From a virus: 42,194 nucleotides of DNA. The stretch is taken from positions 1-42,194 of the IMG/VR virus record IMGVR_UViG_3300007029_000002. One strand, written 5' to 3'. Position 1 is the stretch's first letter. Every line of letters begins with the position of its first letter. The notes under the pieces are model-generated. The model was not told the origin of the DNA, searched no databases, and saw nothing but the letters and a program-made list of their open reading frames with translations. This document shows, in pieces, positions 1-42,194 of this stretch. Both the position numbers and the translations under genes were made by a program.

Positions 1-212
1 GTCTTCGACGACGTGCGGTCGGCTTCTTCCCCCGCGTCTTCGGTTTCGTCGCCGACGTCGGATAGCGTACCCGCAAGGAACGACCCGGCGGCGGCGGCTT
101 CCGCCGACGACGACGCGACGTCTTCTTGCGTCGACGCGAAGTCGGCGGCGTCTTGCTTTGCTTCCGCGACGCCGGTTACGCGGGCTTCGTATTCTATGGT
201 GCCGATTTGCAT
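1..212 (-). CDS. Tape measure protein, N-terminus (partial)
   Basis: This minus-strand reading frame opens with ATG at 212 and runs off the left edge of the window. The visible 70 residues begin MQIGTIEYEARVTG and are rich in Ala, Asp, Glu and Ser. It starts 3 bases after the stop of the frameshift-extended tail chaperone. In siphovirus and myovirus genomes that position is held by the tape measure protein, which sets tail length and is ejected with the DNA. The assignment rests on gene order and on the typical opening sequence (in many tape measure proteins an 'I-x-x-x-A-x-V-x-G' start); the diagnostic long coiled-coil body is outside the window. Confidence 0.6.
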   Translation of the reverse strand, partial: MQIGTIEYEARVTGVAEAKQDAADFASTQEDVASSSAEAAAAGSFLAGTLSDVGDETEDAGEEADRTSSK

Positions 213-214
213 AG

Positions 215-733
215 TTAGAATTTCCTTCGGGCTTTGGCCTTGCGTTCGCTTCGTTTCCTTTCCTCTTGTACCTTTTCGGCGCGATAGGCTTCGCGTTCGG
301 TGGCGATCGCAAAGCGGCGCATTACCTCTTTGTCTGTCATACCGTCTTCGGTGATAAGCCCGCGTTCGACCGCCGGGTCGGGCGCTTCGAAGACGAAGTC
401 GGGTGCCCTATACACCGCCACGCTAGCTAGGGCGAATCCGATCGCTAGGGCGACCGTCGATTCTAAGCCCGCCACGACGCCCGTGGTCGCCGTCACGACG
501 GCGGCTAAGGCTAACCCGACCGATAGGGCACGCCGCCCGACCGACGCCGTCACGCGCCGCGTGGCGGCGGCTATGTCGTATCGCTTCCGAACCGTCACGA
601 CGTCACGTTCGACGCCGTGTATCGCCCGGTGGTCTAGCCCCTTCTTGTTTAGTATCGCTTCCGCGACTTCCCTTTGTATCCGGGCTTCTTCGATCGTACG
701 CGGTTCTTTCCCCCGAACCGCGCGTTTTACTTT
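215..733 (-). CDS. Tail assembly chaperone, -1 frameshift extension (T domain)
   Basis: This frame has no start codon near its beginning but stays open from the end of the preceding chaperone gene to TAA at 215-217. It can be entered by a -1 slip on the heptamer T-TTA-AAA at 739-733, giving a G-T style fusion: after the slip the chain continues KVKRAVRGKEPRTIEEAR. A GTG at 598 is the only plausible internal start. The extension holds two hydrophobic stretches (about RALSVGLALAAVVTATTGVV and STVALAIGFALASVAVY) and a very basic, charged C-terminus. In tailed viruses the longer frameshift product binds the tape measure protein during tail assembly, and here the tape measure starts 3 bases downstream. 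The hydrophobic segments are unusual for a T domain. Confidence 0.65.
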   Translation of the reverse strand, partial: KVKRAVRGKEPRTIEEARIQREVAEAILNKKGLDHRAIHGVERDVVTVRKRYDIAAATRRVTASVGRRALSVGLALAAVVTATTGVVAGLESTVALAIGFALASVAVYRAPDFVFEAPDPAVERGLITEDGMTDKEVMRRFAIATEREAYRAEKVQEERKRSERKAKARRKF

Positions 734-1164
734 TTTAAATCACCCGGCGCGACGTTTTGGAAAGGCGGCGGTACTTCGTCTTGTAACGATTCGAAGACCG
801 GGTTATCGGGTTCGTTACCGGTGTACGCACGGGTTAGCAATTCCCGAAGACCGGGCGCGTCGGCGTCGTCTTCGCCCGACCACGACACGACCATATATTC
901 TAACATATCGACGTAATAGTCGTACGCGACGTTTAGCCCGTCTTCGTTGACCGACGTATTGCGTTCTAAGATTTGCCCCTTCTTCCGAATCGGCACGCGT
1001 TCGCGCAATTCGAACGCCCAACGTGTTTCGCGTTCGTGGTCGGCGACCCATTTAACGTATGTATCGTCGTCGGCGGCGATCGCGTCTTGCGCCGAACCCA
1101 TATCGTAATCGGCTATTTCTTCCGGCGGGCTTCCCCATTTGTCGTCGGTACCGTCGTTCGACAT
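727..1164 (-). CDS. Tail assembly chaperone (G protein)
   Basis: An acidic protein of 145 residues lying between the tail tube gene and the tape measure, the standard place of the tail assembly chaperone. The open frame reaches TTG at 1173, but ATG at 1164 (MSNDGTDDKWGSPPEE) is the likely start. The C-terminus ends GDLKK just before TAA, and its last codons GAT TTA AAA AAG TAA contain the classical -1 slippery heptamer. Termination gives the short product; slipping gives the fusion with the following frame. The function is inferred from order, size and the frameshift signal, not from sequence recognition. Confidence 0.7.
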   Translation of the reverse strand: MSNDGTDDKWGSPPEEIADYDMGSAQDAIAADDDTYVKWVADHERETRWAFELRERVPIRKKGQILERNTSVNEDGLNVAYDYYVDMLEYMVVSWSGEDDADAPGLRELLTRAYTGNEPDNPVFESLQDEVPPPFQNVAPGDLKK

Positions 1165-1207
1165 ACCCGGCAAGACGAAAGGTCGACGAAAAAGCGTGTC
1201 GGTGCCT

Positions 1208-2218
1208 TTAGACGTACGCCGACGTTTCGGAAGTGTCTTCGACTAACACCTTCGCCGAATCGGGGATTAGGCTAAGACTGACTTCCGGCGTGCCTTCTTC
1301 GGGGAAGCCGTGCGGCGCTTCTTCGGTGCCGACGTTAGTAAATTCGAACCGTAACCGTTCGTCGGCGTCGGGTTCGTGGAATTGAATGTTAGCGTCGCCC
1401 GAATCGTCACGCCCGACGACTTCGTCGAATAGCGAATCGTCGTCGGGCACGACGCTAACACTAATCGAATGTTCTAGGTTTTGCCAAAGTAGTTCGAACG
1501 GGTCTTCCGGGCTAGACGATTGGATATACCACCTAGGGTCTAAGTTCGTCGTAACTTCCCATTCGAAATTAGTTACCCTAGCGTACGTCGTGCCACCGAT
1601 CGAAAGGTCGGATTCGGCGTCGTGGAAAAGCCACGGCGACCGGGTGTCTTCCGATATCCCGGTCGTCGGCGACGTGCCCGTCGTCACGCCTAACGCCATA
1701 AGGTCTAATTCGGTGCGTAATTGCGATTCGTTATCGACCGATATCGTGCCCGTCGGCGGCGCGACACCCGCGAAGGTGCGCACGAAGTCGTCGCCGCCAC
1801 CGTTACCGAAGTAAGTCGCTTCGACCGTCTTCGTCACCGCAAGCGGGTCGTTTGCGACCGTAATTTCGTGTAACGTCGTGCCCGCGTCGGAAGTCGTCGG
1901 CCCGCCCGTGTCTAGCCCGGTGTCGGCGGTGACGCTATCGGCACCCAATAGCCACGCGATCGGGAAGCCGTCGTACGGGATAAGGGGAAGCGTGCCGCCT
2001 TCGTACACGTTCCTACCCGGTTCTTTCCCCGTAATTTCCCTTTGCGCACCCGCCGCGATCGACTGTTCTTCTTGCCATTCGACCGACGGGTCGGGCATAT
2101 CCGTTTCGCCGTCGATTTTACCGGGCGTTCGCGTCGGCGTAACGGTCGTTCCTTGCGTCGTTTCGTCACCGACCACGATTTGCGAATCGTGGCGTACGAA
2201 TGGGTCGTTTCCGGGCAT
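1208..2218 (-). CDS. Major tail tube protein
   Basis: A 336-residue protein with the look of a tail tube subunit: it begins MPGNDPFVRHDSQIVVGDET, then a run of beta-strand-prone segments with PYDGFPIAWLLGADSV and DLMALGVTTG, typical of the phage tail tube fold. It lies directly upstream (in transcription) of the chaperone pair and downstream of neck genes, exactly where the tube protein is expected. About 340 residues is long for this family, which suggests an extra surface domain, perhaps the C-terminal part around LRFEFTNVGTEEAPHGFPEE. The stop is followed by about 40 bases without a gene before the chaperone start. Confidence 0.75.
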   Translation of the reverse strand: MPGNDPFVRHDSQIVVGDETTQGTTVTPTRTPGKIDGETDMPDPSVEWQEEQSIAAGAQREITGKEPGRNVYEGGTLPLIPYDGFPIAWLLGADSVTADTGLDTGGPTTSDAGTTLHEITVANDPLAVTKTVEATYFGNGGGDDFVRTFAGVAPPTGTISVDNESQLRTELDLMALGVTTGTSPTTGISEDTRSPWLFHDAESDLSIGGTTYARVTNFEWEVTTNLDPRWYIQSSSPEDPFELLWQNLEHSISVSVVPDDDSLFDEVVGRDDSGDANIQFHEPDADERLRFEFTNVGTEEAPHGFPEEGTPEVSLSLIPDSAKVLVEDTSETSAYV

Positions 2219-2220
2219 TG

Positions 2221-2526
2221 TTATTCGTCGGGTTCGAACCGTTCGACCTTAGTGTCTTGTGTCGCTAGTAGGGTTTCAATCTTCTTAGCCCGCTTCCCCG
2301 CTTCTTGCGGAGTTTCCCCGTCGGTGCCGAATTCGGCGGGTATCCGGTCGCGTATGTCGAATTCGTCGGGTTCGTCGTCGGTGCCGTCGGCGCGTAACGG
2401 TTCTTTGAATCGCTTACGATCGTCGGTAAGCGGGTATTCGAATTCGGTCGGGTTTCCGTCGTCGTCTTCGTCGACGACTTCTTTCGGCGGGCGCACCCAC
2501 ATAGCCCGCTTGAAGACGCGAAGCAT
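2221..2526 (-). CDS. Small acidic tail-module protein, unknown
   Basis: A 101-residue acidic protein located between the tail terminator candidate and the tail tube gene; its stop is 3 bases before the tube start. It begins MLRVFKRAMWVRPPKEV and contains EVVDEDDDGNPTEFEYP and a Lys-rich helix near AGKRAKKIETLLATQ. No family is recognised. Its place in a run of structural genes suggests a small neck or tail component or assembly factor, but this is position only. Confidence 0.6.
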   Translation of the reverse strand: MLRVFKRAMWVRPPKEVVDEDDDGNPTEFEYPLTDDRKRFKEPLRADGTDDEPDEFDIRDRIPAEFGTDGETPQEAGKRAKKIETLLATQDTKVERFEPDE

Positions 2527-2602
2527 ACGAATACGACGAAGCCACGGGCTATTAGGTCTTTGTCACCGGTCGACGTCGAAGAAGGGTATAGCGGTATGCG
2601 GT

Positions 2603-3049
2603 TTACGCCACCGTTCGGGCACGGGCTTCGAATAGTATCGGGAATTCAAGCACGTACGCGCCGAAGGTCGAATCGTCTAACGACGTTATTTCCCCGAATA
2701 GCATTCGGTCGTAATCGCCCGGCGTGTCGGGTCGCTTCGCGTTCGCTTCTATCACCGATCGCAATTCGGCGAACATTTCCTTACGGCGGGTCTTATCGTC
2801 GGCTTTCAATTCGACGAAGGTAGCGGCGTCGACGTCTTGCGACGACATTGTTAGGTCGGCGTATTCGATCGAATTCGGCGACGTGCCGCTAAATTCGATA
2901 TAGTCGTACACGCCTAAGTCGCGCCCCTTCCCCAATTCGTCGGCTTCGTCGATTAGAATGGTCTTCGACCCGGCGACATTCCCTTCGTTAAATTCGGTCT
3001 TAACTAGCGATACAAGGTCGTCGACGATTAAGAAGGTCGGTTGTGTCAT
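2603..3049 (-). CDS. Tail terminator-like protein
   Basis: A 148-residue protein beginning MTQPTFLIVDDLVSLVKTEF. The pattern of an N-terminal helix, mixed alpha/beta body, a strand with YDYIEFSGTSPNSIEYAD, a charged helix DKTRRKEMFAELRSVIEANA and a final strand YVLEFPILFEARARTV resembles tail terminator proteins that cap the tail tube. Position supports this: it lies between the gp10-like neck protein (3 bases upstream) and the tail tube. The 76 bases downstream (2527-2602) hold no gene that I can support. Confidence 0.55.
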   Translation of the reverse strand: MTQPTFLIVDDLVSLVKTEFNEGNVAGSKTILIDEADELGKGRDLGVYDYIEFSGTSPNSIEYADLTMSSQDVDAATFVELKADDKTRRKEMFAELRSVIEANAKRPDTPGDYDRMLFGEITSLDDSTFGAYVLEFPILFEARARTVA

Positions 3050-3052
3050 ACG

Positions 3053-3595
3053 TTACCCACGCCCTTCTTGTTCGAAATAGGTTTCCCCGGTCTTTTCGAC
3101 GACGACGAAGCCCGATTGTAGCAAGTTACCTTCGTCGCTAGCTTCTTCCGCGACGATATCTTGCGAAGTCTGAAAGGCGAATTCGGCGGTTTCCTTGAAG
3201 GCTTTAGGCACCGCTTCGATATCGTCGCTACCTTCGAACGCTTCTAGGAATTGCTTGCTTGCTTGCTTCGCCGCTTCGAACGAACGACCCATAAAGAAGA
3301 CGCCGTCGGTGCCGTTTTCGGCGATCGCCGCTTGCACGATAAAGGCGACTTGCCTTTGCCGTTCGGCGATCGTGTCGCCCGTCGCTAGGTCTTTTAGCCC
3401 GTCGTCTAAGTCATTCCACTTTCGCTTTACCCATTCGTGCAAGGGCGCGAAGGGCGGCGACGTGCCCGTGTATTCCGTCGGGAATTCGACGTACGGTGCG
3501 TAATCGGCGGAATAGCCGACCCGCATTACGACGTTTAGGTTTTCGAATAGGGCGTCGATTTTCCCGTGTCGGAAGGTGGCGTTAACGGTTGGCAT
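3053..3595 (-). CDS. HK97 gp10-like neck/tail completion protein
   Basis: A 180-residue protein; the frame is open to 3646, but ATG at 3595 overlaps the previous stop as TAATG and gives a sensible start, MPTVNATFRHGKIDALFENL. The segment SADYAPYVEFPT closely resembles the YAPYVEFGT signature of the HK97 gp10 family, small proteins at the head-tail junction. A long helical C-terminal part follows (RSFEAAKQASKQFLEAFEG). It lies between the adaptor and the tail terminator, the usual order. Confidence 0.7.
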   Translation of the reverse strand: MPTVNATFRHGKIDALFENLNVVMRVGYSADYAPYVEFPTEYTGTSPPFAPLHEWVKRKWNDLDDGLKDLATGDTIAERQRQVAFIVQAAIAENGTDGVFFMGRSFEAAKQASKQFLEAFEGSDDIEAVPKAFKETAEFAFQTSQDIVAEEASDEGNLLQSGFVVVEKTGETYFEQEGRG

Positions 3596-4413
3596 TATCG
3601 AACCCGCCGGTATTCGTCTAGAAGCGATCGGGCTTCCCCTTTCCACCGCGACGCGGCTTCGGCTAACGACGGGCTATCGTCGCCCGTGGCGGGCACTAGT
3701 TCGCCGTATTGGTCGCCGGATATCAAGCGCCCGGCGACGCGAAGGGCGACCGCGTCGCGTACGTCACCCGGCACCGTCGACGATACCGACCAATTCGAAT
3801 CGACGAAGTCGAAGTCGGCGGCGGTACCCGAATGGTCGGTTACGTCGTGCGGCGTTCCGTACCGGTACGTCACCCGCATACGGGGATTTTCGACGGTTGG
3901 CCCGTGCGTTTGCGTGCCGACGCGGGTAAAGATATCAATGTCGGGTCGAAGAATCCCGTTCCGGTTTTCAAGCACGAAGTTACCGTCGTCGCGCCCTTCT
4001 TCGTCGGTGATATCGTCGGTCGATCGCGGGTTTAGGGCGACGACGGCGTCGCCTTCCGCCGAATCTATGTCTTTGGCGTGCGGGTACGGTAGTTTAAGCA
4101 CGCCGCGCGGGTCGATACCGAAGTTTTCCCGACGACCGACGCCGCGAAGACGTCGTCGACGGTGCCGGGAATGCTTTTGCTTGTGCCCTAGTTTCACCCG
4201 CTTTTCGTATTCGACGACCTTCCGTATCCGCCACGCTTGCCCGGTTTCCGAATCCGCCCATTCCGACATTCGGAAGATTAGGTCGTCGACTTGCTGTTTC
4301 GTCGGCTTCGTCGACGACGTCAAATCGCCGTACGCCTTGTTTCGTACGTTAGTAAAGACGTCGTCGCCGTCGCAATACACGACGTCGGTGTCGACTAGTT
4401 GACTATCGGGCAT
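3595..4413 (-). CDS. Head-tail adaptor/connector-like protein
   Basis: A protein of 272 residues from ATG at 4413 (MPDSQLVDTDVVYCDGDD); GTG at 4419 is an alternative. The N-terminal helical part (KPTKQQVDDLIFRMSEWADS) and the C-terminal helices (GDVRDAVALRVAGRLISGDQ, RWKGEARSLLDEYRRV) flanking a beta region fit head-tail adaptors that bind the portal. A basic patch HKQKHSRHRRRRLRG is striking in an otherwise acidic protein and could contact DNA. It comes after the capsid genes and before the gp10-like gene; the stop overlaps that start as TAATG. Confidence 0.6.
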   Translation of the reverse strand: MPDSQLVDTDVVYCDGDDVFTNVRNKAYGDLTSSTKPTKQQVDDLIFRMSEWADSETGQAWRIRKVVEYEKRVKLGHKQKHSRHRRRRLRGVGRRENFGIDPRGVLKLPYPHAKDIDSAEGDAVVALNPRSTDDITDEEGRDDGNFVLENRNGILRPDIDIFTRVGTQTHGPTVENPRMRVTYRYGTPHDVTDHSGTAADFDFVDSNWSVSSTVPGDVRDAVALRVAGRLISGDQYGELVPATGDDSPSLAEAASRWKGEARSLLDEYRRVR

Positions 4414-4505
4414 AGGCACCGGTTCGTATCCCGGTCGCTTAGGTCTTTTCGGCGGGGTATCGCTAGCGAAAGGTCTAACGCACGCCGTTTCGATATGTCA
4501 CCCGT

Positions 4506-4991
4506 ATGTACGACCTATTCGACCACGTACGTTACCGGGGAAAAGACGCCGTAATCGTCACGAAGCACGAAGACGGAAGGGTTAACGTCGTCTTCGGTAC
4601 CGAATATTCCGACAATTCCGAAGGCGTATGGCCCGTCGAAGGGCATACGCACGTCGACGTCGACGATATCGACCCGATCGAACCCGTCGAAGCGGCGGAA
4701 GACGGGGAAGAATCCGGGGAAGACGCGCCCGAAGTCACGATCGAAGGCGGTGCGACCGACGAAGACGTCGAAGAATCGGTCGAAGACGCCGAAGACGACG
4801 GGGAAGACACCGACGAAGGCGGGGAATGGGAAGAAGACTTCGACGCCGCCGACTTCGTCGACCGCACGCCTATGTCGGAAGTCGTCGAAGACCTAGAAAC
4901 GGGCCTTTACGACGACCACTTAGACGCGATCGAAGCCGAAGCCGACCGCGTCGGCGTGCAAGAAGCGATCGACGCCCGGCGCGAAGCCTAA
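4506..4991 (+). CDS. Acidic protein of unknown function, reversed inside the virion module
   Basis: A plus-strand gene of 161 residues surrounded by minus-strand structural genes. The first 60 residues (MYDLFDHVRYRGKDAVIVTK) look like a small beta barrel with a short-turn pattern similar to SH3/KOW folds; the rest is an extremely acidic linker full of GEESGEDAPE and VEESVEDAED runs, then a C-terminal helix DDHLDAIEAEADRVGVQEAI. It overlaps the next minus gene tail-to-tail by 4 bases. A lone reversed gene in this place is typical of a moron-like insertion; I do not recognise it. Confidence 0.7.
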   Translation: MYDLFDHVRYRGKDAVIVTKHEDGRVNVVFGTEYSDNSEGVWPVEGHTHVDVDDIDPIEPVEAAEDGEESGEDAPEVTIEGGATDEDVEESVEDAEDDGEDTDEGGEWEEDFDAADFVDRTPMSEVVEDLETGLYDDHLDAIEAEADRVGVQEAIDARREA

Positions 4992-5488
4992 TCGTCGCCT
5001 TCTATCCCCGGCGGGCTATCTTTCCACCCGTACGGCACCGTATCGTCGCCGACTTCCCCGGTGATTTGGGGATATCCGATAAGCGAAACGCCGTTCGGGT
5101 CGCGGTCGCGTCGGATTTTCCAAAACGAAAAGCACGCCGGGCACTTCGTATGTAGCAAGACGCCGCCTTGCGGTGCCCGGAACGTGTCGCCTTCCGACGT
5201 CTTGCACTTCCCGGTCGAAACGACGCGGTGTACCATTCGCCACGCGCCGCATTCGCACCGAAGGTCGTCGCCACCGTCGAAGTCGCCGACCGGTACCCCG
5301 TGTACCCAATTTTCCCCGATCGCGTCACCGTACCCGCACGATTCGCATTCGAAGTTTTTGTCGTCGTGCAAGTATCCGTTATCGACTAGGCGTCGGTGTA
5401 CGACGGCTTCGTCGATTTGGTCTTCCGTCGGTGGTTCGCCGCACGACGGGCACCGCGATCGTTCTAACGCTTCGCGTAATTCGGGCAT
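4988..5488 (-). CDS. Multi-zinc-ribbon protein, unknown
   Basis: A 166-residue protein from ATG at 5488 (MPELREALERSRCPSCGEPP). It carries at least three cysteine pairs that look like zinc sites: CPSC near residue 14, CESC near 49, CECG near 76 and CPAC near 119. The fold suggests stacked zinc ribbons that bind nucleic acid or protein. It lies between the adaptor and capsid genes together with the reversed gene 4506-4991, so it may belong to the same inserted cassette rather than to the virion. A weak TATA-like element lies at 5511-5520. Confidence 0.65.
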   Translation of the reverse strand: MPELREALERSRCPSCGEPPTEDQIDEAVVHRRLVDNGYLHDDKNFECESCGYGDAIGENWVHGVPVGDFDGGDDLRCECGAWRMVHRVVSTGKCKTSEGDTFRAPQGGVLLHTKCPACFSFWKIRRDRDPNGVSLIGYPQITGEVGDDTVPYGWKDSPPGIEGDD

Positions 5489-5510
5489 ACACGCACCGCT
5501 ATACACCGCG

Positions 5511-5520
5511 AAAAGATAGA
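5511..5520 (-). promoter_or_regulatory. Weak TATA-like element
   Basis: On the minus strand TATCTTTTCG lies 26 bases before the ATG at 5488, close to the spacing of the other leaderless promoters but without the GCGACA box. Confidence 0.3.
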
Positions 5521-5542
5521 AGGGTCGGTCGTATGGGCCTAG

Positions 5543-5845
5543 CTAGACGCCGCCGCGTGTACCCATTACGGTGACGCAATAGGTAACTTCGGTGCTTGCT
5601 GGCCCGCCGTCGATATCGACGTCGATCGACGACGCGGAAAGCGCGGATTGGTACGCGCTTCCGTTCGCGTCGGTGACGTCGATAGACACGACCGTCGGTG
5701 CCGCGTCGAATTCTTCGTCGAAGTTAACCGTTTCCGAATCGGCTTCCCCCGACGAATCTAGCGTTACCGTCGCTTCGTACACGTCGATATCCCCTTCTTC
5801 GCCGTCGTGCGAAGGGTCGGCGCGTGCGCGTTTTACGACACCCAT
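5543..5845 (-). CDS. Possible capsid decoration or fibre-like protein
   Basis: A 100-residue protein starting 1 base after the capsid gene stop, MGVVKRARADPSHDGEEGDI. The core is beta-rich: YEATVTLDSSGEADSETVNF, then FDEEFDAAPTVVSIDVTDAN and ITSTEVTYCV-like strands near the end. The phrase 'F-x-x-x-F-x-x-x-P-x-V' is seen in receptor-binding and lectin-like beta sandwiches. A gene of this size just after the major capsid protein is often a decoration protein. Both clues are indirect. Confidence 0.55.
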   Translation of the reverse strand: MGVVKRARADPSHDGEEGDIDVYEATVTLDSSGEADSETVNFDEEFDAAPTVVSIDVTDANGSAYQSALSASSIDVDIDGGPASTEVTYCVTVMGTRGGV

Positions 5846-5846
5846 T

Positions 5847-7067
5847 TTAGGCTAACCCGTACCGGTACCGGATACGCGCGGTCGAAGACGACGCGAAGAC
5901 GCCGTACGAATCGACCGCGATATCTTCTTGCGGTTCGGTGCGGGCAAGCGGGTGCATAGTCGCGTCTTGAAGCATAGCGAAGACGTGTTCGCTAGCGTCG
6001 AACGACGCGAAGACCCGCGAATTGTCGGTGTTAGGAGCACCGTGCGATTCTAAGACCGGCGTACCGTCGATATTTAACGCCCGGAAGCCGAAGTCGATCG
6101 AATCGCCCGGCGATTGGTACCGGGTAAAGTCGTCGACTTCGCGCTTAAGGTCGTTAAACGTCTTGTGGTCGGTGACGTTTACGATATCGTCGTACGACGC
6201 GCCGTCGCGCCGCAATTCTTCGATATGTTCCGCCACCTTAGCGACGCTAATCTTCGCGCCGCTTTCGTCGGTCGTTTGCGTGCCTTCGGTAGCGACTAGG
6301 TCGGGAAGACCCGCCCAACCGTTCGTATCGTTACCCGAAAGCGACGAATGCGAACCGTTACCTTGGATTAGTTGGTTTTCCTCATAGAACCTTTGCGACC
6401 GCATTAGGGCTTCTTCGGTGATAGCCCGCGACGATCGAAGGGTGTTAGCCGATAACTGAAGGAAGTCGGTAACGGCGGTTTGGCGACCGTACGGAAGTAC
6501 ATTGTAAGTGTGCGTAAGGTACGTGTCGTCGTTCGACGCCCACGTTTCCTTAGTTCCCACATTGGTGCCCGGTTCGTAAAACCGTTCGGCGGCACCGTGG
6601 TCGGTTTGTTCGTCGGTCTTGTACGTGTCTTCTTTGATCGCCACCCGCGCCGTCATATCCGCGATCGGCGTTTGCCGTTCGTCGGTAATCGTGACGTCGG
6701 GCGCGACGAAGACCGGAAGACTGAACGACGACCGGTCTAACGCCTTCGACACCTTTTCGGCGGCGCGGAAGACCGACGCGCCCTTCCGAATTTCGTCGTT
6801 AAAGATATCGAACGCGTCGCCCCAAACCTTTTCGTACATTTTCGTACGAAGGTCGACGGGCTTCCCGCCGGTCGTGAAACCCATAGGGTCGTGATACAAG
6901 ACTTCGTCGCCCGGAAGCCCGGTATCCTTCGACACGTCGTCGATAAGCGTACCGAACGCCGCTTCGTGCGCTTCTAACTGTTCCTTCTTGCTGATCGTTT
7001 GACCACGCGCGGTCGACGCCTTAGCGACGACCGAATCCGCGCCGGTCGTGGGGTAGTCACTTCGCAT
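5847..7067 (-). CDS. Major capsid protein (HK97 fold)
   Basis: A 406-residue protein placed directly after the protease/scaffold gene, sharing a TAATG overlap with it. The N-terminus is helical and polar (SVVAKASTARGQTISKKEQL), as in HK97-like capsid proteins with a delta or N-arm; a middle part has the E-loop/P-domain character (AVTDFLQLSANTLRSSRAIT), and near the end come RVFASFDASEHVFAMLQDAT and SYGVFASSSTARIRYRYGLA, like the closing strands of the A and P domains. Size, order and these features make the call fairly safe. Confidence 0.85.
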   Translation of the reverse strand: MRSDYPTTGADSVVAKASTARGQTISKKEQLEAHEAAFGTLIDDVSKDTGLPGDEVLYHDPMGFTTGGKPVDLRTKMYEKVWGDAFDIFNDEIRKGASVFRAAEKVSKALDRSSFSLPVFVAPDVTITDERQTPIADMTARVAIKEDTYKTDEQTDHGAAERFYEPGTNVGTKETWASNDDTYLTHTYNVLPYGRQTAVTDFLQLSANTLRSSRAITEEALMRSQRFYEENQLIQGNGSHSSLSGNDTNGWAGLPDLVATEGTQTTDESGAKISVAKVAEHIEELRRDGASYDDIVNVTDHKTFNDLKREVDDFTRYQSPGDSIDFGFRALNIDGTPVLESHGAPNTDNSRVFASFDASEHVFAMLQDATMHPLARTEPQEDIAVDSYGVFASSSTARIRYRYGLA

Positions 7068-8680
7068 TAGTCGTCACCCGAACTAGCCGCCATTCGGATA
7101 TTGTCGCTAGCGGTACGGTTGGTCGACTTCGACACGGTGTCGTCGTCTTCGTCTTCCGTAAGGCCCGAATACGACGCGTCGATCGTGCCGTCTTCGTCTT
7201 CGACTTGTTCGCGGAATGCCTTACGCACGACTTCGGTGTCGGCGTCTTCGTCGACACCTAAGAACGACTTAAACCGCTTTTCGAAGTCGTCGTCGTCCAT
7301 TCGTTCGTTTAGCGTTTCGCCGTTTACCTCTTTTTCAAGGTCGTCGACGCGATCGCTAAGGTCTTCGACGTCGCCGCGCACGTCGTCGACCGACCCGCGA
7401 ATGTCCTTCGAAAGCGACTTCGCCCATTCGGGCGTGTCGTCGGGAAGGCCCGCGCCGTCGGCGTCGCCGTCACCGTCGCCACCGTCGGCGGCGACGTCGG
7501 CGTCGGTACTACCGTCGTCGGTGGCGGCTTCGTCGCCGCCTTCGTCTTTGCTTTTGCTCATTTCGACGCTTGCTTCTTCTTCGCCGGGCGCACCGGGCAT
7601 ACCGTCGTCTTCGTCGGCTTCCGGTTCGCCCATATCGTCGCCGCCGCCACCGTTACCTAGAAGAACCGAAAGGCCCGTAACTTGCCCTTCGTCGATACTT
7701 CCGCTTTCGATAAGCGAAAGCACGAATTCTTCGAACGTGGCGTCGACGCCGATAGACCCGTCGTCGACCATACTTCCGAATTCCGAAAGCATAGACGACA
7801 CCGTGTCGGCGTCTAGTTCTTGTTTCGTAACGTCGGTTTCCCCGTCGCCGGGTTCGTCGACGTCGTCGTCGGTTTCGTTTGCCATTGTATCGCCGTCGGT
7901 GGTTTCGTCACCCTTGCTAAGTTCTATACTAGCCGAAGAACCGGTCGACGCGTCGCCTTCGTTCGCCGCCTTTTCGAACGCGCTAAGAAGCGCGTCGACG
8001 TCGATCGGGCGTGCGCCGCCGTAAATTGAAAAGCCCGTAAGTTCGCCCGCCTTAACGCGTTCCCACGTTTCGTCGTCGAACTTGACACCCATAAACCACG
8101 TACCGACCGGGTAGGTACGCGACGGCGTGCCGTCGGGCTTTTCTAATTGCCATTCCTGCTTTAATGTCCACGATTCGACCGGCGTACCGCGCCCGTCGCG
8201 TAAGTCGTGGTCGGCGTCGACCTTACGGTGATTCGCAAGGTACCCGTGCGCCGCTTTTTCTATTTCGGGTTCGGGAATGACGTCGCCTTGTTTATCCGCT
8301 TCGCCGGGGATAAGAACCGGCGCGAAGGCGATTTGCTTTTCTTCCGCCTTCGACGCGCGATCGTGGTCGGCGTCTTTGGCAAGAAGAAGCGTCGTATCCG
8401 TGCGCCACCTATGGGTTTCCCCTTCCGGGTCGGTGGCGTTCTTAGCGATAACCCATTCGCTATCTTGTGCCGGTGTATCGACCGGCGATACGAATTCGAC
8501 GCCTAGCGAAGTTAGTAATTCGTCGGCGTTCGGGTCGGCAAGGGCGTCTTTGCCGCGTTCTTCAAGCCACGCGCAAAGTGCTTCCGGGTCGTCGACGTTA
8601 GGGTCGTCACTAAAGAACGCGACGCACCCTTCGAAGTCGCCGCCCGGAATGTCGGCGGGCTTGCTTACTGTTTTACCCAT
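7067..8680 (-). CDS. XkdF-like prohead protease fused to an acidic scaffold
   Basis: A 537-residue protein, MGKTVSKPADIPGGDFEGCV. Residues about 75-215 match the XkdF-type phage serine protease pattern: AFAPVLIPGEADKQGDVIPE, HRKVDADHDLRDGRGTPVES, then WFMGVKFDDETWERVKAGEL and TGFSIYGGARPI. His and Ser residues in the DHDL and TGFSIYGG segments are candidates for catalysis. The remaining half is an extremely acidic, low-complexity region with a heptad-like helix (DDVRGDVEDLSDRVDDLEKEV) that fits a scaffolding domain cleaved during maturation. It ends one base into the capsid gene. It has its own promoter at 8712-8777. Confidence 0.8.
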   Translation of the reverse strand: MGKTVSKPADIPGGDFEGCVAFFSDDPNVDDPEALCAWLEERGKDALADPNADELLTSLGVEFVSPVDTPAQDSEWVIAKNATDPEGETHRWRTDTTLLLAKDADHDRASKAEEKQIAFAPVLIPGEADKQGDVIPEPEIEKAAHGYLANHRKVDADHDLRDGRGTPVESWTLKQEWQLEKPDGTPSRTYPVGTWFMGVKFDDETWERVKAGELTGFSIYGGARPIDVDALLSAFEKAANEGDASTGSSASIELSKGDETTDGDTMANETDDDVDEPGDGETDVTKQELDADTVSSMLSEFGSMVDDGSIGVDATFEEFVLSLIESGSIDEGQVTGLSVLLGNGGGGDDMGEPEADEDDGMPGAPGEEEASVEMSKSKDEGGDEAATDDGSTDADVAADGGDGDGDADGAGLPDDTPEWAKSLSKDIRGSVDDVRGDVEDLSDRVDDLEKEVNGETLNERMDDDDFEKRFKSFLGVDEDADTEVVRKAFREQVEDEDGTIDASYSGLTEDEDDDTVSKSTNRTASDNIRMAASSGDD

Positions 8681-8711
8681 ACGACCCTATCGTGCGCAAG
8701 CCGTCTTAGGG

Positions 8712-8777
8712 GGTTATATATAATGTATAGGGCACGGGCCTAACCCCCGATACATACGGGTATACACAAATCTGTCG
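8712..8777 (-). promoter_or_regulatory. Double promoter for the capsid module
   Basis: Two elements read on the minus strand: CGACAGATTTGTGTA at 8777-8763, a variant of the window-wide GACAGA-TTTA box, and a strong TATA box TTATATATAACC at 8723-8712. The second lies about 43 bases before the protease ATG, so this transcript probably has a short leader. Confidence 0.6.
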
Positions 8778-8787
8778 GCGTTTTACT

Positions 8788-8927
8788 GAAAGGGGGTATC
8801 GGGTGGGATACGCCCGCTTAGGGAAGCGAAGCCGACCGGCGAAAAGCCGGTCGACCGTCGACGACGCGTGGTCGGCGTCTTAGTGGTGCGAAGCCGCGAC
8901 GACCCGCGATCGGGCGGCGGTGCCGCC
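8788..8927 (-). ncRNA. Candidate structured viral RNA with its own promoter
   Basis: No gene fits 8690-8974, but the minus strand here looks like an RNA gene. A TATA box at 8956-8951 predicts a first base at 8927 by the 29-base rule seen at other promoters, and 8927 is exactly the first base of a perfect hairpin GGCGGC-ACC-GCCGCC (8927-8913). Further downstream are an 8-bp hairpin CGACCGGC-TTTTC-GCCGGTCG (8853-8833), a 5-bp hairpin CGCTT-CCCT-AAGCG (8828-8815) and GTATC-CCACCC-GATAC (about 8810-8795). The run CCCCCTTTC at 8796-8788 resembles an archaeal terminator. Length about 140 nt. Function unknown; a long 3' leader or packaging site are alternatives. Confidence 0.5.
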
Positions 8928-8946
8928 GACTAAGGGTACCGCTCCC

Positions 8947-8963
8947 GGTTATAAAAGCGTGGC
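8947..8963 (-). promoter_or_regulatory. Promoter of the candidate RNA
   Basis: Minus strand GCCACGCTTTTATAACC matches the common GCGACACGCTTTTA pattern. There is no start codon at the expected distance; instead base 29 begins the first hairpin of the candidate RNA. Confidence 0.55.
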
Positions 8964-8974
8964 GGGTCGACTAG

Positions 8975-9274
8975 CTAGACTAAGTCGCTAAGGGCTTCCG
9001 AATAGGTGTTTAGCCACGAATAGAACGTATTAGGCGAAACAAGCCCGTTCGATTCGTGGTCGTATTGGTCGTCGTTCCGAAGCCGATCGTTAAGTTTCCG
9101 AAGCGCCGGGCGCTTCGAACCCCCGGTACCGTCTAAGGTTCGGCGAAGAAGCACGGGCATAGATTCGCCGAAGATACGTTCTAATTCCCGTTCGCGGGTC
9201 GATCGCGCGGCGTCTTTTTCCATTTCCTTAACGATCGCCGCGTACCCGCCGCCGTCGTGGTCGTGGTCGCCCAT
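8975..9274 (-). CDS. Small helical protein, unknown
   Basis: A 99-residue protein beginning MGDHDHDGGGYAAIVKEMEK, almost entirely helical and charged (AARSTRERELERIFGESMPV, RPALRKLNDRLRNDDQYDHE). It ends in a hydrophobic-aromatic helix FYSWLNTYSEALSDLV. It follows the portal module and precedes the candidate RNA. A small head assembly factor is possible, but no family is recognised. Confidence 0.6.
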   Translation of the reverse strand: MGDHDHDGGGYAAIVKEMEKDAARSTRERELERIFGESMPVLLRRTLDGTGGSKRPALRKLNDRLRNDDQYDHESNGLVSPNTFYSWLNTYSEALSDLV

Positions 9275-9276
9275 AC

Positions 9277-9576
9277 TTACGAATCGTCACCGACGGCGAA
9301 GTATACTTCGTCGGTGCCCGACGTCGCCGCCGACGTAATCGTTAGCCGCACTTCGGCGCACGACACTTCGGTCGTGTCTTGAATCGCCGACGAACCTAGT
9401 TCCGAATATTCGACCCACGACCCGTCGCGTTCGCGTATTTCAAGCGCGTACGTCGCGCCCGCCGCCGTCGACGCGACGACGGTTGTAACGCTAACCTTGC
9501 CGTGCGGTTCGGCGGCGAATACTTCGCCCGTCGACGTCGCGTCGACGGCGTCGTCGTAATTGTCTTGCACGCCCAT
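9277..9576 (-). CDS. Small beta-rich protein, possibly capsid associated
   Basis: A 99-residue beta-rich protein, MGVQDNYDDAVDATSTGEVF, with repeated short strands (KVSVTTVVASTAAGATYALE, EVSCAEVRLTITSAATSG). The composition resembles small jelly-roll or decoration proteins of virions. It starts 50 bases after the portal stop and ends 3 bases before the next gene. The guess rests on location and strand pattern only. Confidence 0.55.
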   Translation of the reverse strand: MGVQDNYDDAVDATSTGEVFAAEPHGKVSVTTVVASTAAGATYALEIRERDGSWVEYSELGSSAIQDTTEVSCAEVRLTITSAATSGTDEVYFAVGDDS

Positions 9577-9625
9577 ACCGGTCGAATAACGCCCTTGCGC
9601 CTTAGTCTTTCGTCACCCTTCGGCG

Positions 9626-11770
9626 CTAGTCGGCGGCGAATTCTTCGGCGGTCGGTACGTCGACGTCGATATCGACGCCCGTGCTTGCCGACACGTCGCG
9701 CACGAATGTCTTGCGTTCGTTCGGGTGGATAATGTGACGTCGGAAGTCTAGGTCGGGGAAGTGATAGTCGGATACGACCTTTTCCATTTCGATAAGCCGC
9801 GCCATAGGCACGGGTTCGCCCGGCGGGTTACGTATCGGCGCTTCGATCGTGCCCGACGCTTGCCCGGTCGCTATCATTAGGTCTTTGCACGCTTGCGTAA
9901 TCCGGCTATCGTCGCTTCCCGCCCAATAGAAGACGTCTTCTTCCCCGACGCTTCCCCGGTCTTCGTACCCTTCTTCGCGTGCCGTGTTAAGCACCGACGC
10001 CGTTTCCGTACGGGCGACCGTTTCCAAATCGTCTTTATCGACACCGGGGAAGGCGTCTTGCATATCGTCGACGATCGAATCTAACGACCACCCTTGCGAT
10101 TGGGTTAGGTTTTCGGCTAAGAGGTTTTCGACCTTATCGACGACGCGACCGGGTAACGATTCGAAGTCGCGGAAGACCGCGCCTTTGTCGATCGCTTCCC
10201 GAATCGCGTCGAAGACGTATTCGGGCACGCCGTCGTCGCCCGTCCACGCCGCCTTTTCGATTTTATCGACCGATTCGGGTTCGACTTGCGACGACCACGC
10301 CGACAGTAAGACCCGGTCTAAGGTTTCGACTTCTTCTTTCGATAGCGTGACGCCGACCGACTTCGACGTCTTCCGCGATTCGATCGAAAGGTCGGCGTCT
10401 TCCGGGTCGTCGACGCTACCGAATAGCCCGCCGCCACCGCCGCCCGTGTCGCCGACGTTTCCTTCTTCTATTTCCCCGTCTTCGACGACTAACAAGCCGT
10501 CGCGGATTTGAACGGGTACCCCGGCGTTAGCCATTTCCTTCCCGGCTTTGGCTTGCGATTCGATAAGTTCCGCCCGCTTCTTCTTTTCGCCGGGGGTTTG
10601 TTCGCGTTCGAATTCGAACTTAAAGTCGTCGCCGAATTCTTCCCATATCAAGCCGTTATTAATCGCTTCTTCTAACTGTCGAAGCGTGACACGGAAGCCC
10701 CTTTGCGCGTATGCTTCTTGCTGGCTTTCGTCGGTCGCCCGGTTCGTGTTTTCGAAGTCGAAGCCCGCGTACGACGGGTTAACCTTGAAGACCGCGCCGA
10801 TCGCCGTAACCCAATACTTCGACCGTTCTAAGATTTGTAGTTCTTGATAATTGGGTACTAATTGCGTGAATTCGACGGGGATACGGGAATACCCGACGCG
10901 GTGGCGTTCGCCTTCGTCTAGTCGGAAGTCTTCGACGAACGCTTCCCAATCTTCTTCGCCGGGGATACCGCCGTATTCGTCTAATACTTCGGGGGAAAGC
11001 ACGCCCGGCGGCGACCCTTGAAGTAGGTCTAAGCGTTCCTTTTCCGCAAGTTCTTCGATAAGTTCGACTTCATTCGACGCCTTTTCTAACGGGCCTTGCC
11101 CGTAATACCGGTCGGGTCGGTTCGACCATTCGAACCAAACGACTTCGCGGGTCGAAAATTCCGTTTCGATTTGCCGCGTCGACGTCGACGCTTGCACGTA
11201 TCCTTCCGTGATACCGAACCGATCGACTTGTTTAAAGAATGTCGCCGAATCGACGGGCACGACTTCGGCTAACGTGCCGCCTTCGTCGAAGTGCTTTACC
11301 CACGTAGCGTCGCCTAACTCTAGCATTATCCGCGTCGTTTGTTCTAAAACGTCGGCGAACGATTCTTCCGGGTGTAAGTCCTTAATCGCCCGTTCTATCC
11401 TAGCTAGCCGTTCCGGGGGTACGTTCGCGTTTTCGTCGCGGGGTTTGATTTGCCAATTCGCGGAAGCGACGTCTTGCGAAAGCGTGTCGATATACGCTTG
11501 TACGATCGCATTCGCCGAAATATCCCGAAGATACGACGCGTCGTACGGCTTCGTCACCGCGCCCTTATCCTTAACGGCGCTTTTTAGGTCGGAAGATAGT
11601 TCGGCACGGCGGTTAACTTCCCCCTTCTTTTCCGCGACGTTAGGCGAATTGAATCGACGCCGCCTTTCGCGCCACGCCCTTTCGCGGCGGGCCTTCTTCG
11701 ATTCGCCGCCGCCTTCGTCACGGGCGACCGGCGAAGTTAGCCCTTTTATGAAGGATTCGAAACGCGACAT
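9626..11770 (-). CDS. Portal protein fused to a MuF-like head protein
   Basis: A 714-residue protein. The first 430 residues are a portal: GAVTKPYDASYLRDISANAI and AYIDTLSQDVASANWQIKP near the start, FEWSNRPDRYYGQGPLEKAS and AVFKVNPSYAGFDFENTNRA in the middle, then the stem-like GYSRIPVEFTQLVPNYQELQ region. After an acidic linker with GGGGG, residues from about 550 match the Mu gpF/SPP1 gp7 minor head domain: VARTETASVLNTAREEGYED, YWAGSDDSRITQACKDLM and RRHIIHPNERKTF. Separate genes are usual in phages; fused portal-MuF proteins are known but less common. Together they form the head vertex through which DNA passes. Confidence 0.85.
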   Translation of the reverse strand: MSRFESFIKGLTSPVARDEGGGESKKARRERAWRERRRRFNSPNVAEKKGEVNRRAELSSDLKSAVKDKGAVTKPYDASYLRDISANAIVQAYIDTLSQDVASANWQIKPRDENANVPPERLARIERAIKDLHPEESFADVLEQTTRIMLELGDATWVKHFDEGGTLAEVVPVDSATFFKQVDRFGITEGYVQASTSTRQIETEFSTREVVWFEWSNRPDRYYGQGPLEKASNEVELIEELAEKERLDLLQGSPPGVLSPEVLDEYGGIPGEEDWEAFVEDFRLDEGERHRVGYSRIPVEFTQLVPNYQELQILERSKYWVTAIGAVFKVNPSYAGFDFENTNRATDESQQEAYAQRGFRVTLRQLEEAINNGLIWEEFGDDFKFEFEREQTPGEKKKRAELIESQAKAGKEMANAGVPVQIRDGLLVVEDGEIEEGNVGDTGGGGGGLFGSVDDPEDADLSIESRKTSKSVGVTLSKEEVETLDRVLLSAWSSQVEPESVDKIEKAAWTGDDGVPEYVFDAIREAIDKGAVFRDFESLPGRVVDKVENLLAENLTQSQGWSLDSIVDDMQDAFPGVDKDDLETVARTETASVLNTAREEGYEDRGSVGEEDVFYWAGSDDSRITQACKDLMIATGQASGTIEAPIRNPPGEPVPMARLIEMEKVVSDYHFPDLDFRRHIIHPNERKTFVRDVSASTGVDIDVDVPTAEEFAAD

Positions 11771-11819
11771 TCGTTATTCCGATAAGTGACGCGTCGGCGC
11801 TTTAATCTTTGTTACCTAC

Positions 11820-12383
11820 CTAATCGCGGTCGCACGCCGAAATATAGGTATCGCCGTGCCCGCATTTCCCGAAGACGTGCGTATTCACGGCTTTAAGGCT
11901 TCTTGCGAATTCCTTAGCGATCGCGTCTTCGTCTTTCCCTTGATATTCGTACGCCCGGCGCATATCGGCGCATTCTTCGGTGTCGATTCGTGGCGACACC
12001 GTCGGGTCGACGCCGACGCGATCGTGACGGCACCGACCTTGTGCGTGGCGATAGATTACCGACGGGTGTTTCCCGTCGTACCGGTCGATAACGTCGGTCG
12101 GTCGGTCGGCTAGCGCCATATCCGCCCGTATCGCGGCGCACGCGTCGCGGTCGAAGCCGTCGAAGACTTGCGGGGGTAATCGGTCGGGTATGTCTTCCCC
12201 CGGCTTAGACGGCACGCTAGGCGGCTTGTATTCGGGCCTAAGATATGACGGGTCGCGGTCTTCGCGGGGAAGAAGGGCGAACCGTACGATTCGTTCGGCT
12301 TCGTCTTCCGTAAAGTCGCGGTTAGATAGCGCCCGAATCCGACGTCGATCGTCTTCCGACAATTCGACGTCGTCGGGTTTCAT
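11820..12383 (-). CDS. Tandem-repeat DNA-binding protein, small terminase candidate
   Basis: A 187-residue protein, MKPDDVELSEDDRRRIRALS. Two related segments follow each other: IRADMALADRPTDVIDRYDG ending GRCRHD, and MRRAYEYQGKDEDAIAKEFA ending GKCGHG. Each looks like a helix-turn-helix unit closed by Cys-x-His, so the protein probably binds DNA. It sits just before the portal gene, where many tailed viruses keep the small terminase subunit, although the large terminase lies 5 kb away. Alternatively it is a regulator of the head operon. Confidence 0.6.
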   Translation of the reverse strand: MKPDDVELSEDDRRRIRALSNRDFTEDEAERIVRFALLPREDRDPSYLRPEYKPPSVPSKPGEDIPDRLPPQVFDGFDRDACAAIRADMALADRPTDVIDRYDGKHPSVIYRHAQGRCRHDRVGVDPTVSPRIDTEECADMRRAYEYQGKDEDAIAKEFARSLKAVNTHVFGKCGHGDTYISACDRD

Positions 12384-12392
12384 AGGGCACGG

Positions 12393-12674
12393 TTAGATTT
12401 GACATTCGACGCACCGACCTTCGACGTCGGCTTTTGCCACCGGGGTAATCTTTTGGCACGCTTCGCAAAGCACCGTTATCGGGTGGTCGTCTAACGGAAT
12501 GTCGAACCGATCGACTTCGTCGGCGTGGTCGTCGCAAATATACTTCCGGTACCCGCCGCGCGTCTTTACGAAGGTGGTCGCGTCGTTTCCGCACGTTTCG
12601 TCGGTCGGGCCTTCGGCACCTAACGGCGGTGCGTAACAATTCGAATCGACGTCGAAGTCGACTTCCCGTTTCAT
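12393..12674 (-). CDS. Small zinc-ribbon protein
   Basis: Start ATG at 12674 gives 93 residues, MKREVDFDVDSNCYAPPLGA. A four-Cys zinc ribbon is visible near the C-terminus (CEACQKITPVAKADVEGRCVEC), and an N-terminal Cys/His set (NCYAPPLG, ETCGNDA, YICDDHAD) resembles a treble-clef site. It precedes the DNA-binding gene by 9 bases. Role unknown. Confidence 0.65.
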   Translation of the reverse strand: MKREVDFDVDSNCYAPPLGAEGPTDETCGNDATTFVKTRGGYRKYICDDHADEVDRFDIPLDDHPITVLCEACQKITPVAKADVEGRCVECQI

Positions 12675-12678
12675 TTGG

Positions 12679-12867
12679 CTAATACCCGCTTGCGTATCCG
12701 TGCGACGACGGGATAAAGGTACTAAGCACGGCGAAGACCGCGCCGACGAAGAAGACGGCAAGCCCCATTACTTGCGTCGCCGGGTCGGGCGACCACTTGA
12801 TTAGAACCAAACCGGCGACCGCGACGACGATCGCGGCGAATATTAGGGCGTATCGGATAAGTCGCAT
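12679..12867 (-). CDS. Small membrane protein, two transmembrane helices
   Basis: Sixty-two residues with two clear membrane helices, RYALIFAAIVVAVAGLVLI and VMGLAVFFVGAVFAVLSTFI, joined by a short polar turn and a short hydrophilic tail. ATG at 12867 is 30 bases from a TATA box at 12898-12891, so translation is probably leaderless. Holin-like or envelope-directed roles are possible; nothing in the sequence decides. Confidence 0.65.
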   Translation of the reverse strand: MRLIRYALIFAAIVVAVAGLVLIKWSPDPATQVMGLAVFFVGAVFAVLSTFIPSSHGYASGY

Positions 12868-12890
12868 AAGAAGAATGTCGACGCGAATGC

Positions 12891-12903
12891 GATAAAAGTA
12901 GCG
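12891..12903 (-). promoter_or_regulatory. Leaderless promoter of the small membrane gene
   Basis: Minus strand CTTTTATC at 12898-12891, with the ATG at 12867 about 29-30 bases from the first T. Confidence 0.6.
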
Positions 12904-13149
12904 CTAGGGCGGGTCGCACGTCGGGCAAAGACCGTCGTTAAGCGCCCGATTGTACGCAAGGAATTTCGCCGTCGATCGCTTCGGCGGGTCGACCGACCGA
13001 TCGCATTCGACGCACGTTAGGTCGTCTTCCGTAATCGTAACCGGGCGTTCTAACCCCGGCGCGTCGACCTTCAATTCGCACCCGCGAAGTAGGGCGACCG
13101 CTAGCCCGTCGGGTGAAAACATACGGTCGACCGTCGTTATTGTAGGCAC
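12904..13149 (-). CDS. Small zinc-binding protein
   Basis: Eighty-one residues from GTG at 13149 (overlapping the previous gene by 13 bases); ATG at 13122 is an alternative start. Two CxxC pairs, CVEC and CPTC, separated by about 30 residues form one likely zinc site (LTCVECDRSVDPPKRSTAKF). Ends in CDPP at the stop. Role unknown. Confidence 0.6.
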   Translation of the reverse strand: MPTITTVDRMFSPDGLAVALLRGCELKVDAPGLERPVTITEDDLTCVECDRSVDPPKRSTAKFLAYNRALNDGLCPTCDPP

Positions 13150-13694
13150 CGCCGCCTATCCCAATCGTCGCCGTCGACCGATTCGTGTCGGCACCGAAGG
13201 CAAAACGGGTCGTCGTGCCCGCTATTCCATACCAATAGGTGCCCGTGGTATTCGATCGGGTCGTACACGTCGACGCGCTTCCCGTGCCACCCGTCGACCG
13301 CCTTAGCGAAGCCCGCGTTAAGGCATTGAAGCATAACGGCGACTTGTAATTCGTCTTCCGACCAAATACCCGACACCCACGCTTCGCGGGCGTCGACGAC
13401 GTCGACGAACGCCGTTACGATTCGGTACCCGTACCGACCTTGCGCCGGTTGTTCGCCGCCGCATACGACGACGACGTCGCACCCGTCGACGCGGTGACGG
13501 AAACGCCATTCGTTAGCGTCGGGTGCCTTCGGGTTATCTTCGACGTCGCCCGCTATCACCGCTTGCCGGGCGTGCGACCGGCTAATCGGGCGTCGATCGT
13601 CGTCGAATCGCGCTTCGGCGTGCCCTTGCACCGAATAGGCGTGCCAATCGCGCGGCACCGACCGGGTACCGTTCGGCGTGCTAGCGGTCGCCAT
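13137..13694 (-). CDS. Unknown protein with C-terminal CxxC
   Basis: A 185-residue protein, MATASTPNGTRSVPRDWHAY. The middle part (VDGCDVVVVCGGEQPAQGRY, RIVTAFVDVVDAREAWVSGI) has alternating hydrophobic strands, and the end carries FCLRCRHES, one half of a zinc site. The N-terminal part around EARFDDDRRPISRSHARQAV and VEDNPKAPDANEWRFRHRVD resembles small DUF4258-like toxin or nuclease domains in layout, but I cannot confirm that. It follows the next upstream gene by 3 bases. Confidence 0.6.
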   Translation of the reverse strand: MATASTPNGTRSVPRDWHAYSVQGHAEARFDDDRRPISRSHARQAVIAGDVEDNPKAPDANEWRFRHRVDGCDVVVVCGGEQPAQGRYGYRIVTAFVDVVDAREAWVSGIWSEDELQVAVMLQCLNAGFAKAVDGWHGKRVDVYDPIEYHGHLLVWNSGHDDPFCLRCRHESVDGDDWDRRRCLQ

Positions 13695-13697
13695 ACC

Positions 13698-14075
13698 TTA
13701 ATCACCCGATACTTGCGTTTCCTTGCTACTTAGTAATTCGCTACCGTCGAAGTCTGACCTTTGGGCTAGGCGGGCTAGGGTGATATTGTCGGCACCCTTC
13801 GCGTTCCGTTCGCTTATCGCGTCTTCGTCTTCCCGACAATTCCGGCACGGGTCGCGCCGTTCGACCGTATGCACGGGTACAAGTAGCCATTTCACGTCGG
13901 CGACTTTCCCGCACGCGGGCTTCGGGTGCCCGTCTTCGTCGAAGACGACGTCGCCGCGATCGTCGACTAAGGGTTCGTGATACGCCCTAGAATATCGTGT
14001 CTTTGCCCGCACCGCGACTTCGCTTCCGTCGTGAAAGATACCGGTTCGTGGTACTTCTTCTTGCTTGCTTGCCAC
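13698..14075 (-). CDS. Unknown protein with Cys-Cys-Cys motif
   Basis: A 125-residue protein from GTG at 14075 (MASKQEEVPRTGIFHDGSEV). It shows HPKPACGK followed by DPCRNCRED, a possible zinc site of the type H...C...CxxC, and a helical C-terminus. It has its own TATA box at 14118-14110. No family is recognised. Confidence 0.6.
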   Translation of the reverse strand: MASKQEEVPRTGIFHDGSEVAVRAKTRYSRAYHEPLVDDRGDVVFDEDGHPKPACGKVADVKWLLVPVHTVERRDPCRNCREDEDAISERNAKGADNITLARLAQRSDFDGSELLSSKETQVSGD

Positions 14076-14108
14076 GGCTTACGCACCGCTTGCGCATTAT
14101 TCGCAAGG

Positions 14109-14118
14109 GGATATATAC
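14109..14118 (-). promoter_or_regulatory. TATA box
   Basis: Minus strand GTATATATCC followed by CCTTGCG, the downstream element common in this window. The next gene start (GTG 14075) lies 43 bases away, so a short leader is expected. Confidence 0.55.
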
Positions 14119-14122
14119 CTAT

Positions 14123-14139
14123 CCCTTTGGGCAAAAGGG
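14123..14139 (-). terminator. Hairpin terminator
   Basis: CCCTTT-TGCCC-AAAGGG is a near-perfect inverted repeat just after the stop of the gene ending at 14149 and just before the next TATA box. It fits transcription termination. Confidence 0.45.
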
Positions 14140-14148
14140 TTTAATACG

Positions 14149-14676
14149 TTAATCTTCGCTAAGTCGATCGCCGACCGATTCTTGCGTGCCGATAAGGTGG
14201 AATTCGTCGACGAACCGCGACCATTCGACCATAAAGACGCGGGCGCGTTCGGCGGCGTCGGCTTGCGAATCGGCTTCCCGGTACACGGCGAACCCGTTAA
14301 AGTCGCCTAGCAATTGCCATACGCTACCGTCGTCGCGTTCGAACATTCGATTACGAAGCGTGTCGACACGGGTGCGGAAGGTGTCGATATCGACCGACGG
14401 GTCGTCGTAATCGCCGGTCGTGACGAAGACGCCGCCTTCGACGTTTTCGTACAAGTCGCCGTCGTCGCGCATAGCGATAACCGCGACGTCTTCCGACGGT
14501 ACCGTGACTTGCCGGGTCGCCCGGTCTTCGTCGACGTCGACGCCACCGTCGGTCGCTAGCGCCGACGTCATTCCGCCGTCGCATACCGGGCACGGCGATC
14601 GACCGTTCGACCGGTCGCGGGCGACGCCGCATTCGTCGCACGTAACTAGCCAATCCGGGCCTTCCGACGACGACAT
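14149..14676 (-). CDS. Zinc-ribbon protein, unknown
   Basis: A 175-residue protein. The N-terminus holds a zinc ribbon, CDECGVARDRSNGRSPCPVC, at residues 13-32. An acidic body of mixed strands and helices follows (VDTLRNRMFERDDGSVWQLL, ERARVFMVEWSRFVDEFHLI). It overlaps the upstream gene stop at 14676. Possibly a nucleic-acid or protein adaptor; unknown. Confidence 0.65.
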   Translation of the reverse strand: MSSSEGPDWLVTCDECGVARDRSNGRSPCPVCDGGMTSALATDGGVDVDEDRATRQVTVPSEDVAVIAMRDDGDLYENVEGGVFVTTGDYDDPSVDIDTFRTRVDTLRNRMFERDDGSVWQLLGDFNGFAVYREADSQADAAERARVFMVEWSRFVDEFHLIGTQESVGDRLSED

Positions 14677-15260
14677 TATTCGAAGTCACCTAGGTTAGAC
14701 CCGTTATCGGCGTCTTCCCGCGTCGGTACGTCGGCGTCTTGAAGCGCGTCGGCGACGATTCGTTCGTCGAAGGTAGCACGCGCCACCGCTAAGACGGCTT
14801 CCGTAAGCCCGACGTCGGTATCCGACCCTTCGCTAACGTCGTGCGCGACGGTTAGCATAGTCTTTAGCGCCGTTCGCAAGAAGACTTCTTGCGGGCGGGC
14901 GTCTTTGGTGGCGCATTCGATCGCCACCCGTGCAAGCCGACCGCGCGGGAAGTCGTACGTCTTTAGCGACCGTTCCGGGTGCATTAGGTCGTCGGGATTC
15001 GACGGCACGAAGACGCATTCGAAGACCGGGTCGTCGTCGTGTACCGGTAAGTATGGGTGCGCCTTGTACGTCGCTAGGTCGAACCCTTCTTCTTCCCGGT
15101 ATTCCGCCACCGACGCCGCCTTCCGCCCGACGACGAAGACGACTTGCCGGGTTTGAAGGTCGACGCATACGTCGTTAGCCTTGATATCGGTAACGTGGTC
15201 GGGTGTCTTTTCGGATTCGTCGAAGTCGCGGTCGATCGCGCCGCTAGGTTCGTCACTCAT
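14676..15260 (-). CDS. Unknown protein
   Basis: A 194-residue acidic protein; ATG at 15260 (MSDEPSGAIDRDFDESEKTP) overlaps the previous stop by 4 bases. A strand-rich part is visible (DVCVDLQTRQVVFVVGRKAA, DDPVFECVFVPSNPDDLM) and a helical C-terminus (AVLAVARATFDERIVADALQ). Similar proteins of about 200 residues with 'D-x-x-T-x-x-V-x-x-V' strands occur in haloarchaeal viruses, but I know no function. Confidence 0.6.
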   Translation of the reverse strand: MSDEPSGAIDRDFDESEKTPDHVTDIKANDVCVDLQTRQVVFVVGRKAASVAEYREEEGFDLATYKAHPYLPVHDDDPVFECVFVPSNPDDLMHPERSLKTYDFPRGRLARVAIECATKDARPQEVFLRTALKTMLTVAHDVSEGSDTDVGLTEAVLAVARATFDERIVADALQDADVPTREDADNGSNLGDFE

Positions 15261-15838
15261 TCGTATTGTTCCGTCGGGTATTCCGCGTTCGGTTCGACGT
15301 CGCCCCAAAGCACGACCGTAACCGGGGTATCCCGGTCGATCGTGTCGTCGTCGTACAATTCCCTAAGCCGTTCGACTAAGAATTCGACGCTATGCCCTTC
15401 GTATTGCGCGACGCCGTATTCGATAACTTGCGCGGGCGTCATTTCGAAGACGCCTTCGACCGTTAGTTCGGCGAAGACGTCGCCGTCTTCGTCGATCGCC
15501 GCGATTACTTCCCCGACTTCGATATCGCGTTCTAACTGATAGCGTACGGTCGCCTTCTTTTTCCCGCTTAGAATGTCGCCGATAAGCACGTCGACGAATC
15601 GAAGGTACGCGTCGGTGGCGTACCGAATGACGTCGACGACGTCTTCGTACGCGTGCGTCGCCGAATAGTCGAACGATAGCCCGAACCGCGACGGTTCTTC
15701 GACGTCGATTCGGTGGTCGGTGCTTGCGTCGTGCAAGACGACGTCGCCGTCGTCTATCCCTTCGGCTAGGCGTCGAAGCGCGTCGGCGAAGGCGTCGGTA
15801 TCGACGTCGAAGCCGGTTAGGTACTTGCGTGTCTTCAT
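15257..15838 (-). CDS. ASCH-domain protein (putative RNA/nucleic-acid binding)
   Basis: A 193-residue protein. Its second half fits the ASCH (PUA-like) domain: VLIGDILSGKKKATVRYQLE, IEVGEVIAAIDEDGDVFAEL and TVEGVFEMTPAQVIEYGVAQ, then FLVERLRELYDDDTIDRDTP and VTVVLW. ASCH domains bind RNA or modified nucleotides, and some are amidohydrolases acting on modified cytidines. The first half (DAFADALRRLAEGIDDGDVV, RIDVEEPSRFGLSFDYSATH) is a separate helical/strand part also seen in haloarchaeal proteins of the amphi-Trp type. A GCGACACG promoter lies 30-35 bases upstream. Confidence 0.65.
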   Translation of the reverse strand: MKTRKYLTGFDVDTDAFADALRRLAEGIDDGDVVLHDASTDHRIDVEEPSRFGLSFDYSATHAYEDVVDVIRYATDAYLRFVDVLIGDILSGKKKATVRYQLERDIEVGEVIAAIDEDGDVFAELTVEGVFEMTPAQVIEYGVAQYEGHSVEFLVERLRELYDDDTIDRDTPVTVVLWGDVEPNAEYPTEQYE

Positions 15839-15866
15839 ACGACACCTTGCGGGTAGTGCGAAAGGT

Positions 15867-15884
15867 GGTAAAAGCGTGTCGCTA
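15867..15884 (-). promoter_or_regulatory. GCGACACG-type promoter
   Basis: Minus strand TAGCGACACGCTTTTACC, followed by CCTTTCGC. The ATG at 15838 lies about 35 bases from the TATA box. Confidence 0.7.
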
Positions 15885-15934
15885 ATGCACGTAATAGAAT
15901 AAGCCGAAAGGGGATACGCCCGTTTGGGAAGCGG

Positions 15935-16024
15935 TTATGCGACGGCGGCGAACGCGACGCCGTACATTACGAACCACGACGCGAATAACGCGCCTTCGAT
16001 CGCCACGGCGGTACCGCGCGACAT
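15935..16024 (-). CDS. Very small hydrophobic membrane peptide
   Basis: A 29-residue peptide, MSRGTAVAIEGALFASWFVM followed by YGVAFAAVA: one transmembrane helix and almost nothing else. Its ATG overlaps the stop of the upstream gene as TAATG, a junction used throughout this window, which argues that it is translated. Small single-helix proteins of viruses can be holin-like or act on the host membrane; no evidence decides. Confidence 0.5.
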   Translation of the reverse strand: MSRGTAVAIEGALFASWFVMYGVAFAAVA

Positions 16025-16293
16025 TATCGACCACCGTGCGCGAAGGTGGCGACGACGTGCGACCCGTTTAGCCAATCGACTTCGGTTAGGTCGTCTAGGT
16101 CGTACCCGACGCCGTCGACGATCGACACGACGCGCGACACGTCGAAGGCGTCGGCGTCGTCGACGAAATGCACGGTAAGCGTCGTGCCCGGCACGTCGGC
16201 GAAGCCGAATTGTTCGACGGCGTCGTCGTCGGCTAGCGCGTCGGGAAGGTCGGAAAGCGATCGGTCGTCGTTCGCGGTAGTGCTTCGCACCAT
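16024..16293 (-). CDS. Small acidic protein, unknown (MVRS start)
   Basis: An 89-residue protein beginning MVRSTTANDDRSLSDLPDAL. The body has alternating strands (FADVPGTTLTVHFVDDADAF, RVVSIVDGVGYDLDDLTEVD) and ends GSHVVATFAHGGR. The ATG lies exactly 29 bases from the TATA box at 16322, so the message is leaderless, and its first 12 bases are shared with several other genes here. Unknown function. Confidence 0.65.
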   Translation of the reverse strand: MVRSTTANDDRSLSDLPDALADDDAVEQFGFADVPGTTLTVHFVDDADAFDVSRVVSIVDGVGYDLDDLTEVDWLNGSHVVATFAHGGR

Positions 16294-16316
16294 ATACTAT
16301 AATTAGGGCAAGGGCT

Positions 16317-16337
16317 AATAAATCTGTCGGTGTTATA
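16317..16337 (-). promoter_or_regulatory. GACAGA-type leaderless promoter
   Basis: Minus strand TATAACACCGACAGATTTATT; the first T of TTTATT is at 16322, 29 bases before the ATG at 16293. CCCTTGCC follows the TATA box. Confidence 0.75.
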
Positions 16338-16346
16338 CTTGCACTT

Positions 16347-16359
16347 GAAAAAAGGGGGT
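16347..16359 (-). terminator. T-run terminator
   Basis: Minus strand ACCCCCTTTTTTC, about 15 bases after the stop of the zinc protein ending at 16371 and just before the next promoter. T-runs end archaeal transcripts. Confidence 0.45.
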
Positions 16360-16370
16360 ACGGTCGCGGG

Positions 16371-16979
16371 CTATTCGTCGACGCGGCGTACGAACCGAAG
16401 GTGCGAATCCGTCGACCCTTTCGGCTTCGGGTCGTCGGCGTCTTCGTCCCATTCGGCGGGGTACGCGATCGGCTTGTAATGCCCTTCGTACCATTCGACG
16501 ACGGGGTAATCGCCGCGAATGATTGAAGGCACGTCTTCGCTATCGGCGTCGAAGACGTCTTCGCCGTCGATCGTTAGCCAATTCGTGATACCGTTATGCG
16601 GGTAGAATTCGAAGACGGCGATAACCGAATCGCCGACGTCTTCCGGGTCGACTTCCGAACCGGTTAACGCTTCGAACCTATCCGGGTCGCGGTCGTCGTC
16701 ACGAAGGCGACGATCGAACGCGTCGTCGACGGATAGCCCGACGAAGTCTTCGAAGAAGGCCCGATTAGAACCCTTTTCGCGGGCGACACGGTCGCCGCAT
16801 TCCGGGCACTTGATAGCGTTATGCTTCTTGTGCCCGCCGGGTATCCATTTCGGCGCGTCGTCGGCGTCGAATTCGGTGCCGCACGATCGGCACCGAAGTC
16901 GAAGGCCTAGCCCCAAACGGATTATCGGGTCGTCTTCGGTCGATACGACGTCGTCGGTCGCTTCGTCGATTAGACGCAT
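16371..16979 (-). CDS. Zinc-ribbon protein, unknown
   Basis: A 202-residue protein, MRLIDEATDDVVSTEDDPII. A four-Cys zinc ribbon spans CRSCGTEFDADDAPKWIPGG to CPECGDRV (residues about 33-65). A longer acidic C-terminal part contains GDSVIAVFEFYPHNGITNWL and ends RFVRRVDE. Its promoter is at 17097-17081, giving a leader of about 80 bases, longer than most others here. Confidence 0.65.
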   Translation of the reverse strand: MRLIDEATDDVVSTEDDPIIRLGLGLRLRCRSCGTEFDADDAPKWIPGGHKKHNAIKCPECGDRVAREKGSNRAFFEDFVGLSVDDAFDRRLRDDDRDPDRFEALTGSEVDPEDVGDSVIAVFEFYPHNGITNWLTIDGEDVFDADSEDVPSIIRGDYPVVEWYEGHYKPIAYPAEWDEDADDPKPKGSTDSHLRFVRRVDE

Positions 16980-17080
16980 AGGCTTCCCTTGCTTGTTTAC
17001 GACACGGGCGCACGTTCGTCGACCCGTGCCGGAAGCGGGCGTATCCCGACGCCGCTTCGTCTAGTCATTAGTGCCGGGGG

Positions 17081-17097
17081 TACATAAATCTGTCTTC
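17081..17097 (-). promoter_or_regulatory. GACAGA-type promoter
   Basis: Minus strand GAAGACAGATTTATGTA followed by CCCCCGG. No start codon sits at the usual 29 bases; the nearest real gene begins at 16979. Confidence 0.65.
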
Positions 17098-17118
17098 TTG
17101 CACCTTGCGTATTAGCCC

Positions 17119-17133
17119 GACAGATTTATTACC
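17119..17133 (+). promoter_or_regulatory. GACAGA-type promoter, plus strand
   Basis: GACAGATTTATTACC; first T of the TATA box at 17125. The 29-base rule points to 17154, inside GTATCG, where no ATG is present (see the following gene). Confidence 0.65.
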
Positions 17134-17151
17134 CGCCCGTGCGTACTAGAC

Positions 17152-17370
17152 GTATCGACGGTACGCCCGTCGATCGTCGAAGAAGGCGATACGATCGGGT
17201 ACCACCCGGTCGGCACCGACGTCGAAGACGACGTGCGGCAAGTCGGGCACGTTAAAGACGTGCGCGAATTCGACGTCGTCGTGACGCTACCCGACGACCC
17301 GGCGATCGAAGAACGCGTACCGTACGATCGCATTCGGGCACATTCGAAGCCCGACGGCGTCGACGCGTAA
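17152..17370 (+). CDS. Small protein without a recognisable start codon
   Basis: The frame is open from 17116 to TAA at 17368-17370 and reads like a real protein: STVRPSIVEEGDTIGYHPVG, then REFDVVVTLPDDPAIEERVP. Codon choice matches the neighbours, and its stop overlaps the next ATG as TAATG. Yet there is no ATG, GTG or TTG until GTG at 17233, deep inside the conserved-looking part. By the promoter rule transcription should begin near 17152-17154, where GTA-TCG is found. Either a rare start codon is used, the start was lost by mutation, or translation begins at 17233 with a short product. The EEGDTIGYHPVG pattern suggests a small beta barrel. Confidence 0.5.
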   Translation, partial: VSTVRPSIVEEGDTIGYHPVGTDVEDDVRQVGHVKDVREFDVVVTLPDDPAIEERVPYDRIRAHSKPDGVDA

Positions 17371-17570
17371 TGCCCTTCGACGTCGAATGCCCGTCGTGCG
17401 GGCAAACGGTCGAAGGCACGGCGATCGAACGTACCGGCGAAGACCCGCCCGTTACTGTCGCCCGACGGCAAACGGGCTTTAGCGGCGACGTGACGTCGCT
17501 AATAGAAATGGGAAACTTCGCCTATATGGTCGAATTGCCGTGCGGGTGCGAAGTGCTTACCGTTAACTGA
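17370..17570 (+). CDS. Small zinc-ribbon protein
   Basis: Sixty-six residues, MPFDVECPSCGQTVEGTAIE, with two Cys pairs (CPSC at residues 7-10 and CGC near 58) forming a small zinc ribbon. Coupled to the upstream plus-strand gene by TAATG. A T-run just after the stop (17586-17590) may end the transcript facing the terminase gene. Confidence 0.7.
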   Translation: MPFDVECPSCGQTVEGTAIERTGEDPPVTVARRQTGFSGDVTSLIEMGNFAYMVELPCGCEVLTVN

Positions 17571-17580
17571 AACCGCTATA

Positions 17581-17590
17581 CACCCTTTTT
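17581..17590 (+). terminator. T-run terminator between converging genes
   Basis: CACCCTTTTT directly follows the plus-strand zinc-ribbon gene and precedes the converging terminase stop by about 10 bases. Confidence 0.4.
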
Positions 17591-17600
17591 CGAAGCCGGT

Positions 17601-19088
17601 TTACCGCTTATCGACGGCGCTACCCCTACCCGAAGACCCGGAAGACGACCCGCCACGAAGCGAATGCGTGTATAGTGCATACCGAAGCGCGTCTAACGCG
17701 TGGTCGTCGGCACCGTCGCGCCCGACGTCGTCTTCCGTATACGATTGGAATTCCCCGATTAGGTTTTCGCACCGTTCGGCGACTAGCAAGCCGACGCGCC
17801 CGTCGCCGTCGGCACGCAAGCGGTGGCGTACCCGGTCGATACCGTCGTCGATATCCTTTTCCGCCTTTCCCGCTTTGAATCCTGCCTTTCGGAACTTAGC
17901 GATATCCGCCGGGTTATGTTCGGCGTATATGTACCCCTTCGGCTTCCCGCGTAACCACCAATCGTCGTATTTAGGCCCGCCGCAAATGTCTTCGACTTGC
18001 GTTTCCGATCGGTAAAATTCGTCGACGACGACGAATTGCCCGTAATCCGTCTTCGCTATTTCAAGCAAGACGCGCGGGTCGTTCCAACCGGCGTCATACC
18101 CATACATTCGCCACCCGTCGACGATCGACGCGTCGACGTCGACCGTATCGTCTTCCGTAAGTTCGACGACATGACTTTGCCGACGGAAGGTCGAATACAC
18201 TTGCCCTTCGGGTGCTTCGAAAGCGCCGTGTAACGCTTGCGCCGCCACCTTCGAATTACCGTGCGTACGTCGAAGCCGGGCGCGGTCTTCCCGCGTAAGG
18301 AACGGGTTATTTTCCGAAGACGCCCGTACCGTATGCACCCGCGACCCTAGCGCGTTATTTTCTTCGTCTTCGTGACGGGCAAGCACGTCGTACGCCGGGT
18401 TTAGCCCGTTACCGGTGGTCGTCCAAAGTTGGCACGCGGGCGGGCCTAAGTCGAACCGTTCGCCGATCGTCTTCCGTATCGGGTGTATCCGGTCTTCTTT
18501 GTAGTGCGCGACTTCGTCTAACCACGCGAAACTAAACTTCCCGCCCTTGTACCGGTCGGGCTTATCGGCGCTAGCTAGAATCGTCACCGACCCATTAAAC
18601 CACGTTAAGACGCCGTCTTGTTTACTGAAATTGGCGATAAGCGGCGACTTTTCCGGGTCGCCCGCGTACAAGAATGGGTCTAATTCTTCTTTCGACGCGC
18701 CCGGTATTTCTTCGAATAGCACCGGGTACGTCGTCTTTTTCGCTTCTTGATACGACACGCCCATAGCAAGCGATCGGGAAGGCGCGAAGGCGGGGTTTAG
18801 GGCGACTTCGACCGTTAGCCGTGCGCCCGTTACCGACTTCCCCGATCGGTACCCGGCGACGAACCCGACGATATCGTAATCGCCGGAATAGACGGCTTGT
18901 ATCGCTTCCCTTTGCGGTCGCCAATACGCCCATACGATATCGAACGACCCGTCTTGCCGACGTACGATCGCGCCTTCCGTACGAAGGTCGTCGGCGTCGT
19001 CTTCGGAAAGGTCGACGTCGCCCGGAATATAGATAGGCGTGCCGTCGGGCGTGGTTAAAGTCTGATAGCCTTGCGAAGCGGTCGACAT
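17601..19088 (-). CDS. terL: Terminase large subunit
   Basis: The ATPase-nuclease that cuts and pumps viral DNA into the prohead through the portal. ATG at 19088 gives 495 residues (MSTASQGYQTLTTPDGTPIY). Walker A is GYRSGKS near residue 80; the adenine-binding region precedes it (YWRPQREAIQAVYSGDYDIV). Walker B is FSFAWLDE near residue 190 and the coupling motif TTGNG follows. The RNase H-like nuclease part shows MYGYDAGWNDP with its catalytic Asp, and the closing GADDHALDALRYALYTHSL, the conserved terminal Asp motif. A Ser/Gly-rich tail ends the protein. The gene stands apart from the portal by 6 kb, and its small subunit is not certain. Confidence 0.93.
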   Translation of the reverse strand: MSTASQGYQTLTTPDGTPIYIPGDVDLSEDDADDLRTEGAIVRRQDGSFDIVWAYWRPQREAIQAVYSGDYDIVGFVAGYRSGKSVTGARLTVEVALNPAFAPSRSLAMGVSYQEAKKTTYPVLFEEIPGASKEELDPFLYAGDPEKSPLIANFSKQDGVLTWFNGSVTILASADKPDRYKGGKFSFAWLDEVAHYKEDRIHPIRKTIGERFDLGPPACQLWTTTGNGLNPAYDVLARHEDEENNALGSRVHTVRASSENNPFLTREDRARLRRTHGNSKVAAQALHGAFEAPEGQVYSTFRRQSHVVELTEDDTVDVDASIVDGWRMYGYDAGWNDPRVLLEIAKTDYGQFVVVDEFYRSETQVEDICGGPKYDDWWLRGKPKGYIYAEHNPADIAKFRKAGFKAGKAEKDIDDGIDRVRHRLRADGDGRVGLLVAERCENLIGEFQSYTEDDVGRDGADDHALDALRYALYTHSLRGGSSSGSSGRGSAVDKR

Positions 19089-19169
19089 AGCCGTACGTAC
19101 GCGGCGCTTGCGCAATATGTGTTATCGTACCCGCGACCCGCCGGGCGGCGTCACGCGACGCGTGCGGCG

Positions 19170-19457
19170 TTACACGAACGCCCTAGCGCCGAAGGTAAGC
19201 ACGAAGAAGACGACGAACCCGCCGCCGGAATACGCGGCTTCGATCGCGGCGTCGCGTAAGTGCCCGTTCGAAACCTTCGCCTTCCCGGTGATAAGCAAGA
19301 AGGCCAATAAGAAGACGGCTTCGTGCATTGTAACCGCCGCGACTATCCCTAAGAACGCACCGACGGCTAGGGCGTGCCATTCCTTCGAATACGATAGGAA
19401 ACCGTCGTATTCCGTGTCGTCTTCGCTAGCGTGGTCGGGTAGGTCGTCGATCGACAT
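19170..19457 (-). CDS. Membrane protein with two transmembrane helices
   Basis: A 95-residue protein with an acidic N-terminus (MSIDDLPDHASEDDTEYDGF) and helices EWHALAVGAFLGIVAAVTM plus EAVFLLAFLLITG, then GGGFVVFFVLTFGARAF near the end, so two or three spans. It is read from a leaderless promoter at 19493-19480 with the ATG 29 bases away. It precedes the terminase gene by about 80 bases. Holin-like size, but no test of that is possible here. Confidence 0.65.
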   Translation of the reverse strand: MSIDDLPDHASEDDTEYDGFLSYSKEWHALAVGAFLGIVAAVTMHEAVFLLAFLLITGKAKVSNGHLRDAAIEAAYSGGGFVVFFVLTFGARAFV

Positions 19458-19479
19458 ACGAACCCGTGCGCAAGCGATC

Positions 19480-19493
19480 GGGAAAAGCGTTCG
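19480..19493 (-). promoter_or_regulatory. Leaderless promoter
   Basis: Minus strand CGAACGCTTTTCCC; first T at 19486, ATG at 19457, 29 bases apart; GCTTGCG follows. Confidence 0.6.
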
Positions 19494-19525
19494 CGGCGCT
19501 TCGACCCTTTAAGTTAGCGAAAGTG

Positions 19526-19535
19526 CGGTAAAAGG
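19526..19535 (+). promoter_or_regulatory. Leaderless promoter, plus strand
   Basis: TAAAAGG at 19529 lies 29 bases before the ATG at 19558, with CCCTTGCG in between, matching the spacing of the other promoters although the GCGACA box is replaced by GCGAAAGTGCGG. Confidence 0.5.
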
Positions 19536-19557
19536 GGCGTGCGTACCCTTGCGTACA

Positions 19558-20058
19558 ATGGTAATGATTGGCGACGAATACGCGAACGACGACGACGTCT
19601 TAGAAGCACTAATCGACCGGTTCGACGCGACGGGCGACGATAACTTCGCCGACGCCCTTCGGCACGTTCGGGCGGCGCGGCGAATCAAGACGTCGGAACT
19701 AGTCGGTAACGACAATATGATAGGTGCCCGCGTTACCTTCGTCGACGGTGACGGCGACCCGCACCGCGCGATCGTCTTAGAACCCGAAGTTTCCGGTATC
19801 GGTACGGAAGCGTACGACCCGCACCGCGACGAAATGGTCGACCCGTCGGAATACCCGTTAGGCACCGTGCAATTGATACGCGGCGACGGTTGGGAATTCG
19901 GCGACGATTACGACGGCTTCTTCGATCGCGTACAATCCGAACATTCCGGGCGCGGGCTAAAAGCCGAAACGTCGGTGACGCCCGCGACGTCGCCCGATTC
20001 GACGTATTGCTATTTCGCCGGTTGGGAATACTTCGATAAGGCGTACGACGGCGACTAG
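19558..20058 (+). CDS. Unknown acidic protein
   Basis: A 166-residue plus-strand protein from ATG at 19558 (MVMIGDEYANDDDVLEALID). A helical start (EALIDRFDATGDDNFADALR, HVRAARRIKTSELVGNDNMI) is followed by a strand-rich part (GARVTFVDGDGDPHRAIVLE), then a C-terminal region with TYCYFAGWEYFDKAYDGD. It overlaps the following minus gene tail-to-tail by 4 bases. Not recognised. Confidence 0.7.
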   Translation: MVMIGDEYANDDDVLEALIDRFDATGDDNFADALRHVRAARRIKTSELVGNDNMIGARVTFVDGDGDPHRAIVLEPEVSGIGTEAYDPHRDEMVDPSEYPLGTVQLIRGDGWEFGDDYDGFFDRVQSEHSGRGLKAETSVTPATSPDSTYCYFAGWEYFDKAYDGD

Positions 20059-20186
20059 CGCCGACGAAGGCGGGCGGGAAGGTAATCGGCGGTGCGACCG
20101 AACCGGTCGGCTTCGAAGCACGCGGTCGAACAATAGTCGCCGCTAACGACGGGCGTGCCGCAAGACGCGCACCGCTTCGACGTCAT
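20055..20186 (-). CDS. Tiny zinc-ribbon protein (43 aa)
   Basis: Short but convincing: MTSKRCASCGTPVVSGDYCS continues TACFEADRFGRTADYL and ends in an Arg-rich tail. The CxxC...CxxxC set is a compact zinc site like those of ribosome- or RNA-associated small proteins. The ATG lies exactly 29 bases from the TATA box at 20215-20210, so it has its own leaderless promoter. Confidence 0.7.
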   Translation of the reverse strand: MTSKRCASCGTPVVSGDYCSTACFEADRFGRTADYLPARLRRR

Positions 20187-20209
20187 ATCTACCCTTTATA
20201 AACTAACGG

Positions 20210-20225
20210 TATAAAGGCGTGTCGG
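20210..20225 (-). promoter_or_regulatory. GCGACACG-type leaderless promoter
   Basis: Minus strand CCGACACGCCTTTATA; first T of TTTATA at 20215, 29 bases before the ATG at 20186. Confidence 0.75.
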
Positions 20226-20261
20226 TGGTTATCGGATTGGTAAAACGCCGCACGAACGCCG

Positions 20262-21098
20262 TTACCGATTGAAGAATAGGATATCGAACGAATAGTAACA
20301 TTCGACGTCGAAGCCCGCGCCGTCGGTTAGGCCCGCGACTTCGGGTTCGCCGTCGTACACGGGCTTAGGCCCGGCGAAGCCGGTAAGGGTCGTGCCACCC
20401 GTAAGCGCCGACGCCCATTCGTAAGGCCCGCCTTCCCACGCGACGCACCATACGCCGTCGGAACGCACGTCGCGCTTTGCCTTCGTGTCTTCCGGGTCGT
20501 ACACGACGACGTCGTCGGGATTGTACCCCATAAACGACGCCCATTCCCGAAGGCACTTCGCGGTCGCCTTCGCCGCGCCCGCCGCCGTCTTGTACCCGCT
20601 AACGTCGACGCGTTCCGGGGGTTCGGGCGTGTCGACGTCTTCTAGCATTTCGTCGGTGATATCGTCGACGTCGTCGACGCCGAACGCTTCGGCTATTTCG
20701 GCGTCGGTCGGCGTCATATCCCACGGGTCGCGGTCGTCGTCTTCGTCGTCGTCGATCGGAAGGTCGATCGCTTCGAAGCCGATCGTATCGACGAAGAACG
20801 CGTCGCCGTCGACGACGATAATGTCGCCGACCGCCATACTTCGCGTCGACGTGACGTCGTGCCCTTCGCCGTCTTCCCACGCGGAATAAGCGGCGGCGTG
20901 CGGCGCGTCGACGCCTTCCGTCACGTCGACCGTGACGTCGCCCGCGTGGTCGTACGCGTCGGGGAAGACGTCGACCGGGTCGGCGTCGTGGTCGCACGCG
21001 AATTCGTACCCCATTCCTAGGTCGGCACCGACTTCGTGGCGGTCGCCGTCTTCCGTGCTAAACTTGCGGTGGTAAACCGTCGCGGTCTTTCGCACCAT
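20262..21098 (-). CDS. Unknown protein, acidic (MVRK start)
   Basis: A 278-residue protein beginning MVRKTATVYHRKFSTEDGDR. The first 110 residues are strand-rich and contain AVGDIIVVDGDAFFVDTIGF, a small beta-barrel pattern; a very acidic linker with DDDEDDDRDPWDM follows, then GYKTAAGAAKATAKCLREWA, a helical part, and a final strand region FDVECYYSFDILFFNR. Leaderless promoter 29 bases upstream. Not recognised. Confidence 0.65.
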   Translation of the reverse strand: MVRKTATVYHRKFSTEDGDRHEVGADLGMGYEFACDHDADPVDVFPDAYDHAGDVTVDVTEGVDAPHAAAYSAWEDGEGHDVTSTRSMAVGDIIVVDGDAFFVDTIGFEAIDLPIDDDEDDDRDPWDMTPTDAEIAEAFGVDDVDDITDEMLEDVDTPEPPERVDVSGYKTAAGAAKATAKCLREWASFMGYNPDDVVVYDPEDTKAKRDVRSDGVWCVAWEGGPYEWASALTGGTTLTGFAGPKPVYDGEPEVAGLTDGAGFDVECYYSFDILFFNR

Positions 21099-21120
21099 AC
21101 CTAAGCATTGTTCCGGGGGT

Positions 21121-21136
21121 ACTTAAATCTGTCTTC
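21121..21136 (-). promoter_or_regulatory. GACAGA-type leaderless promoter
   Basis: Minus strand AAGACAGATTTAAGT; first T at 21127, exactly 29 bases before ATG 21098. Confidence 0.75.
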
Positions 21137-21158
21137 TTGCACCTTACAAGTCTAACAC

Positions 21159-21173
21159 AGACACATTTATTAG
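21159..21173 (+). promoter_or_regulatory. Leaderless promoter, plus strand
   Basis: AGACACATTTATTAG; first T at 21166, 29 bases before ATG 21195, with CCCTTGCG just downstream. Divergent from the promoter at 21136-21121. Confidence 0.75.
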
Positions 21174-21194
21174 CCCTTGCGATAATGATAGGGT

Positions 21195-21560
21195 ATGGTG
21201 CGAAGCAATACCGACGACGACCGGTTCGCGTACGACGGCGAAGACGACGATATCGAAGCGGAAGCCCGCGAAGTGCTAGGCGACGCGCACGTCGTCGACG
21301 TGCTAGCCACGTACGACGACCGATACGACGCGATCGCCGACCTTGCCGCCGCCGTGGTCGACGAAGACCGAAACGACGGTGTCGAAGAAGGCGACGCCGT
21401 CGAAGGCGATAAGGTCGTTATCCGAACCGACGACGGGATAATTAAAGCGACGGTCGACGAAGTCGACGATCGACCCGACGACGGTGCCCGGCTAGGCGGC
21501 ACCCTTGAATCCGACGACCCGTCGGTGCATTACGTCGACTATTGGCACGGCGACGACTAA
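21195..21560 (+). CDS. Small acidic protein, unknown (MVRS start)
   Basis: A 121-residue plus-strand protein beginning MVRSNTDDDRFAYDGEDDDI. The middle EEGDAVEGDKVVIRTDDGII and KATVDEVDDRPDDGARLGG resemble an SH3-like barrel. It shares its first 12 bases with four other genes of the window. It overlaps the next minus gene at the stop codons. Confidence 0.65.
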   Translation: MVRSNTDDDRFAYDGEDDDIEAEAREVLGDAHVVDVLATYDDRYDAIADLAAAVVDEDRNDGVEEGDAVEGDKVVIRTDDGIIKATVDEVDDRPDDGARLGGTLESDDPSVHYVDYWHGDD

Positions 21561-21811
21561 GCGTCGGCTTCTTCTTCTTCCGCTAGTTCCGACACCTTCG
21601 CGTTTAGCATACCGATTAACTTCTTCCGTGGCGACCGGTCTTCTTCTTCCGCTAGCGCTATTTCCGATTCGATATACTGTCGCGCCCGTTCGCGTCGTCG
21701 AATCCCTTTCACTAACGCCCGAATGGTCGCGTCGTTCTTCGTCGCTAGCATTCGGTACGCTTCGTTCGGGTATTCCCGATCGCTTGTACCCGCTTGATAC
21801 TTCGAAGGCAC
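21557..21811 (-). CDS. Small helical protein, unknown
   Basis: An 84-residue highly charged helical protein from GTG at 21811 (MPSKYQAGTSDREYPNEAYR), with RALVKGIRRRERARQYIESE and a C-terminal coiled-coil-like KKLIGMLNAKVSELAEEEEA. It is 6 bases downstream of the zinc-ribbon gene. Unknown. Confidence 0.6.
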   Translation of the reverse strand: MPSKYQAGTSDREYPNEAYRMLATKNDATIRALVKGIRRRERARQYIESEIALAEEEDRSPRKKLIGMLNAKVSELAEEEEADA

Positions 21812-21817
21812 GGGCGA

Positions 21818-22018
21818 TTACCTCTTATCCGCGTGGCGGTGGTCGACGTCGTGCGCGTGCCCGCATTCCGGGCATACCTTCTTCGTCTTAGGCCCGCCCG
21901 GTGCCGGTACTTGCTTTTGGGTTAAGCCGACGTGCCCGCATTCGTCGCATTCCCGATCGAAGAACCTAGGCCCGCGCCCTTGTGGTTCGGTCGTCGGGTT
22001 CGTGTCGTCGTCGGGCAT
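21818..22018 (-). CDS. Small zinc-ribbon protein
   Basis: Sixty-six residues, MPDDDTNPTTEPQGRGPRFF. The ribbon DRECDECGHVGLTQKQVPAP to VCPECGHAHDVDH is like the TFIIS/RPC-type zinc ribbon found in RNA polymerase factors and in many haloarchaeal small proteins. It starts on the stop of the upstream gene. A link to transcription is possible but unproven. Confidence 0.7.
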   Translation of the reverse strand: MPDDDTNPTTEPQGRGPRFFDRECDECGHVGLTQKQVPAPGGPKTKKVCPECGHAHDVDHRHADKR

Positions 22019-22323
22019 TACTTACCACCGTCGCCGTCTTCGTGCCGGGCGACGCTATCTAAGTCGTCGACGCTAAACGGCGATACGTCGTCTATCAAGT
22101 TCCTAGCTAGCGCCGTGCGGAAGCACGCGTAACACGCGTCGCTTTTGTTTTCCGGGCGATCGACGTCTTCGAATTCGCTAACCGTTCCGCAATAGGCCCG
22201 GAAGTGCGTGCCGACTTCGTAATCTTCCGACCCTAAGATTAGTATAGACGGCGGGTCGGTGCCGAAGTCGACGACGTGTACCTTCGACCCGGTCTTCGTT
22301 TCGCCGAACCCTTGCGACGTCAT
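22018..22323 (-). CDS. Zinc-finger-like protein of haloviral type
   Basis: A 101-residue protein, MTSQGFGETKTGSKVHVVDF. The segment FRAYCGTVSEFEDVDRPENK followed by ACYACFRTALARN resembles a small zinc finger common in haloarchaeal viruses and plasmids, where the pattern is 'C-G...C-x-x-C'. It overlaps the next upstream gene by 4 bases (ATGA). Confidence 0.6.
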   Translation of the reverse strand: MTSQGFGETKTGSKVHVVDFGTDPPSILILGSEDYEVGTHFRAYCGTVSEFEDVDRPENKSDACYACFRTALARNLIDDVSPFSVDDLDSVARHEDGDGGK

Positions 22324-22793
22324 TGTAAGACCACCCTATCCGACCACCCGCACGTACATTCGGCGTCGACCACGACCGAAAGGGTGCCGTCGATTATCCC
22401 GACGTCGAAGCCGACGCCGACGACGTCTTCGCCGACCCACGGGTCGGTATTCGCGCCGCATTCCGGGCACCGCTTTCCGTATTCGTCGAACGACGGCGGT
22501 TCTAACGGTTCGCTTCGATCGGCGTGGTCGGGAACGGGCATTAGCATAGGCCCGGCGCGATAGAACGACGGCGGGCCTTCCCCTTCGTCGACGTCGCGCG
22601 GGTCGCCCATACGCGGGTTATCCGATTGTTCGCGGGCGGCTTGCTCTAGCCGTTCGCGGTTTCCGTAAAACGGCTTCGCGTCTTCGACGTCGTCGATATC
22701 GACCACCTTCGACACCATAGCCGCGAATTGTTCGCGTTCGGCGGCGTCTAGGTCTTCCCACGGCACGCGATCGCCGGGCGCGTCGTCACTCAT
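22320..22793 (-). CDS. Zinc-ribbon protein, unknown
   Basis: A 157-residue protein from ATG at 22793 (MSDDAPGDRVPWEDLDAAER), which overlaps the preceding gene by 8 bases. Its C-terminal half has CPECGANTDPWVGEDVVGVG and ECTCGWSDRVV, a zinc ribbon with a long insertion. Unknown role. Confidence 0.65.
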   Translation of the reverse strand: MSDDAPGDRVPWEDLDAAEREQFAAMVSKVVDIDDVEDAKPFYGNRERLEQAAREQSDNPRMGDPRDVDEGEGPPSFYRAGPMLMPVPDHADRSEPLEPPSFDEYGKRCPECGANTDPWVGEDVVGVGFDVGIIDGTLSVVVDAECTCGWSDRVVLQ

Positions 22794-24297
22794 TCGAACC
22801 ACCTTCCCCGGTGTCGCGCGTCGGGTGCAAGATACCGACGTCGGCGGCTAGGTGCGCCGTACGCGGGTCGTCACCGTCGGCGATACGCCGCGCCGCTTCC
22901 GCCGCCCGCCGGAACGGTGCGCCTAGGTCTTCGACGCGTGCGTCGCCCTTCGACGACAGATAGTCGGCTAGCCCGACGACGCCGCCGTCGAACATTGAAG
23001 GGTCGATAAGCCCGTCGTCGAAGGCGTCACGAAGCACGGGGTTAACTAACGCGTCGAACGCCGACCACCCGTCGATAGTCGACGTCTTGCCCGTGTCGCC
23101 GCACGACGGGCACTTGTACCACGACGCCGACCCGTTTAGATTCAAAGGCCCGTAATCGCACGTCGGGCATTCGGGTTCGAAGTACCCGCCGCCGATCGCG
23201 GCGTCGCGGGCTTCGTTAACGGCGCGGTACGGGCCTTCGGTGTCGCCAAAGGCTACCCCCGACGCTATTTCGTCGGCGGTTCTTCCGTGCCCGAAGTGAT
23301 TACCGCATACTGGGCATTCGACGTCGATCGTCACGGGTAACGCCCGTTCCGGTACTTCGACCGCGTATTCGCCGCACCCGCACGCTATGGTCGTTCCGTC
23401 GACGGCTTCGACCCGATCGACGTACACGTCGACGTCGGGCGGAAGGTCGGGCATTTTCTCTTTTTCCCTAACGACGTCGGTGTATTCGTCACCGCCGACC
23501 GTCGCCCGGATTCGGGCGAAGCGATCGTCGACGTCGTGGTCGACGTCGGGTGCGTCGACGTCTTCGTCGGGGAAGTGTACCGTCGTCGTGTCGTTTACTT
23601 CGACGAATTCCCATTCCGCGCCCGCCTTATCTGAAAGCCACCGTATCGTATCTTCGGCGAACCGGTCGCCGATCGAACGGTCGGTCGCTTCCGGGTCGAT
23701 AAGCGCTAGAAGCGTCGAAAGGCACCGGGCGGCTTCGTACGTTTCCCGCGTCGACCCGGCTTCGTCGATCGCGTGGCTAAGTACCTTTTGCGCATTGACG
23801 CGTACGGTATGGAATTCGAAGACGTCGTCGGGAAGGTCGGAATACGGCACTTCGACCGGGCGCGTTCGGTTCGTCACCGGGCGAACGTGTACCGTTAGTT
23901 CGTCGGCGTGCCCTTCCCGGTCGACCGGTTCGTCGAAGACCGACGACGATTCGGCGTGCGTCACGACGGCGTCGCCGCGTTCGACTAACTTCCCGATCGG
24001 CGTGTCGTATATCGACGCCGTACCCATTCCGCCGTTTGTGATAGACGCCCGAACGTGGTACCGGGGTTCGCCCTTCGCCCGGCGTTCGGCACCGTGCGGC
24101 GCGTGCGACGCCATTAGATTGTATACGACCGGGTCGTCGTACGTTTCGTTCGCCGCTTGTAAGGCGTCGTGCAAGGCGGCGTTAGGGGCGTGGTCGGTGC
24201 GCACGCGCCGGTCGAAGTAATCGTCGACGCTAAACGGGCGGAAGACCGCGTCGTCGTCGAACGGGTCGTACGCGTCGGCTTCGGTGTCTTCCGTCAT
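22786..24297 (-). CDS. Large multi-zinc protein, unknown
   Basis: A 503-residue acidic protein, one of the largest non-virion genes here. It contains at least three zinc sites: ACGCGEYAVEV with ECPVCGNHFGH, and ECPTCDYGPLNLNG with KCPSCGDTGK. The C-terminal part has helices around FDALVNPVLRDAFDDGLIDP. The first 300 residues mix strands and helices (ETYEAARCLSTLLALIDPEA) without a recognised family. It overlaps both neighbours by a few bases, so it sits in a translated string. Confidence 0.65.
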   Translation of the reverse strand: MTEDTEADAYDPFDDDAVFRPFSVDDYFDRRVRTDHAPNAALHDALQAANETYDDPVVYNLMASHAPHGAERRAKGEPRYHVRASITNGGMGTASIYDTPIGKLVERGDAVVTHAESSSVFDEPVDREGHADELTVHVRPVTNRTRPVEVPYSDLPDDVFEFHTVRVNAQKVLSHAIDEAGSTRETYEAARCLSTLLALIDPEATDRSIGDRFAEDTIRWLSDKAGAEWEFVEVNDTTTVHFPDEDVDAPDVDHDVDDRFARIRATVGGDEYTDVVREKEKMPDLPPDVDVYVDRVEAVDGTTIACGCGEYAVEVPERALPVTIDVECPVCGNHFGHGRTADEIASGVAFGDTEGPYRAVNEARDAAIGGGYFEPECPTCDYGPLNLNGSASWYKCPSCGDTGKTSTIDGWSAFDALVNPVLRDAFDDGLIDPSMFDGGVVGLADYLSSKGDARVEDLGAPFRRAAEAARRIADGDDPRTAHLAADVGILHPTRDTGEGGSNE

Positions 24298-24818
24298 TGT
24301 TCGGTATTGAAGACGGGAAGTCGAAGCCGGTTCGATTCGTTCGCCGTCGGGAAGTCGCTAACCGCGTCTTCGAATTCCGACGGTTCGAACGCTTCGCGCG
24401 ACACCGTGCGCCAATCCCATAGCATAAAGCCCGCCGGGTCGACCGGGCGGAATTGGTCGACGTCTTCGGCGACCGCGACCGTGCGATCGTCGGTAAGCGG
24501 GTGCGTGTACGCTTCGCGCCACCCTTCGTCGTCGTATTCGTCGGCTAGGTGCGCACCCATTTCGGCGTATCCGTTAACGATAACGAAGTCGCCCGACACG
24601 CCCGAAAGGTACGCCCATACCGACCGTACGTCGATCGCGTCGTCGCCTTCCGACCACCAAATGACGATAAGCCGGTTTTCGACGCGGTGGTATCCTTTGG
24701 CTTGCGCCCGCCCGTCGTCGTCGTATTCTAAGACGAATTTCGAATCGTCGCATTCCCCGGCGGCGTGTACCGGGTCGGCTTGCGGTGCTACTTCGTCGGG
24801 TTCTTCGGCGTCACCCAT
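24294..24818 (-). CDS. Unknown acidic protein
   Basis: A 174-residue protein, MGDAEEPDEVAPQADPVHAA. Strand pairs such as NRLIVIWWSEGDDAIDVRSV and SGVSGDFVIVNGYAEMGAHL and a C-terminal FMLWDWRTVSREAFEPSEFE are visible. It overlaps the next gene by 4 bases and is the first gene of an operon with a leaderless promoter at 24847. Not recognised. Confidence 0.6.
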   Translation of the reverse strand: MGDAEEPDEVAPQADPVHAAGECDDSKFVLEYDDDGRAQAKGYHRVENRLIVIWWSEGDDAIDVRSVWAYLSGVSGDFVIVNGYAEMGAHLADEYDDEGWREAYTHPLTDDRTVAVAEDVDQFRPVDPAGFMLWDWRTVSREAFEPSEFEDAVSDFPTANESNRLRLPVFNTEQ

Positions 24819-24840
24819 ACGCCGAAGGAATGCGCAAGGG

Positions 24841-24858
24841 GGTTAAAGCGTGTCGCTA
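24841..24858 (-). promoter_or_regulatory. GCGACACG-type leaderless promoter
   Basis: Minus strand AGTAGCGACACGCTTTAACC; first T at 24847, exactly 29 bases before ATG 24818; CCTTGCGC follows. Confidence 0.75.
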
Positions 24859-24872
24859 CTAAACGAATTCGT

Positions 24873-25166
24873 CTAAGAGGTAACGACCGTTAGCGAATTG
24901 TCCGAATGCTTCTTCCCGCACGTCGCGCACCGTACGATCGACGTCGGGTCGTCACGCTTGCGAACGGGTATCGTTAGGGCACCGCCGGGCGCTTCGTCGT
25001 TACCGCCGTGGCACTTCGTACACTCTAGCCGAAGGGGTAGGTCGTGCGGGCCTTCTTCCCCGCGAAGGTCGACGACGTCGTCGTCGGTCGGGTCGTACGC
25101 TTCCGGTAGCGGCGTGCCGTGCCCGTCGATCGCGGTCGGTCGCTTCTTCGGCGCGTCTTTGTTCAT
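24873..25166 (-). CDS. Small zinc-ribbon protein
   Basis: A 97-residue protein, MNKDAPKKRPTAIDGHGTPL. Two Cys pairs, CTKCHGGNDEAPGGALTIPV and VRCATCGKKH, form a zinc ribbon. ATG overlaps the upstream mini gene as ATGA. Unknown role. Confidence 0.65.
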   Translation of the reverse strand: MNKDAPKKRPTAIDGHGTPLPEAYDPTDDDVVDLRGEEGPHDLPLRLECTKCHGGNDEAPGGALTIPVRKRDDPTSIVRCATCGKKHSDNSLTVVTS

Positions 25167-25312
25167 ACCCGACGGTCGACGTCTTCCGCATTAGAACCGT
25201 CGGCGCGGCTAGCTAGGAACGCCGCGACTTCCCCTTGCGAACCCGGTAGGATACACCCGGTACGGCAAAAGTGCGCGATCGCCTTCGATCGCGGTCGACG
25301 TCGACGCGTCAT
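25163..25312 (-). CDS. Small basic protein, unknown
   Basis: Forty-nine residues: MTRRRRPRSKAIAHFCRTGC continues ILPGSQGEVAAFLAS. Both ends overlap neighbouring genes as ATGA, which supports translation. The Arg-rich start and a CRTGC pair suggest nucleic-acid contact. Confidence 0.5.
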   Translation of the reverse strand: MTRRRRPRSKAIAHFCRTGCILPGSQGEVAAFLASRADGSNAEDVDRRV

Positions 25313-25398
25313 ATCACGCCACCCGACAGATTGAAACGCCGGGCGATATCTACCCGATTCGACCGACGGCGTCGTTTAGGGGTAGCGTGACATATCAT
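25309..25398 (-). CDS. Very small basic peptide gene, possible
   Basis: Twenty-nine residues, MICHATPKRRRRSNRVDIAR then RFNLSGGVI. It begins 3 bases after the stop of the upstream gene and ends in ATGA overlap with the next, filling the gap exactly. The end NRVDIARRFNLSGG looks like part of a helix-turn-helix. Too short to be certain. Confidence 0.35.
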   Translation of the reverse strand: MICHATPKRRRRSNRVDIARRFNLSGGVI

Positions 25399-25400
25399 AA

Positions 25401-26189
25401 CTATTGGTCTTCCGCGTCGACGTCGACGCGTTCGTCTTCGGGAAGGTCGATCGCCGAATGCGTTATCGACACTTCGACCGGCGCTTCCGCGTCGCCCTTG
25501 TGCGTGACGTCGTGGCTACCGTCGACGTGTATGTCGACGCCTTCGGCGACTTGCTTGTACGTTCGAATGAGGTTAGCGACGTGCCCTTCTTTCCGTTCGA
25601 CCGCCTTATCGTGGAATTCGACGAACGCCTTTACGCGTTCGAAGTCGCCGACGTACGTGCATTCTTGCATTCCGCTTTGCGTCATATACCGGTTTCCGCA
25701 TTCCCCGCCCGCTTCCCGGTGCTTTTCGCCGCACGCCGGGCACCGGAATATTTCGATAAGTTCGGCTTCCGGTATATGTTCGATCGCCCTTTGTAAGCGC
25801 GTGAATTCCCACGCGACGGAATTCTTTAGCATATCCGCCATATCTTCGATATTCAATAGTTCGCCGTCGCCCGACTTTACGACGGCTTCAAAGACTTCCC
25901 GATCGTCTTCGCGCATTTGCTTCGAATATAGAAGGTGCCGGGCGTTTCCGTTTCGCCACCCTTCGGGCGCACCGGGCGACGCGCCGTAATGGTTCGAACA
26001 ATGGCCCGTCGTTCGATCGGTACCCCAACCGGCGGCAAGAAGGCAATACGCGTATTCGTCGCGCTTCCGCCCGTTCTTATCGACGGCGTCGGTCTTTTCG
26101 TACCCACAAATCGGGTGCCCTTTTTCCGGGTGTACCGGTCGCCCTTCGTCGTCGGTAGGGGCGTCGTCGTGTACGTTATTCCACGCCAT
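25401..26189 (-). CDS. Zinc protein with small-terminase-like segment
   Basis: A 262-residue protein, MAWNNVHDDAPTDDEGRPVH. The first third has Cys/His positions ICGYEKTD, AYCLLAAGWG and GHCSNHYG that form a zinc knuckle, followed by GASPGAPEGWRNGNARHLLY, a variant of the GAPKGNxNALKHGLY motif that opens many phage small terminase-like proteins. Helices follow (EDMADMLKNSVAWEFTRLQR), then a second zinc site, CPACGEKHREAGGECGNR. The motif also occurs in other phage helix-turn-helix proteins, and the large terminase is 6 kb away, so a small-terminase role is only a possibility. The promoter is at 26264-26249. Confidence 0.6.
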   Translation of the reverse strand: MAWNNVHDDAPTDDEGRPVHPEKGHPICGYEKTDAVDKNGRKRDEYAYCLLAAGWGTDRTTGHCSNHYGASPGAPEGWRNGNARHLLYSKQMREDDREVFEAVVKSGDGELLNIEDMADMLKNSVAWEFTRLQRAIEHIPEAELIEIFRCPACGEKHREAGGECGNRYMTQSGMQECTYVGDFERVKAFVEFHDKAVERKEGHVANLIRTYKQVAEGVDIHVDGSHDVTHKGDAEAPVEVSITHSAIDLPEDERVDVDAEDQ

Positions 26190-26248
26190 AGGTGCTAATT
26201 GATAGGTCGAAACGTCGGTCGTGCTATACGATAGTTCGATAAGTGACG

Positions 26249-26264
26249 GGAAAAGCGTGTCGCA
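26249..26264 (-). promoter_or_regulatory. GCGACACG-type promoter with a leader
   Basis: Minus strand TGCGACACGCTTTTCC; the ATG at 26189 lies 65 bases away, so this message would have a leader of about 36 bases. Confidence 0.55.
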
Positions 26265-26267
26265 CCT

Positions 26268-26414
26268 TTAGCCGTGCCCGGTGCGTACCAATTCGTTACA
26301 TTCGAAACAACCGATATGCTTCGGTGGTTCGCCGCGTTCGTACCGGTCGACGTCTTCCCATACGGGTATCGCGTCGTCGATCGACCCGCACGTCGGGCAC
26401 GCTACTTCGACCAT
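26268..26414 (-). CDS. Tiny zinc-ribbon protein (48 aa)
   Basis: MVEVACPTCGSIDDAIPVWE continues DVDRYERGEPPKHIGCFECN and ends ELVRTGHG. Two CxxC pairs make one zinc ribbon. The ATG at 26414 overlaps the upstream gene by 13 bases; a longer frame exists but its upstream part is Arg-rich shadow sequence. Confidence 0.65.
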   Translation of the reverse strand: MVEVACPTCGSIDDAIPVWEDVDRYERGEPPKHIGCFECNELVRTGHG

Positions 26415-26818
26415 TCGACGTCTAAGCACGTCACCGTTTGCGCCTTTTCGACGGCGTCGTCGGGTGGCGACCATTCTTCGTCGACGCGTTCGGCGTCGTG
26501 CAAGACGTCTTCTAAGTAGCGGTCGCCGAAGACGCGTTTCGCCGCGCGATCGAACGGGTCGTCGCGTACACGGGCGGCGACGAAACGTATCGACCGGCAC
26601 CCGACGGCGTCGGTAAGGGCGTCGATTAGTTCGTGCATTCGGGTTTCGCCTTCGGCTTCGACGTACGGGATTCGAAGGGTACCGTCGCGGGGTACGACGA
26701 TAGCGTGCGCGTCGCCCATTTCGGCGCGATAGACCTTCCGCGACGGGTCGCGTACGGCTAACAAGCGGTGCCGACCGGCGGTCGGGTCGACCCGTGCGAA
26801 GGATAGGTCGGGCGTCAT
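26402..26818 (-). CDS. Unknown protein
   Basis: A 138-residue protein, MTPDLSFARVDPTAGRHRLL. Strands near AVRDPSRKVYRAEMGDAHAI and helices near RDDPFDRAAKRVFGDRYLED are visible. The end, EKAQTVTCLDVEWSK, is followed by the tiny zinc gene. Overlaps the upstream gene by 4 bases. Not recognised. Confidence 0.6.
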   Translation of the reverse strand: MTPDLSFARVDPTAGRHRLLAVRDPSRKVYRAEMGDAHAIVVPRDGTLRIPYVEAEGETRMHELIDALTDAVGCRSIRFVAARVRDDPFDRAAKRVFGDRYLEDVLHDAERVDEEWSPPDDAVEKAQTVTCLDVEWSK

Positions 26819-27123
26819 TCGTCGGGCACCGTGACGTCGGCGGCGTCTAGCATTTCGGCGTACACGCCGCGCAAGACGATCGTACCGTCGTCGATATACC
26901 CGGCGATATTGCTTCCGCCTTCCGTCATAGGCTTACCCGTGTCGCGGTGCCGTACGTACCCGTCGTCGTCGACGTCGGCGACGTGCGGTTCTTGCGCGTA
27001 ATCTAAAGGCCAAACGAAGATTACGTAATCGGCTTCGGGCGACACGCGGTGCGGCTTATACACGCCTTCGACGTACTTCGGCGGTCGGTGCGGTTCGGCG
27101 TTCGGGTCGTGGTCTTCGGGCAT
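26815..27123 (-). CDS. Unknown protein
   Basis: A 102-residue protein from ATG at 27123, MPEDHDPNAEPHRPPKYVEG, which overlaps the previous stop as TAATG; the longer open frame upstream is a basic shadow. It contains YKPHRVSPEADYVIFVWPLD and a strand-rich end GTIVLRGVYAEMLDAADVTV. Not recognised. Confidence 0.6.
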   Translation of the reverse strand: MPEDHDPNAEPHRPPKYVEGVYKPHRVSPEADYVIFVWPLDYAQEPHVADVDDDGYVRHRDTGKPMTEGGSNIAGYIDDGTIVLRGVYAEMLDAADVTVPDE

Positions 27124-27326
27124 TATTCGAAATGGTCTTCGGCGCACGACGGGCAAAAGAAGACTTCGCAATAGAAGCACCGGAAGGCTTCTTCTAAGGG
27201 CACCGTCGTACCGCACGGGCACGTTATCGACACGTCGGGCGCGTCGTACAATTCCTTCGCTTGCGACGCTATCGCTTCAAGCGTCGGGATTCGTTCGCCG
27301 TCGTGTACCGCGTCGACGTCGGGCAC
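27123..27326 (-). CDS. Small zinc protein
   Basis: From GTG at 27326, 3 bases after the Topo VI-A-like gene: 67 residues, MPDVDAVHDGERIPTLEAIA. The C-terminal half holds CPCGTTVPLEEAFRCFYCEV and FFCPSCAEDHFE, six Cys and a His that could bind two zinc ions in a cross-brace. Unknown role. Confidence 0.6.
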   Translation of the reverse strand: MPDVDAVHDGERIPTLEAIASQAKELYDAPDVSITCPCGTTVPLEEAFRCFYCEVFFCPSCAEDHFE

Positions 27327-27328
27327 GG

Positions 27329-28336
27329 TTAGACACCGTCGACCGCGTCGAAGTCGAATTCGATCGCTTCGCTTAGGGCGTCGCGCCGTCGTTCGACGCG
27401 GGTTTCGACGCCCGCCCATTTCACGCCGTCGACGTGCCGTTCGATACCGTCGCGGATTAGGTCTTCTAGGTCGTCGCGGTGGTATTCCTTCAAGGCGTTT
27501 AGTTCGATATTGACGTCTTTACCGTTCGACGCAAGGCGCATAAAGCTGTCGCGTAACTTCCGGTCTTTGTCGGTCGACGACGGTGTCGGGTTTTCCGGTA
27601 GGTCGTACCGTTCGATTTGTTCGATCGTTAGCGCTAGCCGTTCGAATTCGATCGTACCGGGCGCATTCCCGTACCCTTCCGGTTCGTCGAAGGGCCATAT
27701 ATCGAAGTACCACGCTTCGGGTTCGTCTTCCGGGCGAACGGGCACGCCGTAATGTCGCATTGTATTTTGAATTGCGACGGGCGTATGTAGCCCGGAAGGA
27801 TTGAAGTCGCCGAAGTATAGAATTTTGACGTCGTCGCCGTCTTGAAGCCGGTCGCGTATCCGTTCGCACGCTTCGAAGACCTTGCTATCCGACCAATCGC
27901 CGCGCGTCGCTTCTAACCGCACGTTCTTCGACCGACAGATAGGGCGGAAGACCGACGCTAGGCTTTGCTTTTCTAACCATACTTCGACGTAAGTAGGTTG
28001 GTCGCGCCACGGGTCTTCGTCGTACGCATTCCATAGCGGGTGATACGATTCTAAGAAGTCGGTGGCGTCTTCGAACCCGTCGTCGGGCGTGTTAGCCGTA
28101 ATGCGGGATTCGTCGACGATTAGTGCCGGGTCGATATAGCCCGACCGTCGCCCCTTCTTTACCGCGCGTTTGACGAACCGGTATTCGAATTCGAAGCCGT
28201 ATTCGGCAAGTTCGTCGGGGAAGCCCGTGGCTTCAAGCGCGTAATAGACGTCGCGCACCGTTCGCTTTTCGTTCGTTAGTAGGTCTTGAATCCGGCTAAG
28301 GTATAGCGTATACTTATCGCCCGGTTTCCAATCCAT
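27329..28336 (-). CDS. Topo VI-A/Spo11-like protein (Mini-A type)
   Basis: A 335-residue protein with the two domains of the DNA-cutting A subunit of type IIB topoisomerases. The N-terminal winged helix has RTVRDVYYALEATGF, where Tyr31 or Tyr32 corresponds to the catalytic tyrosine (usually DxYY), followed by KRAVKKGRRSGYIDPALIVD. The TOPRIM domain shows YVEVWLEKQSLASVF with its Glu and ILYFGDFNPSGLHTP in place of the DxD motif; here the second Asp is Asn. No B (ATPase) subunit gene is present nearby. Such B-less 'Mini-A' proteins are known from archaeal mobile elements, with unclear function. It has its own leaderless promoter. Confidence 0.75.
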   Translation of the reverse strand: MDWKPGDKYTLYLSRIQDLLTNEKRTVRDVYYALEATGFPDELAEYGFEFEYRFVKRAVKKGRRSGYIDPALIVDESRITANTPDDGFEDATDFLESYHPLWNAYDEDPWRDQPTYVEVWLEKQSLASVFRPICRSKNVRLEATRGDWSDSKVFEACERIRDRLQDGDDVKILYFGDFNPSGLHTPVAIQNTMRHYGVPVRPEDEPEAWYFDIWPFDEPEGYGNAPGTIEFERLALTIEQIERYDLPENPTPSSTDKDRKLRDSFMRLASNGKDVNIELNALKEYHRDDLEDLIRDGIERHVDGVKWAGVETRVERRRDALSEAIEFDFDAVDGV

Positions 28337-28358
28337 ACGACGAACGTTAACGCAAGGT

Positions 28359-28378
28359 GGTAAAAGTCTGTCGCTACT
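28359..28378 (-). promoter_or_regulatory. Leaderless promoter of the Topo VI-A-like gene
   Basis: Minus strand GTAGCGACAGACTTTTACC; first T at 28365, exactly 29 bases before the ATG at 28336; CCTTGCG follows. Confidence 0.75.
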
Positions 28379-28385
28379 ATACCCC

Positions 28386-29150
28386 TTAGAAGAAGTCGTC
28401 GATCGGCGTTTGCGCCGTGACGTCTTCGCACCGTTTTCTAGCTAGCGACGCGTATTCGTGGCTTAGTTCGTACCCGACGGCGTCGCGCCCTTCTTGAAGC
28501 GCGGCGGCTAACGTCGTGCCCGACCCGGCGAACGGGTCGAAGACGGTGTCGCCGGGGAAGGAATACAAGCGGATTAGCCGCGTCGGTAGTTCGATCGGGA
28601 AGGGTGCCGGGTGGTCGTCGGCGACTTCCCGGTCGGCGGGCGTATACGGGATATGCCAAACCGACTTTACGTATTCCATAAAGTCGCGCTTCGTCATTGT
28701 TTCCCCGGATTGGTCGGGTCGGTCGGGTCGTTCCTTGAAGAAGACTAAGACTTCTTCGTGCGTGAATATCTGTCGCGGGTTCGACGGCGATCGCCACGAA
28801 CCCCACGCCGACGACGCTTCCGACGGGCCTTTTTCCCATACGAACTTATCGCGCAATTCGAAGCCGACGTCTTCGGCGACGGCTTTCACGATCGCGGGCT
28901 TATCGTGGCACGGTACGCCCGACCCGACGGCTATGTTAACGGCGAAGCGCCCGCCGCTTCGTAACGCCGCGTACACGCCTTCGAAGACGTCGCTTAGTAG
29001 GTCGACCCATTTCCCTTCGGGAAGGTCGTCGTCGTGCGTGTCGTACGTCACGCCGACGTTATACGGTGGCGACGTCACGGCTAGGTCGACCGACCGGTCG
29101 TCGACGTCGTGCATATTCCGCGCGTCGCCTTCGATAACGTCGTATTGCAT
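28386..29150 (-). CDS. DNA methyltransferase, beta class, probably N4-cytosine
   Basis: A 254-residue enzyme, MQYDVIEGDARNMHDVDDRS. The catalytic motif is TSPPYN at residues 26-31, and the S-adenosylmethionine site DPFAGSGTT lies near residue 212, so motif IV precedes motif I (beta class). SPPY rather than DPPY points to N4-cytosine. No restriction enzyme gene is adjacent, so it is an orphan methyltransferase, of the kind that haloarchaeal viruses use for self-protection or regulation. The recognition site cannot be read from the sequence. Its start overlaps the upstream gene's stop. Confidence 0.85.
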   Translation of the reverse strand: MQYDVIEGDARNMHDVDDRSVDLAVTSPPYNVGVTYDTHDDDLPEGKWVDLLSDVFEGVYAALRSGGRFAVNIAVGSGVPCHDKPAIVKAVAEDVGFELRDKFVWEKGPSEASSAWGSWRSPSNPRQIFTHEEVLVFFKERPDRPDQSGETMTKRDFMEYVKSVWHIPYTPADREVADDHPAPFPIELPTRLIRLYSFPGDTVFDPFAGSGTTLAAALQEGRDAVGYELSHEYASLARKRCEDVTAQTPIDDFF

Positions 29151-29485
29151 TATCCCGTCTTTTGGATTGTAACGACCACCCGGTCGCCGTCGTACCCGGT
29201 GTCGTGCTTGTATTCGACCTTCCGAATCGTATCGAACCGCGCCATTACCGACGGTTCGGCGTCGTCTTTGAATGACGAAGCGCCGGGGAAGAACGCCGCC
29301 GCGATCGCTTCCCGTACCGCCGATTCAAGGGTGCGCGTTACGCATAGGTCGTCGTCGGGCATTCCGAAATTCGTCTTCGTGCCCTTCGAACCGCGCCCGT
29401 ACACTTCGTCGACGATCGACTTCCCGACGCCGTCGTCGGCGGGAAGGTCTATCGTGTACGTCGGCGGGTAATCGTGCCCTTTCAT
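29150..29485 (-). CDS. Unknown protein
   Basis: A 111-residue protein from ATG at 29485, MKGHDYPPTYTIDLPADDGV, starting 2 bases after the regulator stop. A long helix (CVTRTLESAVREAIAAAFFP) is followed by strands ARFDTIRKVEYKHDTGYDGD and RVVVTIQKTG. The layout (short strand, helix, strands, many Asp) is reminiscent of small phage nucleases, but no motif confirms it. Confidence 0.55.
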   Translation of the reverse strand: MKGHDYPPTYTIDLPADDGVGKSIVDEVYGRGSKGTKTNFGMPDDDLCVTRTLESAVREAIAAAFFPGASSFKDDAEPSVMARFDTIRKVEYKHDTGYDGDRVVVTIQKTG

Positions 29486-29486
29486 T

Positions 29487-29822
29487 CTAGGCGACACCTA
29501 ACGCGGAAAGTGCGGTCGACGTCGCCCCTTCGTGGTACCCGACGATCGCGTCGACGCCCTTCGACGTCACGCGGTACCCGTTCGTACGCCGGTCGTGCTT
29601 GTGCTTCGAAACGTACCCGGCGTCGACTAGGGCGTCTAAGTTCGGGTATAGCCGCCCGTGGTTAATTTCGTATCCGCGCCATTCTTCGATTTGCCGCTTT
29701 ACGGAAAGCCCGTACGGGCACGTTTCGTCGGTCGCGTCGGGCGTGCCGCCCTTCGCCGCTATCGCGTTTAGTAAGTCCCTTTGAAAGCCGGTAAGGTCGG
29801 CTAGGTGGGTGGTATCAGACAT
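29487..29822 (-). CDS. PadR-like winged-helix transcription regulator
   Basis: A 111-residue DNA-binding protein. FQRDLLNAIAAKGG opens the winged helix; EINHGRLYPNLDALVDAGYV is the recognition helix region and HDRRTNGYRVTSKG the wing. This exact layout is typical of PadR-family regulators found on haloarchaeal chromosomes, plasmids and viruses. It stands first in the string that includes the methyltransferase, with a promoter at 29863-29844, so it may control that operon or its own expression. Confidence 0.8.
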   Translation of the reverse strand: MSDTTHLADLTGFQRDLLNAIAAKGGTPDATDETCPYGLSVKRQIEEWRGYEINHGRLYPNLDALVDAGYVSKHKHDRRTNGYRVTSKGVDAIVGYHEGATSTALSALGVA

Positions 29823-29843
29823 TACGTTCGATACGGTATTCCG

Positions 29844-29863
29844 GTTATATGATAAGCGTGTCG
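29844..29863 (-). promoter_or_regulatory. Promoter of the PadR-like gene
   Basis: Minus strand CCGACACGCTTATCATATAA; the ATATAAC element starts about 28 bases before ATG 29822. Confidence 0.6.
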
Positions 29864-29880
29864 GAAGGGTTACGCGACCG

Positions 29881-30570
29881 TCATAAAGGCGACATTAACG
29901 CGTATGCGCCCCAAATGAATAGAAGGGCAAGGGCGACGAATATAGCGATTCGACGCCACGGGATACCCCTTTGTTTCCCGTCGAACGTGACGGCGTCGAC
30001 TTCCCGATCGTCGGGCGGCGTCGGCGTCGGTAGGTCTTTGTTAACGACGCGACCGACGGCGGCTTCGAATTCCCGAAGGGTGATATCGCCCGCGTCGAAC
30101 GCGTCTTCTAACCCGGCGATTTTCGCGTACGCTTCCCCGGTCGCCCGGTCTTTCGCGTCGACGATCGCGTCGGGCGTCACCCGCTTTTCGAACGCCGACA
30201 CGGGCGCGTCTATCCATTCGGCGAACGCGGCTTCGTCTTCGTCTTCGAACATTACTTCGACCGACACGCCCGCGCCCCATTCGCCGGGTTCGCTTGCCGT
30301 TCCGATTAGCGCCTTCGACGCCTTGATTCGCTTCCCCGGCGCGTCGAAGACGTCGTCGACGGTGTCGAATTGGGGAAGGTGACGCACGGCGGCTTCGACG
30401 ATATGGTTAAAGCGCGGGTCGGTGGCGTACCGGTACCTAGCTAGGTGTATGTTCGTCGGGATACGCACGACTTCGAACGCTTCTAAGTTCGTCGGGCTTC
30501 GGTCGACGTGCGACGTCGCGTCGTTCGATCGGTACGGGTCGCCGCCTAGCCGGGGGTTATCGCGTGTCAT
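29881..30570 (-). CDS. Membrane-anchored protein, C-terminal helix
   Basis: A 229-residue protein, MTRDNPRLGGDPYRSNDATS. The long soluble part contains strand-helix units (NLEAFEVVRIPTNIHLARYR, DPRFNHIVEAAVRHLPQFDT, GVSVEVMFEDEDEAAFAEWI). The C-terminus is one transmembrane segment, IAIFVALALLFIWGAYALM, so the protein would face the cytoplasm, tail-anchored. Unknown. Confidence 0.65.
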   Translation of the reverse strand: MTRDNPRLGGDPYRSNDATSHVDRSPTNLEAFEVVRIPTNIHLARYRYATDPRFNHIVEAAVRHLPQFDTVDDVFDAPGKRIKASKALIGTASEPGEWGAGVSVEVMFEDEDEAAFAEWIDAPVSAFEKRVTPDAIVDAKDRATGEAYAKIAGLEDAFDAGDITLREFEAAVGRVVNKDLPTPTPPDDREVDAVTFDGKQRGIPWRRIAIFVALALLFIWGAYALMSPL

Positions 30571-30713
30571 TCGTCGGTCGGGATTGTTAGGGCGACGTCT
30601 AATTCGACGCCGCCTAGGTCGTTTCGTCGTTCGCGGGTGAATTGGTGTACGATTACGCCCGCGTCTTCTAACGCTTCGATAATGCGCCGCTTTTCGTCGG
30701 GGAATGTAGCCAT
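30567..30713 (-). CDS. Small protein, unknown
   Basis: Forty-eight residues from ATG at 30713, MATFPDEKRRIIEALEDAGV then IVHQFTRERRNDLGGVELDV. It begins on the stop of the preceding zinc gene (TAATG) and ends by overlapping the membrane-anchored gene. Not recognised. Confidence 0.55.
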   Translation of the reverse strand: MATFPDEKRRIIEALEDAGVIVHQFTRERRNDLGGVELDVALTIPTDE

Positions 30714-30958
30714 TAGCCTTCTATGAAGAACGCCCATTCGTGGTCGCACGCCGGGCACCGCTTTCGATAGTACCCGAAGTCGCTATACCGCGTCGACGAC
30801 GACACCGTTTCCGCGTCGATCGGGCATTCGCACGGCGACTTATCCTTTAGGTCGTCGTACCACGACGGCGGCTTCCGCGACCGTCGGGTGCCGACCGCGT
30901 CGCGCCGTTCGCGTCGCGTCATTCGGGCGGCTAACTGTCGGCGGTTATTCCTTCGCAT
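30713..30958 (-). CDS. Small zinc-ribbon protein, basic start
   Basis: Eighty-one residues, MRRNNRRQLAARMTRRERRD, very basic at the start. A zinc ribbon follows: PCECPIDAETVSSSTRYSDF and KRCPACDHEWAFFIEG, close to the layout seen in haloarchaeal virus proteins with 'CP-x-x-x-H-x-W'. It overlaps the preceding gene by 14 bases. Confidence 0.65.
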   Translation of the reverse strand: MRRNNRRQLAARMTRRERRDAVGTRRSRKPPSWYDDLKDKSPCECPIDAETVSSSTRYSDFGYYRKRCPACDHEWAFFIEG

Positions 30959-31151
30959 TGTTATCGAAGATTAGGTCGAAGCCTTCCCGTACGCGCTTCC
31001 GGTGGCGGGCTTCTTTCGCCTTCTTCGCCCAATATTCGGCTTCCGCTTCTTGCCTTTGGCGTTCGTACCGGTCGCGTTCCGTTTCGGGATATTCGCATAT
31101 CCCCGACCCGTCGCCCGGTCGCGGGGGTTCTAGACTGATTGGCGTAACCAT
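30945..31151 (-). CDS. Small charged helical protein
   Basis: Sixty-eight residues from ATG at 31151, MVTPISLEPPRPGDGSGICE; the longer open frame upstream is a shadow of the preceding gene. It is dominated by one charged helix, RDRYERQRQEAEAEYWAKKA, a probable coiled coil. Unknown. Confidence 0.6.
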   Translation of the reverse strand: MVTPISLEPPRPGDGSGICEYPETERDRYERQRQEAEAEYWAKKAKEARHRKRVREGFDLIFDNNAKE

Positions 31152-31153
31152 TG

Positions 31154-31813
31154 TTAGACTTCGTCTTCCCACGATTCGGGCGACACGATCGCGTCGACGC
31201 GGTACTTCGCGGTGCCCGACGGATACGTAACTTCCCGTTCTTCGTAAAGGTCGTCGGGCGAAGACGGGTGCGCTAGGTGCGCGTCGGGTGCGTCGACTAA
31301 CGCCGCGCCGGGTTCGTCGACCGCGACTTCTTCGTACCGGGTGCCGTCGATCGTTTGTTCGACTTCCCCGTCGATTAGGGTTTGTAACACCCGTTCGCAT
31401 AGGGATTCGACGACTTGCTTACGCACCATTTCGCGGGCGTCTTCGACCTTCGACGCGTCTTCCCATTCGACGCCGCGTACGTCCCTATGGTGAAATTGAA
31501 ACGTGCGGTACGCGACCGATTCGTGTTTCGATAAGTCGCGCCACCCGTCGGTATCCTTCGCGGATACCCGCAAGTCCATATCTTCGATTTTTTCTTCTAG
31601 TAGGTCGAAGCGGTACGCGGTGATTCGGAAGGGAACGACGGCGCGTACGTGAAAGTCGTCGTCGACGTCGGTAACGACTTCGGCGTACGCACGCACCGCG
31701 TCGTACACGGCTTCGACGTCGTCTTCCCATTCCTTGCGGGCTTGCCGTTCGTCGCCCCTATTGTCTAACGCTAGGCTATTCGGGTCGGTCGGTGTTTCGA
31801 TTACGTCGTACAT
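31154..31813 (-). CDS. Unknown protein
   Basis: A 219-residue acidic protein, MYDVIETPTDPNSLALDNRG. It has a helical region (WEDDVEAVYDAVRAYAEVVT), strands HVRAVVPFRITAYRFDLLEE and a second helical part (DAREMVRKQVVESLCERVLQ). It is first in a string of five small genes and has a promoter at 31861-31838. Not recognised. Confidence 0.6.
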   Translation of the reverse strand: MYDVIETPTDPNSLALDNRGDERQARKEWEDDVEAVYDAVRAYAEVVTDVDDDFHVRAVVPFRITAYRFDLLEEKIEDMDLRVSAKDTDGWRDLSKHESVAYRTFQFHHRDVRGVEWEDASKVEDAREMVRKQVVESLCERVLQTLIDGEVEQTIDGTRYEEVAVDEPGAALVDAPDAHLAHPSSPDDLYEEREVTYPSGTAKYRVDAIVSPESWEDEV

Positions 31814-31837
31814 TGTTCGGTTTTGTCTTGTGTGTCG

Positions 31838-31861
31838 GATAACTGATTAACGTGTCGCAAG
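31838..31861 (-). promoter_or_regulatory. GCGACACG-type promoter
   Basis: Minus strand TTGCGACACGTTAATCAGTT, with a TATA-like TTAATC; ATG 31813 about 37 bases away. Confidence 0.55.
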
Positions 31862-31863
31862 CC

Positions 31864-32163
31864 CTATACGGCAAGGATTACGGCGGTATTCCACGCCGTG
31901 ATACCGAAGCCGAATAGGGCTAAGACGATCGGGAATGCGATTCGATAGTCGACGGGCGACCGTCGGGCGAAGGCGAACGCGACGCCGACGACGACGCCCT
32001 TTGCGACTAGCATTCCGGCGGTGCCGGTGGTCGCTAAGACCGACGCCGAAACCGGGTGCCCTTCGACCGCGCCGAATAGCCGTATCCCTAGCGTCGTCGT
32101 GACGACGTCGGCGACGACGAAAAGGGCGAAAGCGGCGCACCAAAGGGCATTATTCGGCGTCAT
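31864..32163 (-). CDS. Membrane protein, three transmembrane helices
   Basis: A 99-residue hydrophobic protein: ALWCAAFALFVVADVVTTTL, then GTAGMLVAKGVVVGVAFAFA and FPIVLALFGFGITAWNTAVI. A few charged residues separate the helices. Similar small multi-span proteins are common in haloarchaeal virus genomes; holin or membrane scaffold roles are possible but unproven. Confidence 0.7.
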   Translation of the reverse strand: MTPNNALWCAAFALFVVADVVTTTLGIRLFGAVEGHPVSASVLATTGTAGMLVAKGVVVGVAFAFARRSPVDYRIAFPIVLALFGFGITAWNTAVILAV

Positions 32164-32176
32164 AAACCATATACCG

Positions 32177-32383
32177 CTATACTATTCTTTGAAGGCTATT
32201 CTTGATTCGGTCGACGACCGACGGTCGGTAATCGTCGGCTTCGATCGTGACGTAACATAGCCCGGTGCCGATTAGAAGGGCGATCGCACGCGCTTCTAAC
32301 GGCGTCACGTCGACGTCGACCGGGTCGTCTTCCGGCGGGTCGATCGTTATGGTCGTTTCGCGGGTTTCGCATTCGGGCGTCAT
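32177..32383 (-). CDS. Small acidic protein, unknown
   Basis: Sixty-eight residues, MTPECETRETTITIDPPEDD, with strands and a helix EARAIALLIGTGLCYVTIEA. Its ATG overlaps the stop of the tiny zinc gene as ATGA. The motif 'E-A-x-A-I-A-x-L-I' resembles a short helical repeat in haloarchaeal plasmid proteins. Not recognised. Confidence 0.55.
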   Translation of the reverse strand: MTPECETRETTITIDPPEDDPVDVDVTPLEARAIALLIGTGLCYVTIEADDYRPSVVDRIKNSLQRIV

Positions 32384-32520
32384 TCTTTCCCTTGCTTTAG
32401 GTTATCCGGTGCGACGACTAGACCGCACCCGTCGCATTCGAATTGTGCGCCGGGTTCGGGTCGTCGAAGCGTGCCACCGCACCGGTAGCACTTCGGGCCT
32501 TGATTCGACGTCGTCGCCAT
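32380..32520 (-). CDS. Tiny zinc-ribbon protein (46 aa)
   Basis: MATTSNQGPKCYRCGGTLRR then PEPGAQFECDGCGLVVAP and a Lys-rich end. CYRCG...CDGCG is a standard four-Cys zinc ribbon, like those of small haloarchaeal regulators. The stop overlaps the next ATG as ATGA. Confidence 0.65.
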   Translation of the reverse strand: MATTSNQGPKCYRCGGTLRRPEPGAQFECDGCGLVVAPDNLKQGKE

Positions 32521-32524
32521 TGTT

Positions 32525-32905
32525 CTAAGGCCCGGCGACGAAATGGTCGGTCGGCGTTAGGGCTTGAAGCACCCGGTTACGAAGCGACGACGGGTCGTCT
32601 TCCGGGCACGCGTGGAATACGACGCGTTCGCCACCGTCGCCGGGGATAGCCCTAGGCGACGTCGGGTCGAACCGGTAGCGCCCGAAGCCCGCTTCTAAGC
32701 CCTTGCGGGCGACCATAGCGGGCACGACCACCGTGTCGATACGCACGGTACCGTCGACGTCTTCTTGCCCTAGGTGGCGCGTGACGTCGTCGAAAAGGTC
32801 GGCTAGTTCGTCGTCGGTCGCGTCGTTAAGGGCTTCCCTAACGACGTGCATTTCGTGGTCTTTGCGATCGGCGTAATCGTCCGAACGCGTATGGCTTCGC
32901 ACCAT
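32525..32905 (-). CDS. Unknown acidic protein (MVRS start)
   Basis: A 126-residue protein beginning MVRSHTRSDDYADRKDHEMH. Helices (VVREALNDATDDELADLFDD), a strand part GTVRIDTVVVPAMVARKGLE and PRAIPGDGGERVVFHACPED are visible. The first 12 bases of the gene match those of four others and the ATG lies 30 bases from the TATA box, so the message is leaderless. Confidence 0.65.
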   Translation of the reverse strand: MVRSHTRSDDYADRKDHEMHVVREALNDATDDELADLFDDVTRHLGQEDVDGTVRIDTVVVPAMVARKGLEAGFGRYRFDPTSPRAIPGDGGERVVFHACPEDDPSSLRNRVLQALTPTDHFVAGP

Positions 32906-32928
32906 AGGGGTACCAATACGGCAAGGGT

Positions 32929-32943
32929 AAATAAATCTATCGC
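32929..32943 (-). promoter_or_regulatory. GATAGA-type leaderless promoter
   Basis: Minus strand GCGATAGATTTATTTA; first T of TTTATT at 32935, 30 bases before ATG 32905; CCCTTGCC follows. Here GACAGA is GATAGA. Confidence 0.7.
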
Positions 32944-32978
32944 CGTTATAGCCCTTCGTGCAAGACGCTTGTATGACG

Positions 32979-33479
32979 CTATACGGGTAACTTCGGGTCG
33001 CGTTCGAAGGCGTCGCGGTTCGCGTAATAGGGGTTATAATACGGGTTCGACCCGCCGAAGTCTTCTAACGTGGCGAACGGGATATCTTCGAAGTCGTATT
33101 CGTCGGCGTCTAACGACACGACTTCGATTAGGTCGGCGTCGTGCATTCGGAAGTCGCGCCACCCGTGCGGTACCGGCGTAACTTTCACGTCGTACGCACC
33201 GTACGCGTCGTAATCCGTTTTCACCCGGTAGAATTCCCCGCCGGGCACGATCGGGTCGTGCCGGTGCCGGAACGCGTCTAGTTCGTCGGCGTCGGTATGG
33301 TACATTCGACCGGGGTTTCGCTTTCCCTTCGGTACCGTTAACGCCGTGTACCCGCGAAGGGCGATTAGCGATTCGTCTTCCGGTAGGTTCGGAAGCACGG
33401 CGGCGGCGGTTAAGGCTTCCCGAACGGGCATACTGATATCGGTTCGAAGGTCGTCGTACGTCTTCGGTGCTTTAGGCAT
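32979..33479 (-). CDS. Unknown protein
   Basis: A 166-residue protein from ATG at 33479, MPKAPKTYDDLRTDISMPVR, one base after the upstream stop. Helix MPVREALTAAAVLPNLPEDE, then strands around GYTALTVPKGKRNPGRMYHT and YDAYGAYDVKVTPVPHGWRD. The end is Tyr/Asn-rich, GSNPYYNPYYANRDAFERDP. Not recognised. Confidence 0.6.
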   Translation of the reverse strand: MPKAPKTYDDLRTDISMPVREALTAAAVLPNLPEDESLIALRGYTALTVPKGKRNPGRMYHTDADELDAFRHRHDPIVPGGEFYRVKTDYDAYGAYDVKVTPVPHGWRDFRMHDADLIEVVSLDADEYDFEDIPFATLEDFGGSNPYYNPYYANRDAFERDPKLPV

Positions 33480-33480
33480 A

Positions 33481-33777
33481 TTAGTCGGAAGGTTCGCGGT
33501 CGGCAAGGGCTTTCGCCACCCGCGACATTACGATCGCGGGCTTCGGGTCGTGGTCGATCGTCACGGTTTCGCCGTCGAATTGTAGTTCGTGCGCGACGGG
33601 TTCGAACCCGCCGTCGTACTTAGCGAATAGGTGCGCGTGCGGCGCGTCTTCTTTGGTGTCGCCGTGATACCACGATATCACGTCGCCTTCGACCCAATTT
33701 AGCACCCAATCGCCGGGCGCGGGTACTTCCGCGCCGCGCCATTCTTCCCCTTCGTATCCGGTCTTTCCGCGATTCAT
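33481..33777 (-). CDS. Small beta-rich protein, unknown
   Basis: A 98-residue protein, MNRGKTGYEGEEWRGAEVPA. DWVLNWVEGDVISWYHGDTK and HAHLFAKYDGGFEPVAHELQ suggest a small barrel; it ends with a helix AIVMSRVAKALADREPSD. It overlaps the previous gene by 4 bases. Unknown. Confidence 0.6.
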   Translation of the reverse strand: MNRGKTGYEGEEWRGAEVPAPGDWVLNWVEGDVISWYHGDTKEDAPHAHLFAKYDGGFEPVAHELQFDGETVTIDHDPKPAIVMSRVAKALADREPSD

Positions 33778-33977
33778 TGTACGCCCTTCCCGTCGGGTTC
33801 GTCTTTCACTAAGTCGCCTTGCCGGTCGACCGCGTGGTCGAAGCGGTTTTCGGCGACGTCTTTCACGTCGGCGGTCGTTTCCCCCGCCGCGCCTTGCACG
33901 GTTACTTCGACTCCCCCGTCGGGTGTCGACGCCCGCATATAGACGCGTGGTCGTTCGTCGCTTCCGTTATCACTCAT
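33774..33977 (-). CDS. Small acidic protein, unknown
   Basis: Sixty-seven residues from ATG at 33977, MSDNGSDERPRVYMRASTPD, overlapping the upstream gene by 8 bases. The strand GGVEVTVQGAAGETTADVKD and the helical DVAENRFDHAVDRQGDLVKD look like a compact domain. Not recognised. Confidence 0.55.
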   Translation of the reverse strand: MSDNGSDERPRVYMRASTPDGGVEVTVQGAAGETTADVKDVAENRFDHAVDRQGDLVKDEPDGKGVQ

Positions 33978-34260
33978 TCCGACCACCGCCTAGAAGCGCG
34001 TCGATTATCCGAAGGAATACGAAGGCGTACCCGAAGGCGATCGCACCGCCGACCGCGACGGCGGCGTACACGCCGACACGCGACCATACGAATAGGGTTA
34101 CGCCGACCGCGACCGCAAGGGCGGCGACGAATAGAACGCCGTACACGAACGCAAGCACGGCGACCACGGCGGCGCTAGGCGGGATACCCGGAAGGGGTAC
34201 CGTCGACGGTTTGGCCTTAGACGCCGCTTCCGATAGGCGTCGCTTGATATCGCCCGCCAT
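33970..34260 (-). CDS. Membrane protein, two or three transmembrane helices
   Basis: Ninety-six residues from ATG at 34260 (MAGDIKRRLSEAASKAKPST), coupled to the PCNA stop by TAATG. Helices AAVVAVLAFVYGVLFVAALA, VAVGVTLFVWSRVG and VYAAVAVGGAIAFGYAFVFL form a hydrophobic body with an Arg-containing end. It ends by overlapping the next gene by 8 bases. Unknown role. Confidence 0.65.
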   Translation of the reverse strand: MAGDIKRRLSEAASKAKPSTVPLPGIPPSAAVVAVLAFVYGVLFVAALAVAVGVTLFVWSRVGVYAAVAVGGAIAFGYAFVFLRIIDALLGGGRNE

Positions 34261-35081
34261 TACTTCGTCGAATCTATGCGCGGCGCTTGCCCGATCGTCG
34301 TTTCGATCGCACCGTCGTACCGCGTCGTGTCGATAAAGTAAGGTAGTTCGTCGCCGGTTACGAACGGTACGGCGTCGTGGTCGGATAGAAGACCGGGCAC
34401 CGCCTTTAGGTACGCGTTCGATTGTTTCGATTCGCGCACGGGTGTCGGCGGGTCGCTTTCCCATTCGAAAAGGTCGGATTCGTGTACCGACACCGTCGAC
34501 GCGTCGGTGTCACCGACCGACGTTACTTCGAAGATAGGGTCGTCGTCACCGTTCGAACCCATATAGAACGTGGCTATTTCGCCGAACATATCGACGATAT
34601 CGGAAGCCCGCTTTAGTTTATCGACGGGTAAGGTAACTTCGACGTCGTACGCGTACTTCGACCGGTCGGGCATTTGGTCTAGCCGATCGTTTACGCTTTC
34701 CGGGTCGATACCTGAAAGCGAATAGTCGACGTCTTCGAACCGAATGTCGAACTTGCGGGTTTCCGGGTTAAAGGCGAATTCGAAGACCGAATCGTTATCG
34801 GCGACTTTGATTAAGTCGGCGATTCGTTCGGTGTTTAGCCCGATTACCACGCCGGGGAATTCGTAATGTTCGAATTCGTCGGCGGGCGTGTATTGTTCTA
34901 TCATTTGCACGTTAGCCGCGTCGCGGGTGGCGACGCGCAAGCCTTCTTCGCCGAATTCGAAGACGGCTTCTTGCCGGGTGGCGACGGCGTTTATCCCTTC
35001 GACGATCGCGTCGATAAGGCCCGCTTCGCAAATGAACGACGGCGCGTTATCGGGCGCGGGCTTCGGCTTCGTGGTCGACAT
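34260..35081 (-). CDS. pcn: DNA sliding clamp, PCNA
   Basis: A 273-residue processivity clamp from ATG at 35081 (MSTTKPKPAPDNAPSFICEA). It shows both halves of the archaeal PCNA fold: GINAVATRQEAVFEFGEEGL, VATRDAANVQMIEQY and the DADLSK-like KVADNDSVFEFAFNPETRKF region, then KLKRASDIVDMFGEIATFYM and, near the end, YLKAVPGLLSDHDAVPFVTG. The clamp would tether a polymerase, viral or host, and also endonucleases. It is about 25 residues longer than host archaeal PCNA because of inserts such as EWESDPPTPVRESK. It is first in its operon, with a promoter at 35126-35109. Confidence 0.85.
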   Translation of the reverse strand: MSTTKPKPAPDNAPSFICEAGLIDAIVEGINAVATRQEAVFEFGEEGLRVATRDAANVQMIEQYTPADEFEHYEFPGVVIGLNTERIADLIKVADNDSVFEFAFNPETRKFDIRFEDVDYSLSGIDPESVNDRLDQMPDRSKYAYDVEVTLPVDKLKRASDIVDMFGEIATFYMGSNGDDDPIFEVTSVGDTDASTVSVHESDLFEWESDPPTPVRESKQSNAYLKAVPGLLSDHDAVPFVTGDELPYFIDTTRYDGAIETTIGQAPRIDSTK

Positions 35082-35108
35082 TGTACGACGAAAGGTATTG
35101 CGCAAGGG

Positions 35109-35126
35109 TCTAAAAGCGTGTCGCTA
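35109..35126 (-). promoter_or_regulatory. GCGACACG-type promoter of PCNA
   Basis: Minus strand TAGCGACACGCTTTTAGACC; the first T is at 35115, 34 bases before the ATG at 35081; CCTTGCG follows. Confidence 0.7.
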
Positions 35127-35157
35127 TACACTATCAAGTCGAAAGGGAAAGTCGGGA

Positions 35158-35232
35158 TACACCCGGCGGGATTCGAACCCGCGTCGCGCGATCGAAAGTC
35201 GCGCATTATTGGCCCGACTAAACCACGGGTGC
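35158..35232 (-). tRNA. tRNA-Glu (anticodon UUC)
   Basis: Acceptor GCACCCG pairs with CGGGTGT (one G-U pair), D-arm GTGGTTTAGTCGGGCCAA, anticodon stem CGCGA-CTTTCGA-TCGCG with anticodon TTC, and T-arm GCGGG-TTCGAAT-CCCGC. The CCA end is not encoded. It reads GAA, nearly the only Glu codon in this window, and closely follows the archaeal Glu tRNA pattern. Confidence 0.93.
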
Positions 35233-35244
35233 GCGTGCCGCAAG

Positions 35245-35327
35245 TGACGGGTGCCGGATTCGAACCGGCGAAGTGCTACCACGCCGGGTCTTAAGCCCGG
35301 TGCATTCGACCGCTTTGCTAACCCGTC
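35245..35327 (-). tRNA. tRNA-Leu (anticodon UAA)
   Basis: Acceptor GACGGGT with ACCCGTC, anticodon arm CCGGG-CTTAAGA-CCCGG with anticodon TAA, a long variable arm (CGTGGTAGCACTTCG) as in class II tRNAs, and T-arm GCCGG-TTCGAAT-CCGGC. It reads TTA (and TTG by wobble). Confidence 0.93.
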
Positions 35328-35329
35328 AA

Positions 35330-35404
35330 TAGTGCTAGGTGGATTCGAACCACCGTCTTCCGCCCCAAAAGCGGAAAGGATTGGCCTAACTACCCCATAG
35401 CACT
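35330..35404 (-). tRNA. tRNA-Gln (anticodon UUG)
   Basis: Acceptor AGTGCTA with TAGCACT, D-arm GGGGTAGTTAGGCCAATC, anticodon arm TCCGC-TTTTGGG-GCGGA with anticodon TTG, and T-arm GGTGG-TTCGAAT-CCACC. It reads CAA, nearly the only Gln codon used here. All three tRNA genes are intron-free. Confidence 0.93.
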
Positions 35405-35449
35405 TCGTCGGTCGTACGTCGAAAGGTACCGACTTAGGTTCGTCGCTAG

Positions 35450-35740
35450 CTAGTCTTCGGGTACGTCGACGCGTTCCGGGTTTTCGACGCGGAAGACTTC
35501 GGGTTCTTCCCCATACACCTTTAGCGATATCCGGTCGGGTGCAAGGTTCGGGTTACGGTCGACGCGCGGGTCGAAATAGAAATGTTCTATCGGCGACCCG
35601 GAAGGCATATCGACGGTATTCGACGGGTCGCGGTACACGATCGCGTCGGCGTTCGCGTACCGGCGTGGTAACTTGAAGAATCCGTCTTCTTCTTGAATTA
35701 CCACCGTGCCCGTGACGTCGTCGTAACTAACCTTCGTCAT
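35450..35740 (-). CDS. Unknown protein
   Basis: A 96-residue protein, MTKVSYDDVTGTVVIQEEDG, with strands FFKLPRRYANADAIVYRDPS and EHFYFDPRVDRNPNLAPDRI. It ends just before the three tRNA genes and is last of a three-gene string (36075-37181, 35737-36075, this). Unknown. Confidence 0.6.
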   Translation of the reverse strand: MTKVSYDDVTGTVVIQEEDGFFKLPRRYANADAIVYRDPSNTVDMPSGSPIEHFYFDPRVDRNPNLAPDRISLKVYGEEPEVFRVENPERVDVPED

Positions 35741-36075
35741 TCGTCGGTATCCCCGCCGACGTCGTCTTCGTCGACGATTAGGTCGGCTAGTTCGCCCGAA
35801 TTGAAGTCGGGCGCTTCCCCGTCGTCGTCGACTAACGACGTGTACCGTTCGACCACGGCGACGAAGCCTTCTAGCGTCTTCTTCGTCGTGGCGACTTTCG
35901 TACGACCACCGGCTTCCGCGTTAACGTCGCGGGCCAATTGGTCGAATAGTTCGTCGTCTTGCCGTAACCATTCGACGCCGTCGGCTAGTCGCTTGTACGC
36001 TAACGCCCGCCGGAAAAGCGGCGTATTAAGCACGCGGCTAAGTTCGTCGTCGCTTAGGTCGTTCGGGTCTATCAT
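35737..36075 (-). CDS. Unknown helical protein
   Basis: A 112-residue acidic helical protein, MIDPNDLSDDELSRVLNTPL. Helices FRRALAYKRLADGVEWLRQD and KKTLEGFVAVVERYTSLVDD are clear. ATG overlaps the upstream stop as TAATG. Unknown. Confidence 0.6.
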   Translation of the reverse strand: MIDPNDLSDDELSRVLNTPLFRRALAYKRLADGVEWLRQDDELFDQLARDVNAEAGGRTKVATTKKTLEGFVAVVERYTSLVDDDGEAPDFNSGELADLIVDEDDVGGDTDE

Positions 36076-37181
36076 TATTCGCCACCCGCGTTAGCCCGCC
36101 AATAGGCGGGTACGATCGCACCGACGTCGGCTAGCGCTTCGACGATATCGTCGGTCGACGGGTGCGACCCGACGTCGACGTCGTCACGGTTCGACGCGAT
36201 TACCTTTAGCGCGTTATACGTAAGCGGGCCTTCTAACGCGTTTTCGAACGATTCGACGCGTTCGTCGGCGTCGATATCGTCGCGCCCGAATTCTATTTCT
36301 AGCCCGGTGACGTCGCGGTTATTCGCGCCCGACGGAATGGTGACGGTGGCGACGTCGCGGTCGCGTTCGACCGGTTCGGGTTCGTCGTCTTCTTCGGCTT
36401 CCGGCGCGAAGTTTTCTAACGTCGTTTCGGGCACGTCTTCGTCTTCCGCGATCGGTTCGCCACGATCGACGACGTCTAGCCGCCCGGTCTTAGCGAAGTT
36501 TTCCGCCCATTTCGGGATATCCGGGTCTTCGTCGGTCGCCTTCGTTCCCGACGTATAGATAACGCGCGTTAGGTACGCGTACCCGATTATCCCCGGTCGG
36601 TTTTCCCCGCACCCGTGCGGGTGGATTACCCAACACCGGGTACGCAAGGGTTCGACGATCGGTGGTTCTTGCCGCGACGAAACGGGGATTTTCAGGTTTA
36701 ACCCCCGGTCGCGCGATTCTTCGATAAATTCTTCCGGCGTTTCCCAATTCGACTTACCGACCGACATTAGAATGTCGATCGCCTTCGCCGACGTGATATC
36801 GCCGTAATGGTCGCCGTCGAACCCCCACCGCCGAAGGCGGTCGATATGGTCGTCGATATCGCCTTCGGGCGTCGTCGTGCCGCCGTTCGCCACGTAATGA
36901 AGGCTAAACGAATTGCCGGGGAAGGCATTGTACCCCGGAATTATCGCGCCCTTGCCGGGGTTTTCCCGGTATTCGATCGGGTCGTCTAGCGTCACCCACG
37001 GCGGAATTTCCCCGTCGGGTGACGATAGCGCCGCGACGTCGGTTCGCACGTACGCCGAATTCGGCTTTAGGTGCCCGCACCCACGTTCGCGGTTATCGAC
37101 CGTTTCGCGCCCGGCGTCGTCGCCGCCGGGTCGCCCTTTGTCTAACATTTCTTCGACCGCTTTTACTAGTTGTGTCGTCAC
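36075..37181 (-). CDS. Unknown protein, haloviral type
   Basis: A 368-residue protein from GTG at 37181 (MTTQLVKAVEEMLDKGRPGG). The first 250 residues contain CGHLKPNSAYVRTDVAALSS, GAIIPGYNAFPGNSFSLHYV, RDRGLNLKIPVSSRQEPPIV and RCWVIHPHGCGENRPGIIGY; the Cys/His spacing may bind metal. A strongly acidic linker (APEAEEDDEPEPVERDRDV) leads to a C-terminal helical domain, SFENALEGPLTYNALKVIAS. Not recognised. Its promoter at 37236-37220 leaves a leader of about 16 bases. Confidence 0.6.
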   Translation of the reverse strand: MTTQLVKAVEEMLDKGRPGGDDAGRETVDNRERGCGHLKPNSAYVRTDVAALSSPDGEIPPWVTLDDPIEYRENPGKGAIIPGYNAFPGNSFSLHYVANGGTTTPEGDIDDHIDRLRRWGFDGDHYGDITSAKAIDILMSVGKSNWETPEEFIEESRDRGLNLKIPVSSRQEPPIVEPLRTRCWVIHPHGCGENRPGIIGYAYLTRVIYTSGTKATDEDPDIPKWAENFAKTGRLDVVDRGEPIAEDEDVPETTLENFAPEAEEDDEPEPVERDRDVATVTIPSGANNRDVTGLEIEFGRDDIDADERVESFENALEGPLTYNALKVIASNRDDVDVGSHPSTDDIVEALADVGAIVPAYWRANAGGE

Positions 37182-37219
37182 GGTTACGCACCTTTGCGCC
37201 TTTCCCTATTCCGCAAGGT

Positions 37220-37236
37220 GTTAAAAGCGTGTCGCT
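37220..37236 (-). promoter_or_regulatory. GCGACACG-type promoter
   Basis: Minus strand ATAGCGACACGCTTTTAACACC; GTG start at 37181 is 45 bases from the first T; CCTTGCGG follows. Confidence 0.7.
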
Positions 37237-37392
37237 ATTCACCCTTTGGGTTTACCGACCCTTACGGCGGCACGGGTGGCACGACCACCGATCGCTTATA
37301 ACGCCGCACGCGGCGCGTGACGCGGCGGCACGTCTAACGGGTCGTATGGGTCGCGGAAGAAGAAGCGCGTCGTCGTGGCGGGCGTGGCGGGC
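37237..37392. other. Non-coding stretch with hairpins
   Basis: About 155 bases with no supported gene. It holds GGTGG-CACGA-CCACC (about 37279-37293), CGCCGC-AC-GCGGCG near 37303-37316 and a TTATAA element near 37298. It may contain the terminator of the gene ending at 37393; a second RNA gene cannot be excluded. Confidence 0.4.
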
Positions 37393-38775
37393 CTATCCGT
37401 CGTCGTACGTGACGCCACGAAGCGGCACGTTCGCCCAATCCCCGCCCGACGATTCGATTACCATACCGCCGACGGGCTTCGAACGCCCGGCGTCGCACGA
37501 CGGGCACGCGGTCGTAAGCGTGTAATCCTTCTTCGTCGACCGACCGACCTTGTACGTCGACACGCGAAGGAACGGGTCGACGCGGTCGCCGCACGTACGG
37601 CACCGGGCAAGGGCGTCGAAGACGTCGCGCCCCTTATCGGTCGCCCGCCACCGGGCGTTAGGGTCGTCGAAGGCGACGTCGCCGTCGTCGGCGCGGGCGA
37701 TAAGGCCCGTTTCCCACGCGTCTTCGACGACGGTGCGCCACGCTTGCTTATTGTGCGCGGCACCCGACGGGCGGCGGAAGCCCGTGCCCGGTTCGCCGTC
37801 GCCGCGACCGGTGCCGTAAGCGCCTTGCTTGCCCGTATGGATAGGCCCGACGTCTTCCGGGTCGACCGGGTCGTCGGTGTCGAATAGCCCGCCGCCCGTT
37901 TGCGCGTCGATCGTCGCCCGGTAGTTGCCCCAATAGATAACGTCACGAAGCACGGCGACGATATTCGACGCGCTAAACGACTTGTGGTCGCCCATACGGT
38001 CGACGACGTCGTCGGGAAGGTCGGCGTCGTCGGGCGACCACGTATCGACGTCTTCGCACGCCGGGCAAACGTCGCCGAAGACCGGGTGCGTCTTCTTCGC
38101 GGGTGCGTCGTGCGTGTCGCCGCAATTGCCGCATTCGAACGTGTCGATATACGCGTCGGCGACTTTTTCCCGGTCGTCGCCTTCGCCTTCGTATTCGGCG
38201 CTAACGTGCGCGTCGTCACGAATCGCGTACGTGTACCGCCGAAGGCTAAGGCGACGAACGATCGAAGCCGACACTTCGACGTCTTCTTCGTCGTCGACGT
38301 CGGCGACGAAGTCTTCCCATTTGTCGGCGTCGAAGTCGGTGTCTAAGCACCCGGCGGGCACCGTCGCGCGGTACCATAGCGGGCGCGACTTGCCCGAATC
38401 CGGGTGCGTCGGCGACCCTTCCGACGCGCGGCGCACTTCGAACGGGCATTCGTCGCACGACCACGTTTCCGTAACCGTGCCCGCGTCTTCGTCGTGGTCG
38501 TATTCGCGGTCGGGTCGCGGGTGGTCGTCGCACGGGCACGCGGGGTAAGACGACCACGATAGCGATTCGGCGTCGGCGTCGCGGTCGTACGATTCGAAGA
38601 CCTTGTGAACGACGACGCCGTCGACGACGTCGGTTTCGACGTGCGCGTCGTGGCGAATCAAGACGTCGAAGTCTTCCGGTTCGACGTGCCGAAGGAAATG
38701 GTCGCGGTCGTCGCCGTGCGCGGCGTCGACTATGCTTTCGATCGTCGGTTCGTCGCCGGCCTTGCTTCGCACCAT
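37393..38775 (-). CDS. Large multi-zinc protein, unknown (MVRS start)
   Basis: A 460-residue protein, MVRSKAGDEPTIESIVDAAH. Three zinc sites are clear: CPCDDHPRPDREYDH with CDECPFEV; ECGNCGDTHDAPAKKTHPVF with CPACEDVD; and CRTCGDRVDPF with CPSCDAGRSK. Between them lies a helical region (VDRMGDHKSFSASNIVAVLR) and a winged-helix-like part (AWRTVVEDAWETGLIARADD, ARWRATDKGRDVFDALARC). Stacked ribbons with a winged helix suggest a nucleic-acid-binding protein. Leaderless promoter 29 bases upstream. Confidence 0.65.
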   Translation of the reverse strand: MVRSKAGDEPTIESIVDAAHGDDRDHFLRHVEPEDFDVLIRHDAHVETDVVDGVVVHKVFESYDRDADAESLSWSSYPACPCDDHPRPDREYDHDEDAGTVTETWSCDECPFEVRRASEGSPTHPDSGKSRPLWYRATVPAGCLDTDFDADKWEDFVADVDDEEDVEVSASIVRRLSLRRYTYAIRDDAHVSAEYEGEGDDREKVADAYIDTFECGNCGDTHDAPAKKTHPVFGDVCPACEDVDTWSPDDADLPDDVVDRMGDHKSFSASNIVAVLRDVIYWGNYRATIDAQTGGGLFDTDDPVDPEDVGPIHTGKQGAYGTGRGDGEPGTGFRRPSGAAHNKQAWRTVVEDAWETGLIARADDGDVAFDDPNARWRATDKGRDVFDALARCRTCGDRVDPFLRVSTYKVGRSTKKDYTLTTACPSCDAGRSKPVGGMVIESSGGDWANVPLRGVTYDDG

Positions 38776-38796
38776 ATTCTATAATACGCGCGGGGG

Positions 38797-38815
38797 TACA
38801 TAAATCTGTCGTCGT
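38797..38815 (-). promoter_or_regulatory. GACAGA-type leaderless promoter
   Basis: Minus strand TAACGACGACAGATTTATG; first T at 38804, exactly 29 bases before ATG 38775. Confidence 0.75.
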
Positions 38816-38830
38816 TATACTATGAATTGG

Positions 38831-39241
38831 TTACAATTCCGACCCGCACGTCGGGCAATATCGAAGGTCGTGGTAATTGCGTTCGACGTCGTCGACTAAC
38901 GCCGGGTGTATACGCCGATCGCACCCGCCGCATTCCGTGACGTCTTCGGGCGGGTCGGTAACGACGTCGTAATCGCCGCGCCGGTATTCGCGTTCTAACC
39001 GGTGGCGCACTTCCGCCGGTAACGATTCGCGTTCTTCGTCGGGTCGAAGGTCGTCGAATATCCCGTTATCGGCGTGTACTAGCCCGTGGCACCGCGTACA
39101 AAGGTACGCGATAACTTGCTTCGGTGTATATTGAATATGGTGCCGTTCGCCGAACGGTCTTCCGCATACGATACACGACGGGTCGTCGACGTCGGTATTC
39201 ATTCCCGGCACGACCCGGCGCGACGTTTCGAAGATATCCAT
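38831..39241 (-). CDS. HNH-like endonuclease or HNH-fold zinc protein
   Basis: A 136-residue protein from ATG at 39241 (MDIFETSRRVVPGMNTDVDD). The segment CIVCGRPFGERHHIQYTPKQ, followed by VIAYLCTRCHGLVHADNGIF, has the Cys pairs and His-His of HNH nucleases. A second zinc ribbon, CGGCDRRIHPAL with YCPTCGSEL, ends the protein. HNH nucleases of tailed viruses often help DNA packaging; a homing role is the alternative. It is read divergently from the TFB-like gene. Confidence 0.7.
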   Translation of the reverse strand: MDIFETSRRVVPGMNTDVDDPSCIVCGRPFGERHHIQYTPKQVIAYLCTRCHGLVHADNGIFDDLRPDEERESLPAEVRHRLEREYRRGDYDVVTDPPEDVTECGGCDRRIHPALVDDVERNYHDLRYCPTCGSEL

Positions 39242-39263
39242 ACCCCATATCAAATCGCCGTCG

Positions 39264-39275
39264 CCTTATATCTCA
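39264..39275 (-). promoter_or_regulatory. TATA box of the HNH-like gene
   Basis: Minus strand GAGATATAAGG, 30 bases before ATG 39241. It lacks the GCGACA box, so this one promoter may be recognised differently; it also holds a rare GAG. Confidence 0.6.
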
Positions 39276-39283
39276 AAGTGCAT

Positions 39284-39301
39284 TAGCGACACGCTTTTAT
39301 G
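39284..39301 (+). promoter_or_regulatory. GCGACACG-type promoter of the TFB-like gene
   Basis: TTAGCGACACGCTTTTAT followed by CCCTTGCGG; TTTATG begins 30 bases before ATG 39326. The factor would be controlled by the same promoter class it may recognise. Confidence 0.75.
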
Positions 39302-39325
39302 CCCTTGCGGTCGTTATTATCCCGT

Positions 39326-40351
39326 ATGAGTGTCGAAACCGACGGCGCGTCGCGTATCGAAGACCTAGCCGATCGTATCGGGCTTCCCGGTTCGGTCGCT
39401 ACCTTAGCGGTATCTATCCATAAGCAAGCGATCGACGCCGGGTTTAACCGCGTCGGCGACGGGCGCGAAATTCCCGGCGCACTATACGCCGCCGCCCGTA
39501 TCGAAGACCACCCGGTAAAGCCGCGTACGATCGCACGGGAATTCGACGCGGGTGTCGAAGCCGACGACGTCGTTTCCGATATGCGACGGCTAGTCGATAC
39601 GCTTCCGTACGACGTGTCGATCGAAGACCCGGCGACGTACGTTACCCGGTATTGCGACGACCTAGGCGTATCCGAACAATTCAAGGAAACCGCCGAAGGG
39701 CTTTGCGCCCGCGCCACCGAAGAAGGCGTGCATTCGGGGAAGTCGCCTTCCGGCTTCGCGGCGGGCGTCGTGTACGCCGTCGCGTACCTTCTAGACGCGC
39801 CGATTAAACAAAGCGAAGTCGCCGACGTGTCGGGCGTGTCGCCCGTCACGATTCGAAACCAATACCGCGATATCATTAAGGCGGGGTTCGACGGCGACAT
39901 TACGCCGCCGACGCCCGGCGACCGGGTCGCTATCGCCGACACCGTCGACCGTATCCTAGACGCCGTCGACGGCGTGCCCGACGTCGTGCGCGACGACGCT
40001 AAGGCGATCGTGCATAACCTTCCCGAAGCCGATTGGGTCGAAAACACCGACCCGAAGGGCGTCGCGTCGGGCGTCGTGTACGTCGCCGCGAAGGATAACC
40101 GCGTATCGCTTGCGCAAGACTATATCGGCGATATCGCGGGCGTGTCTAAGGGCACCGTCATTAGCCGGGTTAAGGATATCCGAGCGTGGCGCGGGCACGA
40201 AGCCGCCGTCGAAGACCGGAAGGCCCGGCTTGAAGACTTGAAGTATAACCGCTTGAAGGAACTAGCTAGCGACCACGACGTCGACGTCGGTGCGACGCCC
40301 GCCTTCGACGTGCTAGTCGAACGATTGGCGGAAGCCGGTGTCGACGCGTGA
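39326..40351 (+). CDS. TFB-like transcription factor with three cyclin repeats
   Basis: A 341-residue homologue of archaeal transcription factor B, which bridges the TATA-box protein and RNA polymerase and contacts the BRE. The N-terminal zinc ribbon and B-finger/reader are missing; the protein starts straight in the core. Repeat 1 (about residues 12-105) has GREIPGALYAAARIEDHPVK and PRTIAREFD; repeat 2 (about 110-200) has KSPSGFAAGVVYAVAYLLDA and QSEVADVSGVSPVTIRNQYR, the helix-turn-helix that binds BRE in host TFB; repeat 3 (about 205-290) has DPKGVASGVVYVAAKDNRVS and YIGDIAGVSKGTVISRVKDI. Host TFB has two repeats. ATG at 39326 fits the leaderless rule; the frame extends to 39299 upstream. 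Confidence 0.85.
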   Translation: MSVETDGASRIEDLADRIGLPGSVATLAVSIHKQAIDAGFNRVGDGREIPGALYAAARIEDHPVKPRTIAREFDAGVEADDVVSDMRRLVDTLPYDVSIEDPATYVTRYCDDLGVSEQFKETAEGLCARATEEGVHSGKSPSGFAAGVVYAVAYLLDAPIKQSEVADVSGVSPVTIRNQYRDIIKAGFDGDITPPTPGDRVAIADTVDRILDAVDGVPDVVRDDAKAIVHNLPEADWVENTDPKGVASGVVYVAAKDNRVSLAQDYIGDIAGVSKGTVISRVKDIRAWRGHEAAVEDRKARLEDLKYNRLKELASDHDVDVGATPAFDVLVERLAEAGVDA

Positions 40352-40716
40352 ATTTACCCGACGAAGTCGAAGCCGCGATCGAAGCGATATCCGAAAAGCA
40401 CGAACATATCACGGGGAAGACCGACCCGCTTCCCGAACCGGGCACGTACACGACGATCGAAATAGACGACGACGGGCGGAAGTCGGTCGAAACCGTGTAC
40501 CGGGAATTGCACGCCCGTATCGAAGCCTTGCTTTGGCGGTGCGACTTCGTGTACGGGTGTTACGCCCTTCAATTGGATAAGGAAAACGCGGCGCTTTACG
40601 TCGCCCTTTCCCCCGACGACCTTCCCGGCGAAGCCGACCAATTCGAACCGCATATTTCCGAACATTACGGCGACGTCTTCGGTGCGCCACCGTACGACGT
40701 CGACGACGATTCGTAA
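40348..40716 (+). CDS. Unknown protein
   Basis: A 122-residue protein from GTG at 40348 overlapping the TFB-like stop (GTGA). MNLPDEVEAAIEAISEKHEH starts helical, then GTYTTIEIDDDGRKSVETVY and CDFVYGCYALQLDKENAALY give a strand pair. Ends acidic. Translational coupling to the TFB-like gene suggests a partner in transcription, but there is no motif. Confidence 0.65.
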   Translation: MNLPDEVEAAIEAISEKHEHITGKTDPLPEPGTYTTIEIDDDGRKSVETVYRELHARIEALLWRCDFVYGCYALQLDKENAALYVALSPDDLPGEADQFEPHISEHYGDVFGAPPYDVDDDS

Positions 40717-40718
40717 CT

Positions 40719-41315
40719 ATGGGAAGCCACGACGACAGTTTAGACGCCCTTCGGTACGCCCTTGCCGCGCACGCCGGTCGGGTGCCCTACCCGAATCGGT
40801 ACGTCGCGTTCGAAGAAGTCGGGCGACCGAAGCGGTACACGTACGTCGACGAATTGCCGTCGCTTCGACCCGACTTCGAACTTACCGACCTTACCGACCG
40901 GGTCTTCGAAGCGACCGAACGCCGATCGTTCGATATCCTAATCGACGAAGCCGCGCACGAATTCGAACATTCCGACGGGCGGATTATCGACACCTTGCGC
41001 GACGCCGAAAACGCGATAAGAAACGCCGGGTACGGCGGGGAAACCGAATCGACGCCGTGTCGAAAGGTGTCGAAGGGTGCCGTATGGCTAACGTCGAAGG
41101 CGGTGCGTGACGCCCTAGCCGACACCCTATCCGACCCGCCGACGACCGACGGTATCGGTATCGACGGGTACGACGTGCTTGTGTCGCCCGAAGCGCCCGA
41201 CGACACGATCGTCTTAGTCGACACCCGCGTCGTTTCCGAACCGCCGGTCGTGTCAATCGCGGTGCCGTTCGTCGTAACCGACCCGAAGGGTATCGCCGTC
41301 GTGCGGGTGGTCTAA
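40719..41315 (+). CDS. Unknown protein with a terminase-like N-terminal motif
   Basis: A 198-residue protein. The first 19 residues, MGSHDDSLDALRYALAAHA, closely match the conserved end of the large terminase of this same window (HALDALRYALYTH). The remaining part is unrelated: TDRVFEATERRSFDILIDEA, then DGRIIDTLRDAENAIRNAGY and a strand-rich end, TIVLVDTRVVSEPPVVSIAV with TDPKGIAVVRVV. The gene follows the previous one by 2 bases and is coupled to the next by TAATG. Function unknown; the short N-terminal match could be a recombination remnant. Confidence 0.65.
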   Translation: MGSHDDSLDALRYALAAHAGRVPYPNRYVAFEEVGRPKRYTYVDELPSLRPDFELTDLTDRVFEATERRSFDILIDEAAHEFEHSDGRIIDTLRDAENAIRNAGYGGETESTPCRKVSKGAVWLTSKAVRDALADTLSDPPTTDGIGIDGYDVLVSPEAPDDTIVLVDTRVVSEPPVVSIAVPFVVTDPKGIAVVRVV

Positions 41316-41731
41316 TGTCGGCGCTAGGTGACTTCGCGGAATACTTCAAGGCCCGAAAGGTGCGTATCCGTCGGTGGTACGAAGACGGCGTCGGGCGATT
41401 CGCCTTTCGTATCCGAATCGACGGGCAAGACTTCGTATGCGTTTCCCGAAAGACCGCGCCGAAGAACGGTCGTACGTCGATTATGGCCCGCGTCGCGGGA
41501 AAGGCGCAAACCACCGACGCGCTTATAGCACTTCGCTTACGCGATAGAACGCTAGTATTCGACCCGATAACGGTACTTGCGCACGGGGAAGCCGAAGAAC
41601 CCCGCGAAGACGATCGCAAGGAACGCGGCGAAAAATGGGTGCGCGTCGCGTTAGACTTAGGGTGCGAATTCGACGAATGGTACGACGGCACCGCCGAACC
41701 CGCGCGGTTCGGTGACGTCGTCGAAGCATAG
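41315..41731 (+). CDS. Unknown protein
   Basis: A 138-residue protein, MSALGDFAEYFKARKVRIRR, with beta-strand pairs FAFRIRIDGQDFVCVSRKTA and a helical centre DALIALRLRDRTLVFDPITV. It ends GEKWVRVALDLGCEFDEWYD. Short, basic start and beta body are typical of small viral proteins; not recognised. Confidence 0.6.
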   Translation: MSALGDFAEYFKARKVRIRRWYEDGVGRFAFRIRIDGQDFVCVSRKTAPKNGRTSIMARVAGKAQTTDALIALRLRDRTLVFDPITVLAHGEAEEPREDDRKERGEKWVRVALDLGCEFDEWYDGTAEPARFGDVVEA

Positions 41732-41757
41732 GGAAGCCCGGATATGACGACGTAAGA

Positions 41758-42194
41758 ATGTCGACCGAAAGCCACGAAACCCGCGACCGACAGTATGAAA
41801 CGAATTTTCACGATAGCCACGTACGACCACGACCGTACGAAGACCTAATCGGATACGCTAACCTTTCGTGGTTAGCGACCCGGTCGAAAGACCTTCGTTC
41901 GATCGTCGACGTCGAACGGATACGCGACGAAAACGGCGACGCGTACGCCGCCCTAATGCGATCGACGTCAGATTACACGAAGGTTCGTATCCTTCGGCTT
42001 GCGGTGGCGTACGGCACCGTCACGTACGCCGACCTTGATAGCGCCACGCCCGACGTTTCCGAACGCACGGTAAAGTCGAAGGTGGCGGAATTGCGCGACG
42101 AAGGCGTATTAGACGTCGGGGAAGGTCGACCCGCCGGGATCGGATTCGTCGACGAAGACGTCGCCCTTCTAGCTAGCGACGTTTTGGCGTACCT
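41758..42194 (+). CDS. Winged-helix protein, partial at the right edge
   Basis: The frame opens with ATG at 41758 (MSTESHETRDRQYETNFHDS) and runs off the window after 145 residues. The visible part is a winged helix: VRILRLAVAYGTVTYADLDS, TPDVSERTVKSKVAELRDEG and VLDVGEGRPAGIGFVDEDVA match the helix-turn-helix plus wing of a MarR/ArsR-like or primase-associated regulator. The preceding 60 residues contain HVRPRPYEDLIGYANLSWLA. Its true size is unknown. Confidence 0.65.
   Translation, partial: MSTESHETRDRQYETNFHDSHVRPRPYEDLIGYANLSWLATRSKDLRSIVDVERIRDENGDAYAALMRSTSDYTKVRILRLAVAYGTVTYADLDSATPDVSERTVKSKVAELRDEGVLDVGEGRPAGIGFVDEDVALLASDVLAY

Follow-up and report, generated by a model that had tools for sequence, protein, structure and literature searches.

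Three tRNA genes in a conserved slot

The window, that is, the whole stretch of DNA analysed here, is the 42,194-base virus record IMGVR_UViG_3300007029_000002. Its genes for a portal, prohead protease, major capsid protein, tail tube and large terminase are those of a tailed archaeal virus, and it also encodes a TFIIB-like factor, a PCNA-like protein and an N4/N6 DNA methyltransferase. Three tRNA genes lie in tandem on the minus strand: tRNA-Glu(UUC) at 35158..35232, which reads GAA, tRNA-Leu(UAA) at 35244..35327, which reads TTA and possibly TTG, and tRNA-Gln(UUG) at 35330..35404, which reads CAA. All three were predicted by ARAGORN and score 53-61 bits against Rfam model RF00005 (59.6, 61 and 52.9 bits, respectively; gathering score 29). 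A sequence-only reading had named these as the only tRNA genes, and both programs agree for this record, which looks like a fragment that begins at g0 and ends after g71. In two relatives, G007 and G013, the region joining the homologues of the window's two ends holds about 9 kb of genes that appear to be missing from the window, and no tRNA was found in that 9 kb in either.

The acceptor stem is paired at 7/7 positions in each of the three tRNAs. The end of the stem is a G1-U72 wobble in tRNA-Glu and an A1-U72 pair in tRNA-Gln, the latter being used in archaeal tRNA-Gln identity. The anticodon loops of tRNA-Glu (CUUUCGA) and tRNA-Leu (CUUAAGA) look ordinary. With a full tRNA fold these are complete tRNA genes. 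A DNA-pattern scan of all viral contigs gave no match to a tRNA-Gln(UUG) resembling that of the window, and comparison of the window tRNAs with plasmids and phages gave nothing beyond weak tRNA-level similarity.

The slot that holds the tRNAs is bordered downstream by g62 (34260..35081, minus strand), a PCNA-like gene whose Pfam match (PCNA_N, E 4e-4) is barely past the cut-off and which is also recognized by synteny in relatives. The upstream border is g65 (36075..37181, minus strand), a conserved gene with 57-65% identity in close relatives and no match in Pfam or PHROG, which is separated from the tRNAs by two small genes at 35450-36075.

Among isolates, the Haloarcula viruses HHTV-2 (capsid 54% identical) and HCTV-2 (49%) of the Saparoviridae are nearest. 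The portal is about 49% identical, the head genes are in the same order, and the Saparoviridae set of capsid, portal, protease and tail-tube genes is present in order in the window, a likeness by genes and not a formal family demarcation. These isolates differ from the window in that neither GAG (observed/expected 1.52 and 1.07) nor CAG (0.83 and 1.42) is avoided, GAA makes up 16-17% and CAA 3-9%, and there are zero tRNA genes. Genome scans and plasmid searches for a host returned no provirus (by capsid alignment), close TFB or spacer match, and megablast searches of plasmids gave no match. The TFIIB-like factor (39326-40351, plus strand), a possible viral transcription switch, is only about 36% identical to plasmid TFBs over half its length and therefore names no host. 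Single-sequence scans with the PCNA-like and TerL proteins returned no relatives. A Haloarcula halophila plasmid (NZ_CP119561.1; L054 9228-14043) carries a 23-tRNA array adjoining a type B DNA polymerase.

Avoidance of short words in the DNA

On base composition and counting both strands, GAG/CTC is observed 23 times in the window with 1511 expected, and CAG/CTG 49 times with 1511 expected. Four-base words are affected too: GATG/CATC is absent (307 expected), CATG occurs twice (307 expected) and GGAC/GTCC 12 times (449 expected). The avoidance of these and other words extends over 1..42194 on both strands. On the coding strand GAG, CTC, CAG and CTG stand at 0.00-0.05 of expectation in each of the three codon phases, the depletion is equally strong in and out of frame and on either strand of genes, and between genes there are 2 GAG/CTC and 14 CAG/CTG, with 140 of each expected. 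Depletion on both strands regardless of reading frame is as expected of restriction-site avoidance. Since it is found out of frame, on both strands and in intergenic DNA, the constraint acts on the DNA, with the codon pattern as its consequence.

The tRNA genes themselves are free of GAG, CTC, CAG and CTG (0 in 234 nt), where about 18 would be expected from 23 haloarchaeal tRNAs of a Haloarcula plasmid (71 GAG/CTC and 66 CAG/CTG, 137 in total, in 1782 nt). This suggests that they are either old residents of the genome or were rewritten after arrival. The earlier claim that word avoidance acts at the DNA level is thus borne out in every codon phase, on either strand, in intergenic DNA and within the tRNA genes.

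Relatives avoid other words. GATC and CTAG are at their expected frequency in the window (1.08 and 0.94), but several close relatives have none or almost none of them. G016 (L049, L050; IMGVR_UViG_3300046059_000011) avoids GAG, GAC/GTC and CATG, and is enriched in GATC (4.1-fold), GATG (3.2-fold) and CAG (1.8-fold). GAGC/GCTC, not GAG, is avoided in G008 (L024, L025), where it occurs 0 times with 173 expected, in G010 (L026, L027) and in G017 (L051, L052); in these three the Ile codon ATA is at 34-50%. The N4/N6 methyltransferase of the window (28386..29150, minus strand; Pfam N6_N4_Mtase, E 1.4e-38) is a possible counter-defence candidate.

Codon use of the virus

Glu is encoded by GAA 1051 times and by GAG 10 times (99% GAA), Gln by CAA 206 times and by CAG 12 times (about 95% CAA), and Leu by CTA (253), CTT (242), TTA (148), TTG (62), CTG (3) and CTC (2), so that CTC and CTG together make up 0.7% of Leu codons. 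These counts confirm the prediction that avoidance pushes Glu to GAA, Gln to CAA and Leu off CTC and CTG. Elsewhere this genome of 59% GC retains G/C-ending codons (GAC 85%, AAG 72%). Relative to five non-avoiding relatives the gains per 1000 codons are GAA +65, TCG +21.5, CTT +17, CTA +17, CAA +15 and TTA +8, the Ser codon TCG being already at 26% in those relatives. The shift to codons that are rare in the non-avoiding relatives is mostly in Glu, Leu and Gln (GAA 99% in the window vs 22%, CAA 95% vs 10%, TTA 21% vs 6%), rarity being judged here against viral relatives, from which the codon use of the host may differ.

The tRNAs had been proposed to read exactly the codons left by the avoidance. 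This holds for GAA and CAA and fails for Leu, in which the main replacements, CTA and CTT (70% of Leu codons), have no viral tRNA, and tRNA-Leu(UAA) serves TTA and at best TTG (30%). At the level of amino acids, simple arithmetic gives 1/1140 for drawing exactly these three from 20, so that this agreement in amino acids is unlikely to be due to chance.

tRNAs and codon use among relatives

Relatives were gathered by scans of IMG/VR with the capsid, g65, g66 and PCNA-like proteins, and the avoidance is graded among them. The comparison set consists of ten relatives with g65, eight of which have the PCNA-like gene as well and so the whole slot. Values are given as observed/expected for GAG and CAG, followed by the percentages of GAA, CAA and TTA+TTG. 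In the window (0.02, 0.03; 99, 95, 30%) the slot contains Gln, Leu and Glu tRNAs. Gln and Leu occur together in G014 (0.05, 0.06; 99, 88, 25%), G019 (0.08, 0.16; 96, 85, 32%) and G013 (0.08, 0.27; 98, 81, 29%), in the last of which the Gln gene has an intron, and G018 (0.03, 0.04; 100, 96, 37%) has one broken Gln/Leu chimera. Leu is alone in G007 (0.01, 0.70; 99, 48, 43%) and G015 (0.35, 0.32; 79, 46, 19%). The slot has no tRNA in G016 (0.19, 1.83; 89, 6, 7%) or G008 (1.29, 0.45; 28, 15, 12%), nor was one found in G017 (1.68, 0.45; 24, 10, 8%) or G020 (1.15, 1.02; 40, 22, 14%), for both of which a g65 relative was found and the PCNA-like gene was not. All tRNA-bearing relatives use this slot except G010, which has a tRNA-Leu(UAA) near the terminase. 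Among the relatives examined, tRNA-Glu(UUC) is exclusive to the window.

The presence of tRNA-Gln(UUG) follows the use of CAA. It is present in all five viruses with 81-96% CAA, the window included (four intact, one broken remnant), and absent from all six with 6-48% CAA, although absence in a fragment record could reflect its unsequenced part. With the remnant counted, the gene coincides with the five highest CAA values of the eleven, for which the permutation probability is 1/462; inside the GAG-avoiding clade of seven it is 1/21, and with G018 scored as absent 0.036. The sample behind these values is small, consisting of ten relatives that are partly non-independent and include several fragments, and the hypothesis was in part refined while the table grew. 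G019, the only informative case to arrive after the pattern had been stated, fitted it fully; G018, obtained just before, carries the Gln sequence and has lost the intact fold. G016, which avoids GAG and enriches CAG, has neither high CAA nor tRNA-Gln(UUG). In a concatenated tree, in which the placement of G007 and the window is not settled, G013 and G015 are sisters with 100/100 support, and they differ as predicted: G013 has the Gln gene and 81% CAA, G015 lacks it and has 46%. The Gln difference is therefore not one split between clades.

The association of tRNA-Leu(UAA) with TTA+TTG is moderate (p 0.037; 0.083 for TTA alone), and that of tRNA-Glu(UUC) with GAA is not supported (0.36). The Glu gene is missing in G007, G013, G014, G018 and G019 despite 96-100% GAA, three of these records being 45-51 kb. 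The expectation that relatives without the avoidance would also lack the tRNAs is thus supported for Gln, moderately so for Leu, and not for Glu, for which a codon-linked rule across relatives is not supported. A relative with the same tRNA and ordinary codon use had been named as evidence against the idea, and for tRNA-Leu(UAA) G010 is such a virus (GAA 24%, CAA 16%, TTA+TTG 16%, CTC+CTG 69%).

Structure and decay of the tRNAs

Across the six viruses with tRNA-Leu(UAA) in the slot, 97.5% of stem cells are paired and 13 pairs have been altered on both sides. Covariation is 0.68 compared with 0.20 after shuffling, far above both shuffled and slid controls. This indicates that the Leu tRNA is under structural selection and, judging from its sequence, that it has been kept functional.

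The remnant in G018 (L056 9867-9938; G018:12093-12164) seems to be the 5' part of a Gln tRNA fused, at the T arm that both share, to the 3' end of a Leu tRNA. The acceptor stem is open in the normal register (2/7 pairs at the usual length of 73), and the Rfam alignment spans only model positions 8-63. It looks like a deletion, misassembly being the alternative. Both words are fully avoided in G018 and its slot holds just this broken tRNA, which suggests that the tRNAs are not strictly needed; an intact cassette seems dispensable under full avoidance, barring tRNAs in the unsequenced part of G018.

The tRNA-Gln(UUG) gene of G013 (L031 1501-1617; G013:35600-35716) has an anticodon-loop intron of 32-47 nt, depending on the program, that holds a perfect hairpin. 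An intron-bearing tRNA-Gln reported by ARAGORN in G005 lies within a tail gene, has no Rfam support and was set aside, and introns of more than 1 kb from ARAGORN -i were treated as noise.

Discussion

We consider it reasonably likely that the tRNA cassette compensates for a change in codon use that followed a purge of short words in this lineage. An agent that senses short DNA words would have purged GAG/CTC, CAG/CTG and several 4-mers from the virus and its near kin. The agent would most likely be host restriction-type defences, by analogy with the avoidance of palindromes in haloviruses and given the differing word sets among relatives. Three-base non-palindromic targets would be unusual for such a system, and a restriction target GAG or CAG was not found in the literature searched. 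As GAG, CAG, CTC and CTG double as the usual Glu, Gln and Leu codons in non-avoiding related viruses, their purge would have moved these amino acids onto GAA, CAA and CTA/CTT/TTA. If expressed, the cassette would then add decoding by tRNA-Gln(UUG) for CAA, tRNA-Leu(UAA) for TTA and, in the window virus only, tRNA-Glu(UUC) for GAA, and may have improved translation of the rewritten genome without being a precondition for it. Haloarchaea generally own UUC, UUG and UAA tRNAs, so the viral copies would add amount and not a missing function.

The direction could in principle be the reverse, with a codon or tRNA preference, for example that of a low-GC host such as Haloquadratum, driving GAA, CAA and TTA and the loss of words being a by-product. 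A Haloquadratum plasmid (GC 48%) with 49% GAA, 44% CAA and 10% TTA is indeed closer to the virus than are the high-GC relatives, but the words are missing to the same degree from other reading frames, from the non-coding strand and from intergenic DNA, 4-mers that are not codons are gone as well (GATG, 0/307), and the virus has a GC content of 59% and keeps its G/C-ending codons elsewhere. The phase, strand and intergenic test refutes codon preference as the main cause of the missing words. Such a preference could at most contribute to the effect, and we regard this reading as highly improbable. The tRNAs might instead be lineage baggage, acquired from hosts on one or a few occasions and kept or lost at random, the fit to codon use being a small-sample coincidence. 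The inheritance of the slot, the concentration of most tRNA-bearing viruses in one clade, the Leu gene of G010 with its ordinary codons, the independence of tRNA-Glu(UUC) from GAA and the decay in G018 all fit such a history. However, the Gln difference between the sister viruses G013 and G015 runs as predicted, the stems of the Leu tRNA show strong compensatory change, and a random set would seldom consist of just the three affected amino acids, which leaves coincidence unlikely as the explanation.

Alternatively, an antiviral anticodon nuclease may destroy host tRNAs that the viral tRNAs replace, and the association with codon use would be secondary. The wobble base U34, a target of some nucleases, is common to tRNA-Glu(UUC) and tRNA-Gln(UUG), so that the set could be a replacement kit. 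The variability of the set between relatives, and the presence of tRNA-Glu(UUC) in the window but not in relatives whose codon use is the same, would suit such a role, which has been proposed for mycobacteriophage tRNAs with anticodon-loop mutations (PMC10264068). However, a nuclease does not predict that the Gln tRNA tracks CAA across 11 viruses, Lys-UUU is absent from the set, and nothing unusual is seen in the anticodon loops of Glu and Leu, as judged from the viral sequences. We think it rather improbable that nuclease evasion is the primary role of the cassette.

Codon compensation is the most established hypothesis for phage tRNAs (PMC10264068). As in those phages, the viral tRNAs here read codons that are frequent in the viral genome and, presumably, seldom used by the host; the difference is that the driver would be short-word avoidance in a GC-rich genome. 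Compensation itself is known, and short-word avoidance as its driver is unusual or new; a search of the open-licence literature with a few terms found no paper linking such avoidance to viral tRNAs. The tRNAs of nuclease-evading phages are likewise a small viral set able to refill a depleted host pool, but in the window's lineage the presence of the Gln tRNA tracks codon use. Strong depletion of short words, as in the window, is found in the HF1-group haloviruses, where it is credited to host restriction-modification and isolates lack GATC and CTAG (PMC7230728). The window is not depleted in GATC or CTAG; its main words are non-palindromic, are as short as three bases (GAG, CAG) and affect in-frame codons. 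The HF1-group viruses Hardycor2 and Serpecor1 carry tRNA-Arg(TCT) and/or tRNA-Asn(GTT), not the three tRNAs of the window.

Unusual codons and tRNAs in phages are usually attributed to general differences from the host. In the codon compensation proposed here the driver is visible and separable, because relatives avoid different words, which allows a one-to-one match of tRNA and word. The hypothesis thereby becomes testable inside one virus family, and escape from DNA surveillance is linked to translation. For a 42 kb genome to have lost a three-base word almost entirely is a strong constraint in its own right, and the stronger puzzle is why GAG and CAG are barred from this virus. We tentatively suggest, as a possibility that we hold with less than even confidence, that a defence arms race at the DNA level over three-base words rewrote the codon use of this lineage and that the cassette grew stepwise, from none to Leu, to Leu and Gln, to Leu, Gln and Glu, as more codon-bearing words became forbidden. 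If so, escape from DNA surveillance would have carried an indirect cost in translation, met by carrying tRNA genes.
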